Under the pieces are notes generated by a model that was not told the DNA's origin, did no database searches, and saw only the letters and a program-made list of their open reading frames with translations. From Acidobacteriota bacterium (GTDB taxonomy: Bacteria > Acidobacteriota > Terriglobia > Terriglobales > Acidobacteriaceae): a DNA stretch of 58,316 bases. The translations under genes were made by a program, and so were the position numbers. The stretch lies in assembly GCA_021810625.1 (NCBI GenBank), contig JAJZIJ010000016.1, forward strand, positions 1-58,316, read 5' to 3'. Below are positions 1 to 58,316 of this stretch, in pieces; positions within the stretch are counted from its first letter, which is position 1; each line of letters begins with the position of its first letter.

Positions 1-320
1 GGACTTCCTCGCTAGCCGTGACAAAACGGCCAATCGCTTCCAAACTCAACTCTTCTGATCGAACCATGCGGATGTTCACTACCCAGCATGACCGACCCTT
101 CAGGCTCATCTTGTATTGGACAAGAGTCCCCCTTGCATTTTTGGGGCCAAATGCTGCATAATGGAAGGAAGCGTCCCTGTGTCCAGCGATGGACTGGGGG
201 AACGCCAAACATACCACGGCCGGACGGTCGCTCCGAAACAGAAGTTGAAGACAAGCAACACGGGGCGATTCAGCGGAAACCAAGCGCTGCAAGGTTCGCG
301 CGGTGGGAGACAGAGGAAGT
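1..320. other. Non-coding leader region upstream of rplA
   Basis: No convincing gene is present here. Short open frames on both strands have no recognisable protein character. In most bacteria rplK sits directly upstream of rplA, but no L11-like reading frame ends here, so rplA appears to start its own transcription unit or to have a long leader. A promoter candidate at 133-162 would give a leader of about 150 nt before the rplA start. Confidence 0.6.
133..162 (+). promoter_or_regulatory. Candidate sigma-70 promoter for the rplA-rpoC operon
   Basis: TTGCAT (133-138) and CATAAT (157-162) are separated by 18 bp, matching four of six and five of six consensus bases. The position, about 160 bp before rplA in an otherwise gene-free stretch, fits an operon promoter. 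No experimental support; assigned by eye. Confidence 0.4.
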
Positions 321-1031
321 ATGTCGAGAAAAGAAGGAAAGAATATTGCGAAGGCGCGTGCCCAGATGCAGCCGCGTCCCTACCTGTTGACCGAAGCGGT
401 TCCGCTTCTGCAAAAAGTGAAGTACGCCAAGTTTGATGAGACCGTCGATCTGACGTTGCGCCTGGGCGTTGATCCCAAGCACGCCGATCAGATGGTGCGC
501 GGAACGGTTGTGCTGCCGCACGGGCTGGGCAAGACCAAGCGCGTGGCCGTGATTGCCTCCGGCGAAAAGGTGCGCGAGGCCGAGGCCGCTGGCGCCGACA
601 TTGTGGGCGGCGAAGAGATGGTCGAGAAGATTCAGAAGGAAAGCTGGACGGATTTTGATGCGCTGATCGCCACGCCGGACATGATGCGCTCGGTCGGTCG
701 TCTGGGCAAGGTGCTCGGCCCGCGTGGTTTGATGCCCAATCCGAAGACGGGAACCGTGACCACCGATGTTGCCGCCGCCATCAAGGAAATCAAGGCTGGC
801 AAGGTGGAGTTCCGCACGGACAAGACGGCGCTGGTGCATGTTCCGGTGGGCAAGCTGTCGTTTTCCGCAGAGAAGCTGATTGACAATGCGATGACGGTCA
901 TCACCAGCGTGCTGAAGGCCAAGCCGTCGGCGGCCAAGGGCAAGTATGTGAAGGGCATTACGCTCAGCTCGACGATGGGGCCGGGCATTGCGCTCGACAG
1001 CGCGGTTGTGGATGCCGCTGGCAAGGCGTAG
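321..1031 (+). CDS. rplA: 50S ribosomal protein L1
   Basis: Large-subunit protein L1 (236 aa), which forms the mobile L1 stalk near the E site and in many bacteria also binds its own mRNA to repress translation. The sequence is full length and typical: the N-terminus begins MSRKEGKN, and the conserved stretch [20 protein letters not shown] lies in the middle of the protein. The ATG at 321 was chosen over an in-frame GTG at 303 because an AGAGGA ribosome-binding site sits 5-9 bases upstream and because L1 proteins start here. First gene of the rplA-rplJ-rplL-rpoB-rpoC cluster. Unusually, rplK is not immediately upstream. Confidence 0.97.
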
Positions 1032-1062
1032 CGCGGATTTCGTCGCGAGCTTGCCTGGACAG

Positions 1063-1170
1063 AAATAGCGCTCCGAATATGGGCGGAACGTAAAAGCGTA
1101 CTGACATCCAGTACAAAATAGCGCTCCGAATATGGGCGGAACGTAAAAGCGTACTGACATCCAGTACAAA
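1063..1170 (+). repeat. Two tandem copies of a 53-bp unit in the rplA-rplJ leader
   Basis: A 53-bp unit (1063-1115) is followed directly by a second copy (1116-1168), with no difference seen between them. Each copy contains the perfect inverted repeat GTACTG-ACATC-CAGTAC (1098-1114 and 1151-1167). Upstream of it is a weaker stem in which TCCG pairs with CGGA. The second copy ends only about 15 nt before the rplJ start. In E. coli and many other bacteria this spacer is the L10-L7/L12 autoregulatory leader, so the duplicated unit is a candidate for a doubled protein-binding or attenuator element (inference). Confidence 0.85.
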
Positions 1171-1184
1171 GGATTGGAAGCATT

Positions 1185-1727
1185 ATGGCACTGACAAAAG
1201 CCAAAAAAGCAGAAAAGGTCGAGTTGTTGACCAGGGAATTGGCTGGCTCGACGACGGCCATCATTGGCACCTTCGCCAAGTTGACGGTGGCGCAGGATTT
1301 CGAGTTGCGCACCGTGGTGCGGAATGCGGGCGGACGCTATCGCGTGCTCAAAAACAGGCTGGCATCGCGCGCCTCGCAAGGCTCCAAGGTGGAAGCAGCC
1401 TTGCAGGGATTGAAGGGCGTTTCTTCCGTGGCCTACACCAGCGGCGATCCCGTGGTGTTGACCAAGGCGATTTCAACCTGGGTGAAGGAGAACGCGGAGT
1501 TCACCTTCAAGCTGGCCATTGTGGATGGCAAGCTGCTCAATGTGGCGGAGATTCAGCAACTGGCGACGTTGCCGGGGCGCGAAGAACTCTTCTCGAAGCT
1601 GCTCTATCTGATCAATGCTCCGGCGCAGCGTCTGGCGACGGTCATTAACGCGACGGGCCGGGATATGGCCGTGGTGCTGGGTCAGGGCGTGGAAAAGGGC
1701 AAGTTTGCCGGGGCAATCGCGTTGTAG
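1185..1727 (+). CDS. rplJ: 50S ribosomal protein L10
   Basis: L10 (180 aa) anchors the L7/L12 dimers to the large subunit and, with them, represses translation of its own mRNA in several bacteria. It opens [15 protein letters not shown], and the central [20 protein letters not shown] region leads to the conserved KNRLA stretch. The C-terminal helix that recruits L7/L12 follows. The ATG at 1185 has GGAAG a few bases upstream. It lies 153 bp after rplA, separated by the 53-bp tandem repeat, and 180 bp before rplL. The spacer to rplL contains two adjacent small hairpins (1817-1838 and 1838-1856). Confidence 0.96.
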
Positions 1728-1816
1728 TTGGAGTGGCGCGGCGTTTGTTTTGTGCAGGGTTGCAGGGTTTTGATGATTTTTGCTGTCCTGTTCTGGGTGC
1801 TTGTCTGGGCACAACG

Positions 1817-1856
1817 GAACCGGAATGGGCGGCGGTTCGGAGCCGGATGGCTTCCG
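1817..1856 (+). other. Two adjacent hairpins in the rplJ-rplL spacer
   Basis: GAACCG (1817-1822) pairs with CGGTTC (1833-1838). Directly after it, CGGAGCC (1838-1844) pairs with GGCTTCCG (1849-1856) with one bulged base. There is no T-tract, so these are not classical terminators. They could influence mRNA processing or the higher expression needed for L7/L12. Part of the first loop (GGAATGGGCGG) resembles the GAATATGGGCGG in the upstream 53-bp repeat. Confidence 0.4.
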
Positions 1857-1907
1857 AATGATTTCAGGGCAATAAAAATTTAGATCGAAAATGAATTGGA
1901 GAAGAAC

Positions 1908-2285
1908 ATGGCGGATTTACAGGTATTGGAAGAGCAAATTGTAGGGTTGACGCTGCTGGATGCAGCGGCCCTGGTGAAGAAGCTCGAAGAGCGGCTGGGC
2001 GTTTCGGCGGCAGCGGCGGCTCCGGTGATGGTTGCTGGCGGCGGCGCGAGTGCGGCGGCGGTGGCTGAAGAGCAGACCGCATTCACGGTCATCCTGAAGG
2101 ATGCCGGAGCCAACAAGATCAACACCATCAAGGTGGTGCGTGAAGTGACGGCGCTCGGCCTGAAGGAAGCCAAGGACCTGGTCGATGGCGCTCCAAAGAC
2201 GGTGAAGGAAGGCGTTACCAAGGAAGAGGCGGAGACGATCAAGAAGAAATTCGCCGATGCTGGCGCAGCCGTCGAAGTCAAGTAA
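1908..2285 (+). CDS. rplL: 50S ribosomal protein L7/L12
   Basis: L7/L12 (125 aa) is the multicopy stalk protein that recruits translational GTPases. The N-terminal dimerisation helices ([20 protein letters not shown]), an Ala/Gly-rich hinge (about residues 36-55) and the C-terminal factor-binding domain with [20 protein letters not shown] are all present. The ATG at 1908 was chosen over the upstream TTG at 1896 because GGAGAAG (1898-1904) sits at the right distance. A strong bulged stem-loop starts 11 nt after the stop codon, as expected where rplL output is uncoupled from rpoB. Confidence 0.97.
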
Positions 2286-2768
2286 GGCTGTATTTGCTTG
2301 TCGGGCGAATCTGCGCTAGCCTGTACACAGGTCGGTTTGCGGTTCGCCCGCAAGATTCAAGCCAGGTGTCCGAGGGGTCGAAGAGGGGCAGTTCGAGGCC
2401 GCGGATGCGAAACGCCCAGAGTAATCGGGGCTTGATACTCGAATGTAGGCGGAATCAAAATTCATTTCTCTAAACAGTGCACAATCCGGTTGTGACGCTC
2501 GCGGGACGATGTGTCTTTCGCGGGTATTTTGCTGTTTTAGTGGTGGATTTGGTGGCCATTTGAGCATGATGAAGAACACGCGGGGCCGAACGGCACGCGC
2601 AGGAAAATAAACTTGGAGCGGGTTGGGCATACATGCCCGCAGCCCAATGTTCCAAGGACGACAGATTATGGCGGACAGCCATCCATTGCGATGGAGGGCA
2701 AGGTTGTTCGCAACTGCTGCGGGTCATTCCGCAGTCCAAGCTGCAAGGCACATGAGCCAGGAGTAAAC
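2286..2768 (+). other. Long rplL-rpoB intergenic region
   Basis: These 483 bp hold no convincing gene. Three structures are visible: the long bulged stem at 2297-2354, a GGGCAT-AC-ATGCCC palindrome near 2623-2637, and a CTGCGG-GTCATT-CCGCAG hairpin (2717-2734) about 35 nt before the rpoB start. An open frame continuous with rpoB starts at 2613, but it lacks RpoB-like sequence before 2769 and is not treated as coding. Confidence 0.6.
2297..2354 (+). promoter_or_regulatory. Bulged 12-bp stem-loop after rplL, possible RNase III or attenuator site
   Basis: CTTG plus CGGGCGAA (2297-2309, with T2301 bulged) is fully complementary to TTCGCCCGCAAG (2343-2354). The 33-nt loop contains a second small stem, CCTGT-AC-ACAGG. 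No T-run follows, so simple intrinsic termination is unlikely. E. coli has an attenuator and RNase III cleavage site at the same place between rplL and rpoB, so an analogous processing role is plausible but inferred. Confidence 0.55.
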
Positions 2769-5700
2769 ATGCCGAACGAGAACCGCGCGATTCGCAGCCG
2801 ACTCGATTTTTCCAAGATTCCGACGGAAATTCAGATCCCCAACCTTATTGAGGTGCAGCGCCGCTCCTACGAGCGATTTTTGCAGATGGACAAGCTGCCG
2901 AGCGAGCGCGACGACATGGGCCTGCAATCGGTCTTTGCGTCGGTGCTGCCCATCACTGATTTTCGCAATCTCTCGCAGTTGGATTTTGTCGATTACGCCA
3001 TCGGCAACTGGGAGTGCAAGTGCGGCCACTTGAAGGGGCTGCATCACCTGCGCACCACTTGCGTCTGCTGCGGAGCGATGGTCATTACTGACCCGTTTCA
3101 TCCCGGCGAGGTGCTCTGCGAGAAGTGCGGCACCTACAACAAGAACACGCCCGACTTCTGCAATAAGTGCGGCGATCCTGTCGGCCTGCAACTGAAGTAC
3201 GACCAGAGCGAATGCGAAGAGCGCAGCATGACGTATTCCGCGCCGCTCAAGGTTACGATTCGTCTGACCATCTACGACAAAGACCCGGAGACGGGAGCCA
3301 AGACCATCCGCGACATGAAGGAACAGGAGGTCTTTTTCGGCGACATTCCACTGATGACGAAGAACGGGACGTTCCTGGTGAATGGAACCGAGCGCGTGAT
3401 TGTCAGCCAGTTGCATCGCTCGCCCGGTGTCTTTTTTGAGACGGCGAATAACCGCACCTATTTCCTAGGCAAGATCATTCCCTATCGCGGCTCCTGGGTG
3501 GAGTTTGAGTACGACCAGAAGAGCACGCTCTATGTTCGCATCGACCGCAAGAGGAAATTCCTCGGCACGGTCTTCCTTCGCGCCCTGGGATTGAAGTCGG
3601 ACGAAGAGATTCTGAAGACCTTCTATACCGTCGATACCATTGTGCCGAGGGATGGCAAGCTGTTCTGGACGATTGATCCCAACAGCGAGAAGCATACGCA
3701 TTTGCTGGGAGCGAAGCCGGCGCATGCGGTCATCGTCAAGGGAGAAGAGATTGCACACTCCGGGCGCAAGGTGACGCCCAGCATTCTGAAGGCGCTGCGC
3801 GCGGCCAAGATTAGCGAAGTGGAAGTCGAAGCGGCAGAGATGGATGGCGCGGTGACGGCTGCCGACGTGATTGACACGACGACCGGCGAGTTGCTGCTGG
3901 AGGCCAATCAGGAACTGACCAAGGAAAAATTCTCGCAGATTCTCGAAAGCAATGTGACCTCCGTCGAGGTCTTCTTTCCGGAGCGCGACGATGTGGGCAA
4001 CATCATTTCGCACACGTTGCGTCGCGATACGGTGCGCAAGCCGGAAGAAGCGTTGATTGAAATCTATCGCAAGCTGCGGCCCGGCGATCCGCCAACGCTT
4101 GATACGGCCACGGCGCTGTTTGAAGGCATGTTCTTCGATGCGCGCAAGTATGATTTTTCTCGCGTAGGTCGATTGAAGTTCAATATCAAGATTTACGATC
4201 AGCAGGATATTACTCCTCTGGATCGGCGCACGCTGACATCAGAGGATTTCTACGCAACCATTCGCTACCTGCTGAAGCTGCGCAGAAACATCGGCGCAGT
4301 GGACGACATCGATCACCTGGGCAATCGCCGCGTGCGCGCTGTTGGGGAGTTGATGGAGAATCAGTTCCGCATCGGTTTGGTGCGCATGGAACGCGCCATC
4401 AAGGAAAAGATGAGCGTGTATCCAGACATGTCCACGGCCATGCCGCATGATCTGATTAACGCCAAGCCGGTCATGGCGGCCATCCGCGAGTTCTTCGGCA
4501 GCAGCCAGCTTTCGCAGTTTATGGATCAGACCAACCCGTTGTCGGAGATCACGCATAAGCGGCGCCTCTCCGCCCTTGGGCCGGGCGGTTTGAGCCGCGA
4601 ACGCGCGGGCTTTGAAGTTCGCGACGTGCATCCGACGCACTACGGACGCATCTGCCCGATTGAGACGCCAGAAGGCCCGAACATTGGATTGATCTCATCT
4701 CTTTCCTGCTTTGCGCGGATCAACGAGTATGGATTTATCGAATCGCCATATCGCCGCGTGCGGGAATCTCGCGTGCTGGATTACGTGCAGGTGACCAATG
4801 CTGGCGACAGCGGCCTGCGCGTGGGCGACCACTTGGAAAAAGAAGAAGCTCGCAAGAAGAATGCGCAGCTTGTAAAGGAAAAGAAGCGTCCGATGGAGCT
4901 GGCTCCATTCAGTTTCTATCTTTCGGCCTGGGAAGAGGACAAGCACACCATCGCGCAGGCCAACGTCGAATTGGACGAGAAGCTGAACATCGTTAATGAG
5001 CTGGTGAATGCGCGCCGCCAGGGCAACTTTGTTCTGGTGAATCGCAGCGAAGTGGACTACGTGGACGTTAGCCCGAAGCAATTGGTCTCGGTGGCGGCCT
5101 CGCTGGTTCCATTCCTTGAGCATGATGACGCGAACCGCGCTCTGATGGGAGCCAACATGCAGCGCCAGTCGGTGCCGCTGTTGGTGTCAGAGGCTCCGTT
5201 CGTGGGTACGGGCATGGAAGGAGTAACGGCGCGTGACTCTGGCGCAGTCATTCTGGCTCGTCGCAACGGCATCATTGATTCGGTGGATTCCGAGCGCATC
5301 ATCGTGCGTGTTGAAGGCGAGCACCATCCCACGCAGTTGTCGCGTGAAGTGGGTTCGGATATCTATCAGCTTGTGAAATTCAAACGCTCCAATCAGAACA
5401 CCTGCATCAATCAGAAGCCGATCGTCCGCAAGGGAGATCGCGTTTTGAAGGGGCAGGTGATTGCCGACGGCCCCTGCACGGAGCAGGGCGAGTTGGGCCT
5501 GGGCCGCAACGTTCTGGTCTCCTTTATTCCGTGGCGCGGCTACAACTTTGAGGACGCCATTCTGATCAGCGAGAAGCTGGTGCGCGAGGATTACTACACC
5601 TCCGTGCATATTGAGGAGTTTGAAATCGAAGCTCGCGACACCAAGCTGGGGCCGGAGGAGATCACACGCGACATTCCAAATGTGTCGGAATCCGCGCTGC

Positions 5701-7244
5701 GCGATCTGGACGAGAGCGGCATCATCCGCATTGGGGCCAAGATCAAGCACAACGACATTCTGGTGGGCAAGGTGACACCGAAGGGCGAAACGCAGTTGAC
5801 GCCGGAAGAGAAGCTGCTGCGCGCCATCTTCGGCGAAAAGGCCGGTGATGTGCGCGATGCCTCGCTGACCTGCCCTCCGGGCATTGAAGGCACTGTGGTC
5901 GATGTCCGTATCTTCTCCCGCAAAGGGCAGGAAAAGGACGAGCGCGCCAAGCAGATTGAAGCCGAGCAAATTGCGAAACTGGAAAAGAATCTGGAAGATG
6001 AGATTCGCATTCTGACCGACGAGCGGCTGAAGCGACTGGAAGGAATTCTGGGAGCCAAGGAAGTTCAGGCCGATCTACATGATGAGCGCACCAACAAACG
6101 CCTGCTGGTGAAGGGAGCGTTGCTGGATCGCGACACCATCGAGTTGATCTCGACGCGCAACCTGAAGCGCATTAAATATGCGGACAAGGATCCGCGCGTC
6201 AACGAGCAGATCGACGAGATTGAAGAGATGACCTCGCGCCAGATTGACGTGCTGCGCAAGATCACCAACGACAAAATCGGCAAGCTGCAAAAGGGCGATG
6301 AACTGGTACCGGGTGTCATCAAACAGGTGAAGGTCTACATCGCCATGAAGCGCAAGCTTTCTGTGGGCGATAAGATGGCCGGACGCCACGGCAACAAGGG
6401 TGTCATCTCCCGTATTTTGCCGGAAGAAGACATGCCGTATCTGCCCGATGGAACGCCAGTGGAGATTGTGCTGAATCCGCTGGGTGTGCCTTCCCGTATG
6501 AACGTGGGACAAATTCTGGAAACACACCTGGGCTGGGCCGCGCACGAGTTGGGCAAGCAGGTCGCCGAGTTGGTCGAGCGCAATCAAAAGGCGAATGAAG
6601 TTCGCAAGCTGATGGAAGAGCGTTTCGGCAAGACTGCGCTGCTGCGCCAATTGCTCGATCTGGATGACGAACAATTGCTGCGCGTTGCTGCGGGCATGAA
6701 GCGTGGCATCTGGTTTGGCACGGCAGTCTTCGACGGGGCGAAGGAGGAGGAGATCAAAGCGTTGCTGACAGCAGCCGGTCTGCCCGCCTCTGGGAAAACA
6801 CCTCTCTTCGACGGTATGACAGGCGAGCAATTCGAGCAGCCAGCAACGGTGGGCTACATCTACATGCTCAAACTGTCGCACTTGGTTGATGACAAGATCC
6901 ACGCGCGCTCCATCGGGCCGTATTCGCTGATTACGCAGCAACCGCTGGGCGGCAAGGCGCAATTTGGCGGCCAGCGCTTTGGAGAAATGGAAGTCTGGGC
7001 GTTGGAAGCCTACGGCGCTGCTTACATTTTGCAGGAATTACTGACGGCGAAATCGGACGATGTCTATGGTCGCACCAGGATTTATGAGGCCATCGTCAAG
7101 GGCGAGGCGGCCATTGAGCCGGGGGTGCCCGAATCGTTTAACGTGCTGGTGCGGGAACTACAAGCCCTGTGCCTGGATGTGGAGTTGATTAAGATCAACC
7201 CCGATAAGAAATTGCCAACGCAGGCGACGGTCGCCGCGGATTAA
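2769..7244 (+). CDS. rpoB: DNA-directed RNA polymerase beta subunit with Cys-rich insertion
   Basis: Beta subunit (1,491 aa, about 150 longer than E. coli RpoB) of RNA polymerase. Start ATG 2769 has AGGAG at 2759-2763. The rifampicin-binding region is wild-type-like: FMDQTNPL with D586, then [12 protein letters not shown] with H596. The catalytic-loop region [12 protein letters not shown] begins near residue 1200, and the C-terminal clamp region is complete. Between residues about 82 and 142, where other RpoB proteins pass straight from the DFVDY segment to the C..R.xTYSAPL motif, there is an insertion with Cys at 83, 85, 98, 100, 101, 117, 120, 131 and 134. CEKC and CNKC look like zinc-knuckle pairs, so the insert is probably one or two zinc ribbons. 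The protein is otherwise co-linear with the family. Confidence 0.97.
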
Positions 7245-7412
7245 CGCGGCATCGCTGGAATACACGCTGCTGGAATTATTGCGGCTGCCGCCGAGAAGAG
7301 CCAACGCGCTCCCGGGACGGGCAGGCAGCCGAAAAGAAACCATACCGGGAACGCGATTGCCGCTTCTGTTCCGAGGAAAAACGGACAGGGAGCGCGGTAC
7401 ACGGAGGTCGTC

Positions 7413-11603
<4,191 letters not shown>

Positions 11604-11634
11604 TTTATGTAGCCACGATAGTTACAAATGCGAC

Positions 11635-11668
11635 GGCGGACTTGAAAAAGTCCGCCCTTGTGTTTGTG
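11635..11668 (+). terminator. Intrinsic terminator of the rplA-rpoC operon
   Basis: GGCGGACTT (11635-11643) and AAGTCCGCC (11648-11656) form a perfect 9-bp GC-rich stem with a GAAA tetraloop. The T-rich tail CTTGTGTTTGTG follows. It begins about 30 bp after the rpoC stop. Confidence 0.85.
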
Positions 11669-11688
11669 TAGGGAATCAGGGGGCAATC

Positions 11689-12231
11689 TTGCAGAGAAAT
11701 TTCAAATCTTCATTGCATGTTTTTGCGTGTTTTGCGCTGGCAATTTTCCCAGGGTCGATGTTGCGGCTTCATGCCCAGACTGGATCAGCGATCATCTACT
11801 CCGATACGGCGGACGCGAAGGCGGAGATTCGCGCAGCCATTGCCAGCGCAGCCAGCGGGCATAAGCATGTGCTTCTCGATTTTGGCGCGAATTGGTGCCC
11901 GGATTGCCACTTGCTGAATATCTATTTTCACGATCCCAGCAACGCCGGTGTACTCCAGACCAACTATGTCCTGGTCGATGTCAATGTTGGGAACTACGAC
12001 AAAAATCTGGATGTCGCGCAAAGGTATGGCATCCCGCTGGCCAAAGGCATCCCTGCGCTGGTGGTGCTGGACGGCCAGGGGCGCGTGTTGTACGCGCAGA
12101 GAAACGGCGAATTTGAAAAGATGAGCAAGCTGGACACCTCCGACGTAATGGCGTTTCTGGAGAAATGGAAGCCAAAGGCGCGGCAAGTTCTGAAGCCAGG
12201 AAGTCCCGTTGCAAAATCTGTAGAGAAATAG
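11689..12231 (+). CDS. Exported thioredoxin-like protein
   Basis: A 180-aa protein with an N-terminal hydrophobic signal segment (residues about 10-27), a likely cleavage site after LHAQ, and a thioredoxin fold. The redox motif WCPDC has Cys at 70 and 73, and a cis-proline-like GIPAL follows near residue 124. The composition resembles DsbD C-terminal or Thioredoxin_7 type domains acting in the periplasm as thiol-disulfide reductase; the substrate is unknown. The start used is TTG 11689, preceded by an AGGGGG-like ribosome-binding site. A shorter start at the ATG encoding Met24 would delete most of the signal peptide. It lies just after the rpoC terminator and 9 bp before the YciI-like gene, suggesting a small operon. 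Confidence 0.85.
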   Translation: MQRNFKSSLHVFACFALAIFPGSMLRLHAQTGSAIIYSDTADAKAEIRAAIASAASGHKHVLLDFGANWCPDCHLLNIYFHDPSNAGVLQTNYVLVDVNVGNYDKNLDVAQRYGIPLAKGIPALVVLDGQGRVLYAQRNGEFEKMSKLDTSDVMAFLEKWKPKARQVLKPGSPVAKSVEK

Positions 12232-12240
12232 GGGCATGAA

Positions 12241-12495
12241 ATGAATCGATATTTAGTCGTGGCGATTCGCAAGCCAGAGTTTCAACCATCCATCATTGAG
12301 CAACATCAGGCTTTCCTGGATCATTTGAGGCAGCAGGGAAAGATCGAACTGTCCGGCCCTTTTACAGACAAGTCGGGTGGCGCTTACATTGTCAGAGCGG
12401 AGACTTTTCAGGAGGCGCAGTCCTTGGTCTTCAACGATCCCATTCATATTACAAATTCTTCGACTGTGACAGTCTATGAATGGAATGCCAAATAA
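12241..12495 (+). CDS. YciI-like domain protein
   Basis: Small 84-aa protein with the compact ferredoxin-like pattern of YciI/YCII proteins. A YLVVAIRKP strand is followed by HQAFLDHLRQQGKIELSGPF, which contains the family's conserved His and the turn before the second strand. GGAYIVRAETFQEAQSLVFNDP follows in the usual order. The molecular function of most YciI proteins is unknown; some are proposed to act as small hydrolases or dehydrochlorinases. It follows the thioredoxin gene by 9 bp on the same strand. Confidence 0.8.
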   Translation: MNRYLVVAIRKPEFQPSIIEQHQAFLDHLRQQGKIELSGPFTDKSGGAYIVRAETFQEAQSLVFNDPIHITNSSTVTVYEWNAK

Positions 12496-12526
12496 GTTGC
12501 TGATCGATTTTTGCGGGGAATGACGC

Positions 12527-12790
12527 TCAATCTTCTGGCGGAGGGTGCCGTTGCATTTCCCGCGACAGGCGTTCCTCATGGCGGCGACTGGCCTGCTCAA
12601 ACATATTCGTGATGGTGCCGACCAGGCACGTCAGCGCGGAGCCAAGGAAGAAAAATAGCGCCAACATGCGCCACATTTCTCTCTCGTCGGGGAGGCCGGG
12701 TTCATGCGCGCCGCGCGTCCAGGATATGCCGAACGCGACAAGCGCGAAGAGCAGAAAAACTCCGGCGAGAATGTAAAAGTTGCGCGACAT
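12527..12790 (-). CDS. Small two-TM membrane protein of unknown function
   Basis: An 87-aa protein with two predicted membrane helices, residues about 5-22 (FYILAGVFLLFALVAFGIS) and about 42-62 (MLALFFFLGSALTCLVGTI). A short charged linker separates them and the tail is polar and basic. ATG start at 12790. It lies 48 bp downstream of the DinG-type helicase gene on the same strand and could be co-transcribed. No family recognised. Confidence 0.6.
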   Translation of the reverse strand: MSRNFYILAGVFLLFALVAFGISWTRGAHEPGLPDEREMWRMLALFFFLGSALTCLVGTITNMFEQASRRHEERLSREMQRHPPPED

Positions 12791-12838
12791 AACGGGAGCA
12801 AGAAAACTCCTGCCTACAGTGTAGCTGCAAGGCGAGAA

Positions 12839-14839
12839 TTATTTTGTCGTGGGCAGCGTACTGAAAAAATCTTCCACGTCGGACAGCCGTTGCGTCACGC
12901 GATACGGCGGCAGGCTTTCCATAAAGACGCGGCCATAGCGTTGGCGCTGCAAGCGTGGATCGAGCAACACCAGCGCGCCACGGTCGTTGAGTGAGCGAAT
13001 GAGGCGACCAAAACCCTGCTTCAGCGTGAGTACGGCGGTGGGAATCTGATACTCCGCAAAAGGATTGCCGCCGTTGGATTCGATGGCCTTCATCCGCGCT
13101 GAAACCACTGGATCGCTGGGCACGGCGAAGGGAAGTTTGTCGATGATGACACAGCTCAACTGCTCGCCCTGCACATCCACTCCTTGCCAGAAAGAGGAAG
13201 TGCCGAAGAGGACGGCATTCGGTGTGATGCGAAACTCGTCGAGCAGCGCATTGCGCGGCGCGGTGCCCTGCAACAGCAATGGGAAGCCAACCATTGCCAG
13301 CAGGCGCTCGTGTACTTCGCGCATCTGGCTGTAGCTGGTGAAGAGGCAGAAGGCGCGGCCCTGCGTGATCTGGAGCACCTCGCGGATTTTTTCCGCAGCC
13401 GCCTCGGTAAAGCCTGCGTCGCGGGGATCGGGCATCTCCGGCGGTAAATAGAGCAAGGCCTGCTCGCCATAGTGAAAGTGCGAAGGCACGACCAGTTCGC
13501 GTGTGTTGGGGATGCCGAGGCGTCCGCGTAGATGCTCAAAATTACCCTGCACGGTCATGGTGGCCGAGGTGAGCACGACGGAGGGAACGGTCTCGAAGAG
13601 TTGCTCGGTGAGCATGGCGGCAATCTCAATGGGCGTGGCTTGCAGCCAGGTGTTGCGCGCGCTTTGGCGCAGGCCGCCTGCGCTGCGGCGCTCGATCCAG
13701 AAGACGTAGCTGCGGTCTTCAGATTCCAGCAGAAAGGTGAGTTGCTTGAGCAACTCCAGCGCGCGCTTTTTCAGGCCGCTCGCTTCGTCCACGCCGCGCA
13801 GACGGTCGAGTTCTCCCGCCAAACGTTCCAGCATGTTACATACGTCGAGGTACACATCGCCGGAATTCTCCAGAAATTCCTCGCGGTTGGGAAAAGGAAT
13901 GCGACCATCGGCGCTGGCACCGCGTGCCTCCGGCAGCGCGACAAAGAAGAGGCGCGCGCGCTCGCGCAGCAACTGCGCCGCATCGGCCAGACCGGACGAG
14001 AGCGCCTGCTTGGCACGCAGCAAAGACTCCACGTCACGGGCCAGTTCTTCAAAACGCAGATTGCTGATGCTGACGCCGAAGTAGCTGGAGGCGATGTCTT
14101 CGAGTTCATGCGCCTCGTCAAAGATGACAGCGGCGGCCTCTGGCAGAACGCCTGCGTCGGGCGCTCCCTGTGTTTGGTGGCGCAGCGCCATATCTGCGAA
14201 AAAGAGATGATGATTGACGATGACGATGTCGCTTTCGAGTGCGCGACGACGCATTTGCGTAATGAAGCATGGCTCGAAATTCGGGCAGGTGGAACCGAGG
14301 CAGGCATCTGTGCGCGCATCCAGGCGCGTCCAGAGCGGGCTGTTCTCCGGCAACGTGGACAATTCGGCGCGGTCGCCCGATTGGGTGCGCTGCTCCCAAT
14401 CGCGGATGGTCTGGTACTGGTCGATCATTTCCATGCCAGAGAGGATGGGTTGGTCGCGCAGCGCGTAGAGCTTGTGGCGGCACAGGTAATTCGAGCGGCC
14501 TTTCATGTACGTCACGTTCAGCGGGCCAAGCAGCGATTCGAGAAAGGGAATGTCTTTGAAAAAAATCTGTTCCTGCAAATTGCGCGTGCCGGTGGAGATG
14601 ATGACGCGCTGGCCCAGTCGCAGCGCGGGTAGCAGATAGGCGAGCGTCTTGCCGGTACCAGTTCCAGCCTCGACGATCAGATGGCGTTTCTCTGTGAGCG
14701 CGCGCTCGACGGCGCGTGCCATCTCCAACTGGCCGGGTCGATACTCATACGGCAGGCCAGAGGTGGAGAGCATCCCTCCCGGCGCAAAAAAGTTTTGCAG
14801 CGAGGGTAAGGTGCCGGGAGTGAGGGAGTCGTTAGTCAC
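12839..14839 (-). CDS. DinG-type ATP-dependent DNA helicase
   Basis: A 666-aa superfamily 2 helicase of the XPD/DinG branch. Visible motifs are Walker A AGTGTGKT (58-65), the DEAH box (241-244) and four Cys at 120, 180, 185 and 191 with spacing typical of the 4Fe-4S cluster domain. C-terminal motifs include SATM, GTSSFWQGVDVQG and QGFGRLIRS. Such enzymes unwind DNA 5' to 3' and resolve R-loops or forks; the exact role here is inferred. The annotated start is GTG at 14839 because the LPSLQNFFAPGG stretch fits the family N-terminus. An ATG at 14773 with a close GGGAGGG is the alternative. It is divergent from der, with overlapping -10 elements. Confidence 0.9.
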   Translation of the reverse strand: MTNDSLTPGTLPSLQNFFAPGGMLSTSGLPYEYRPGQLEMARAVERALTEKRHLIVEAGTGTGKTLAYLLPALRLGQRVIISTGTRNLQEQIFFKDIPFLESLLGPLNVTYMKGRSNYLCRHKLYALRDQPILSGMEMIDQYQTIRDWEQRTQSGDRAELSTLPENSPLWTRLDARTDACLGSTCPNFEPCFITQMRRRALESDIVIVNHHLFFADMALRHQTQGAPDAGVLPEAAAVIFDEAHELEDIASSYFGVSISNLRFEELARDVESLLRAKQALSSGLADAAQLLRERARLFFVALPEARGASADGRIPFPNREEFLENSGDVYLDVCNMLERLAGELDRLRGVDEASGLKKRALELLKQLTFLLESEDRSYVFWIERRSAGGLRQSARNTWLQATPIEIAAMLTEQLFETVPSVVLTSATMTVQGNFEHLRGRLGIPNTRELVVPSHFHYGEQALLYLPPEMPDPRDAGFTEAAAEKIREVLQITQGRAFCLFTSYSQMREVHERLLAMVGFPLLLQGTAPRNALLDEFRITPNAVLFGTSSFWQGVDVQGEQLSCVIIDKLPFAVPSDPVVSARMKAIESNGGNPFAEYQIPTAVLTLKQGFGRLIRSLNDRGALVLLDPRLQRQRYGRVFMESLPPYRVTQRLSDVEDFFSTLPTTK

Positions 14840-14864
14840 AAATACGTTAAGGAGCGCTGCTTCC

Positions 14865-14871
14865 TATAATA
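14865..14871. promoter_or_regulatory. Overlapping divergent -10 elements between the DinG-type helicase gene and der
   Basis: TATAAT on the plus strand (14865-14870) lies 25 bp before the chosen der start. The same bases read TATTAT on the minus strand (14871-14866), 27 bp before the helicase GTG. No good -35 box is evident on either side, so only the -10 elements are supported. Confidence 0.4.
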
Positions 14872-14895
14872 GTGAAGCACGACAAAGGCAGAAGA

Positions 14896-16431
14896 ATGAC
14901 GACAGCAGCAAATAAGAAGAAAACAAAAAAAGCGCCTGCGACCGGAACGCGCCAGATTCAATCTGCTGTGGCAGGCTCAGCTTTGCCGCTGATTGCCATT
15001 GTAGGTCGGCCTAATGTAGGCAAATCCACGCTCTTCAATCGGCTGACGCGCTCCCGGCGCTCCATTGTTGGCGATGAGCCGGGTATAACGCGCGACCGCA
15101 TCTACGGCAAGGTGGAGTGGATGGGCCGCAGCGCGCGCCTGGTCGATACCGGCGGCATTGTTCCCACGGATGAAGCCCTGATTCCCGCAGAGATTTTTCG
15201 TCAGGCGCAGGTGGCGCTCGGCGAAGCGGATGCCATCATCATGGTGGTGGATGGGCGCACGGAACTGGCTGCGCCGGATATAGACCTGGCGCGACTCCTG
15301 TTGCGCAGCGGCAAGCCGGTCTTTCTTGCGGTGAACAAAATGGATGCCGATGCGCTGCTGGCGCAGGCGGAAAATTATCGTCGCCTGGGATTCAAAGAGA
15401 TGCTGCCTGTCTCTGCCGAACACGGCCTGGGCATTGCGGAGTTGATTGAAGCAGTCTTCTCTGTGCTGCCGATGGTTACGGACGCGGAGATTGCGGCGGC
15501 TGCGCCGGAGACGCTGCGTGTTGCTGAGGATCGGCCTCCCATCGAGAAAACCGTCGGTGCCGACAAGTCTGACGATGGGGACGAGAAGATTCCACCCGCG
15601 TTGCCGCCACGCGAGGTGAAGGTCGCCATCATTGGCCGACCGAACGTCGGCAAAAGCACGCTGCTCAATGTGCTGACGGGAACCACGCGGGCCATTGTCT
15701 CTCCCATTGCCGGAACCACGCGGGATGCCGTTGATGAGGTGGTGGAGCATAAGGGAACCGAGTTCCGTTTTATCGACACGGCGGGGATTCGTCGCAAGGG
15801 CAGGACCACGCTGATGGCGGAAAAACTTTCTGTTGTGATGGCCCGCAAGCATCTGGAAGCTGCCGATGTCTCGCTGCTGATGATTGATGCGACCGAGGGC
15901 GTGGCCGCGCTGGACGCGACGATTGGCGGGTACGCGCATGAGAGTGGTCGATCCGTTGTTGTGGTCATCAACAAGTGGGATTTGGTGACGACGGCCCGCA
16001 CCGACGGCAAGCCCGCCGCCGACCGCAGCGTGTTTGAAGAACAGGCGCGCCGGGCATTGAAATTTCTGGGCTATGCGCCGATGGTCTTCATCTCCGCCTT
16101 GCAGGGCATGAATATCGACCGCCTCTTTCAGTCTGTGCGCCATGTCGCGATGGAGCGCAAAAAGCGCGTGACCACCGGCCAGATGAATCGCTTTATAGAC
16201 CGCGTGGATTTCGAGCGGGCCTCTGTGCCGATGTCGCGCCGGATGCGCATTTTGTATATGACGCAGGCCGCTGTTTCGCCGCCTCTGTTTGTGCTGTTCA
16301 CCGATCGCGATGTGAAGATGCACTTTTCCTATGAGAGATTCTTGGAGAATCAGGTTCGCGAGGCCTTCGGTTTTGACGGCACGCCGATTCGCTTCAAGAT
16401 TCGCGCGCGCAAGAAAAAGTCAAAGCGGTAA
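14896..16431 (+). CDS. der: Ribosome-associated GTPase Der (EngA)
   Basis: Tandem-G-domain GTPase (511 aa) needed for 50S subunit maturation. The first G domain has GRPNVGKS at 37-44, a DTGG switch and NKMD. The second has GRPNVGKS at 247-254, DTAGIRRKG and NKWD at 359-362. A C-terminal KH-like domain ends in a basic KIRARKKKSKR tail. The N-terminus carries about 30 Lys/Ala-rich extra residues. ATG 14896 was preferred to the in-frame GTG 14872, which would overlap the expected transcription start behind the TATAAT element at 14865. Confidence 0.97.
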   Translation: MTTAANKKKTKKAPATGTRQIQSAVAGSALPLIAIVGRPNVGKSTLFNRLTRSRRSIVGDEPGITRDRIYGKVEWMGRSARLVDTGGIVPTDEALIPAEIFRQAQVALGEADAIIMVVDGRTELAAPDIDLARLLLRSGKPVFLAVNKMDADALLAQAENYRRLGFKEMLPVSAEHGLGIAELIEAVFSVLPMVTDAEIAAAAPETLRVAEDRPPIEKTVGADKSDDGDEKIPPALPPREVKVAIIGRPNVGKSTLLNVLTGTTRAIVSPIAGTTRDAVDEVVEHKGTEFRFIDTAGIRRKGRTTLMAEKLSVVMARKHLEAADVSLLMIDATEGVAALDATIGGYAHESGRSVVVVINKWDLVTTARTDGKPAADRSVFEEQARRALKFLGYAPMVFISALQGMNIDRLFQSVRHVAMERKKRVTTGQMNRFIDRVDFERASVPMSRRMRILYMTQAAVSPPLFVLFTDRDVKMHFSYERFLENQVREAFGFDGTPIRFKIRARKKKSKR

Positions 16432-16440
16432 CTTCCTCGT

Positions 16441-16467
16441 CCCACCCTTTGCGATGCAAAGGATGGG
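16441..16467. repeat. REP-like hairpin after der
   Basis: CCCACCCTTTGC (16441-16452) and GCAAAGGATGGG (16456-16467) flank a GAT loop. The stem has one C-A mismatch as plus-strand RNA but is fully paired with a G-U wobble as minus-strand RNA. There is no T-run on either side. The same architecture recurs at 45609-45635, suggesting a dispersed repeat that here sits between convergent genes. Confidence 0.6.
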
Positions 16468-16489
16468 ATTCCCGACAGTTGCTCTACTT

Positions 16490-17590
16490 TTAGATTGTCG
16501 TTGTGTTCATCGACATCGAAGACGCTTTCGTTCTTTGGAGTGTATTTCGCACTACGTCCTGATATTCTTCCTTGATTTGGTAATTGTCCTTTATCTGCCC
16601 ATGCCTTTCTCCACCATCAAATTTGATGATCTGGCGTAGATGTGTGTTCTTTGGCTTGGTCAAAAATTGGGACAAGTTGCTCAAGAACCTTCCTGCTTGC
16701 CCAATGTCCCTGCCGATTCCACAATTCAGCAAGGCTTCTTTCACTTCTTCACGCCCAAATGCACGATCCTCTGAGAGTAATATCTCAAGGAATTTCAAGA
16801 GACGAGGTGTCAGGGCTGAATCACTTTGGTTTAGCGTCTTCAAAAGCCGCTCAGACAACCCTTCTGGCGAAAGATTCTCCACTGCGAGTGAAAACACTGT
16901 ACGTTCATGCTCTGGGTTTTTTCGTTGTACCTGCTCCTTCGCCTCTTTGCGTGTCGTATAATCCTCTGCCTCTGGAAGCGGAATGATGACCTCAGGGTTG
17001 ATGAAGAGTGTTCCATCATCATCTACAAAGCACTGAAATCGGATACATCTTATGTCAACCCCATACTCCCGAAGCCACAAAACAGAAGAAATGATATAGG
17101 GATGGAACTCACCAGCCAATAAAATGATCCTCTGATCCTGGTTGACAGCGCTCAGGTCTTCGTCCACGAGTTCCTCATCGATAAACTCCTTAATGCGTAG
17201 TCGGGCGCTATCTGTACCGATATTTTCCCGTTTTGCTAGGAGATCACTTAATTGATCTACCGTTAGGTTCGAGCAGTATGATGCATACTTTACTGCCTGC
17301 CAGTCGATGTTATCCCCTGATTTATCACGCTTTAGTTCAATGATGACTAAGTTGGCATCGGTGTCGAGTGCAAGAATGTCAATCCGAAGGTCGCTTGGCA
17401 GCGTATATTCAGTTTGCAAGACCAACAAATCTTCGCCGAGTACATCCGGGGAATCAGCGATCCACTTCTCCAGATCGAAACGTTCGCGCAGACCTTGCTC
17501 TGTGAGCGAAGTTTTTGTCAGTTTCGTAAGCTGATCCTGATTATTGTTTCTATCCAATTTATACATTGGGTCAGTTCCTTTGATGTCCAT
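16490..17590 (-). CDS. NucS/DUF91-like PD-(D/E)XK nuclease-domain protein
   Basis: A 366-aa protein whose residues about 38-105 match the PD-(D/E)XK core seen in NucS/DUF91 proteins: E41 in the DLEKWI helix, D71 in LRIDILALD, E85 and K87 in VIIELKRDK, and Q98/Y102 in the QAVKYASY helix. The remaining 260 residues are not recognised. The gene is visibly AT-richer than its neighbours, which suggests horizontal acquisition. Its ATG (17588-17590) directly abuts the trmFO stop with no spacer, so it probably relies on translational coupling to trmFO. The family cuts DNA at mismatches or acts in restriction-like defence; which applies here is unknown. Confidence 0.75.
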   Translation of the reverse strand: MDIKGTDPMYKLDRNNNQDQLTKLTKTSLTEQGLRERFDLEKWIADSPDVLGEDLLVLQTEYTLPSDLRIDILALDTDANLVIIELKRDKSGDNIDWQAVKYASYCSNLTVDQLSDLLAKRENIGTDSARLRIKEFIDEELVDEDLSAVNQDQRIILLAGEFHPYIISSVLWLREYGVDIRCIRFQCFVDDDGTLFINPEVIIPLPEAEDYTTRKEAKEQVQRKNPEHERTVFSLAVENLSPEGLSERLLKTLNQSDSALTPRLLKFLEILLSEDRAFGREEVKEALLNCGIGRDIGQAGRFLSNLSQFLTKPKNTHLRQIIKFDGGERHGQIKDNYQIKEEYQDVVRNTLQRTKASSMSMNTTTI

Positions 17591-18949
17591 TTAACCACAC
17601 TGGATAGCAGGCAACGATGCTTGCTCCTGTTGCCACCATCTGTCGAGCTCAGCTAGTGCGCGTTCGCATTGCAGGCGATGGCGTTCTTTCTTGTCGCGGA
17701 CTCTGCGCCGCGTCTCCTCGTCGAGCGGCTCCAGCAGATCAAAGGTGATGTTGGCTGGCTGAAAATGTTTCGGATCGGCGTGGGTGATGTAATGCACCAG
17801 CGATCCCAGGCCGCTGCCACGCGGCAAAGGCTCCGGCGTTTTGCCGTGGGCCAGCGCGGCGGCAAAAATTCCCGCCATCATGCCGCTGGCGATGGATTCG
17901 GTGTAGCCTTCAACGCCGGAGAGTTGTCCGGCGAAAAAAATCGTTGGATGCGCGCGCAGTTGCAGGGCCTCATTCAATAGCGTGGGCGCGTTGATGTAGG
18001 TGTTGCGATGGATTTGCCCATAGCGCAGAAACTTTGCATTCTCCAGGCCGGGAATCAGGCGCAGCACGCGAGCCTGCTCGCTGTACTTCATGTGATTTTG
18101 AAATCCCACCAGATTATAGGCATCGGCGCGTAAGTTCTCGCTGCGGAGCTGCACCACGGCGTGCGGAGTTTTTCCTGTGCGCGGGTCGCGCAGGCCGACC
18201 GGCTTCATGGGGCCAAAGCGCGGGGTGTCGCGCCCACGGCGGGCAAGCTCCTCAATGGGCAGGCAGCTTTCAAAGTAATTCAGTTTCTCCCACTCCTTCT
18301 GCGTGGCGGGTTCGGCGGAGATCAAAGCATCGTAGAAGCGGTCGTACTCCTCGCGTGTCATCGGGCAATTGATGTAATCCGCCGTACCTTTGTCCCAGCG
18401 CGCCGCCATGTAGACGCGCTCGCGGTCGATGGAGTCTGCCTCGACGATGGGGCTGATGGAATCGTAGAAGGCGAGATGCTCGCTGCCCGTGAGTGCGGCG
18501 ATGGAAGCCGAAAGCGCGGGCGAAGTGAGCGGGCCAGTGGCCAGAATGGTGATGCCGTCGGTGGGGTCAAGGGTCGTGACCTCTTCGCGATGGACGATGA
18601 TGTTGGGTTCGGCGGCAATGGCTGCGGCGACAAGGCGGGAGAACTCGGCGCGATCGACGGCCAGCGCGTGTCCGGCGGGCACGGCGCTCCGATCCGCAGC
18701 GGCCAGCAGCGCGGAGTGGGCGCGACGCATCTCCTGCTTCAGCAGCCAGGGCGCGGTATTCTCGCTCTCCGATTTCAGCGAGTTGGAGCAGACCAACTCA
18801 GCGAAGTCGGCGGTCTGGTGGGCCTCTGTGGAGCGCACTGGGCGCATCTCGTAAAGATCAACGTGACAGCCCCGGCGAGCGGCTTGCAGTGCGGCCTCCG
18901 GGCCAGCGAGTCCGGCTCCTAAAACACGAATGTTGGGATGTAAGGCCAT
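17591..18949 (-). CDS. trmFO: tRNA uracil-54 C5-methyltransferase (folate/FAD-dependent) TrmFO
   Basis: A 452-aa flavoprotein that uses methylenetetrahydrofolate and FADH2 to make ribothymidine at tRNA position 54. The FAD-binding GAGLAGPEAA (11-20) lies at the N-terminus. The family-specific EMRPVRSTEAHQTADFAELV and VCSNSLKSE segments follow, then FESCLPIEELARRG and the C-terminal GQLSGVEGYTESIASG. Length is normal. It is transcribed divergently from waaA with about 70 bp between starts. A TTTACG-18 bp-GATAAT promoter candidate places the transcription start at or next to the ATG, so the mRNA may be leaderless. The downstream nuclease gene begins exactly at its stop. Confidence 0.96.
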   Translation of the reverse strand: MALHPNIRVLGAGLAGPEAALQAARRGCHVDLYEMRPVRSTEAHQTADFAELVCSNSLKSESENTAPWLLKQEMRRAHSALLAAADRSAVPAGHALAVDRAEFSRLVAAAIAAEPNIIVHREEVTTLDPTDGITILATGPLTSPALSASIAALTGSEHLAFYDSISPIVEADSIDRERVYMAARWDKGTADYINCPMTREEYDRFYDALISAEPATQKEWEKLNYFESCLPIEELARRGRDTPRFGPMKPVGLRDPRTGKTPHAVVQLRSENLRADAYNLVGFQNHMKYSEQARVLRLIPGLENAKFLRYGQIHRNTYINAPTLLNEALQLRAHPTIFFAGQLSGVEGYTESIASGMMAGIFAAALAHGKTPEPLPRGSGLGSLVHYITHADPKHFQPANITFDLLEPLDEETRRRVRDKKERHRLQCERALAELDRWWQQEQASLPAIQCG

Positions 18950-18954
18950 ATCGA

Positions 18955-18984
18955 ATTATCATCTTCGCGGAGAGGAAGCGTAAA
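18955..18984 (-). promoter_or_regulatory. Candidate trmFO promoter
   Basis: Read on the minus strand, TTTACG (18984-18979) and GATAAT (18960-18955) are 18 bp apart. The -10 ends 5 nt before the ATG at 18949, which would give a leaderless or nearly leaderless transcript. No ribosome-binding site is visible. Confidence 0.4.
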
Positions 18985-19021
18985 GTTGGCAGTAGCCAAC
19001 TCCGCGCGGTATCAGGATTTT

Positions 19022-20335
19022 ATGTTGCTCTACAGTCTGGGCTTGCTCTTCGTATTGCTCGTCACAGCGCCGTACTGGTTGCTGCACATGCTGCTGCATG
19101 AAAAATATCGCGCAGGCTTGGCGGAGCGAATGGGGCGCGTACCGCGTCGCGTTACGGATGTGCTACGGGGTCGCCGCGCAATCTGGGTTCATGCCGTCTC
19201 TGTGGGGGAACTCATCGCGGTGAGTGGCGTTGTGCAAGCCCTGCAACAGGCCCATCCAGAGATGGGCCTTGTCATTTCGACGACGACGCGAACCGGGCAA
19301 CGGCTGGCGCGGTCGCGCTTTGGAGACGCGTGCGTCTTTTATTTTCCACTGGATTTTTCGTGGATTCTCCGGCGCTATCTGCGGGCCTTGCGGCCAGTGC
19401 TGCTGGTGCTGGCCGAGACAGAGATGTGGCCGCGCCTGCTCCATGAGGCGCATCGCGCAGGAGTCGGCATTGTCGTCATCAATGGAAGAATCTCTGACCG
19501 CTCGCTGCCGCGATATCGCTGGCTGCGCTGGTTGTGGTGTCCTTTCTGGAGCAAGCTGACGCGGGTGCTGGCGCAGAGTGAGGAGGATGGGCAACGATTC
19601 GCTGCCATCGGTGTTCCCTCCGACGTGATCGAAGTGGTGGGCAATCTAAAGTATGACGTTCGCGCCGCGCAGAATATGGAAATCACGCGCCGTCTGCGCG
19701 CGGCGCTGCCTGCGAATGCCAAGGTGCTGGTGGCGGGCAGCACGCTGGAAGGCGAAGAGTCAATGCTGCTGGACGCATTTGAACACGAGAGCCGACAGAC
19801 TCCTGGATTGGTGTTGATTCTCGCGCCGCGTCATCCAGAGCGATTCGATGCCGTGGCAAGTTTGCTGGAGCGGCGCAATCTGCCCTGTGCGCGGCGTTCG
19901 GCTTGGACGAAGGGCAATCCCAAGCCGCTGGAGCCGGGGAGCGTGTTTTTGTTGGATTCGATTGGGGAGTTGGCGAGTGTGTATGCGCTGGCCACAGTTG
20001 CGTTTGTCGGAGGCAGTCTGGTTTCAGCAGGCGGGCACAATCCGCTGGAGCCGGCGCAGTTTGGCGTGCCGATTATGATGGGGCCGCATACGCAGAATTT
20101 TCGTGGTGTCATGGAAGCGTTGATGATGGACAATGCCGTCGCCGTGGCCATGCCGGAGAATCTGGCGCAAACGCTGCATGACCTGTTGACCTCTCCCCAC
20201 GCTGCGGAGATGGGCCAGCGCGCCTATACTGTCTTCGAGCAGCAGGCGGGCGCGACGGAGCAGACGCTGGCCGTGCTGGAATCCCTGCTGCAAGCGAAGG
20301 AATCTTTTACCGTGCAAAGGTCGAAAACGCGATGA
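19022..20335 (+). CDS. waaA: 3-deoxy-D-manno-octulosonic acid transferase
   Basis: Kdo transferase (437 aa from this start) that adds Kdo to lipid A precursors at the inner membrane. An N-terminal membrane anchor (LLYSLGLLFVLLVTAPYWLL) is followed by VHAVSVGEL with the conserved catalytic Glu (about residue 63). Then come ETEMWPRLL, the NGRISDRS loop, APRHPERFD and GGSLVSAGGHNPLEPAQFG. The ATG at 19022 matches family N-termini and leaves room for the divergent trmFO promoter. An in-frame TTG at 18986 with a good AGAGGAAG upstream is the alternative. First gene of an envelope operon: lpxK overlaps its stop by 4 bp. Confidence 0.93.
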   Translation: MLLYSLGLLFVLLVTAPYWLLHMLLHEKYRAGLAERMGRVPRRVTDVLRGRRAIWVHAVSVGELIAVSGVVQALQQAHPEMGLVISTTTRTGQRLARSRFGDACVFYFPLDFSWILRRYLRALRPVLLVLAETEMWPRLLHEAHRAGVGIVVINGRISDRSLPRYRWLRWLWCPFWSKLTRVLAQSEEDGQRFAAIGVPSDVIEVVGNLKYDVRAAQNMEITRRLRAALPANAKVLVAGSTLEGEESMLLDAFEHESRQTPGLVLILAPRHPERFDAVASLLERRNLPCARRSAWTKGNPKPLEPGSVFLLDSIGELASVYALATVAFVGGSLVSAGGHNPLEPAQFGVPIMMGPHTQNFRGVMEALMMDNAVAVAMPENLAQTLHDLLTSPHAAEMGQRAYTVFEQQAGATEQTLAVLESLLQAKESFTVQRSKTR

Positions 20336-21366
20336 AACCTTCAGGGATATTCCGACCGCTGGTGCCGCTGTATGCGGCGGGCGTTGCGCTGAAAAACAGG
20401 TTCTACGATTTCGGATGGCTGCGTCCACGACGGCTGGCATGGCCGGTGGTAAGCGTGGGGAATCTCTCCGTGGGGGGAACCGGCAAGACTCCTTTCCTGT
20501 GCGCATTGGCGAGCGTATTGCAGCAGCGCGGATGGTCTGTGGATGTGCTGAGCCGGGGGTATGGACGGCGCGGCAAGCAGACCGAGGCGGTCGATCCAGA
20601 AGGGTCAGCGCAACGGTATGGCGACGAGCCGTTGCTGCTGGCGCGTCGCGGGCTGGCTGTATTCGTGGGCCGCCGGCGGTATGACGCAGGCGTGTTGGCC
20701 GAGGCGTGCCGCGATGCGTCCCGCATGACATCGCGCTCCCTGCATCTGCTGGATGATGGCTTTCAGCATCGCAAACTGGCGCGCGCGGTGGATATTGTTC
20801 TGCTGGAGCGGCGCGATCTGGCCGACGACCTGCTGCCTGCGGGACGATTGCGAGAGCCGCTGACAGCGTTGCGGCGGGCGGATATCTGCGTGCTGCATGA
20901 GGAAGATCACGATTTGGCCGCACAGGCAATGGCTGCGATGCAGACGCAGGATACAGCGCGGGTTTGGTTGCAGCGTCGTGTGACCTCCATAGAAATAAAA
21001 GACGCGAATGCGCCGGAGACGCGGCTGCAACGCGCAGTCGCCTTCTGCGGGATTGGCAATGCAGCGCAGTTCTTTTCCAGCCTGCGACAGGCGGGGATTT
21101 TGTTGGTGGCGGAAGTCGCGTTTGGCGATCATCATGTCTACTCCGATTACGATGTAGATGCGCTGGTGGAGCGCGCAAAGGCGTGCCATGCCGACGGGTT
21201 TGTGACCACGGAAAAGGATGGTATGCGGCTGGAAGGCGAACTGCGCGAGACGCTGGAAGCGTTTGCGCCGCTGCATATCGCCCAGCTTGCCGTAACGCTG
21301 GTGGAGTCGGAGCGCTGCCTCGCGTATATGGAAACGCTTCTACATTCACGCCTGGGCGTGCGATGA
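20332..21366 (+). CDS. lpxK: Tetraacyldisaccharide 4'-kinase
   Basis: LpxK (344 aa) phosphorylates the 4' position of the lipid A disaccharide at the inner membrane. The P-loop [11 protein letters not shown] (43-53) is intact. The family hallmark [20 protein letters not shown] follows at about residue 138, and the C-terminal [11 protein letters not shown] segment is present. ATG 20332 overlaps the waaA stop (ATGA), indicating translational coupling. The next gene starts 7 bp after its stop. Confidence 0.96.
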
Positions 21367-21373
21367 TGAAGGC

Positions 21374-22453
21374 TTGCTGGATCAAAAACAAAATCTACGA
21401 ATCCTAATCGTTCGCTTGGGCGCGATGGGAGATATTCTGCACGCGCTGCCCGCAGTAACCGCGCTGCGCGCTGCGCTGCCCGGAAGCTGGATGGGATGGG
21501 CCATCAAGCCGCAGTGGAGCGCTTTGTTGCAGGCTTCTGGAAGCGCATCTTCGTCGGGGCGCAGCCCGCAGATGCCTGTGGTTGATCGCCTGCATCTGGC
21601 AGCCGTCGAGCAATGGGCGCGTCGCCCGCTCTCTGCCGCCACGCTGCGGGAAATTTCTACATTGCGGCGCGCATTGCGCGAGGAGCAGTACGACATTTGC
21701 CTGGATTTGCAAGGTGCTGCGCGTTCGGCATGGATCGGGCGTATGGCCGGGGCCGCGCGCATGATTGGAGAGGCGGAACCGCGTGAAAGATTGGCGCGAT
21801 GGTTTTTCTCCGAACGGATTGCGACTCAGGGAAGGCATGTTGTGGAGCAGGCGAGGGAAGTCGCCGAGGCTGTGTTACATCAACCGTTGCCGAGCGTCCC
21901 AGCCGCGCTGCCACATGATCCTGAGGCGGAGCAGTGGTGCCGGCAATGGCTGGCGGAACGGAAGATTGAGCGGTATATTTTGATGAATCCTGGAGCGGGC
22001 TGGGGCGCAAAATGCTGGCCAGCCGAGCGCTACGGTCAGGTTGCGCTGGAGATGTCCCGCCTGGGGTATGGCACGGTCGTGAATGTTGGCCCCGGCGAGG
22101 AGCGACTGGCGCGGCAGGTCTGCGCTGCCAGCGCAGGACACGCAATTGCGATGATCGGCAGTGTGGGCCAGTTGATTGCCTGCGCGAGGAGCGCCCGTTT
22201 ATTTTTAGGGGGAGATACTGGCCCATTGCATCTTGCCGCCGCATTGCAGCGCCCCGTGGTGGGCATCTATGGGCCGACTGATCCGGCGCGAAATGGGCCG
22301 TTTGCAACGCGGGCGCGGGTGCTGCGACATCCAGAGAGCCGACGCGATCATGCGCGACGCAAGAATCCGGAGGCGGGATTGCTGACCATTCGCGTGGAGG
22401 ATGTGGTGCAGGAGATGCAGGAACTTTTGCAGGAAGAGGAGGCCACGGCGTGA
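21374..22453 (+). CDS. GT9-family heptosyltransferase (WaaC-like)
   Basis: A 359-aa glycosyltransferase family 9 protein, probably adding L-glycero-D-manno-heptose to the Kdo core of LPS. The N-terminal RILIVRLGAMGDILHALPAV is typical of heptosyltransferases. The nucleotide-sugar site shows MNPGAGWGAKCWP and GDTGPLHLAAALQRPVVGIY with GPTDPARNGP. The start is TTG 21374 with GAAGG just upstream. Position behind waaA and lpxK supports a heptosyltransferase I role, but WaaC and WaaF are hard to separate by eye. Confidence 0.88.
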   Translation: MLDQKQNLRILIVRLGAMGDILHALPAVTALRAALPGSWMGWAIKPQWSALLQASGSASSSGRSPQMPVVDRLHLAAVEQWARRPLSAATLREISTLRRALREEQYDICLDLQGAARSAWIGRMAGAARMIGEAEPRERLARWFFSERIATQGRHVVEQAREVAEAVLHQPLPSVPAALPHDPEAEQWCRQWLAERKIERYILMNPGAGWGAKCWPAERYGQVALEMSRLGYGTVVNVGPGEERLARQVCAASAGHAIAMIGSVGQLIACARSARLFLGGDTGPLHLAAALQRPVVGIYGPTDPARNGPFATRARVLRHPESRRDHARRKNPEAGLLTIRVEDVVQEMQELLQEEEATA

Positions 22454-23025
22454 GCGCTCCAACCGGATTGACGATCTGGCAGAAGATTGCAAAGCGGATT
22501 CGTGTTCCCCTGGGATTTCTATTTGCGGGAACGTATTTCTGGATTGCGCGTCCGAGCGGGCACTCCTTGTTGGCCAGTTTGTTTCTGGTGCTGCCGGGCA
22601 TCGCGTTGCGCGGATATGCCTCTGGATACGTTAAAAAAAATGCAGAGCTGACGACGACCGGGCCGTATGCGTACACGCGAAATCCGCTCTATCTGGGTTC
22701 CATGCTGATTGCCTTTGGTTTTGCCGTGGCATCGCGCAATCCGTGGATTGCGTGTGCGCTTGCGGTTCTGTTTGCGATGATCTATGCGCCCACGATTCTG
22801 GGGGAAGAGGCGTACCTGCGCGCGCGGTTTCAGGAATTCGATGCGTATGCCAAAAAGGTTCCGCGCCTGCTGCCGCGCTTGTCCTTTCGGAAGCAGCCAG
22901 GCGAGACGGCATTGAGAGGACAATTTTCCTGGGCGCTGTATCTTCTGCATCGCGAGTACAATTCCGTTTTAGGTTCTCTTATTCTCTACTGCGCTCTCAT
23001 AGCGCGCATGTTGTGGTGGCGTTGA
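22450..23025 (+). CDS. Isoprenylcysteine carboxyl methyltransferase-like membrane protein
   Basis: A 191-aa integral membrane protein of the ICMT/PEMT type. It shows the signature GPYAYTRNPLYLGSM (about residues 74-88) and a later EEAYLRARFQEFDAYAKKVP, which together form the SAM-binding site in this superfamily. About four hydrophobic helices are visible. Start GTG 22450 overlaps the heptosyltransferase stop (GTGA), so it belongs to the LPS operon. Bacteria lack prenylated CaaX proteins, so the true methyl acceptor, possibly a lipid or envelope component, is unknown. Confidence 0.8.
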   Translation: MSAPTGLTIWQKIAKRIRVPLGFLFAGTYFWIARPSGHSLLASLFLVLPGIALRGYASGYVKKNAELTTTGPYAYTRNPLYLGSMLIAFGFAVASRNPWIACALAVLFAMIYAPTILGEEAYLRARFQEFDAYAKKVPRLLPRLSFRKQPGETALRGQFSWALYLLHREYNSVLGSLILYCALIARMLWWR

Positions 23026-23032
23026 CATTGCG

Positions 23033-23821
23033 ATGCAAACACGGAGGGGTCGTCTGCTGAATCGAAAATTTTTCCTCGCGCTTCTGCTTGGATGTGCCGT
23101 CGCGGGCGGGCATAGCGCTGCGGCGCAGATGTCCAACATGCCGCCTCCGCAGCTCGCAATCCCACAACAGCAAACTCTGAGCTATAGCGTGGATTGGCGC
23201 GTCTTTCCCGCTGGCACGGCCACCTTTCATCTTCAGGCAGATGGAAATCGGGAACATGTGCGCGCCACGGCTGCTTCGGTGGGCGCGGTGTCTCTGTTGT
23301 TTCCTGTTTCCGACCGATACGATGGTGTCTTTGATCGTACAACGGGATGCTCGTATGAATATCAGAAGCAGATACAGGAAGGATATCGTCGTCTAACCGG
23401 GCAACTGAAGATGGATTACGCGCAGCATGAACAAATTCTGAGCGAGAAAAATCTTGGCAACGGAATTTCCAAGCAACTCTCTGCGCCGATTCCCGGATGC
23501 GTGACCGATGTGTTGTCTGGAATTTTTTATCTGGCTTCGCAACAACTGCAAGTGGGGCACGATGCCACCTTCCCCTTGGCCGATGGCGGGCATGTGGTTG
23601 CCGTGACCGCCAAGGTGGAGGCGCGGGAGCAGGTCATTACGCCCGCGGGCACCTTTGCAACCGTGCGCGTCCAGCCCACCGCCGATGCTGGCGTGGTAAA
23701 AAATCGCGGCAATATATGGATTTGGTACACGGATGATGCGCGACATCTTCCGGTGCAGGTGCGCGCGCACCTCTTTTGGGGAACCATTACGATGCGACTG
23801 ACCCGCGTGACGGGACAGTAG
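23033..23821 (+). CDS. Exported DUF3108-like protein
   Basis: A 262-aa protein with a signal peptide (hydrophobic stretch 13-27, cleavage likely after HSAAAQ) and a beta-rich body. The body matches DUF3108-type proteins: LSYSVDWRVFPAGTATFHL, then DRYDGVFDRTTGCSYEY, a central DVLSGIFYLASQQLQVG and the late NIWIWYTDDARHLPVQVRAH. Such proteins are periplasmic or outer-membrane associated and of unknown function. It lies 7 bp after the ICMT-like gene and is the last gene of the envelope operon. Confidence 0.8.
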   Translation: MQTRRGRLLNRKFFLALLLGCAVAGGHSAAAQMSNMPPPQLAIPQQQTLSYSVDWRVFPAGTATFHLQADGNREHVRATAASVGAVSLLFPVSDRYDGVFDRTTGCSYEYQKQIQEGYRRLTGQLKMDYAQHEQILSEKNLGNGISKQLSAPIPGCVTDVLSGIFYLASQQLQVGHDATFPLADGGHVVAVTAKVEAREQVITPAGTFATVRVQPTADAGVVKNRGNIWIWYTDDARHLPVQVRAHLFWGTITMRLTRVTGQ

Positions 23822-23931
23822 GCATAACATGCTGGCCATGTAGATTGAGCGCATGCTATCAAGTTGGGTACCGATGACAACAGATGGAGGCGTGGATAGT
23901 GTACAGTGAGAGTGTCTGCCGTGAGAGGTAT

Positions 23932-24306
23932 ATGAGATTCCCGACAAATTGGCCGCAGGGATGCCCTCCACAGGATGCGAGTGATGCCGAAGGTTGCTTC
24001 TATCGTTGTGTTGAATCGTCCCCGCCGACCGAAGTTGATTTTAAGTCGGCAGCCGAACTTGGAAGATGCCCCACAGCGCCAGCGTGTCAAAGGGTTGGGC
24101 TATCATTGCTCCCGACAGTGGAAGATGCCAAACATCAGATGCAGCTTTTTCCGGCGAAGAATAAATACATCGCTGAAGGCAAATTGTAGCCTAGGCATGG
24201 GAAGATAAAGAAAACTCCAAGCGCTAAGCAGCCCAAGCATTACACTTGGTGGCCGTTTGAAGATGTGAAACGAGAAGAAATGTTTATCGTGTGTGAGCCA
24301 CAATGA
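23932..24306 (+). pseudogene. Small gene interrupted by one in-frame amber codon
   Basis: The reading frame from ATG 23932 (GAGAGG at 23923-23928) runs 85 codons to TAG at 24187-24189. It then continues open in the same frame for 38 more codons to TGA at 24304-24306. The last four bases (ATGA) overlap the start of the next gene, which argues that the true stop is 24306. The part before the amber (FPTNWPQGCPPQDA, DFKSAAELG, CQRVGLSLLPTVEDA) and the part after it (HGKIKKTPS, HYTWWPFEDV) read as one conserved small-protein pattern. A single change at one codon (such as GAG to TAG) would explain it. Function unknown. It could be a pseudogene, a sequencing error, or a readthrough gene. Confidence 0.65.
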
Positions 24307-25472
24307 ATTGGGAAATGCCAGGAGAAAAAGACGAAATACTCTATCTGGAGCAGATAGCCCCAGATAGTGTGCTTTATGACTTCGATGGCCCGCGTATATT
24401 TACCTTGAAAAGTAAAGCTGGGCTACTCCTTGCTTATCTGTGTGATGAGGATGAAAACTCATCACGTTTTGTGCTGGCTCCTACTTCTGATCGCGTTGTT
24501 AGCGATCTGGAGTCGGGCAATCAATCAGTTCGCGATGCGCTAGATCAACCTTGGATATGGATAGCCGATGTTGACAGTACGGGTAAACCGACTTCTATTA
24601 CGCGTAGCCAGATTAACGAATTACCTCCTGAATGCCTTCCAGGTAGAGATGTAATGTTGCTCCCGCATCTTCAGCCGATTCTTAGTATTAGGATGATTGG
24701 CAAGGAACTACATCAGGGAAGTATTCCGTCTAGTGTAATTAAGCAAGCTATTGATGGTGTCTCTACTGCGTTGAAGCGGATCGCAGAGCTATCGCAGGGC
24801 ACACAGGGGTCAGGTCGGCCAGAAAATTCCATTCGCTGGTTCTCTGATTTGTCAGCTCAACACTTTGGATTCGCAAGTTTTGAAATTTCTTTCCGCGAGC
24901 CGAGTATGTCTCAAATGCCCATATCATTTGCTGGCGATGGAAGTATTCATGAGCGACTTCATGATATTGGATTACGGTTGAAAGAAGCTCTTGATTGGGC
25001 GACGCTAGATACAGAGGGAGACAAGGATATAGACCTTGACCTTCTCAAGGCTCTTGAACGCCTTGTACCTCAACAAACGGGAGTTGTGGAAGAGGTTGAA
25101 ATTAAGGGAAGACTACTAGCAGGGCGACTTGAAGATTCCGGTTATAAGCTCACGCGCAAGATTTCAAAAAGAGTTAGATTGAAGCTATCCGCCGAGCGGG
25201 ATCAACAAGAGGAAATCGTGGTAATTTCAGGAGTGATCCGAGAGTTCGATAAGGATAAGCTACAATTTACCCTCCGTGAAACAGACGATGAGAAGGATAG
25301 GATTTGTTCGATTGAAAACGATCTTTACGATCAAGTCATGGAACTTTTCTCAGAGGATAGTCTGCGCGTAACGCTGTCGGGGAGAGAGTTGAAACGGGCA
25401 GGGAAAATGGAAGTTTCTGTTATTTCCGGACAAGTGCTCAAAGGAGAGATTACTCCGAATCCGGAAGTGTAA
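24303..25472 (+). CDS. Unknown protein, partner of the amber-interrupted gene
   Basis: A 389-aa soluble protein, clearly AT-richer than the flanking waaA and comEC regions. The N-terminal 60-70 residues (ILYLEQIAPDSVLYDFDGPR, then LLLAYLCDED and SRFVLAPTS) resemble from memory a domain catalogued as DUF6575; this is unverified. Residues about 250-385 are beta-rich with charged turns (EEIVVISGVIREFDKDKLQF). No catalytic motif, signal peptide or membrane segment is seen. The start overlaps the upstream interrupted gene by ATGA, so the two form a coupled pair. Pairing of a small and a larger AT-rich gene between housekeeping operons suggests a mobile cassette, possibly defence or toxin-antitoxin-like (inference only). 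Confidence 0.7.
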   Translation: MNWEMPGEKDEILYLEQIAPDSVLYDFDGPRIFTLKSKAGLLLAYLCDEDENSSRFVLAPTSDRVVSDLESGNQSVRDALDQPWIWIADVDSTGKPTSITRSQINELPPECLPGRDVMLLPHLQPILSIRMIGKELHQGSIPSSVIKQAIDGVSTALKRIAELSQGTQGSGRPENSIRWFSDLSAQHFGFASFEISFREPSMSQMPISFAGDGSIHERLHDIGLRLKEALDWATLDTEGDKDIDLDLLKALERLVPQQTGVVEEVEIKGRLLAGRLEDSGYKLTRKISKRVRLKLSAERDQQEEIVVISGVIREFDKDKLQFTLRETDDEKDRICSIENDLYDQVMELFSEDSLRVTLSGRELKRAGKMEVSVISGQVLKGEITPNPEV

Positions 25473-25558
25473 AAAACGTCTATACACGAAGAAAATATCA
25501 ATTCTGACTACAGTTTGATATCGTGATTGGCCAATCTATTAAAAAAACTCAATAGGCA

Positions 25559-28312
25559 TTATTCTGAGCTTTGCGGCACTTCTTCCGGCTGCACCGTGTT
25601 TCCATTCAACAGAAATGTGCTTAGGCCCAGCGTGTCTGTGCGATACACGCGCACATGCGCTGCGGCCAGCGCGTCCAGAACCGATACGCGAGGATGTCCG
25701 AAGGGATTGTGCCGTCCGGCGGAGATGACAGCATACGACGGCGCGACGGCGGCCAGAAATGCGGGCGTGGTGCTGGTGCTGCTGCCATGATGCCCCACTT
25801 TCAACAGCGCAGTGGACGGGATTCCATTGGCAACCATGTTTTGTTCGCTGGGCGCTTCCGCATCGCCTTCGAGCATCACTGCGGTTTGCCCGTATGCCAT
25901 GCGCAGCACCAGAGAGTCGTCATTGGAGGGCTGATCTCCCGGCGCGTAGCCTGCTGCGGGTGCCAGCACGCGAACTTGCGTATCTCCGAAGGGAAACTGC
26001 TGGCCCGCGTGCCAGCTTTCAACGGCGATTCCGTTGGCTTTGGCTGTCGCCAATAATGCGCGGTACGCTGGCACCAGAGGATTGTTTCCCACCCACAAGG
26101 CATGAGGTCGAAAATTTTCCAGCACGGCGGGCATTCCACCCATGTGGTCGCTGTGCGCGTGCGTAAGGGCCACATCGTCCAGGCGGCGAATGTGGCGCGA
26201 CCAGAGATATTGCGAGACCACATCCTCACCCACGTCAAAATTGTTTTCTGTTGATGTGCCAGCGCCAATGGGGCCGCCTGCATCAATCAGCAGCGTGTGT
26301 CCATCCGGAGTGGCGATGAAAATCGAATCGCCCTGGCCAACATCCAGCGCTGTTACTTCCAATACGCCGGGGTGCAGGTCGGGCCGCTGCGGAAGGATGA
26401 TGCAAATGGAGCCAGCGAGGATGAGCGCGAGGCCCGCAACTCTCCAGCGCGGCGCAGCGCGTACCATCCACAACGCCAGTATCCATACGGCCAGAAAGCA
26501 CACGACTGCCCAGACCGGAGGGTCGGGAATGCGCGCGCCAACGGAGGAAAATGTATTGAAAATTCCGACAAGGCCAGTGATGGCGTGCAAGAGAAGCGCA
26601 GTGAGCGCGGCAAAGGGAAGGGCCAGCGCGGTCGCAAGGCATCCCAGCAGAAAGGTGAGCAGTGCCAGCGGCAGCAGGATGCCGAGCAAGGGCAGGCCCA
26701 GCAGATTCGCAGGCAGCGCAAAGAGCGTGAGGCGATGAAAGTAGATGGCCATTGGCAGAATCATGGCCATCTCGACGACGAAGGATACGATTAGAGCTTC
26801 AGCAACGAGCAGCGTCCAGCGCGACAGTGTAACGGGCAGGCGCATGGCCCAACGTTTTCCTGTCAGCGGTCGCAGATGCTCGCTCCACAGTCGCAGCGAG
26901 ACACGCATCTGCGTGATGCGCGGCGGCAGATGCGGATCGAGGCCAGTCAGTTGGATCGTGCGCAGGCCGCGCAGATATGGCCCAACCGTAGCCTCAATGA
27001 ATGGCGCGGCGATGCCAGCGATGGAGAAGACGGCGAGAAATGTCATTTGAAAGCTGGCATCGAAGAGCGCCGAGGGAGTGCGTATCAGCACGCCGAGCGC
27101 GGCAATCGCGATGGCATTCATGGCGGCGCGCTCGCGGTAGAGGATGCGGCAGAGCAGATATACGCCGCTCAACCAAAGCGCGCGCTGCACTGGCGGAGCG
27201 AAGCCCGTGAGCACGGCGTAGGGCAACGCTGCGCAGAGCGCGATGGCGGTTGCGGAAATCTCTCCCATCCCTGCCTTGCGGGCGATCCAGAAAAACAGCG
27301 CAATCACGATGGTGACGTGCAGGCCGGAGACAACCAACAAATGAAAGGAACCCGTGCGTTCAAAGCTGCTGCGCAGCGCATGGCGTAGATGACTGCGGTC
27401 GCCAAACAGCATGGCGCGCAAGATGTCGCTGTCATTCTTTTGTAGCCGCAGTGATGCAGGCAGCCACGCCAGTGTTGCGCTGCGCCTGGCGATGCGCTCC
27501 AGCCGCGTGCCTGCCCACATCTGCGCGGCGGTGGCAAAGCATGGCAAAGAAAACGCGCGCGCCGCAGGCAGAATTGTGATCTCCGCTGCGTTCGCGCTGT
27601 CCAGAACATCCACGCCATGCTGGCGCAGATAGGCGGGGTAATCCCAGGCTCCGGGATCGAGATAATACTCTGGCGCGTACATGCGCGTGGTGACGCGGAT
27701 GCGCGCGCCGCAGGCGAACGACGGCAACGCTTCCCCAAGCTTTGCATGGATGGAGAGACGCAGACCTCCGTGAATTGGAATCTGCGCATCGTGGTTGCGG
27801 GTGAAGTCTTCCACCGAGTCCAGAGCCAGATCGACCTGCGTAGTTGTCTCTGTTTGCTGCGCCGACTGGAAGGATTCGTTGTGGGTGATGGTTTTTTCTG
27901 GATGCAGCGCGACGATGGTGCCGATCACCTCGCGTTGCAGCCTGTCAGCTAAGCGCAGCAATTGCGGAGATGCGGCGTGCGTGGGAGCCACGTAGACGGA
28001 AAACTGTCCAACGGAAATCCAGACCAGAAGCAGCGGCAGGAACAAGATGCGTTCCGCAGCGCGGCAGGCGGCGAGTGTCAACAGAGCGCCGAGCGCGGCG
28101 GCAAGCAGTGCAAACAGCGGCGGGTGCCAGACCCAACGCGCATCGAGAATTCCAAGAGAAAAACCGACAACGGCCAGCAGCATGGGCGCGGCGGCAAAGT
28201 TGAGCGGAGCGCGCAGCGCATGGCGGCGCGTAGCGCGCAAGGGTGCTGGCCGATAGCCACGCGGTGAGCGCGTGGCCGCAGGCATCGCCGTGGAGGAGTC
28301 GGAGATGACCAT
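25559..28312 (-). CDS. comEC: ComEC/Rec2-family DNA uptake channel
   Basis: A polytopic protein of about 917 aa from ATG 28312. It has the three-part ComEC layout: an N-terminal membrane and OB-like DUF4131 region, a central Competence domain starting near DILRAMLFGDRSHL and SGLHVTIVIALFFW, and a C-terminal metallo-beta-lactamase domain. The C-terminal domain carries DVGQGDSIFIATPDGHTLLI, the metal site THAHSDHMGG (near residues 715-725) and LKVGHHGSSTSTT. ComEC imports single-stranded DNA during transformation. The reading frame extends upstream into the methyltransferase gene, but ATG 28312 (20 bp after that gene) gives a normal N-terminus. Last gene of the nadC operon. Confidence 0.93.
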   Translation of the reverse strand: MVISDSSTAMPAATRSPRGYRPAPLRATRRHALRAPLNFAAAPMLLAVVGFSLGILDARWVWHPPLFALLAAALGALLTLAACRAAERILFLPLLLVWISVGQFSVYVAPTHAASPQLLRLADRLQREVIGTIVALHPEKTITHNESFQSAQQTETTTQVDLALDSVEDFTRNHDAQIPIHGGLRLSIHAKLGEALPSFACGARIRVTTRMYAPEYYLDPGAWDYPAYLRQHGVDVLDSANAAEITILPAARAFSLPCFATAAQMWAGTRLERIARRSATLAWLPASLRLQKNDSDILRAMLFGDRSHLRHALRSSFERTGSFHLLVVSGLHVTIVIALFFWIARKAGMGEISATAIALCAALPYAVLTGFAPPVQRALWLSGVYLLCRILYRERAAMNAIAIAALGVLIRTPSALFDASFQMTFLAVFSIAGIAAPFIEATVGPYLRGLRTIQLTGLDPHLPPRITQMRVSLRLWSEHLRPLTGKRWAMRLPVTLSRWTLLVAEALIVSFVVEMAMILPMAIYFHRLTLFALPANLLGLPLLGILLPLALLTFLLGCLATALALPFAALTALLLHAITGLVGIFNTFSSVGARIPDPPVWAVVCFLAVWILALWMVRAAPRWRVAGLALILAGSICIILPQRPDLHPGVLEVTALDVGQGDSIFIATPDGHTLLIDAGGPIGAGTSTENNFDVGEDVVSQYLWSRHIRRLDDVALTHAHSDHMGGMPAVLENFRPHALWVGNNPLVPAYRALLATAKANGIAVESWHAGQQFPFGDTQVRVLAPAAGYAPGDQPSNDDSLVLRMAYGQTAVMLEGDAEAPSEQNMVANGIPSTALLKVGHHGSSTSTTPAFLAAVAPSYAVISAGRHNPFGHPRVSVLDALAAAHVRVYRTDTLGLSTFLLNGNTVQPEEVPQSSE

Positions 28313-28332
28313 AGCAAACCGATGCTGCTGAA

Positions 28333-29661
28333 TTATCGCACCAGTGTGGCGACCGTTTCCTGATGGTAGGTTTGCGGAAACATATCCACTATGTGCAGAC
28401 GATCCAGACGGTAGCCGGATTCTATCAGTGCCTTCAAGTCTCGCGATAGCGTGACCGGATCGCAGGAGACATAAACGATGCGTCGTGGGCGACATCGCGC
28501 CAGCAAATTCACACCTTTCATGCCGAGACCTGCGCGTGGCGGATCGAGAATGGCGAGGTCAGGAGAAACGCGGCGCTCGTCGAGAGCATGTTGTAGGAAG
28601 CTTTCCGTTGTTGTCGCAACGACGGTGGCCGGCAAGCCTGCAAGATTGTGTCGCAAATCTTCCACGGCAGCAGGAGCTATCTCCACCGCAGTTACATGCG
28701 AAAAACTTTCTGTCAGCACGCGGGCAAAGAGTCCAACTCCGGAGTATAAATCCCATGCCTGCTGGCCGCGCTCACCTTCTGTGACCAGCGTGACGAAGGC
28801 GGCCAGCAACGAAGCATTGACTTGAAAAAATGCGCCGAGGCTGATGCGATAGCTGTACGCGCCCACGCGATAATGCAGGCTTTGCGTCTTCCAACGCAGC
28901 AAGGTCTGCGCCTCTGGTGAAACGTTGCGGCCTGTGCCGCGTTGTAGAAGAGTAGCTCCAGCCAGCTCTGGAACCTGTGCAGCCAGGGCAGTAAAGAAGG
29001 TCTCGCTATGCGCTCGAAGCAGAGGATCGTCCTGCAATGTGAAGGCGCGAAGCAGGATTGTTGGCGTGTTGGGATTCGCAAACAGTTCAATCTCATGGAT
29101 GCCTTCGGAAATGGCCCCAGCTTCGCCAAGAGCGCGGAGCGTGTCCAGGCAGCGTTCGAGCAGAGGCGTAACGATGGAGCATTGTGCAATGGGGACAAGG
29201 ATGTGCGCGTGTTGCTCACGATATCCGATGGCGAAGTTGGGTTGCGCTTGCAGGTGCAATCGCATTCGATTGCGATAGGCGAGGGGATCGCCGCATAGAG
29301 CAGAAATTTCTGGAAGGTGTTGCAAGCCAGCGCGTTCCAGCGTCTCGCGCAGCACGCTGCGTTTGATCTCCACCTGCCCAACATACGTTGCGTGTTGCAG
29401 ATGGCAGCCGCCGCAGCGAGTGAAATGCGGGCACGCGGGCTGCGCGCGCAGCGGGGATGCTTTCTCCACATGCAGCAAATGCCCAGACGCATGTCTGCGA
29501 TGACTTTGTCCATGCGTCGATGGGAGAAGATCGACGGAGACCTGCTCGCCGGGGAGCGTGAACGGGACAAAGATGCGTTTGCCAGCCTGCGTGCCTTCCG
29601 ACTCTGGAATGCGCGCCAGTCCCTGGCCGCCGTAGATAATTTTTTCAATCGCGAGCTTCAT
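28333..29661 (-). CDS. RumA/TrmA-type 23S rRNA (uracil-5-)-methyltransferase
   Basis: A 442-aa SAM-dependent RNA uracil-C5 methyltransferase. An N-terminal TRAM-like region precedes the iron-sulfur Cys C77, C83, C86 (CPHFTRCGGC) and C161, matching RumA spacing. The SAM site is AWDLYSGVGLFARVL, followed by LDPPRAG, the nucleophile in VSCDP (C400) and the general base E435 in HQETVATL. These features fit RlmD/RumA better than TrmA, but the target base (U1939 or U747 class) cannot be fixed by eye. ATG 29661 overlaps the stop of the upstream unknown gene. Confidence 0.9.
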   Translation of the reverse strand: MKLAIEKIIYGGQGLARIPESEGTQAGKRIFVPFTLPGEQVSVDLLPSTHGQSHRRHASGHLLHVEKASPLRAQPACPHFTRCGGCHLQHATYVGQVEIKRSVLRETLERAGLQHLPEISALCGDPLAYRNRMRLHLQAQPNFAIGYREQHAHILVPIAQCSIVTPLLERCLDTLRALGEAGAISEGIHEIELFANPNTPTILLRAFTLQDDPLLRAHSETFFTALAAQVPELAGATLLQRGTGRNVSPEAQTLLRWKTQSLHYRVGAYSYRISLGAFFQVNASLLAAFVTLVTEGERGQQAWDLYSGVGLFARVLTESFSHVTAVEIAPAAVEDLRHNLAGLPATVVATTTESFLQHALDERRVSPDLAILDPPRAGLGMKGVNLLARCRPRRIVYVSCDPVTLSRDLKALIESGYRLDRLHIVDMFPQTYHQETVATLVR

Positions 29662-30398
29662 TGCTGGGCCATATAAAAAAGACTGAGACGCGGAATATGC
29701 AGCCTTTCAAAAAGTTGGCGGCGTAGAAATTGCTGCTCAATCTGCCGAATTTGCGCGACCTGCAATCGACTGCGATAGGGAGCCAGTTCCCGCGTGGATT
29801 GCTCGCGCAACGCAACAAGCATCTCTTCCGGGGCCGCAGTCGTCAGCAAGGAAAAAAGCTTGTCCTCCAGCACGAGAAGATTTTGCTCCAGAGATTCCAT
29901 CGCGGGATGTTCCGGGGCGCGGTTGTCTGCGGCCTGTAAATTTTCTGAAAGCTGCTGTGCCGCGAGTTCTTCGAGTCGGCTGGAGATTTCATTGGCGTTG
30001 GCGCGGATGGCCTCTGGAACCTCTGCGCCGCGCAACTGCGCAGCCGTTGCTTGCAGATGGAGCGCGACGCGTTCGCCTTCAAAACCACTTTCTTCGTTTC
30101 GTGGATGGGTTGCGCGTGGCGCTCCGGTCGCGGCCTCGTGCATGTCTTCGACGGCGCGCAATACTTCCTGCGCGCAATAAGCAAGGCCGTTGATGCGGCG
30201 CGCGCGCGCCTTTCCTTTACGCGCATCATGTTTGTCGAAGGTGGCATCGATGCCGCGCAGCACGGCTTCCAGCGGAAAGCCCGCCTCCTGCCAGGTGGCA
30301 ATCAGCGCCCAATCCAGCGGCGAGAGCAGGAGCAGCGAGCCACGCCGACGCTGAAAGTGCTCTTCGATCTCCGTAAAGTAATTGAAGTAGTTCTGCAA
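29658..30398 (-). CDS. Conserved-looking unknown protein in the coaX-comEC operon
   Basis: A 246-aa soluble, Ala/Glu/Arg-rich, mostly helical protein, starting at TTG 30398 (opens MQNYFNYFTEIEEHFQRRRG). The first 60 residues, including SPLDWALIATWQEAGFPLEAVLRGIDATFD, look like a compact helical domain. Residues about 130-215 have coiled-coil-like heptads. No family recognised. It overlaps the downstream methyltransferase gene by 4 bp and lies 10 bp after coaX, so it is embedded in the operon and expressed with it. Confidence 0.7.
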   Translation of the reverse strand: MQNYFNYFTEIEEHFQRRRGSLLLLSPLDWALIATWQEAGFPLEAVLRGIDATFDKHDARKGKARARRINGLAYCAQEVLRAVEDMHEAATGAPRATHPRNEESGFEGERVALHLQATAAQLRGAEVPEAIRANANEISSRLEELAAQQLSENLQAADNRAPEHPAMESLEQNLLVLEDKLFSLLTTAAPEEMLVALREQSTRELAPYRSRLQVAQIRQIEQQFLRRQLFERLHIPRLSLFYMAQQ

Positions 30399-30408
30399 GG
30401 CTGTCTGC

Positions 30409-31221
30409 TTACACTTCTTTTGCCGCGTGTTCTTTGCGCGGGCGCTTGTGCGGGGAATGATTCCGCTCGTAGACCAGGCGCAGGCCGTCGAGCGTCAACC
30501 AGTCATCCACTGTGGTAATAAAGCGCGAGTCCGGCGCAATCTGCGTGGCCAGGCCGCCGGTTGCGACGACGTGCGTCTTCTCGCCAAGCTCCAGGATCAT
30601 GCGCTCTAAAATGCCGTCAATCAAACCGAGGTAGCCGTAATACAGGCCAATCTGCAAGGTCTCGATGGTGTTGGCGCCGATCACTTTTTCCGGACGGCGA
30701 ATGTCCACGCGCATCAGCCGCGCAGCCCGCGAAAACAGCGCATCTGCGGAGATGCCCAGGCCCGGCGCAATGGCTCCGCCGAGAAATTCTCCCTGCTTTG
30801 AAATCACATCAAACGAGGTTGCGGTGCCGAGATCGACCACGATACATGGCCCACCGTATTTGTGAAAGGCGGCCACGGAGTTGACGATGCGATCCGCGCC
30901 CACCTCCGCCGGATTGTCGGTGCGAATGGAAATGCCGGTCTTCACGCCGGGTTCCACGAAGAGTGGTTGATGGCCAAAATAGTGTTTGCACATTTCTCGA
31001 ACTGTGGAGTCGATGGGCGGCACGACGGAGGAGACGATGATGGCATCGACGGCAGAGACCTCAATGCCGCGCAGAGAGAAAAGATTGCGAAAGAGTACGC
31101 CGTATTCGTCCACCGTCTGCGCGCGATGCGTGGTCAACCGCCAGTCTGCAATGCGCTCGCCAGTTTCGCTGAAGAGTCCGAGAACGGTGTTGGTATTGCC
31201 GATGTCGATGGCTAATAACAT
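30409..31221 (-). CDS. coaX: Type III pantothenate kinase
   Basis: CoaX (270 aa) phosphorylates pantothenate in the first step of coenzyme A synthesis. The ASKHA-fold phosphate motif DIGNTN (6-11) opens the protein. VVDLGTATSFDVISKQGEFL and GGAIAPGLGISADALFSRAARL follow in family order, and ATGGLA lies near the C-terminus. The ATG at 31221 has GGGTGGG upstream. It lies 26 bp after birA and 10 bp before the unknown gene, inside the vitamin and cofactor operon. Confidence 0.97.
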   Translation of the reverse strand: MLLAIDIGNTNTVLGLFSETGERIADWRLTTHRAQTVDEYGVLFRNLFSLRGIEVSAVDAIIVSSVVPPIDSTVREMCKHYFGHQPLFVEPGVKTGISIRTDNPAEVGADRIVNSVAAFHKYGGPCIVVDLGTATSFDVISKQGEFLGGAIAPGLGISADALFSRAARLMRVDIRRPEKVIGANTIETLQIGLYYGYLGLIDGILERMILELGEKTHVVATGGLATQIAPDSRFITTVDDWLTLDGLRLVYERNHSPHKRPRKEHAAKEV

Positions 31222-31247
31222 GATCCCACCCTGATCCTGATTGTCGT

Positions 31248-32048
31248 TTATTTTTTTGCTTCGCGCACACCGCCGGAGATCACCGTGTGCAGGCCGTCTG
31301 CGGCGCGTACCTGTAGAAAGCCCCGCGCATCCAGTCCTGCGGTAACGCCCGTGTATCCACCAGCTTCTTCGACGCGGACGTATTTCCCTTCAATCCATGT
31401 GGATGTTTTCGCGATGCGCTCCAAAATGCTGCGACTGGCTGAGGCAATGCCGCCGGGCGCAAGCAGCGCAGTGATCTCCGCGTGCATGGCTGTCATGAGC
31501 GCGGCAAATAATGTTTCGCGCGGCCAGGTACATCCCGATGCGATGCGGAGCGAGGTGGCCAGATCGCGCAGTTCCGGTGGAAACTCCGTGTGGTTTACGT
31601 TGATGCCGATCCCAATGACGACAGCGCGCGCGTGTGTGGCCCCCGCGTTCATCTCAGCCAGGATGCCGCAGAATTTTCTCCCATCCAGCAGAAGATCGTT
31701 GGGCCAGCGAATGTCGGCGATTAACGCGGTGGTCTGCTGCACGGCGCGTTGCACGGCCAGTCCCGTAGCCAGCGAAAGCCACAGCGCATCGGCAGGAGCC
31801 AGTGCCGTGGGTGGGCGCAGCAGCAGGCTGCAATAGAGGCCAGCGCCGGGTTCGGAGTGCCAGGAGTGCGCGCCGCGCCCACGCCCGGCGGTCTGCTCCT
31901 CGGCCAAATAGATGGTGCCGTGCGGAGCGCCTTCGGCAGCCTCGCGCATGGCCTGGAGGTTCGTGGAGTCGAGCGTGGAAAAATAACGCAGCTTGTCTGC
32001 AAAGAGCGTGGCATCCAATGCGCGTGTGTATGCGTCCTGGGTTTCCAT
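31248..32048 (-). CDS. birA: Biotin-[acetyl-CoA-carboxylase] ligase
   Basis: A 266-aa biotin protein ligase that biotinylates the BCCP subunit of acetyl-CoA carboxylase. Catalytic-domain motifs are YFSTLDSTNLQAM, EEQTAGRGRGAHSWHSEPGA (about 51-70) and the lysine-containing KFCGILAEM region. There is no N-terminal helix-turn-helix, so this is a monofunctional (class I) enzyme and not a biotin repressor. It sits 12 bp after nadC. Confidence 0.94.
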   Translation of the reverse strand: METQDAYTRALDATLFADKLRYFSTLDSTNLQAMREAAEGAPHGTIYLAEEQTAGRGRGAHSWHSEPGAGLYCSLLLRPPTALAPADALWLSLATGLAVQRAVQQTTALIADIRWPNDLLLDGRKFCGILAEMNAGATHARAVVIGIGINVNHTEFPPELRDLATSLRIASGCTWPRETLFAALMTAMHAEITALLAPGGIASASRSILERIAKTSTWIEGKYVRVEEAGGYTGVTAGLDARGFLQVRAADGLHTVISGGVREAKK

Positions 32049-32060
32049 GAATCTGCGTGC

Positions 32061-32948
32061 TCAGTAGATATCCGAGGTGATGCGCATACTCAGATCGACG
32101 GCGGGAACGGAGTGCGTCAGCGCGCCGACGGAAATATAATTCACTCCCGCCTTGGCGTACTTGCGCACGGTTTCCAGCGTCATGCCGCCGGAGGCTTCAA
32201 TGGGTATCTTCGCGTCGCGCTCGCGGACAATTTTCACGGCGCGGCGTACCTCGGCTGGCTTCATGTTGTCGAGCAGCAGGGAATCGGCTCCGCCATCAAG
32301 AGCCTGCGCCAATTCCTCCGCCGTGCGAACCTCGACCTGAATTTTCTGTCCCGCTTTGCGCAACGAACGCGCGCGCGCCAGCGCCTTGGCCAGGCCGCCA
32401 CCCAGTGAGATGTGATTGTTTTTGATGAGCACGCCATCGGCCAGATCCATGCGATGGTTGGCGCCGCCGCCGCAGGTGACAGCGTATTTATCCAGCAGGC
32501 GCAGGCCGGGAACGGTTTTGCGCGTGTCAAGAATAACCGCGCCAGTGCCTTGCACGGCATCGACGTACTGGCGCGTCAGCGTGGCGATGCCGCACATGCG
32601 TTGCAGCAGATTCAGAATAACGCGCTCGCAGGCCAGAATGGCGCGCGCATTGTGACGGATGACGGCGACAGCCTGCCCTTTGTGGACGCGCACGCCGTCG
32701 AAGATTTCCGAGTGCGAAATGACATCAAAGCGACGCGCAGGCTTGCCCGTGTCGAGATGCGCGAAAATATGGAGTACACGCGGAACCAGCCCCAGCCCGG
32801 CCAGAACGCAATCCTGCTTGGCCAGAATGGTGGCCGAGGCGGGCAGGTCTGGGTCAATGGTCAGAGCGGTGGTTGCGTCGGCGGTGACGTGATCTTCGAG
32901 GAGCGCCTGCTCCAGAATTGCGGTGGCGCGCTTGCTTTTCCAGTCCAT
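32061..32948 (-). CDS. nadC: Nicotinate-nucleotide pyrophosphorylase (quinolinate phosphoribosyltransferase)
   Basis: NadC (295 aa) converts quinolinate and PRPP to nicotinate mononucleotide in de novo NAD synthesis. Family landmarks include ERVILNLLQRMCGIATLTRQ, DTRKTVPGLRLLDKYAVTCG, HRMDLADGVLIKNNH and, near the end, IEASGGMTLETVRKYAKAGV with YISVGALTHS. First gene of the six-gene minus-strand operon nadC-birA-coaX-unknown-methyltransferase-comEC. A possible -10 (TATAGT, minus strand 32990-32985) lies 37 bp before the ATG. Confidence 0.97.
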   Translation of the reverse strand: MDWKSKRATAILEQALLEDHVTADATTALTIDPDLPASATILAKQDCVLAGLGLVPRVLHIFAHLDTGKPARRFDVISHSEIFDGVRVHKGQAVAVIRHNARAILACERVILNLLQRMCGIATLTRQYVDAVQGTGAVILDTRKTVPGLRLLDKYAVTCGGGANHRMDLADGVLIKNNHISLGGGLAKALARARSLRKAGQKIQVEVRTAEELAQALDGGADSLLLDNMKPAEVRRAVKIVRERDAKIPIEASGGMTLETVRKYAKAGVNYISVGALTHSVPAVDLSMRITSDIY

Positions 32949-33007
32949 AATGTTTGCTCTTCAATCTGTTCGCGGTCAAAAGTTACTATAGCGTAAAAAG
33001 ACGAGGT

Positions 33008-33114
33008 GTCATTCTGAGGTCGATCCAGCGACCGCAGAATCCAGAAGGTACCCGCTTTGTCGAAGCGGCAATCATTCTCTGGATTCTTCGCTTCCGCTGG
33101 TCGCTCAGAATGAC
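33008..33114. repeat. Nested inverted-repeat (MITE/REP-like) element between valS and nadC
   Basis: GTCATTCTGAG (33008-33018) and CTCAGAATGAC (33104-33114) are perfect 11-bp inverted ends. Inside them AGAATCCAGA (33036-33045) pairs with TCTGGATTCT (33078-33087), and inside that CCGCTT (33052-33057) pairs with AAGCGG (33063-33068). No coding potential. The TGGATTCTTCGCTT and CTCAGAATGAC words resemble repeats dispersed in Acidobacteria genomes (from memory). Confidence 0.75.
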
Positions 33115-33153
33115 TCTCCTTCTGGAATTAAAATCTTCCCTGCATCAGCGAAG

Positions 33154-35961
33154 CTACTTCTTGCCGACAGCATCGAGCGAATCGAGCGCGGCGCGCGTTT
33201 TTTCGATCAGCACGGTTAGCTCGTTGGCGCGGGTGCGCAGACCTTCAACGATGTTCGCCGGAGCCTTGGCCAGGAAGCCGTCGTTTTGAAGCTGCGCCTG
33301 CTTGCCTGTCATTTCTTTTTCATACTTGGCCAGATCCTTGGTCAGACGCTCACGCTCAGCGGGAATGTCGATGGGCTTTTCGTAGTTGATATAAATGTCG
33401 GTCGGCCCAGCGTTATACCAAGCTAGGTTTGCATCCCCTAGGTAACGCTCCTTCAAGTCGACCCACGTAATTTGTGAAATCTTAGCAAGCCCTCGAAGTA
33501 GGTCAATATTTTCGTTCACGACCGTCTGCTCTTGATTGAAATGCATAATTTTTATTGGAACAGAGGTTTTCTCTTCAACATCCAATTCTTTTCTACGGGC
33601 ACGTATTGCCTTAATCAGGTTTTTCAAGACGATTATTTCGTTTACCGCAGGTTGGTTGTTTAATTGATCCGCAAATTGAGGATACTGTGTGAGTGCAATT
33701 GATTTCGTATGTGGATTGCCATCATATAGCGCCTGCCAGATTTCTTCCGTAAGGAATGGCATGAAGGGTGAGAGTAGGCGCAGGGCTGCTTCAAACACGC
33801 TGAGAAGCGTGGTCAGCGCTGCGGTCTTCGCCGCTACATCGCCGGTCTCGCTGAAGTCCAGCCGGATTTTTGCGAACTCCAAATACCAATCGCAGAATTC
33901 TCCCCAAAAGAATTGATAGATCGTGTTGGCCGCATCGTCAAAACGATAATATTCCAGTGAAGCTCGTACATCTTCAGCACATTGGTTGAACAGCGAAACA
34001 ATCCATCTCGCTTCGAGTGGAGCATCTGCTGCCGGATGCAGTGCCGCGTCGAGATTTTTCAAATCAACAACAATGCCTGCTTCTTTGGCGCGGTCGATCT
34101 GCATGAAGATGAAGCGGGCGGCATTCCAGATTTTGTTGGCGAAGGCGCGATAGCCCTCGGTGCGGGCCTCGCTGAAAGCGATGTCCGTTCCCGGCGAGGC
34201 CATTGCCGCCAGGGTGAAGCGCACCGCGTCGGTGCCATAGCGCTGGATGATGTCGATGGGGTCGAGGACGTTGCCCTTGGTCTTGGACATCTTTTGCCGC
34301 TCGGCATCGCGCACCAGCGCGTGGATATAGACATTCCTGAAGGGGACAGAATCTTTGAGCGGGCGCGGGCTGCCATCGGGCAGCGGCATCTTCTCCATAA
34401 AATAGCAGCCGAGCATAATCATGCGCGCGACCCAGAAGAAGAGAATGTCGAAGCCGGTGAGCAGCAACTGCGTGGGATAAAATTTTGCCAGATCGGCAGT
34501 CGCGTCGGGCCAGCCGAAGACGGTAAAGGGCAGCAGGCCAGAGGAGAACCATGTATCGAGTACGTCCGTCTCCTGCGTCAGGCGGTCGCTGCCGCAGCGC
34601 GCGCAGGCCGACGGCGTTTCGCGGGCGACGGTGATCTGCTGGCAGGCGGCGCAGTGCCAGGCGGGAATGCGATGGCCCCACCAAAGCTGGCGCGAGAGGC
34701 ACCAGTCGTGGATGTTGTTCATCCACTCGAAGTAGGTCTTCTCGTACATCTCCGGTGTAAAGCGAATTGCCTTGTTCCCGTTTATATCTGGCTTTACCGC
34801 AGCGATTGCAGCCTCCGCCATAGATAGTTCACCTGGCTTCGGCTGTTTATTTACGGCAAGAAACCACTGGGTAGACAGGCGCGGCTCAACCACGGTTTTA
34901 CAGCGGTCGCATTTGCCGACGGAGTTTGCGTGATCCTTGACGGCGACCAGCAGACCCTGCGCCTCCAGATCAGCCAGCACGCGCTTGCGTGCCTCATAAC
35001 GGTCAAGGCCGAGGTAGGCTCCGGCGACGGTTATGTGCGCGGTGTCGTCGAGAATGCTGATCGAGGGCAGCTTGTGGCGCTGGCCGATGGCAAAGTCGTT
35101 GGGATCGTGCGCGGGCGTGACCTTGACGGCTCCTGTTCCGAACTCTGGATTGGCCCAGTCGTCGGTGACGATAGGAATCTCGCGGTCGGTGAGCGGCAGG
35201 CGCAGCATTTTTCCATGCAGGTGTGTGTAGCGCGTGTCGGTGGGGTTCACGGCCACGGCCACGTCGCCAAGCAGCGTCTCCGGGCGCGTGGTGGCGATGG
35301 TGATGGCGGCGTTCTTCTCGCCAACGACGGGATAGCGAATCTCGTAGAGCTTACCAGCCTGCTCCTCATGCACAACTTCAAGATCGGAGAGTGCAGTCTG
35401 GCAGCGCGGGCACCAATTGACGATGTACGCGCCGCGATAGATCAGGCCATCCTCATGCAGGCGGACGAAGGCCTCGCGCACGGCGCGGGAGAGATTGTCG
35501 TCCATCGTGAAGTATTCACGCGACCAATCGACGCTGGCTCCCAGACGCTTCATCTGGCCGAGGATCGCGCCGCCGTATTCTTTTTTCCATTGCCAGACGC
35601 GCTCGACGAAGGCCTCGCGTCCAAGCTGCTGGCGGCTGCTGCCTTCGCTGGCGAGTTGACGCTCGACCATCATCTGCGTGGCGATGCCCGCGTGATCCGT
35701 GCCGGGAACCCACAGTGCCGTGTCGCCGCACATGCGTCGCCAGCGGATGAGAATATCCATCTCCGTCTGGTTGAGCATGTGGCCCATGTGCAGGCGGCCC
35801 GTGACGTTGGGCGGTGGCAGCAGGATGGTATAGGCGCGGGCAGGGTCGATGGTTGTGGGGTCTGGCGCGGCAAAGATGTTCTGATCCGGTGCCGCCCAGT
35901 ATTCCGCCCAGCGGTCTTCAACGGCGGTGGGGTCGTAGGCTTTGGGGAGTTCTCTGGACAT
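33154..35961 (-). CDS. valS: Valine--tRNA ligase
   Basis: Class I aminoacyl-tRNA synthetase (935 aa from ATG 35961). The HIGH-type motif is LPPPNVTGRLHMGHM (HMGH 58-61) and the second signature KMSKTKGN starts at residue 557. The CP1 editing domain with VTPAHDPNDF lies between them. A C-terminal coiled-coil tRNA-binding arm ends DSLDAVGKK. The open frame extends to a TTG at 35997, but the ATG gives the usual MSRELPKAYD start. The DNA is a mosaic: stretches at about 33395-33750, 33860-34075 and 34745-34870 are far AT-richer than the rest, though the frame is intact. Confidence 0.97.
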   Translation of the reverse strand: MSRELPKAYDPTAVEDRWAEYWAAPDQNIFAAPDPTTIDPARAYTILLPPPNVTGRLHMGHMLNQTEMDILIRWRRMCGDTALWVPGTDHAGIATQMMVERQLASEGSSRQQLGREAFVERVWQWKKEYGGAILGQMKRLGASVDWSREYFTMDDNLSRAVREAFVRLHEDGLIYRGAYIVNWCPRCQTALSDLEVVHEEQAGKLYEIRYPVVGEKNAAITIATTRPETLLGDVAVAVNPTDTRYTHLHGKMLRLPLTDREIPIVTDDWANPEFGTGAVKVTPAHDPNDFAIGQRHKLPSISILDDTAHITVAGAYLGLDRYEARKRVLADLEAQGLLVAVKDHANSVGKCDRCKTVVEPRLSTQWFLAVNKQPKPGELSMAEAAIAAVKPDINGNKAIRFTPEMYEKTYFEWMNNIHDWCLSRQLWWGHRIPAWHCAACQQITVARETPSACARCGSDRLTQETDVLDTWFSSGLLPFTVFGWPDATADLAKFYPTQLLLTGFDILFFWVARMIMLGCYFMEKMPLPDGSPRPLKDSVPFRNVYIHALVRDAERQKMSKTKGNVLDPIDIIQRYGTDAVRFTLAAMASPGTDIAFSEARTEGYRAFANKIWNAARFIFMQIDRAKEAGIVVDLKNLDAALHPAADAPLEARWIVSLFNQCAEDVRASLEYYRFDDAANTIYQFFWGEFCDWYLEFAKIRLDFSETGDVAAKTAALTTLLSVFEAALRLLSPFMPFLTEEIWQALYDGNPHTKSIALTQYPQFADQLNNQPAVNEIIVLKNLIKAIRARRKELDVEEKTSVPIKIMHFNQEQTVVNENIDLLRGLAKISQITWVDLKERYLGDANLAWYNAGPTDIYINYEKPIDIPAERERLTKDLAKYEKEMTGKQAQLQNDGFLAKAPANIVEGLRTRANELTVLIEKTRAALDSLDAVGKK

Positions 35962-36087
35962 AGTTGTGAGGGGCTGGCGGGAATCAAAAGGGGCCAAGCT
36001 TCACGATAGCATAGCGCGGGCAGGGAAAAGGGCCGCCGTTGGGCGACCCTTTCGATTGCAAAGCCACGGCGCGCCACGCGCTTCCGG

Positions 36088-37818
36088 TTAGAAGGGATTC
36101 AGCTTGTCGAGGCCCTTCTTCTTTTTATGCTTGCTGGAAGAGGCATCTTTGGAGTTGAACTTTGGCTTCGGACTTTTCTTTTTTCCAGAGGTGGTGTTGC
36201 TTTGATCCGCAGTATTGACGGCATGGCCGCTGTGGGTCACGTCATTAACTTGGTTGGGAGCCTCTGTCGGAGCCTGCGTTGCTGGCAGTGGAGTATTGTT
36301 CTTGGGCGCGACGGCTGGCAATCCGCCATTGGGTTGTGGAGCCGCGCTGGGCCAGGACGCTGGCGTAGATGCAGATGCTGGCGTAGGCGCCGGGGTGGAG
36401 GATGTCGGGGCAGCCGCGCTCACTCCAGCCGCCTGAATGTTGTTGCCTGCCGGGCCAGTGGATTGTGGCGCTGGAGTTCCTTCGGACGATGGCGCAGAAA
36501 CGGCCTCCGTACTCGATGTGTCTGCGCCGCTGTTGGTTCCGCTGGAAGCCCCAGAGACATCCTGAAGTTGCAGGCTGTTGTCTCCAGATGTAGTTGCGCT
36601 GGGGGTTACGGTATTTCCAGAGGCATTCATGTTCTCTGCGGGAGCAGCCGTTCCGTTGGCGGGAGCGATGGCATTGGAGGCTGCGGCGAGAGTCGGCGCG
36701 GGTTTGCCGTCGGGATGTTGTGCCCAGGTCACGTCAGACATTGCCTCTTTGACCAATTCCGGGGCAAGGACGGGCTGGGGGTCGGTCAGCAAGGGTTCTC
36801 CCGTGCGCGCGGCTTGCAAGGTGGAAGGCCGCGCGGTAATCAGCAGAACGAATTTGTCCTTCAAGTTGACGAGTTCGCGGCTTTGCTCCTGTGCCTCGCT
36901 CTGGGCGATTTGCTGTTTGGATGGATTGGGGATGGGCTGGTTCAGCGCCTCCAGATGGTCGCGGGCATCATCGGCGTGTGGCATCATCGGGTATTCGAGG
37001 ATTACGCGGTCGTAGGCCTGCGCGGCGCGTTCGGTGTAGAGTGCGCTGAGACGTTCCCTGGCGGCGGCATCCAGATGCAGTTGTTGCGCGGTGCGGGCCT
37101 GTGCGGCGTAGGCATCGCCAATATCCAGTAGAACCTCATCTGCGCGGCTGTAGAGCGGATAAGAATCAATCAGAGATTGCAGGCGGGCAATGGCAGCCGA
37201 ATCGTCGTTCCGCGAGAGGTAATAGCTGCCAATGTCCTCTTCGTGATCTGCCAGCACCTCCTGCACTTCGCGCAGTCGCTGCTTGGCTTGCGGGATCAGG
37301 GTCGAGTCGGGAAATTGCAGGATCATCTGCCGATACTCTTCCTGGGCGCGAATGGCCTTGGTTGGGTCGCGATCCGGCTTTGCCATCTGCTTGTAGTAAA
37401 TGTCGGCCACCTTCATCTGCGCTTCGGCGGCTTCCGGCTGGTTGGGGAAGAAGGTGATGAAGTCCTTGTATTCGGATTCGGCCTGCTCCATTGCCGCAGA
37501 GCCGCCTTCTTTGAACCATGTGTCTCCAATGGCCAGCTTGGCGCGCATCTGGTATTCGGAGTCGGGATAGGTGTTCAGCAGCGTTTGCAGGTCGAGCCGC
37601 GCAACATCATACTTCCCCTTTTTGAGCGCGAGCATGGCGCGGTCAAAGAGCGCCTTGTCCGGCTGCTGCGAGTTTACGCTGGCCAGCGCGTCATCGGCGG
37701 TTGTGAGGGGCTTGTTCTTGTGGTGGAAGATGCCAGCCTGGGCCACGGTCGCGCCCCATGTCAGACCGACAAGGGTCAGCGCGTTGATGGCCACATAACG
37801 ATATATATTCCGATGCAT
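36088..37818 (-). CDS. BamD-like TPR protein with long low-complexity tail
   Basis: A 576-aa protein with an N-terminal signal peptide (cleavage probably after VAQA). TPR repeats over residues about 55-300 resemble the outer-membrane assembly factor BamD/YfiO: LKKGKYDVARLDLQTLLNTY, YKDFITFFPNQPEAAEAQMK, YRQMILQFPDS and YDRVILEYPMMPHADDA. E. coli BamD is a lipoprotein, but no lipobox Cys is present here. Residues about 380-545 are Ala/Pro/Ser/Thr/Asn-rich and presumably disordered. The protein ends with a basic KHKKKKGLDKLNPF. GAGG precedes ATG 37818. A role in outer-membrane protein assembly is inferred. Confidence 0.75.
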   Translation of the reverse strand: MHRNIYRYVAINALTLVGLTWGATVAQAGIFHHKNKPLTTADDALASVNSQQPDKALFDRAMLALKKGKYDVARLDLQTLLNTYPDSEYQMRAKLAIGDTWFKEGGSAAMEQAESEYKDFITFFPNQPEAAEAQMKVADIYYKQMAKPDRDPTKAIRAQEEYRQMILQFPDSTLIPQAKQRLREVQEVLADHEEDIGSYYLSRNDDSAAIARLQSLIDSYPLYSRADEVLLDIGDAYAAQARTAQQLHLDAAARERLSALYTERAAQAYDRVILEYPMMPHADDARDHLEALNQPIPNPSKQQIAQSEAQEQSRELVNLKDKFVLLITARPSTLQAARTGEPLLTDPQPVLAPELVKEAMSDVTWAQHPDGKPAPTLAAASNAIAPANGTAAPAENMNASGNTVTPSATTSGDNSLQLQDVSGASSGTNSGADTSSTEAVSAPSSEGTPAPQSTGPAGNNIQAAGVSAAAPTSSTPAPTPASASTPASWPSAAPQPNGGLPAVAPKNNTPLPATQAPTEAPNQVNDVTHSGHAVNTADQSNTTSGKKKSPKPKFNSKDASSSKHKKKKGLDKLNPF

Positions 37819-37944
37819 ACAACCTCAAATCCGCAGACCGTGCATGTTCTTTTGCGATGGATCGGAGTGGCCTGCGCGTACTCCAAACCCTGCTTATCTT
37901 GCGACGCTGCCACACTGCCAGCGCCATGCAAATTCTATTTGCCG

Positions 37945-38625
37945 TCAGGCGGGCTGCAATTCTCCAGCGGCCACGCGCGCCGTGCGCAGCAGGCTTTGGG
38001 CATTCTGTTCTGCGTGCCCATTGTCAAAGATGGCGCTGCCAGCCACCAGCAGATCGGCGCCAGCTTGTACCACCTGCGCGATGGTGTCCTGCGCGATGCC
38101 ACCATCGACCTCAATTCGAAAATTCAGCCTGTACTCTTTCCGCAGCTCGCGCAGGCGGCGAATTTTGTCGAGCGTAAAGGGAAGAAACTGTTGGCCGCCA
38201 AATCCTGGATTCACACTCATCACCAGAACGTGATGCACCATCGGCAGGATGTCGATCAGCAGATCGACGCGCGTGGCCGGATTGATGACCACGGCGGGTT
38301 TCATGCCATGCTCTGCAATCAAATGGAGCGTGCGATGCAGGTGGCGACATGCCTCGTAATGCACGCTCACCCAGTCCGCGCCCGCTTCGGCAAAGTCGGG
38401 AATCAGCGCGTCGGGATGCTCGATCATCAGATGGCAATCCAGCGGCAACCGCGTGGCCTTGCGTAGGGATCGTACCACTGGCGGGCCAATCGTGAGATTG
38501 GGCACAAAATGACCATCCATCACATCCACATGGATGATGGTGCCGCCGCCCTGCTCCGCCGCCTGAACCGCATCGGCCAGGTGAGCGAAGTCTGCGGAAA
38601 GAATCGAGGGTGCCAGTTCGACCAC
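37945..38625 (-). CDS. rpe: Ribulose-phosphate 3-epimerase
   Basis: Rpe (226 aa) interconverts ribulose-5-phosphate and xylulose-5-phosphate in the pentose phosphate pathway. The TIM-barrel family pattern is complete: [53 protein letters not shown] and EVDGGI. GTG 38625 was chosen because AGAAAGG sits six bases upstream; the in-frame TTG at 38631 would have no spacing to that site. It lies downstream of the membrane glycosyltransferase gene on the same strand. Confidence 0.96.
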
Positions 38626-38656
38626 AGCCAACCTTTCTGCGAGTGCTTATAGTCTA

Positions 38657-40288
38657 TCAGCGCAGATGCGGTTCATGCGGCACTGCGGGCGGCAAAGCGG
38701 GGCAGGGCGACGCTGTGGTCGAAGAGAGGATCGAAATGGTCTGGGCAACCGCCAGATTGCGTGCCCGGCAGGGCAGCGCAACATAGCGCGGCCTGGGGCC
38801 GAAGGGATTGGCCACATCGCTGCCCGGAACGATGCCAACGATGGGATAGAGGGTTCGCCAATTGGCAGGCAGCCAGGAAGCAGCGTCGATCTCCTTTTGT
38901 GGCGCGCGGTCGAACACGATGGCATTCGGGGACTCGTGTTCCATCGCCTGTCGGATTTCGCGCAGCAGTGGGCGATTGGCGGCAGGATGGCCAGGGCGCA
39001 GCGCGTCATGGATCGCGGCCTCGTCGGGATGTGGAAGCTTGCCAGCCAGCACCGCTTCATAGGGATGGGCCGGAATCCATACATCGCCGGGAAACAGGCG
39101 CAGCCAGTCCACAAATTGCTGCTGCGAAGCGTGTACCTCCGATGAAGGCACGGAAAGTTTGGGCGAGTAAAGTTGGCTGGCAAGCTGAGTGCAGACAGCC
39201 AGCAGCAACAACGTTATCCCAGCGCGGGCGCTTGCGGTGGAAGATTCGCGCAGCCAGCCCAGCAATCGCGCAAACGCCACGCCGAAGGCCACAGCCAGCA
39301 CCGCATAGAGGGGCATGGCCGTGTTGAACGTCGCCTGCGCATGGGCGATCAAAAACCAGCAAAGCAGCAGGAGCGATCCTCCTGCCAGCAGATAAAATCG
39401 CGCGCGCGGGCCGCTCCAATGCACGTTGGTCAGCAATAAAGCCGCGGCGATCACCACCAGCGCCACGCCGAACGGAGCGAATAGATTGACGGAAGGAAAG
39501 AATACCGTCGGGTGCAGGCGCAGGTCGGAGTTGGCAAGGGGCACGGTGAAAACGTAATAGCCGAACCAGTCGTGGGTCGAGCGATTCAGCCATGTCGCGC
39601 TGCCAAAGCTGGCGAAAAGGAATGTTCCCACGCCAGCCAGCACGCGACGGGGCCGTTTCCAGTCAAAACAGAGAACGATCAGCGCGACGGGCGCAATGGT
39701 TTGCTTAGCCAGAAAGGCCAGCGTCCATGCCAGCGCAGCCAGTACCGGATGCAGCTTGCGCGTGGCCAGCAGAGCCAGCAGCACCAGCAGGACGTAGAAC
39801 GAATCCACGCGGCCCAAGTCAAACCAATGTCGCGTGACGGGATAAGCGGCGGCGTACAGGCCCATTCCGGCCAGCGCCGCAAGACGATTTTTCGTCTCGG
39901 TTGCGACGAGCGCGTAAATGACGGCCAAACAGCCAAGCGTGCTGAGAATAGAGACCAACCGCAGCGCGAGAAATCCAGGGCCGAAGAGCTTGGCAACGAA
40001 TCCGGCAACGTAAAAATACGCCGGGGAGTACATGTAGGGAATGAAGCTGAAATTCGGCTGCGCATAGAGCGGCAGACCATGCGCGACGCGGGCCACGGCC
40101 AGCGCCATTGCGCCTTCATGCTGCTCCAGTGGAAAAGGATAGCGGAGCCGCCGCAGGCTGGTGATGAGAAAAAGCAGAATCATCCCCAGAGCCAGCAGCG
40201 CTACAAGAATCATCAGAGGCCGATGAACGCGCTGCGAGAGAGGAGTGTTGGAAGGCTGCTGCGGCTCCGTGGGGATGTTCGGATTCAT
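38657..40288 (-). CDS. Polytopic GT-C type glycosyltransferase-like membrane protein
   Basis: A 543-aa integral membrane protein with about ten hydrophobic helices and a soluble C-terminal portion, resembling ArnT/PMT or DUF2029-type polyprenyl-phosphate-sugar transferases. The first periplasmic loop carries an acidic EQHEGAMALAVARVAHGLPL and a PYMYSPAYFYVAG motif typical of this class. HWFDLGRVDSFYVLL follows. ATG 40288 was chosen because upstream in-frame sequence overlaps the UvrC-like gene and lacks hydrophobic character. The sugar donor and acceptor are unknown. Proximity to rpe is probably incidental. Confidence 0.75.
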   Translation of the reverse strand: MNPNIPTEPQQPSNTPLSQRVHRPLMILVALLALGMILLFLITSLRRLRYPFPLEQHEGAMALAVARVAHGLPLYAQPNFSFIPYMYSPAYFYVAGFVAKLFGPGFLALRLVSILSTLGCLAVIYALVATETKNRLAALAGMGLYAAAYPVTRHWFDLGRVDSFYVLLVLLALLATRKLHPVLAALAWTLAFLAKQTIAPVALIVLCFDWKRPRRVLAGVGTFLFASFGSATWLNRSTHDWFGYYVFTVPLANSDLRLHPTVFFPSVNLFAPFGVALVVIAAALLLTNVHWSGPRARFYLLAGGSLLLLCWFLIAHAQATFNTAMPLYAVLAVAFGVAFARLLGWLRESSTASARAGITLLLLAVCTQLASQLYSPKLSVPSSEVHASQQQFVDWLRLFPGDVWIPAHPYEAVLAGKLPHPDEAAIHDALRPGHPAANRPLLREIRQAMEHESPNAIVFDRAPQKEIDAASWLPANWRTLYPIVGIVPGSDVANPFGPRPRYVALPCRARNLAVAQTISILSSTTASPCPALPPAVPHEPHLR

Positions 40289-40311
40289 CCGCAACAGTAT
40301 CGCACGCGGAG

Positions 40312-41664
40312 TCAAGGGAGTATTGGAATTGTGGCGGCCTCCGCATCCTCTGGATTCCTGGCTCCGCGAGCCACACGCGAGATGCCGCGCAGGATTTTTG
40401 GCAACGGAAAATCGCTGCTGGCATCGCGAAAGAAGATTTCTCCCGTTCGTTTGGCGGCAGGTCGATAATACCAACGGGCCAGCAGCGCCAGATGATCCGC
40501 AATGCGGTCGGAGTGCGGTCGGCTCGCAGACGCCTGCATCTCCAGTTGCCTCAGAAGGTCGCGCAAGCGGTCTTCCAGCAGGCCGCGCGCGGCTTTGGGA
40601 GCCGCAGTTTCGCTTGCCTGCAACGGCGTGGGCATCTGGGCGACAGGATGTGCGAACAGGGAACTCGACCCCGATTGTTCGTTGGGATGCGCCATGCCCT
40701 GCACGGAATAGAGCGCTGGCCCATAGAACATTCCAGCGCGGATGAGAAAGACCGCGACGTGCGCGGCATGGCCAGTAGAAGACATGTCGGGGGCGGACAT
40801 CTCGTGCATGGAGAGCGCTGCCTGGCTCGCATAGAAAGCCGGTTGCAAAATCACGGCATCCAGTTGCGCCAGCGGATGCACGAGCGGCGCGGCCTGCTGC
40901 GCGATGGCCTTTACCTTCTGGATGCGCGCGTGCAACTGCGCGGCCCGTTCAAAGTCAAGCGCGGCGGAGGCGGCGTTGCGATCCTGCTCCAGCGCGGTCA
41001 ACAGCGATGCGCCGCGCGTGGCGAAGTAGGCGCGGACGGCTTCGGACTCCTCGGCGTAGCGCGCCTCGGTGCAGCCCAGAAAGCAGGGGGCCAGGCACAT
41101 CTTCATCTCGGAATAAATGCAGCCGGGAAAGGCAGGATCGGGATGCAGATCGTCGGTGCAGCGGCGCAGAAAAAATAAATTGAGTGAGTCGTCGAGAAAG
41201 CGCTCGGCAGCCACACGCGACGGAAACGGGCCAAAGGTGTGTTCGAGGGCGCGCAGCGCAACGCGATTTGTCGCGTAGACGCGGGGATGGGCATTCTCCC
41301 AGGCCATGCGCAGTAGTGCGGGTGGACGCAGATGGAGCCGCTTGCGGACACGATCCCCGAAGGCGTGCCGCGTCGCGGTGTAGAGCAGCAGCGCGGTTTC
41401 CAGATCGGAGCCAGTTTCGGTATAGGAAATCCTGCTTACTCGGCCCAGAAGGTTGAGTCGTTTGGAGGCTGTGGTATCTGGCGACAGCAATCGCTTGAGG
41501 CGGCGGCGCAGATTGGCCGTCTTGGTGATGTAGGGTTCGTCGTCAACCTTATCCGAAGGCCCATGCAGCGCGAAGACGGCGGCGCTGGCGGGCAGTTGCT
41601 GCCAGAGCGCATGCCAGTCGGCTGCATCATCGTCTGTCGGAATGAGAATCGAATGCGCGAACAC
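40312..41664 (-). CDS. Degenerate UvrC/Cho-like protein
   Basis: A 450-aa protein aligned with the N-terminal half of excinuclease subunit UvrC. A GIY-YIG-like region (residues 27-105) precedes a Cys cluster (C169, C182, C190, C194, C198, as in UvrC C..PC) and a UVR-like helix pair ALDFERAAQLHARIQKVKAI. The C-terminal RNase H and helix-hairpin-helix domains are absent, as in Cho. The usual YVGKA is replaced by YITKT, and the metal-binding Glu of the LLLE motif reads LLLY, so nuclease activity is doubtful. GTG start at 41664. It lies between the FmdB-type and glycosyltransferase genes. Confidence 0.75.
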   Translation of the reverse strand: MFAHSILIPTDDDAADWHALWQQLPASAAVFALHGPSDKVDDEPYITKTANLRRRLKRLLSPDTTASKRLNLLGRVSRISYTETGSDLETALLLYTATRHAFGDRVRKRLHLRPPALLRMAWENAHPRVYATNRVALRALEHTFGPFPSRVAAERFLDDSLNLFFLRRCTDDLHPDPAFPGCIYSEMKMCLAPCFLGCTEARYAEESEAVRAYFATRGASLLTALEQDRNAASAALDFERAAQLHARIQKVKAIAQQAAPLVHPLAQLDAVILQPAFYASQAALSMHEMSAPDMSSTGHAAHVAVFLIRAGMFYGPALYSVQGMAHPNEQSGSSSLFAHPVAQMPTPLQASETAAPKAARGLLEDRLRDLLRQLEMQASASRPHSDRIADHLALLARWYYRPAAKRTGEIFFRDASSDFPLPKILRGISRVARGARNPEDAEAATIPILP

Positions 41665-41694
41665 AGAGTGATTGTAGCCAATGTCATCGACGAG

Positions 41695-42087
41695 TCATTC
41701 TGAAGAAGAACTGGACGATGCGGGCGTGGAAGAAGACGACGTGCCAGACGAAGTCGATGCAGAAGGCGCATCCGAAGAGGAACTCGGCGCGGAGGCCGAA
41801 GCGCTTCCGCCAGAATCTTTGCTCGATTCCGATTTGCCGGAATCTGCTTTTCCTGTGTCCGAAGATTTCGCCTCGCTGCCGCTATTCGTCGCTGGCGATT
41901 TTGCGCCAGACTTGGCGTAATCATTCACATACCAGCCCGCGCCTTTGAACTGGATGGCAGGCGCGGTGATGACACGCTCCAGCGCGCCGCCGCAATGCGG
42001 GCAAATTGTTTCCTGGGCATCGCTGAAGCGCTGAATTTTTTCCAGGTGGCGATGGCATTGCGTGCATTCATATTCGTACAACGGCAT
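41695..42087 (-). CDS. FmdB-type zinc-ribbon protein with Ser-rich tail
   Basis: A 130-aa protein. Residues 1-45 form the small FmdB regulatory-type zinc ribbon (MPLYEYECTQCH, then CPHCGGALERV) followed by FKGAGWYVNDYAK, as in most members. The remaining 70 residues are almost entirely Ser, Ala, Lys, Gly and Thr, a low-complexity tail. Function is unknown. Family members are small zinc proteins sometimes linked to amidase regulation. The 30-bp gap to the UvrC-like gene suggests co-transcription. Confidence 0.85.
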   Translation of the reverse strand: MPLYEYECTQCHRHLEKIQRFSDAQETICPHCGGALERVITAPAIQFKGAGWYVNDYAKSGAKSPATNSGSEAKSSDTGKADSGKSESSKDSGGSASASAPSSSSDAPSASTSSGTSSSSTPASSSSSSE

Positions 42088-42126
42088 GGAACAACCTCAA
42101 TCAAAATCTTGTCAGAGAAATCGTTC

Positions 42127-42163
42127 CGCGCTGCGCGGCACGTCCAGCCAGCCTCGCAGCGCG
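42127..42163 (-). terminator. Possible terminator after serA
   Basis: CGCGCTGCG (42127-42135) and CGCAGCGCG (42155-42163) form a perfect 9-bp GC-rich stem with a 19-nt loop, 13 bp after the serA stop. Only a weak T-rich stretch follows on the minus strand (ATTTCTC), so termination efficiency is uncertain. Confidence 0.4.
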
Positions 42164-42176
42164 CAGTCTTCCCGTG

Positions 42177-43796
42177 CTACTTCAGTTTGACCAGGCCCAC
42201 GCGCAGCACGGCATCCACAGATTTGAGCGCCGTGATTGCCTGAGCGATGCCAGCGTGGTTGTCATCGGCATCAATCTGGATGACGGCCATTGCCTCACCC
42301 CTGGCTTTGCCACGGTTGGCATCGGGGCGTCCCAGGGTAAAGTTGGCAATGTTGATTTTGTGCTCGCCCAGAATGGTGCCAATGCGACCAATCACGCCGG
42401 GGATATCCTTGTTGCGCAGAAAGAGCAGCGTACCGTGCAGCGGAGCTTCAATGTCGATATCCTCCATCGAAAGCAGTCGCGGCGACGTGCCGTGCAGCAC
42501 CGTCGCGCTGGCCGTTAGATCGCCGCTGGCGCTGTGCAGCGTCAGCTTCAGTACATTGGCTGCGCCTCCGGTGACGGCCTCTTTCTTTTCCTCGTGGACG
42601 CGAATGCCGCGCTCGGCGGCAATGGAGGCTGCGTTGATGCGGTTCACCTGCTCGGAGGGCGAAAGCACGCCACAGAGTGCCGCATTGCGCAGCAACTCCG
42701 TCCGCATGGAGGCCAAGCGCCCGCTGTAGACAATCTCAATGCTTTCGACAGGCTGCGCCTTCGCGGAACCCGCAGCAATCTGCACCAACAGGCTGCCCAG
42801 ACTCTCAGCCATGCCGATGTAGGGAGCAATCTCGGTGTACTCCTCATGCGAGAGCGAGGCCACGTTGACGGCATTCTGCACCACGCCCAGCTTCAGATAT
42901 GCCTTGACCTGCTCGGCAATCTGCACGCCGACGGCCTCCTGCGCCTCCGCCGTGGAACCGGCAATGTGCGGGGTTAGAATCACGTTGTCGAGGCCGAAGA
43001 AGGCAGAATCTTTGAGTGGTTCCTTCTGGAAAACATCGAGTGCCGCGCCGCCAATGTGGCCGGAGCGCAGCGCCTCCGCCAGAGCCACTTCGTCGATCAA
43101 TTCGCCGCGCGCGCAGTTGACGATGCGCGCGCCCTTCTTCATGGTGGCCAAAGTTTTCGCGTTGATGAGTCCTTCGGTCTGCGGGGTCAGGCCGACATGC
43201 AGCGTCAGGTAATCGGCCACGCGCAGCACCTCATCTACAGGAGCGAGCCGCACGCCGTTCTCGCGCGCGATGGCGGCGTTGACGAATGGATCGTGGCCGA
43301 CCAGTTCCATGCCAAAGGCGCGGGCGCGACGGGCCACTTCAAGCCCCACGCGACCCAGTCCCACGATACCCAGCGTCTTGCCGCGCAGCTCCACGCCTTG
43401 TAGCGATTTCTTCTCCCACTTGCCAGCATGCATGGTGGCATTGGCGCGCGGAATCATGCGGGCCAGCGCGACCATCAGGCTGAGGGTTAATTCGGCGACG
43501 GCCACGGCGTTGGCGCCGGGCGTGTTCATCACCACGATGCCGCGTCGCGTTGCCGCCTCGGCGTCAATGTTGTCCACGCCCACTCCGGCGCGTCCGATCA
43601 CGCGCAGCTTGGGCGCGGCATCGAGCAGCGCGGCATCCACCTGCACGGCGGAGCGAACGACCAGCGCGTCAGCGTCGGCCAGTTCTGCGGCCAGATTCTT
43701 GGTGATCTGGTCATGCGTAACCACGCGCCAGCCAGGTTCGCTGGCAAACACGGCCACAGTGGCTGGGGAGACCTTCTCGGCAAGAACAATTTTCAT
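42177..43796 (-). CDS. serA: D-3-phosphoglycerate dehydrogenase
   Basis: SerA (539 aa), first enzyme of the phosphorylated serine pathway, oxidising 3-phosphoglycerate with NAD. The protein is the long type: a Rossmann domain with LGIVGLGRVGLEVARRARAF, an NCARGELIDEVAL segment and an LTPHIAGSTAEAQ catalytic region. These are followed by an intervening allosteric domain (about 320-450) and a C-terminal ACT domain (DIPGVIGRIGTILGEHKINI). It directly follows a class V aminotransferase that probably performs the next step (27-bp gap). Confidence 0.97.
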   Translation of the reverse strand: MKIVLAEKVSPATVAVFASEPGWRVVTHDQITKNLAAELADADALVVRSAVQVDAALLDAAPKLRVIGRAGVGVDNIDAEAATRRGIVVMNTPGANAVAVAELTLSLMVALARMIPRANATMHAGKWEKKSLQGVELRGKTLGIVGLGRVGLEVARRARAFGMELVGHDPFVNAAIARENGVRLAPVDEVLRVADYLTLHVGLTPQTEGLINAKTLATMKKGARIVNCARGELIDEVALAEALRSGHIGGAALDVFQKEPLKDSAFFGLDNVILTPHIAGSTAEAQEAVGVQIAEQVKAYLKLGVVQNAVNVASLSHEEYTEIAPYIGMAESLGSLLVQIAAGSAKAQPVESIEIVYSGRLASMRTELLRNAALCGVLSPSEQVNRINAASIAAERGIRVHEEKKEAVTGGAANVLKLTLHSASGDLTASATVLHGTSPRLLSMEDIDIEAPLHGTLLFLRNKDIPGVIGRIGTILGEHKINIANFTLGRPDANRGKARGEAMAVIQIDADDNHAGIAQAITALKSVDAVLRVGLVKLK

Positions 43797-43823
43797 TTGT
43801 GTTGGATCCTTTTTGTTCTTTGG

Positions 43824-45020
43824 CTACTGGCGAGTAGCGGTTAGCTGCTTCGTCCGCGCCGACAAAATTTGTTGCGCTGCGGCCAGCGCCGCGCCCAGCT
43901 TGAAGCCCGGCGTTTTTAGCGTGTCGTGCGCCACTTGTTCCAGCGCGCCAATCACCGCCAGCGTGTCCAGCGGATCAAAATAACCCAGATGCGCCACGCG
44001 GAATATCCGACCCTTCATTTCGCCCTGTCCGTTGGTCAGCGTCAAGGCAAAGCGCGTCTTCATTTCTTTTACGATTACGCCGGAGTCCACGCCTTCCGGC
44101 GGCAGAATTGCCGTCACCGCAGCCGCAGGCGCATCGGGAGCGAAGAGGCGCAATCCCATCGCAGGCAGCGCGGCGCGGGTCATGGCCGCGCAGGTCTCGG
44201 CATTGTCAATCAACGTGTCGCGCCCGATGGCCAGATCGCCGCCAGCCTGCCCGGCGATGTAGTCAAAGGCCGCGCCCAGCGCAGCAATCAGCGCCACGGC
44301 GGGCGTGTAGGCCGATTCGCCATTGGCGGCGGATTTGCGTTCGCGGCGCAGGTCAAAGTAGTAGCGCGGATTTTTGGTTGTTTCCATGCGCTGCCATGCC
44401 CGCTCGCTTACCGACAGATACGCCAGGCCCGGCGGAATCATCACCGCCTTTTGTGAGCCGCCGATGACGACATCCAATCCCCATTCGTCGATCTCCAGGT
44501 GCGTGGTGCCCAGTCCGGTAATGGCATCGACCACCAGTAGCGCCTCGCTCTTCGCCGAACGCAGCAACTCGGCCACGGCAGCCACATCGTGGCGCGCGCC
44601 GGTCGATGTCTCCGTCGCCTGCATGTAGACAGCGCGGGTGTCGGGCTTCAGCGCGGCGCGAACCGCATCCAGCGCAAATGTCTGGCCGTAGGGCGCAGTG
44701 ACGACATCCACCTGGCAGCCAAAAGCCTTGGTCAGCGCCGTCCAGCGCTCGCCAAACTTGCCAGCGGTCAGCACCAGCACGCGGTCGCCCGGTGAGGTCA
44801 AATTTGACACAGAGGCTTCCATTGCGCCGGTGCCAGAGGCGGCCATCAGGATCACATCGTTCTTGGAGCCAATAAAGGCGCGCAACTGGCCGAGCACGCG
44901 CTGGTACATCGCGCGAAACTCCGGCGTGCGATGGTGAATGTCCGCGGCGGCCATGGCGAACTGCGCGGCGGGCAACAAAGGCGTAGGTCCGGGAGTGAAG
45001 ATGCGTGTTTTACGAAACAT
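43824..45020 (-). CDS. Class V aminotransferase, probable serine-pathway enzyme
   Basis: A 398-aa PLP enzyme of the alanine-glyoxylate/serine-pyruvate aminotransferase group. Visible features are FTPGPTPLLP at the N-terminus, ASGTGAMEASVSN (PLP phosphate region), VVDAITGLGTTHLEID with the PLP-binding Asp, and the Schiff-base lysine K191 in GGSQKAVM. Its position immediately upstream of serA suggests that it serves as the phosphohydroxypyruvate or serine aminotransferase (inference). A minus-strand TAGAAT (45032-45027) ends 6 nt before the ATG and no ribosome-binding site is seen, so initiation may be leaderless. Confidence 0.9.
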   Translation of the reverse strand: MFRKTRIFTPGPTPLLPAAQFAMAAADIHHRTPEFRAMYQRVLGQLRAFIGSKNDVILMAASGTGAMEASVSNLTSPGDRVLVLTAGKFGERWTALTKAFGCQVDVVTAPYGQTFALDAVRAALKPDTRAVYMQATETSTGARHDVAAVAELLRSAKSEALLVVDAITGLGTTHLEIDEWGLDVVIGGSQKAVMIPPGLAYLSVSERAWQRMETTKNPRYYFDLRRERKSAANGESAYTPAVALIAALGAAFDYIAGQAGGDLAIGRDTLIDNAETCAAMTRAALPAMGLRLFAPDAPAAAVTAILPPEGVDSGVIVKEMKTRFALTLTNGQGEMKGRIFRVAHLGYFDPLDTLAVIGALEQVAHDTLKTPGFKLGAALAAAQQILSARTKQLTATRQ

Positions 45021-45060
45021 GCTTTTATTCTAAAGGGAGTGGGCCGCGCGAGTCGCCCCT

Positions 45061-45066
45061 TATACT
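45061..45066 (+). promoter_or_regulatory. -10 element upstream of the YqeY gene
   Basis: TATACT at 45061-45066 lies 38 bp before the ATG at 45105, divergent from the aminotransferase gene. No clear -35 box is present at 16-18 bp. Confidence 0.3.
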
Positions 45067-45104
45067 GAAAGGATGGTCGTCGGATATCGCGGAAGGGGAA
45101 AAGA

Positions 45105-45569
45105 ATGACGTTGGTCGAACGGGTGCATCAGGATATGATCGCTGCCATGAAGGCGCGCGATGAGGCGCGGCTCTCCACGCTGCGCATGATGAAGACGGCG
45201 CTGAAGAATAAGGAGATTGAGAAGCGCGCCCCACTCACCGATGCCGAGGCCGTGCAGATTCTGGCTACGCAGATCAAGCAGCGGCGCGAGTCGATGGAGC
45301 AGTTCACCCAGGGCAATCGCCCGGAACTGGCCGCCAAGGAAGCCGCTGAGATTCCCATCATCGAACACTACATGCCCAAGGTGGCTGACGAGGCGCAGAT
45401 TCGCGCGCTGGCGCAGGCGGTGGTTGCGGAGATTGCTGCCTCTGGTGCCAGGCCGACGGCCAAAGACATGGGCGGCGTGATGAAGGCCGTCCAGTCCAGG
45501 CTGCAAGCAGCCGATCTGCGCGCCGACGGCAAACAGGTCAGCGAAATCGTCCGCGCCGCGCTGGTGTAG
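45105..45569 (+). CDS. GatB/YqeY-domain protein
   Basis: A 154-aa protein matching the YqeY family along its length: MTLVERVHQDMIAAMKARDE, TLRMMKTALKNKEIEK, then QRRESMEQFTQGNRPELAAK with EIPIIEHYMP. It ends in a C-terminal helical GatB-like domain (KDMGGVMKAVQSRL). The helical fold is shared with the tRNA-binding tail of GatB. The role is uncertain, with a link to tRNA or translation proposed. AAGGGG precedes the ATG. Confidence 0.93.
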   Translation: MTLVERVHQDMIAAMKARDEARLSTLRMMKTALKNKEIEKRAPLTDAEAVQILATQIKQRRESMEQFTQGNRPELAAKEAAEIPIIEHYMPKVADEAQIRALAQAVVAEIAASGARPTAKDMGGVMKAVQSRLQAADLRADGKQVSEIVRAALV

Positions 45570-45602
45570 TTGCGTCGGCATACAAGAGTATGAAGAGTCT
45601 TC

Positions 45603-45724
45603 GGGTGCCCCATCCTTGGCGTAGCCAAGGGTGGGATCAAGAGCCTGCATCAGAGAAGATGTACGTGGAATGAACGGACTTGCCCATCCCGTCCTTCGCA
45701 AAAACCGCGAAGGATGGGGCACCC
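45603..45724. repeat. Inverted-repeat element with two internal hairpins
   Basis: GGGTGCCCCATCCTT (45603-45617) is perfectly repeated in inverse at 45710-45724. Within it, CCCATCCTTGGC-GTA-GCCAAGGGTGGG (45609-45635) forms one hairpin and CCTTCGC (from 45692) pairs with GCGAAGG (to 45713) as a second. The first hairpin matches the design of the one at 16441. No coding content. It looks like a MITE or REP-type element. Confidence 0.7.
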
Positions 45725-45763
45725 GGCGGTAAGATTTTGTTGTGGTGAATGAGGCCACTGACA

Positions 45764-46426
45764 ATGAACTTGACGAACCGACAATGGAGTCTCGAAGCGA
45801 AGGATCAAGATGGGAACGATATATCAGAACAAATCTCGGCTGAGTTTGAGGTAATCGTTCAGGCGACGCGCTTGGAACAAATCGCTCCGGGCCGGATCAG
45901 CCTGCTCTTCCTGTTAAGCTTCTTCGGTGCATACAAGGCCAGCAGAATTAACCCGTTCCAGGTCGCTCGCGAAATTGAGGCCTTAGAAAAGGGTGAGACG
46001 ACGGGATTGAAGCCGCCTATCCAGAACCGACACCCGCCCCTCAAGGGACTTTGGCACAAACACTACATGCAACCGGGCATGGCTTCGCTGGCGATCAACA
46101 TCCAGCATGGTTTAAAACAGTTCGGAATTCCTTACTTCGCCCAGAAGGTGCGCGAAGCCCAGGAAGCGGGCGAAAAGAGATATTCCACCATCGACGAAAT
46201 AGCGCCAATGGTGAACGACGCCGTTCAGGGAAATTGGCAGCGTCTTCGCGAGGCCGAACGGCTCACCGGCGAATGGATTGTTTTCGGGAAGCATGAAGGG
46301 CTGAACTACTACCTCACACTGGCGACGCACGACAAGGCAACACACGAGCACGAACGGCAGCTGATTGAAAATATCTGCTACCGCGAGTTCCCATTTCTGG
46401 AGGAGATTCTTCGCAATGGAGGCTGA
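45764..46426 (+). CDS. Unknown protein in accessory islet
   Basis: A 220-aa soluble protein that I do not assign to a family. Recognisable stretches are RQWSLEAKDQDGNDISEQIS, a short hydrophobic ISLLFLLSFFGAY (about 47-60), HPPLKGLWHKHYMQPGMASL and a C-terminal GEWIVFGKHEGLNYYLTLAT with DKATHEHERQL. ATG 45764 has GAGG nine bases upstream; an in-frame ATG lies at 45749. Less GC-rich than yqeY. It is bordered by an inverted-repeat element upstream and a large hairpin downstream, next to a toxin-antitoxin pair, so it is likely accessory. Confidence 0.65.
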   Translation: MNLTNRQWSLEAKDQDGNDISEQISAEFEVIVQATRLEQIAPGRISLLFLLSFFGAYKASRINPFQVAREIEALEKGETTGLKPPIQNRHPPLKGLWHKHYMQPGMASLAINIQHGLKQFGIPYFAQKVREAQEAGEKRYSTIDEIAPMVNDAVQGNWQRLREAERLTGEWIVFGKHEGLNYYLTLATHDKATHEHERQLIENICYREFPFLEEILRNGG

Positions 46427-46470
46427 GTAGTGACAGGTCAAGAGCCGTGAGGCTGCGCTTTAAATGAGGT

Positions 46471-46521
46471 GGGTTCTAGGAAGCAAAGCTCTTGGAAGGA
46501 AGAGCTTTGCTTCCTAGACCC
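46471..46521. repeat. Large perfect hairpin upstream of the toxin-antitoxin promoter
   Basis: TCTAGGAAGCAAAGCTCTT (46475-46493) is perfectly complementary to the 19 bases at 46500-46518 across a 6-nt GGAAGG loop. GGG and CCC extend the stem past one bulged base. There is no T-run, so it is not a standard terminator. It ends just 3 bp before the antitoxin -35 box. Confidence 0.75.
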
Positions 46522-46523
46522 CA

Positions 46524-46553
46524 TTGTCGAACCTTGGAGATGGTGTATATAAT
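46524..46553 (+). promoter_or_regulatory. Toxin-antitoxin promoter with overlapping inverted repeat
   Basis: TTGTCG (46524-46529) and a perfect TATAAT (46548-46553) are separated by 18 bp. The inverted repeat TATAA-TAAACG-TTATA (46548-46563) overlaps the -10, a good position for antitoxin autorepression (inference). GGGAGG at 46565-46570 serves the ATG at 46574. Confidence 0.65.
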
Positions 46554-46573
46554 AAACGTTATACGGGAGGAAT

Positions 46574-46801
46574 ATGCTCGCATTTAAGGTCACGACCGTT
46601 GGCTCATCGGCTGGATTCATTCTGACCAAGGAGGCCATGTCCCGCTTGAAGGTAAAGAAGGGGGACACGGTATTTCTGACAGAAGCTCCCGACGGCAGCT
46701 ATCGTCTTACGCCGTACAATCCTGACTTTGAACGCCAGATGCGCCTGGCTGAAGAGATCATGCAGGAAGATAGGGAAATCCTGCGGGCGCTGGCAAAATG
46801 A
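46574..46801 (+). CDS. AbrB/MazE-type antitoxin
   Basis: A 75-aa swapped-hairpin AbrB (SpoVT-AbrB) protein. The DNA-binding N-terminus FKVTTVGSSAGFILTKEAMS is followed by RLKVKKGDTVFLTEAPDGSY and a charged C-terminal helix (MRLAEEIMQEDREILRALAK) that would bind and neutralise the toxin. The stop codon overlaps the start of the Doc-like gene by 4 bp. The promoter-proximal inverted repeat is a candidate operator. Confidence 0.88.
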   Translation: MLAFKVTTVGSSAGFILTKEAMSRLKVKKGDTVFLTEAPDGSYRLTPYNPDFERQMRLAEEIMQEDREILRALAK

Positions 46802-47187
46802 AGCGATGGCGATGGCTGAGGTTGGATGTCCTCCATGCCGCGCATGATCGACAGTTGGCAGAGCATGGCGGCTTGGGGGGCGTGGGCGATGCGTCTGCAT
46901 TGGAGTCCGCGATGGCGCGTCCGCAACATCAGGCAGCGTATGGCAAGCCGGATGCAGCATCTTTGGCAGCGGCGTATGCTTACGGACTTGTCCGCAATCA
47001 CGGCTTTGTCGATGGCAACAAACGCACAGCCTGGGTCATGGCGCGCTTGTTTCTTGTGGAGCATGGATATCGCTTGCAATTCGATCCGCCGGATGCCATT
47101 CGCATGATGGAAGCCATCGCAGCGGGCACGCTCACAGAAGATCAAATCGCCGCATGGTTCCGCCAGCGAATCCAGAAATCCTCCTGA
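46798..47187 (+). CDS. Doc-type Fic-domain toxin
   Basis: A 129-aa death-on-curing (Fic fold) toxin. The active motif HGFVDGNKRT (68-77) fits HxFx(D/N)xNKR, and the upstream LDVLHAAHDRQLAEHGG is typical of Doc. Doc of phage P1 phosphorylates elongation factor EF-Tu and is blocked by its antitoxin; by analogy this toxin should stop translation. The ATG overlaps the antitoxin stop (ATGA). The catalytic His, Asn, Lys and Arg are all intact, so the module is probably functional. Confidence 0.9.
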   Translation: MKRWRWLRLDVLHAAHDRQLAEHGGLGGVGDASALESAMARPQHQAAYGKPDAASLAAAYAYGLVRNHGFVDGNKRTAWVMARLFLVEHGYRLQFDPPDAIRMMEAIAAGTLTEDQIAAWFRQRIQKSS

Positions 47188-47210
47188 CCCGCAGTTAGAA
47201 TCAAAACAGT

Positions 47211-49871
47211 ATGCCAGCCCCAACCAACAGCCCCGCCGTAGCAGCATCCATGTCCTCGACAGGGAATGCTTCCGCGCCCGAAAATGTCACGCAGGAACTC
47301 CGCTACAATCCCGCCGAGATTGAACCGCGCTGGCAGGCTACATGGGACGCGCAGCCCGATCTCTACGCCGCCGAGTCGCCCGCCTGCGGCAAGCCCAAGT
47401 ATTACGTGCTGGAGATGTTGCCCTATCCCTCCGGCCAGTTGCACATGGGCCACGTCCGCAACTACGCCATTGGCGATGCGCTGGCGCGGCACCAGTGGAT
47501 GCGCGGCTACAACGTGCTCCATCCGATGGGTTGGGATGCCTTCGGCCTGCCCGCCGAGAATGCCGCGCTCAAAAACAATACGCCGCCACGCGAGTGGACG
47601 CTCTCCAACATCGCCGCGATGCGCCGCCAGATGGCGCGCCTCGGCCTCAGCTACGATTGGCAGCGCGAAGTGACCACCTGCCTGCCGGAGTATTACCGCT
47701 GGAATCAGTGGTTCTTTCTGAAGCTCTACGAGCGCGGTCTGGCCTATCGCAAAAAGAGCAAAGTCAACTGGTGCCCGGAGTGCGCGACAGTCCTTGCCAA
47801 TGAACAGGTGGTCGATGGCTGCTGCTGGCGGCATGAGGAAACTCCCGTCCAGCAGCGCGATTTGGAGCAGTGGTTTTTGCGCGCCACGCGCTACGCCGAC
47901 GAGTTGCTGCGCGATCTGGACAAACTGGAAGGCTGGCCGGAAAAGGTTCGCACCATGCAGCGCAACTGGATTGGTCGCAGTGAAGGCGCTCTGGTTGATT
48001 TTGAGGTGCAGCGCAAGGAGAAATTTTCGCCTGCGGATGCTCCGGTCACGCTGCGTCTGAACGAGCGGATGCGGGAAGAGGCTCCGGGGAAGATCACCGT
48101 CTTTACCACGCGCATTGATACCATCTATGGCGCAACTTCACTCCAATTGGCGCCGGAGCATCCGATGGTCGCGCAGTTCTGCGCCGCCGACAGTGTGCTG
48201 GGGCGTGAGGTGCAGGTGTTGCTCGAACAGCAGAAATCGGCGCGGGAAAAAGATGCCTTTGGCACGCTGGAAAAGATCGGCATCTTTACCGGGCACTACG
48301 CCAAAAATCCATTCAACGATGAGTTGCTTCCCATCTGGGTGGCGAATTACGTTTTGCTGGATTACGGCACTGGCGCGGTCATGTCTGTTCCGGCGCACGA
48401 CGCGCGCGACTATGAGTTCGCGCAAAAATACAATCTGGAGATAAAAATTGTTATTCTTCCGCGCCGCGCGGAATCGGCGCATGAGGGCGCGGAGCCTCTG
48501 TTGCCCTATACGGAGGAAGATAGTTTGCTTATCAACTCCGGCCCATTTGACGCAATGGGGTGCGAGGAGGCGCAGCGGGCGATGACGGCCTACGCTGCGG
48601 AAAAAGGCTTTGGCAAATCGCAGGTCACGTTTCGTTTGAAAGACTGGGGCATCAGTCGTCAGCGCTATTGGGGCACGCCCATTCCCATGTTGTATTGCGA
48701 AAAAGATGGCATCGTTCCTGTGCCAGAGGCGCAGCTTCCGGTGCTGCTGCCGGAGAAGATTGACATCACGCAGCAGGGCGGATCGCCGCTCAGTCGTGTG
48801 CCCGCGTTTGTGAATGCCATCTGCCCCAAATGCGGCGGCGCGGCCCGGCGCGAGACGGACACGATGGACACATTTGTTGATTCCTCCTGGTATTTTTATC
48901 GTTACACCGACGCGAAGAACAGCAGCGCTCCCTTCGATTCCGCAGCCGCGGCGTATTGGTTTGGCGAGCAGGGCATCGACCAGTATATTGGCGGAGTTGA
49001 GCACGCCATCCTGCATTTGATCTACTCGCGCTTCTGGACGAAGATGATGCGCGACCTCGGCCTGATAAAAAATGATGAGCCGGCGCATCGGCTTTTTACG
49101 CAGGGCATGGTCATCAAGAACGGCGCAAAGATGTCCAAGTCCAAGGGCAACGTCGTCTCGCCCGACGATATGATTGCGCGCTACGGGGCCGATGCCACGC
49201 GCATGTACGCGCTCTTTGCCGCGCCGCCCGACCGCGATCTGGATTGGCAGGAGGATGGTGTCGCGGGCATCAGCCGCTTTCTCTCTCGCGTCTATCGTTA
49301 CGCGCTCAGCACCATGCCCCGCGCTGCTTCGGGACGTGGGCAGGCGCTGCCTGCGTCCCTCACGCCAACGGAACAGAAGCTGCTGCGCAAGCTGCATCAG
49401 ACCATCCGCCGCATCTCCAATGATTTTGAAGGTCGCTGGCACTTCAACACCTGCATCGCCGCGATCATGGAGTTGGTGAACGATCTCATCGCCGCTGAGC
49501 CGGAGATTACCGCTGGCTCTGTTCGCGATAGCGTGCTTTATGCCGCCACGCGCAACCTCATTTTGCTGCTGCAACCCTTTGCTCCATATCTGTCCGCGGA
49601 GCTTTGGTCTCTACTTGGCGAAACTACTCCGCTGCTGCGCGCGTCCTGGCCAGCCTTCGACGCAGCGCTGGCCGCCGAAGACACGATCGGCATTCCAGTG
49701 CAGGTCAACGGCAAACTGCGCGCTGTCATCACCGTTCCCATTGGCAGCGCAGAGGAGTTGCTGCGCTCGACTGCCCTCGCAGAGGAAAAGGTGCAGGCTG
49801 CCATTGCAGGAAAAGAAATCACAAAGGTCATTGTGGTGCCCGGCAAGCTGGTCAATCTGGTGGTGCGATGA
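47211..49871 (+). CDS. leuS: Leucine--tRNA ligase
   Basis: Class I synthetase of 886 aa. The HIGH motif is MLPYPSGQLHMGHVRNY (HMGH 78-81) and KMSKSKGNVVSP begins at residue 640. The CP1 editing domain lies between, with VSVPAHDARDYEFA near residue 390. DTMDTFVDSSWYFYRY and the C-terminal tRNA-binding end (KVIVVPGKLVNLVV) are present. About 27 extra Ser/Ala-rich residues precede the usual start; ATG 47250 is an alternative. The next gene starts inside its stop codon. Confidence 0.97.
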   Translation: MPAPTNSPAVAASMSSTGNASAPENVTQELRYNPAEIEPRWQATWDAQPDLYAAESPACGKPKYYVLEMLPYPSGQLHMGHVRNYAIGDALARHQWMRGYNVLHPMGWDAFGLPAENAALKNNTPPREWTLSNIAAMRRQMARLGLSYDWQREVTTCLPEYYRWNQWFFLKLYERGLAYRKKSKVNWCPECATVLANEQVVDGCCWRHEETPVQQRDLEQWFLRATRYADELLRDLDKLEGWPEKVRTMQRNWIGRSEGALVDFEVQRKEKFSPADAPVTLRLNERMREEAPGKITVFTTRIDTIYGATSLQLAPEHPMVAQFCAADSVLGREVQVLLEQQKSAREKDAFGTLEKIGIFTGHYAKNPFNDELLPIWVANYVLLDYGTGAVMSVPAHDARDYEFAQKYNLEIKIVILPRRAESAHEGAEPLLPYTEEDSLLINSGPFDAMGCEEAQRAMTAYAAEKGFGKSQVTFRLKDWGISRQRYWGTPIPMLYCEKDGIVPVPEAQLPVLLPEKIDITQQGGSPLSRVPAFVNAICPKCGGAARRETDTMDTFVDSSWYFYRYTDAKNSSAPFDSAAAAYWFGEQGIDQYIGGVEHAILHLIYSRFWTKMMRDLGLIKNDEPAHRLFTQGMVIKNGAKMSKSKGNVVSPDDMIARYGADATRMYALFAAPPDRDLDWQEDGVAGISRFLSRVYRYALSTMPRAASGRGQALPASLTPTEQKLLRKLHQTIRRISNDFEGRWHFNTCIAAIMELVNDLIAAEPEITAGSVRDSVLYAATRNLILLLQPFAPYLSAELWSLLGETTPLLRASWPAFDAALAAEDTIGIPVQVNGKLRAVITVPIGSAEELLRSTALAEEKVQAAIAGKEITKVIVVPGKLVNLVVR

Positions 49872-50791
49872 CGCAGTTTCTAGCGCAAGCGCAGAAAAAA
49901 ATTCGCGGCACGCAATCCTTCGTGGAGACGATGGCCCGCTGCTGGCGGCGCCCCTCATTGCTGGCGCTGGAGCTGCTCTGGCGTTGGACGCTGGGCATTC
50001 CCGCGCTGCTGCTCTTCTTGTACGAAGGCAAGCGCATCTACGATTCCGTCTCGCTTGCGCCGACGGGAATCTATCAGTTTTCCCTGCAAGACCCACTCCT
50101 CGCCGCGCAGATTCTCTCCTCCGTGGCCGATGTTCTGCTGCCGCCGGTGCGAGTCGTAGCCATCTGGATGTTGCCGCTGCTGGCCGTCGCGTGGGCCATG
50201 GTCTCCGGCTTTGGCCGCATGGCCGTTCTGCGTCGCTATGATGTCCGCCTGCGCCACGCGCCGTGGATGATGGTTGGCATCCAACTGCTGCGCATCCTCA
50301 CCTTGGGCGGCAGTTTTGCCGTCTGGTTTCTCTGTCTGCATTGGGCGGCGCGCTCTTCGCTCGGCGGAGCGAATCCCAATCTGGTCGGCTACTTTGCCAA
50401 GACCATCTTTCTCTCCCTGGCGCTGTTTACCCTCTGGGCCGTTTCGAGTTGGATATTCAGCGCCGCTCCGCTGATCGCGCTGCTGGAAGGCAAGGGAATG
50501 CTGGCCAGCCTGGGGACAGCGGCCTGGGTTGGTTACGGCAGCATGAGCGGACTGCGCGGCAAGCTGGTGGAGATCAATTTGGTGTTGGGCATCGTCAAGC
50601 TCTGCCTGATCGTGCTGGCGATGGTCTTTTCGGCCACGCTGCTCCCGTTTCAGAAGGAATTGAGTCCGGCTGTGTTCTACGTCTGGTGGGTTTTTATCTC
50701 GATTCTCTATCTGGCCGCCTCGGACTTTTTTCAGGTTACGCGGCTGGTGGCCTGCATCGACCTCTGGCGCGCCGTGCGGGGAGAAGCGTAA
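49868..50791 (+). CDS. Membrane protein translationally coupled to leuS
   Basis: A 307-aa integral membrane protein with about five or six hydrophobic segments, for example LLWRWTLGIPALLLFLYEG, MLPLLAVAWAMVSGFG, ILTLGGSFAVWFLCLHW, TIFLSLALFTLWAVSSWIFS and a C-terminal VFYVWWVFISILYLAASDFF. No family recognised. The long open frame in this strand starts earlier inside leuS, but ATG 49868 (ATGA overlap with the leuS stop) gives a sensible start. Expression is probably coupled to leuS; function unknown. Confidence 0.75.
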   Translation: MTQFLAQAQKKIRGTQSFVETMARCWRRPSLLALELLWRWTLGIPALLLFLYEGKRIYDSVSLAPTGIYQFSLQDPLLAAQILSSVADVLLPPVRVVAIWMLPLLAVAWAMVSGFGRMAVLRRYDVRLRHAPWMMVGIQLLRILTLGGSFAVWFLCLHWAARSSLGGANPNLVGYFAKTIFLSLALFTLWAVSSWIFSAAPLIALLEGKGMLASLGTAAWVGYGSMSGLRGKLVEINLVLGIVKLCLIVLAMVFSATLLPFQKELSPAVFYVWWVFISILYLAASDFFQVTRLVACIDLWRAVRGEA

Positions 50792-51119
50792 CGGTACGGT
50801 TCCGGCGCGTGCCGGACAGGGTTGAGAGTGGATCGACGACGCATGCTTTCCCCTTAAAAACAAAAAAACATCTTGACAACGCAGCATTTTAGCGATAAAT
50901 TCGCTCCTGATCAGCATAAAACGATTCAATATATCGATTTATCAGAGATGGCGCCAGCGGGGTGCAACCGGAATGCGCTCGTGTTGCGTGGTGTGGTTGT
51001 TGGTGTCGCCAATAGTCTGCATCTGGCGCGGGAATGTTTGCCGTGACGAGTGAGCCGAGTACCACGGAGATATCTCAGCAAATGGAATAAAGAATTTTGG
51101 CTGGCGAGAGGGAAAGACC
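50792..51119 (+). other. Regulatory region upstream of the giant exoprotein gene
   Basis: These 328 bp hold no gene. TCCGGC-GCGT-GCCGGA (50801-50816) is a small hairpin without a T-run just after the membrane-protein gene. A strong promoter follows at 50873-50901. A 79-nt stretch closed by GCGCCAG (50951-50957) and CTGGCGC (51023-51029), with an inner GCAAC/GTTGC pairing, may be a structured leader. The last bases before the ATG contain a GAGGGA ribosome-binding site. Confidence 0.55.
50873..50901 (+). promoter_or_regulatory. Strong sigma-70 promoter for the giant exoprotein
   Basis: A perfect TTGACA (50873-50878) is 17 bp from TAAATT (50896-50901). The inverted repeat AGCGA-TAAAT-TCGCT (50891-50905) overlaps the -10 and could be an operator. 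The expected transcript has an untranslated leader of about 210 nt. Confidence 0.65.
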
Positions 51120-54100
51120 ATGATCGGAAACATGATCGGAAATCAGATGGACAGCAAAACGGGCGGCAATCGGAAGTTTGGCTCAGGGGTGGTTTCCACG
51201 GTGTTCGCGGTGTTGGCTGTTGTGCTACTGCTGGCGGCGGGTGCCCGTCCAGTCGTGGGGCAAAATCTTCCCTGTAATCTGAACTGGACGGATCCCGCCA
51301 CAGTATGGGCTGCTGAGGGCAGCATCAAGGTGATGCTGAACAACCAGCCGACCAGCAACCAGCCGACCATTCCCACGTTCCTGTACAACAGCAATGGCGG
51401 CGGCTTGGATGACGGCAACTTCGATCCGTGGGGATACCCCGCGCATCCGCAGCCACTCCCGGAGTTAAATCCCGTCTGGTCTTGTTCCTCTGCCGGGAGT
51501 CCGACGATTACGCTGGCGGGCGCGGGACGCGAGACCATTTCTTTTCAACTCTTCATTACGGCTGGCTTGGGCGCGGCGCTCAGTGATGTTTCGGTCGATA
51601 TCAGCCCACTGAGTGGCGCGGGAACGTTGACCTCGGATAACACGCAGACCTCCGATATCACTCGCTATCTGGAAGGCTATCTCCCCTATTCGTATCCGTC
51701 GGCGGCGAAAGTTGAGAACACGTCATTGTCCGGATCCGGCGGCATGCCCGACCCGCTGATCCCGTTTTACGATCCCTACGATCCAGGGACTCCGGCAGTG
51801 AGCACGCCCTTTAATGTGCAGGCGGGAACAACGCAGGGAGTCTGGGTCGATATCTCCATCCCCGCAGGTCAGGCCACTGGAACCTACACGGGAACCGTGA
51901 CGGTGACAGGCAACGGCGTAAGCGAGTCGATCCCCATCAATTTGACGGTGTGGAATGGCACCCTCCCACGATTCGATTCTGGTTCTGTGAATCCCGCGCA
52001 TGCGGACATGCTCAAAACATGGATGCCGTTGTACTTCGAGCGCTTTGACTCCGGCGAGGGCATGGGTTGCTGGGGTGTCGGGTGCCCACCGAATCAGTCG
52101 GATGATTTTCTTGTTAAAAAGTACCAGGTGATGGCGCATGACTACGACTTTGACACGTTTATAGACGGCGCAGGCCCCAATATAAGTGGAGCTTATCCGA
52201 CAACGGCGGGTACAGCGACCAGCTTTACCACTGGGCCGCCCACGGGCCTCGGTGCCACGGGTACCGTCAGTACGATTGACTGGACTCTCTACGACGCGTA
52301 CTTCGGCCCATCGCTAACTCCCGGCGGACTCTTTGCCGACGGCACCAACATGCGGGTCTTCGATTCGCCTGCGGGTAATGGAGGTAACGGCCCATGGGGC
52401 TGGAATGGGCAGGGCGGCTACTGTTGGGATTCTGCAAATGCCAGCGCTTGTGGGTACACAACATCCACAAATACCCCCCCCGCAGGGATGCTGCAGTTGT
52501 ATACAAACCTTTCCGAGCAGATATCCATGCATTTCACCCAGAACCAAGTACCGGTCAGTTCGGGAGGCAAAGGATGGGGGCAGGCGGAGTTAATTGCCTA
52601 TACCGCCGATGAGCCGTACAACAACGAACTGTACGATGATTGGGTCATCTATCAAGATATTGCACAGGAAAATCAATCCATCAACCAAGCCAATACCGCG
52701 CTTTCTTCGACATGGGCCGCCAGCACCAATCCTATTCACACCTTCCTGACGGATCAGCCCGCCTGCCAAAGAGTGGATGATCTAAGCGGAACTCCCACAA
52801 ACTATACCAATGCGGTCTGCGCGGATCATGTTAACCTCTCATATCCCAACAGCAGTCTGGCATCTCCCCAGTTTCCGGGCGCATGGACAATTGATTGGAG
52901 TCCGAATCCGGGGCTTTACACGCCGGGACAGCCAGGGCCTCCCCTGCGCTATGGGAACCAACCCGGTCAGCCCCTACCCCTTACAGCGGGGACGGACTAC
53001 CTATACACCTTGGACATGACGCAAGGCGTGCCCGCGCAGTCTGCGGCACCAGTTCCGATTGAGAAATGGTACTACCAGGGGGGATCGATGTTCACCCCCA
53101 GCGACGGCATTGACAATACCGGCGTGGGCCTTCGCGCCAATTTCTGGATTGCGTACAAGTATGGGCTGGATCAGACTACCCCCAGCGTTGGTGATCCGAG
53201 TCCGGCGGCTCCGGCCCCGGGCGGAATATGGGATTGGGCGGCCAACTTCTGGGGTGGACTGCCTGGTGGAGATACAACGCCTGGCAATTGCACACAGGGA
53301 TCGAACAATAGCGGCAATGCATCTCCATATGTAGCTGGACAAAATGGCTTTTTTTTCTACCCCGGGAATGAATTGGGCTGTTATTACACGGCCAATCCCT
53401 TCGGCCCCAATATCCTTACCGCGACCCCCTATGTCAATACAAACTGCGTATCGGATACAAATGACAGCGGCTACGGAGTTGGCTACGTCGTGTGCAATGG
53501 AATCAGCGGCCCGGTGGCATCCATGCGCATGGAGCAATGGCGTCGCGGGTATGAGGATTATGAGTACCTGTACCTTCTGGGCAAACAAAGCGGACGATCA
53601 GCGGCCTTGGCGATAGTGAATTCGATGGGCGGCGGCGGCATGACATCCGGCGGTGGCGGTGGGGTGAATGGCGCGACACCAACACCCTCATGGAACGCCT
53701 TGGATTGGCAGAATGTAGTGCCCTATTGGTACACACATGGGGTTTGGAATCCAGGGGGAGGTGGGTGTACCGACAGCAATCCGAATGCCGGAGGTCTCGC
53801 CAACGGCCTCCCCAATGGGCCGACGGGTTCATGGCCGAGCGGCAATTATGAGTGTCCGGGTGAGTGGACGAACAATCCTGACCGATATGCTGCCGCGCGC
53901 GTCCAGATGGCGATCGATCTTGGGTGGACTGCGCCAAGCACAGCACCCACGATAACCAGCATCAGCCCGACAAGCGGCCCTGCGGTGGGTGGAACTCCGG
54001 TGACCATCACCGGGACGAACTTTACCAGTGGCGCGACCGTTCAATTTGGCGGCGTGGATGCCACCAGTGTGACTTTTGTCTCGTCCACGATCATGAGAGC

Positions 54101-57100
54101 GACCTCGCCAGGGGGCACAGGCACGGTGGATGTCCAAGTCATGGAGGCGGGCGGCACGAGCGCGCCCACCAGCGCCGATCAATTCACCTACGTTTCTCCG
54201 GTGACGGTGACGGGCATCAATCCGTCGGGAGGGCCGTTCTCAGGTGGGCAAACAGTGACCGTCACCGGGACGGCTTTTTCTGCTGGAGCCGTGGTCGATT
54301 TTGGCAGCAATCCGGCCACGAATGTTGTTGTTTCCTCGCCAACCAGCCTCACGGCGACCTCGCCTGCGGGCAGCGGCACGGTGGATGTAACGGTGACCAC
54401 GTCGCAGGGTACCAGCGCAATCAACAGCAGCGACCAGTATGCCTACAATGGGGCACCCGTGTTGACCAGCGTCAGTCCATCGACGGGATCGACGACGAAT
54501 AGCACCACGGTGATTATCACGGGGGTGAACTTCAGTCAGGGTATGAGTCTTTGGCTGTATAGTGGCGGTTGCGGTTCGCCTTGTGGCAATACGGGCACGG
54601 TCACCAGCTTTACCGTGAATTCATCAACGCAGATCACGGCAGTCATGTCAGCGGGCAGCGGCACGCAGTATCTATACTCTTCAACCGGTGCTGGCCAAAG
54701 CAATGGCTTGACGTTTACCTACGTCGCAGGCGCGGCGACGACGACCACGCTGGCGGTAAGTCCGTCTCCAAGCGCGACCTATGGCACGAGCGTGAAGCTG
54801 ACAGCGAAGGTGACATCGGGCGGCGTAGCCGTGACCACGGGCACGGTGAACTTCTACAACGGAGCCACGCTGCTTGGCTCCGGCACGTTGACCAGCAGCG
54901 GGGGCGGCATGGTGAGCATACACACCACAACGCTGCCTGTTGGATCGGACAGCATCACGGCCAGCTATGCAGCTACCACGAACTATACGGCCTCGACCTC
55001 GGCCCCGACGACGGAGACGATCACAGGCGCGGCGACGACAACGGCGCTGACGGCAAACCCAACCAGCGGCAACTCTGGCACAAGCGTGACACTGACGGCG
55101 ACCGTGACGAGCAGCGTCGGAACGCCCACGGGCGTGGTGACCTTCCTGAACAATGGAACGTCCATCGGCACGGCCCCATCGAATGGCAGTGGCGTGGCGA
55201 CCTTCACCACTACCACGCTGCCACCGGGCACAGATCATATAACGGCCAACTACCCGACCCAGGGCAACTACGCAGCCAGTACCTCCCCGGTGGTGACGGT
55301 AATCATCGCGGCCCCGACGCTGACCAGTGTCAGCCCGTCCGTTGGATTCAATGGAACCTCCGTGACGCTGACGGGGACGAACTTCCTTGGCGCGACAGCG
55401 GTTAAATTTGGCGGCACTGCGGCCACCAGCTTTACCGTCGATTCGGATACACAGATTACGGCGGTGGCGCCAGCGGGCAGTGGTACGGTGAGCGTGACCG
55501 TGACGACGCCGAGCGGCACCAGCAATGGCAAACCGTTCAGCTATAGCACTGCGGCGCCAACATTGAGCGCAATTAATCCGACGGGAGGATTTGCCGGAAA
55601 TTCGGTGACGCTTACCGGGACGAATTTCTTTGTCGGCGCCACGGTTAAATTTGGCAGCAATTTGGCTACCGGGGTTGTGGTGAACTCGGCAACAAGCATT
55701 ACGGCGGTGGTGCCGGCGGGCAGCGGCACAGTGCCTGTCACCGTGACGACAGCAAATGGCACCAGCGGTTCTGTATCGTTCATTTATAGCCCGCTACCGA
55801 ATGTAACCGGCATCAGTCCGGTGGGCGGTGTCAATACGGGCGGCACCACAGTGACCATCACGGGGATGAACTTTACTGGCGCGACGGCGGTTCATTTTGG
55901 CAGCAGCGCCGCCGCCAGTTTTGTGGTCAAATCATCGACGCAGATCACGGCGGTTTCGCCAGCAGGCAGCGCCGGAACAACGGTCAATATAACGGTGACA
56001 ACAGCGAGCGGCACCAGCGCAACCAACAGCGCTGACCAGTTCACCTATGTTGCGGCACCGACGGTAACGGCAGTCAGTCCAAACGGTGGCTGGCCTGGTG
56101 GCGGCACCGTAGTGACCATTACGGGGACGAACTTCACGGGCGCGACGGCGGTTGATTTTGGCCCCGGCAATCCGGGCACCAAAATCCTCGTTAACTCGTC
56201 AACCAGCATTACCGTAACCTCGCCGCAGGAGCCGGGCAGTGTTTGCGGGAATGTGAACGTGACCGTGACCACGCTGGGCGGTACCAGCGCGATCAGCAGC
56301 GCCGACCAGTTTCGCTATGGCTGCGGCCCGGTAATCACCAGCATCAGTTCGGCGAGCGGCCCATATGCGGGTGGAAACACGGTAATCATCACGGGAATGA
56401 ACTTCAACACCACTCCTGGGAGCATGGGGGTTTGGACATACGGCAACGGTAGTGGAGCCAAAAGCTTTGTCGTGAACTCGACCACGCAGATCACGGCGGT
56501 TATCGGGCCGAGCAGCAACCCTGTCGGCTACGTCGGCCCATCAAACATATACGTTGGTGATGGTGCTGGCCAAAGCAACGGCGAACCATATACGTACACC
56601 GCCACCGCCACAGCGACTTCGCTTTCGGTATCGCCGACGAGCGCGGTGTATGGGACGAGCGTGAAGCTGACGGCAACGGTGACATCGGGCGGCAGCCCAG
56701 TGACCAGCGGGTCGGTGACCTTCTACGATGGAAGTGTCTCGCTGGGCACATGGGCGGTGAATTCCAGCGGCGTGGCGGTTCTGAGCACAACAACACTGCC
56801 GGTAGGCTCGGATAGCCTGACGGCCAGCTACCCGGCTCAGGGTACTTACGCGGCCTCGACCTCCCCGGCGGTGATGGAGACGATCACTTCGGGCGGGGCC
56901 AGTATCATAGCCATCAACGCCGGGGGGCCAGCAGTAGGCAGCTTCGTAGCAGATACGGATTTCAGCGGTGGCAACGCAGATACCACCACAAACGCCATCA
57001 ACATCTCAGAAGCTGCCAATCCAGCGCCAGAGGCGGTGTACCAATCGGAGCGTTGGGGCCCCATGACCTACACCATTCCCGGTCTGACCGCAGGCAGTAG

Positions 57101-58316
57101 CTACGTGGTACGGCTGCACTTTGCAGAAACACGTTGGACGCAGGTGGGACAGCGCGAATTCAACGTGAGCATCAACGGTACGCAGGTGTTGACGAACTTT
57201 GACATCATCGCGGCGGCTGGAGCGGCGAATACGGCAATCACGAAATCGTTCAACGCCACAGCCAATTCCAGCGGCCAGATCGTTATCGACTTTACCGCTG
57301 GCGCGGGCGCGGCAGATCAGCCAGAGACTAGGGGTATTGAGGTGCTGGCGGGCACGGTGTCGTCGGCGCCGATGTTGACGGGTATCAGTCTTCCGCCGAG
57401 TGGCGCGAGTGGAACCTCGGTGATGCTTACAGGGATAAACTTCACGGGAGCGACAGCGGTGAAGTTTGGCAGTACGGCGGCCACCAGCTTTACCGTCAAC
57501 GCGACGGGAACGCAAATTACGGCAATGGCACCGACGGGTAGCGGTGCGGTAAGCGTCACGGTGACAACGCCGAATGGTACCAGCAACAGCGAATCCTTCA
57601 CGTACAACAGTGTGGGTGCCAGTAGCATAGCCATCAACGCCGGGGGGCTAACAATAGGCAGCTTCGTAGCAGATACGGATTTCAGCGGTGGCAACACAGA
57701 TATCACCACAAACGCCATCAACACCGCAGAAGTTACCAATCCAGCGCCAGAGGCGGTGTACCAATCGGAGCGTTGGGGCCCCATGACCTACACCATTCCC
57801 GGTCTGACCGCAGGCAGTAGCTACGTGGTACGGCTGCACTTTGCAGAAACATATTGGACGCAGGTGGGGCAGCGGAAATTCAATGTGAGCATCAATGGGG
57901 TGCCTATGCTGACGAATTTTGACATCATCGCGACAGCCGGAGCAGCAGACACGGCAATCGCGGAATCGTTCACAGCCACGGCCAATTCCAGTGGTCAGAT
58001 CGTCATCAACTTTACCCTAGGCGCGGCAGATAATCCGGAGACTAGGGGTATTGAGGTGATAGCGACCCCGGTAGCGACGGCAACAACGCTGGCAGTCACT
58101 CCGTCGCCAAGCGCGACGTATGGGACGAGTGTGAAGCTGACGGCGACGGTGACATCGGGCGGCAGCCCAGTGACCAGCGGGACGGTGAAGTTCTACAACG
58201 GCAGCACGCTGCTGGGCACGGGCACGCTGACTGGCAGCGGAAGCGCGACGCTGAGCACGACAACGTTGCCTGTGGGCACGGACAGTCTGACGGCGAGCTA
58301 CGCGGCGCAGGGCAAC
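51120..58316 (+). CDS. Giant secreted GH123/DUF4091-like protein with TIG, Ig-like and malectin domains (3' end outside window)
   Basis: The frame is open from ATG 51120 (GAGGGA upstream) to the window edge, at least 2,399 codons without a stop. Residues about 26-45 are a signal peptide hydrophobic core. Residues about 60-900 resemble a GH123/DUF4091 glycosidase: DE at 497-498 in AYTADEP (catalytic pair in GH123), GIWDWAANFW, and the family hallmark RRGYEDYEYL (808-817). After about residue 940 come roughly nine IPT/TIG, four Ig-like (Big_3/Big_5-type) and two malectin-like domains. The catalytic part could act on host or environmental glycans; the rest likely forms a binding stalk. The substrate is unverified. 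Confidence 0.8.
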   Translation, partial: MIGNMIGNQMDSKTGGNRKFGSGVVSTVFAVLAVVLLLAAGARPVVGQNLPCNLNWTDPATVWAAEGSIKVMLNNQPTSNQPTIPTFLYNSNGGGLDDGNFDPWGYPAHPQPLPELNPVWSCSSAGSPTITLAGAGRETISFQLFITAGLGAALSDVSVDISPLSGAGTLTSDNTQTSDITRYLEGYLPYSYPSAAKVENTSLSGSGGMPDPLIPFYDPYDPGTPAVSTPFNVQAGTTQGVWVDISIPAGQATGTYTGTVTVTGNGVSESIPINLTVWNGTLPRFDSGSVNPAHADMLKTWMPLYFERFDSGEGMGCWGVGCPPNQSDDFLVKKYQVMAHDYDFDTFIDGAGPNISGAYPTTAGTATSFTTGPPTGLGATGTVSTIDWTLYDAYFGPSLTPGGLFADGTNMRVFDSPAGNGGNGPWGWNGQGGYCWDSANASACGYTTSTNTPPAGMLQLYTNLSEQISMHFTQNQVPVSSGGKGWGQAELIAYTADEPYNNELYDDWVIYQDIAQENQSINQANTALSSTWAASTNPIHTFLTDQPACQRVDDLSGTPTNYTNAVCADHVNLSYPNSSLASPQFPGAWTIDWSPNPGLYTPGQPGPPLRYGNQPGQPLPLTAGTDYLYTLDMTQGVPAQSAAPVPIEKWYYQGGSMFTPSDGIDNTGVGLRANFWIAYKYGLDQTTPSVGDPSPAAPAPGGIWDWAANFWGGLPGGDTTPGNCTQGSNNSGNASPYVAGQNGFFFYPGNELGCYYTANPFGPNILTATPYVNTNCVSDTNDSGYGVGYVVCNGISGPVASMRMEQWRRGYEDYEYLYLLGKQSGRSAALAIVNSMGGGGMTSGGGGGVNGATPTPSWNALDWQNVVPYWYTHGVWNPGGGGCTDSNPNAGGLANGLPNGPTGSWPSGNYECPGEWTNNPDRYAAARVQMAIDLGWTAPSTAPTITSISPTSGPAVGGTPVTITGTNFTSGATVQFGGVDATSVTFVSSTIMRATSPGGTGTVDVQVMEAGGTSAPTSADQFTYVSPVTVTGINPSGGPFSGGQTVTVTGTAFSAGAVVDFGSNPATNVVVSSPTSLTATSPAGSGTVDVTVTTSQGTSAINSSDQYAYNGAPVLTSVSPSTGSTTNSTTVIITGVNFSQGMSLWLYSGGCGSPCGNTGTVTSFTVNSSTQITAVMSAGSGTQYLYSSTGAGQSNGLTFTYVAGAATTTTLAVSPSPSATYGTSVKLTAKVTSGGVAVTTGTVNFYNGATLLGSGTLTSSGGGMVSIHTTTLPVGSDSITASYAATTNYTASTSAPTTETITGAATTTALTANPTSGNSGTSVTLTATVTSSVGTPTGVVTFLNNGTSIGTAPSNGSGVATFTTTTLPPGTDHITANYPTQGNYAASTSPVVTVIIAAPTLTSVSPSVGFNGTSVTLTGTNFLGATAVKFGGTAATSFTVDSDTQITAVAPAGSGTVSVTVTTPSGTSNGKPFSYSTAAPTLSAINPTGGFAGNSVTLTGTNFFVGATVKFGSNLATGVVVNSATSITAVVPAGSGTVPVTVTTANGTSGSVSFIYSPLPNVTGISPVGGVNTGGTTVTITGMNFTGATAVHFGSSAAASFVVKSSTQITAVSPAGSAGTTVNITVTTASGTSATNSADQFTYVAAPTVTAVSPNGGWPGGGTVVTITGTNFTGATAVDFGPGNPGTKILVNSSTSITVTSPQEPGSVCGNVNVTVTTLGGTSAISSADQFRYGCGPVITSISSASGPYAGGNTVIITGMNFNTTPGSMGVWTYGNGSGAKSFVVNSTTQITAVIGPSSNPVGYVGPSNIYVGDGAGQSNGEPYTYTATATATSLSVSPTSAVYGTSVKLTATVTSGGSPVTSGSVTFYDGSVSLGTWAVNSSGVAVLSTTTLPVGSDSLTASYPAQGTYAASTSPAVMETITSGGASIIAINAGGPAVGSFVADTDFSGGNADTTTNAINISEAANPAPEAVYQSERWGPMTYTIPGLTAGSSYVVRLHFAETRWTQVGQREFNVSINGTQVLTNFDIIAAAGAANTAITKSFNATANSSGQIVIDFTAGAGAADQPETRGIEVLAGTVSSAPMLTGISLPPSGASGTSVMLTGINFTGATAVKFGSTAATSFTVNATGTQITAMAPTGSGAVSVTVTTPNGTSNSESFTYNSVGASSIAINAGGLTIGSFVADTDFSGGNTDITTNAINTAEVTNPAPEAVYQSERWGPMTYTIPGLTAGSSYVVRLHFAETYWTQVGQRKFNVSINGVPMLTNFDIIATAGAADTAIAESFTATANSSGQIVINFTLGAADNPETRGIEVIATPVATATTLAVTPSPSATYGTSVKLTATVTSGGSPVTSGTVKFYNGSTLLGTGTLTGSGSATLSTTTLPVGTDSLTASYAAQGN
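53942..57612 (+). repeat. Array of IPT/TIG and bacterial Ig-like modules
   Basis: TIG-like modules of about 80-90 residues share the pattern PxxTxxSPxxGxxxGGTxVTITGTNF, a GATVxFG strand, then ITAxSPAGSGTVxVTV. They lie at about 53942-54202, 54203-54450, 54454-54730, 55312-55548, 55555-55788, 55797-56052, 56054-56319, 56330-56600 and 57363-57612. Ig-like modules with YGTSVKLTATVTSGGSPVTS lie at about 54731-55028, 55030-55310, 56601-56890 and 58071 to the window end. Boundaries are approximate. Confidence 0.7.
56898..58063 (+). repeat. Two near-identical malectin-like domain copies, 720 bp apart
   Basis: Copy 1 (about 56898-57349) and copy 2 (about 57618-58063) both encode INAGG, GSFVADTDFSGGN, PEAVYQSERWGPMTYTIPGL, VVRLHFAETxWTQVGQ and a RGIEV end, the malectin carbohydrate-binding pattern. 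The bases 57016-57132 are identical to 57736-57852, including third codon positions, showing recent duplication or gene conversion. A TIG module lies between the copies. Confidence 0.75.

What the first reader, a model, noticed from the sequence alone, without database searches (positions are those of the whole stretch)
23932..25472. Coupled two-gene cassette whose first gene carries one in-frame amber codon
The frame from 23932 stays open for 123 sense codons except for TAG at 24187, and its final stop overlaps the next gene's ATG by 4 bases. Sequence on both sides of the TAG reads as one coherent small protein (CPPQDA, CQRVGLS, then HYTWWPFEDV). The overlapping 389-aa partner is unknown and AT-rich. 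A two-gene AT-rich cassette between envelope and competence operons is a good candidate for an undescribed mobile, defence or toxin-antitoxin-like system. The amber could be a pseudogenising mutation, an error, or programmed readthrough.
Basis: partly seen in the sequence, partly recalled or inferred. Interest (0 to 1): 0.75.

Follow-up and report, generated by a model that had tools for sequence, protein, structure and literature searches.

The report
Phage-defence gene pair with broken antitoxin
A small imported pair of genes, related to a known bacterial phage-defence toxin-antitoxin system, carries a premature stop in the antitoxin gene while the partner looks intact, and its relatives show the same two-part switch beside or joined to very different defence enzymes.

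Summary
Gene A (23932-24306) is open except for TAG at 24187-24189 and overlaps gene B (24303-25472, 389 aa) by ATGA. A profile built without the window matches both halves of A: 83.5 bits before the TAG and 36.2 bits (E 3e-10) after it. All 30 aligned relatives have a sense codon at the TAG column.

The pair is a diverged relative of PD-T4-10, an abortive-infection toxin-antitoxin system of E. coli (A antitoxin; B toxin, DUF6575). All 29 relatives found by A alone are followed directly by a B-family gene. A sister genome lacks 23812-25583: a recent insertion.

Best reading of the TAG: a nonsense mutation that breaks A and may also lower B translation. No CTA-anticodon tRNA among the 42 tRNAs found and no second A. 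B shows no decay (51 of 59 conserved columns kept). Sequencing error is not excluded.

The larger point: A-DUF6575 also sits before DEAD and SNF2 helicases and DNA methyltransferases, and A is predicted to have an ADP-ribosyltransferase-like fold. Both are new as far as I searched; neither is tested.

The parts
23812..25583 (.). inserted cassette, absent from the sister genome G396 (same genus), which has 46 nt instead
   Evidence: blastn of window against L070: 18151-23811 = 1-5687 (90%), 25584-32949 = 5734-13099 (91%); no direct repeat found at the borders
23932..24306 (+). gene A, PD-T4-10_A-like putative antitoxin, 123 sense codons, interrupted by an amber codon
24187..24189 (+). in-frame TAG; a sense codon in 30 of 30 aligned relatives
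24190..24306 (+). post-amber part of A with the conserved G..T..H.TWW motif
   Evidence: 36.2 bits, E 3.1e-10 against a profile without the window
24303..25472 (+). gene B, DUF6575-type putative toxin/effector, 389 aa, intact frame
   Evidence: PD-T4-10_B 25.9 bits over residues 21-120; PF20215 24.0 bits, just under its cut-off of 26.6; alignments A7, A9
25197..25442 (+). predicted OB-fold C-terminal domain of B (model residues about 299-380)
   Evidence: AlphaFold2 model; VIA-align Z 10.7 SilF, 10.0 PriB, about 9 SSB

Best explanation
The cassette is a horizontally acquired, diverged relative of the PD-T4-10 toxin-antitoxin defence system. A is the antitoxin-type partner, encoded first. B is the toxin/effector: a DUF6575 domain at the N terminus and a predicted OB-fold domain at the C terminus that may touch nucleic acid. 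In an intact copy A would hold B inactive, probably through the DUF6575 domain, and phage infection would release B to stop the cell. In this genome a nonsense codon in A removes the last three predicted strands, including the conserved H..WW motif. B starts inside A's stop codon and has a weak ribosome-binding site, so early termination may lower B translation too, leaving a silenced, recently disabled cassette. Shown: the family, the adjacency, the insertion, the stop, the intact B frame. Inferred: antitoxin and toxin roles here, coupling, silencing, phage trigger.
For: PADLOC PD-T4-10_A matches 27 of 30 A relatives (best E 4.7e-10; L007 A 20.6 bits); window A is 48% identical to L007 A. PD-T4-10_B matches window B and 12 of 24 B proteins including it, PF20215 19 of 24 at E up to 0.01. 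In PMC9519451 PD-T4-10B is toxic, A neutralises it, A cannot be deleted and the ORFs overlap (passages read). Adjacency: 29 of 29 loci found by A alone have a B-family gene directly downstream (B identity by alignment A7, profile A9, or Pfam). The A-B gap is -4 in 17 of the 30 loci measured. A and B distances agree, r 0.94 over 23 pairs, 0 of 2000 permutations (relatedness of the sequences is not removed). Empty site in the sister genome. Phage or integrase context in L007, L026, L018, L075, L076. No second A in G000. B keeps 51 of 59 columns invariant in three other lineages (0.86), against 0.82, 0.67 and 0.67 for those lineages tested the same way.
Against: The window's own A, read through, gives no Pfam or PADLOC match; its membership rests on relatives. 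B's DUF6575 score is under the curated cut-off, its PD-T4-10_B match covers about 100 of 353 profile positions, and its C terminus is unlike the E. coli-type B. Toxicity and neutralisation are untested for this branch. If B is active and translated, loss of A should be harmful, yet B is not decayed. The silencing idea is weak: B's site (-2.1 kcal/mol) is not unusual, as 6 of 19 other window genes are as weak or weaker, and many relatives with the same overlap have strong B sites, to -12.9.
Confidence: 0.6

Rival explanations
1. The TAG is a base-calling or consensus error, or a minority variant in the sampled population; the cassette is intact and working.
For: Frame, length and conserved motifs are otherwise intact on both sides; B is undecayed; loss of an antitoxin beside an intact toxin is the unexpected direction. 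G000 is a draft of 74 contigs.
Against: I noticed no other broken long gene in the window, but did not test for it systematically. A single substitution error is rare in assemblies (recalled). No reads or second genome of the species were available.
Confidence: 0.24
2. Programmed or leaky amber readthrough makes full-length A, with the stop setting the antitoxin dose.
For: The column carries ten different residues in 30 relatives, so almost any inserted residue would probably be accepted. A stays in frame and conserved after the TAG. Readthrough would reconcile a conserved A tail with an intact B.
Against: No tRNA with anticodon CTA among the 42 tRNAs found in G000 (tRNA-Trp was not among them, so the list is incomplete). 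TAG is an ordinary stop: it ends 9 of 36 long ORFs. No relative has a stop there (0 of 30).
Confidence: 0.05
3. The 85-aa product is a natural, functional short A and the downstream codons are relics.
For: None found beyond the presence of the stop.
Against: 0 of 30 aligned relatives end there. The truncation removes strands 96-100, 109-114 and 124-128 of a confident model of a relative (pLDDT 91), with 4 of the family's 8 invariant columns.
Confidence: 0.06

Closest known systems
PD-T4-10 (PD-T4-10A/B, E. coli; Vassallo et al. 2022, PMC9519451)
   Same: Two overlapping genes, small A first, B with DUF6575; the A and B families match the PADLOC models, A only through relatives. Related pairs sit among phage genes in E. 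coli and Rahnella.
   Different: Window B matches PD-T4-10_B only over residues 21-120 and ends in a predicted OB fold; A carries an amber; the cassette sits between bacterial genes (DUF3108 and ComEC-type) in what I infer is an acidobacterium (same phylum as Thermoanaerobaculia genomes).
PDC-M32A (PADLOC phage defence candidate)
   Same: Weak match to window B residues 281-360 (21.7 and 18.3 bits), around the OB-fold part.
   Different: No PDC-M32 partner was found in the cassette; I saw the name only in PADLOC and in two passages of PMC12429752.
RES, Tpt1/KptA and other ADP-ribosyltransferase-fold proteins
   Same: The A model resembles this superfamily: 49 of the 50 solved structures listed (Z 4.8-7.5); Foldseek's top hit is a RES protein.
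   Different: No sequence-profile link to RES or KptA (hhalign probability 0.1%, the same as two unrelated controls); no glutamate is conserved in A.

Membership tests
PD-T4-10 | two-gene operon, overlapping ORFs, small A before B | tested here: met
   ATGA overlap at 24303-24306; same order in 29 of 29 relatives found by A
PD-T4-10 | A matches the PD-T4-10_A family | tested here: inconclusive
   window A read through: no match at E up to 10; 27 of 30 relatives match; window A aligns to relatives over both halves
PD-T4-10 | B matches PD-T4-10_B / DUF6575 | tested here: inconclusive
   PD-T4-10_B 25.9 bits, E 1.5e-6, but only profile positions 20-121 of 353; PF20215 24.0 bits, below cut-off 26.6
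PD-T4-10 | intact antitoxin gene | tested here: not met
   TAG at 24187
PD-T4-10 | B toxic, A neutralises; abortive infection against T-even phages | not testable with these tools
   reported for the E. coli system only
ADP-ribosyltransferase superfamily (gene A) | ART-like fold | tested here: inconclusive
   49 of 50 listed PDB rows are ART-fold proteins by my own knowledge of the names, one (2aua) has no known function; many rows are repeats of a few proteins; Z 4.8-7.5, below the tool's caution line of 8; Foldseek best E 0.25; the viral library gave no confident match, best E 0.015 to an uncharacterised protein
ADP-ribosyltransferase superfamily (gene A) | recognisable sequence profile | tested here: inconclusive
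   no link to RES (19 sequences) or KptA (3 sequences) by hhalign; no PDB sequence match better than E 1.3

The most novel reading that the evidence does not exclude
A plus DUF6575 is a general control module of bacterial defence. A is an ADP-ribosyltransferase-fold protein without a conserved glutamate that serves as an antitoxin or sensor by holding the DUF6575 domain, and evolution has joined DUF6575 to unrelated effectors: OB-fold toxins, a DEAD helicase beside a type IIG restriction enzyme, an SNF2 helicase beside a type III methyltransferase, a DUF1156 DNA methyltransferase, and, as a neighbour, a methyltransferase-HNH protein. PD-T4-10 would be one case of a wider switch.
Probability: 0.4. 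Interest if true: 0.7.

Novelty: new variant of a known kind. Interest (0 to 1): 0.48.

Why it matters
In the held library PD-T4-10 is described in one E. coli study, in which neither protein had a predicted function. The relatives found here place its antitoxin family in nine phyla by record titles, suggest a fold for it, and show the same A-DUF6575 pair in front of helicases and DNA methyltransferases. If A controls those enzymes as it does the toxin, one experiment on A would explain several defence systems. The window adds a natural case in which the antitoxin gene is broken while the partner gene survives.

Tried and rejected
Searches that led nowhere. B alone found no relative in genome contigs, plasmids, phages or the 296 other genomes searched in the phylum. 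A relative's A and another relative's B found nothing in phages. The A and B profiles have no useful PDB sequence match. A paper search on antitoxins of ADP-ribosyltransferase fold gave nothing to the point among the 15 papers listed of 281 (listing only).

Considered and rejected. A short natural A (0 of 30 relatives end there). Suppressor tRNA. A second, complementing A in the genome (one search found one match only). A transposon with terminal repeats (no border repeats found). The repeat finder pair that includes the TAG (24170-24193 with 25256-25279, 79%) is probably chance; not followed. Promoter-like and terminator-like sites do not exceed shuffles. A sequence link of A to RES or KptA.

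Rows dropped. L022 (G343), an 18-bit match in a 711-aa ORF, was judged spurious. L019, L020, L021 are the same loci as L034, L037, L038 and were not counted twice; L023 and L025 duplicate L026 and L007. L048 has only the end of A; L046's A has a stop of its own; L038 is nearly identical to L037; these three were left out of A6, so '30 of 30 sense codons' does not include them. L005 and L006 were found through DUF6575 and are not in the 29 of 29; nor are L075, L076 and L128. One of the 20 RES loci (L145, a partial match) was not used.

Full report
1. The observation. The coordinates are right. The frame from 23932 has 123 sense codons and one TAG at 24187, and its stop overlaps the ATG of a 389-aa gene (ATGA, 24303-24306). 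A profile built from 25 relatives, without the window, finds both halves: 83.5 bits (E 6.9e-25) before the TAG and 36.2 bits (E 3.1e-10) after it, profile positions 3-91 and 94-125, while the next best six-frame stretch of the window has 7.8 bits. The TAG interrupts one gene.

2. What the pair is. Window B has weak matches to Pfam DUF6575 (24.0 bits, cut-off 26.6) and PADLOC PD-T4-10_B (25.9 bits, residues 21-120). PF20215 matches in 3 of 396 genomes searched in the phylum, two of them over its cut-off: the window's own, G163 and G386. In both others the gene directly upstream is a homologue of A, open through the amber column. The A of G163 matches PD-T4-10_A (29.8 bits). PD-T4-10 is a two-gene system in which B is toxic, A neutralises it and B is needed for protection from T4 (passages of PMC9519451).

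3. Relatives. Searches with A in viral contigs, plasmids and genome contigs gave 29 distinct loci (L007, L008, L016-L018, L024, L026, L027-L048). In 29 of 29 a B-family gene follows, at -58 to +10 bases by the longest start and -17 to +10 by the nearest start. B was recognised by alignment A7 in 21 of them, by the A9 profile in seven more (L008, L028, L029, L033, L041, L045, L048) and by Pfam in L038 (18.3 bits, below cut-off). By record titles the A loci come from Pseudomonadota, Planctomycetota, Acidobacteriota, Verrucomicrobiota, Lentisphaerota, Chloroflexota, Binatia, Actinomycetota and Cyanobacteriota; the phylum names are partly my reading of those titles, and most are metagenome bins. 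The nearest are L007, L024, L026, L027 and L028 (47-52% identity to window A). In L007 and L026 the pair lies between a phage integrase and a glycosyl hydrolase 108 (endolysin-type) gene. In Rahnella and two E. coli strains it lies among phage genes near lysis genes. A and B distances agree, r 0.94 over 23 pairs, 0 of 2000 permutations, relatedness not removed. The reverse test, DUF6575 without A, is mostly but not always negative: on plasmids, Oscillatoria, Rhodococcus, Rahnella and Arthrobacter have A (the last unannotated, 33.7 bits), while a Mycobacteroides abscessus plasmid has a lone 134-aa DUF6575 protein and no A in the 10.3 kb around it.

4. The insertion. A genome of the same genus (G396) matches the window at 90-91% on both sides and lacks 23812-25583, with 46 nt instead. 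No border repeat was found. The cassette holds no mobility gene that I could see. Its GC of 46-50% is below most of the surroundings.

5. The amber. The column is a sense codon in 30 of 30 aligned relatives, with ten different residues. Among 42 tRNAs found in the genome none has anticodon CTA; tRNA-Trp was not among them, so the list is not complete. TAG is the stop of 9 of 36 long ORFs of the window. A search of the genome with the A1 profile found only this copy. In the AlphaFold2 model of L007's A (pLDDT 91.3, pTM 0.84) the truncation would remove strands 96-100, 109-114 and 124-128. B shows no decay: of columns invariant in three other lineages it keeps 51 of 59 (0.86), against 51 of 62, 51 of 76 and 51 of 76 for those lineages tested the same way. 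B's Shine-Dalgarno energy is -2.1 kcal/mol, A's -5.2. With the ATGA overlap this suggests that B may depend on ribosomes finishing A, so that a stop in A would lower B as well, which would explain how a cell can lose the antitoxin. This is an inference with results against it: 6 of 19 other window genes have a site as weak or weaker, and many relatives with the same overlap have strong B sites. Disruption is seen elsewhere: L046 has a stop in A with an intact B, L028 a frameshift in B with an intact A, and L048 only the end of A.

6. Folds. A resembles ADP-ribosyltransferase-fold proteins: 49 of the 50 rows shown are of that superfamily by my recognition of their names (tRNA 2'-phosphotransferase Tpt1/KptA Z 7.5, rmsd 3.3 over 93 residues; Scabin, RES, ParT and others lower), one (2aua) is of unknown function. 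The rows repeat a few proteins, Foldseek's best E is only 0.25, Z stays under 8, the viral library gave nothing confident, and no sequence-profile link to RES or KptA exists, so this is a lead. No glutamate is conserved in A. The B model is moderate (pLDDT 78, pTM 0.53); residues about 299-380 form an OB fold (SilF Z 10.7, PriB 10.0). The DUF6575 part was barely tested by that search.

7. A wider module. Behind A, DUF6575 is joined to different partners: a DEAD helicase beside an MmeI-type restriction enzyme and a GIY-YIG-type (T5orf172/MUG113) protein (L005), an SNF2 helicase followed by DUF4391 and a type III methyltransferase (L006), a DUF1156 DNA methyltransferase (L041 fused; L045 split). 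Or it stands alone, in L033 before a DNA methyltransferase-HNH protein. Paper searches for the names found DUF6575 and PD-T4-10 only in PMC9519451 of the held library; most subscription papers and all bioRxiv preprints are missing from it, so novelty of the module reading is provisional.

8. Verdict. The window holds a diverged PD-T4-10-like cassette with a broken antitoxin gene, probably by a recent nonsense mutation. The amber itself is most likely ordinary. The family it led to is the interesting part. On checking, I lowered confidence in the best explanation slightly (0.62 to 0.60) and raised the error reading (0.22 to 0.24), because the silencing step is weaker than first written.

Noticed in passing
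window 16433-17657: A second AT-rich insertion 6 kb away: a 366-aa NucS_C-like nuclease gene (16490-17590, GC 45%, PF01939 26.1 bits) is also absent from the sister genome G396, which has 175 nt instead.
   Followed up: partly
L041 6389-9730 and L045 5412-9704: DUF6575 is fused to a DUF1156 DNA methyltransferase in one Dehalococcoidia genome and split from it in another, where the DUF6575 gene ends in TAG nine bases before the methyltransferase ATG; L045 also has a second DUF6575-like ORF upstream (5412-5930, 26.0 bits, just under cut-off).
   Followed up: partly
L033 6141-8135: A and a stand-alone DUF6575 gene are followed by a DNA methyltransferase-HNH nuclease fusion.
   Followed up: partly
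L046 5980-6354: A of a Binatia genome has a stop (TGA) in the same region, by eye from two compensating frameshifts, with an intact B.
   Followed up: partly
L028 6341-7314: B is frameshifted near 6855 while A is intact, the direction expected for a toxin-antitoxin pair.
   Followed up: partly
L128 4630-4956: An unannotated A homologue lies directly upstream of an annotated DUF6575 gene on an Arthrobacter plasmid.
   Followed up: yes
L129 4944-5348: A lone DUF6575 protein without A among small genes of a Mycobacteroides abscessus plasmid.
   Followed up: partly
L075, L076: E. coli strains carry A-DUF6575 pairs among phage genes; DNA similarity to the Rahnella pair was found in 11 of 5426 E. 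coli genomes, over 75% of the query in 3 and 11% in 8; I looked at two.
   Followed up: partly
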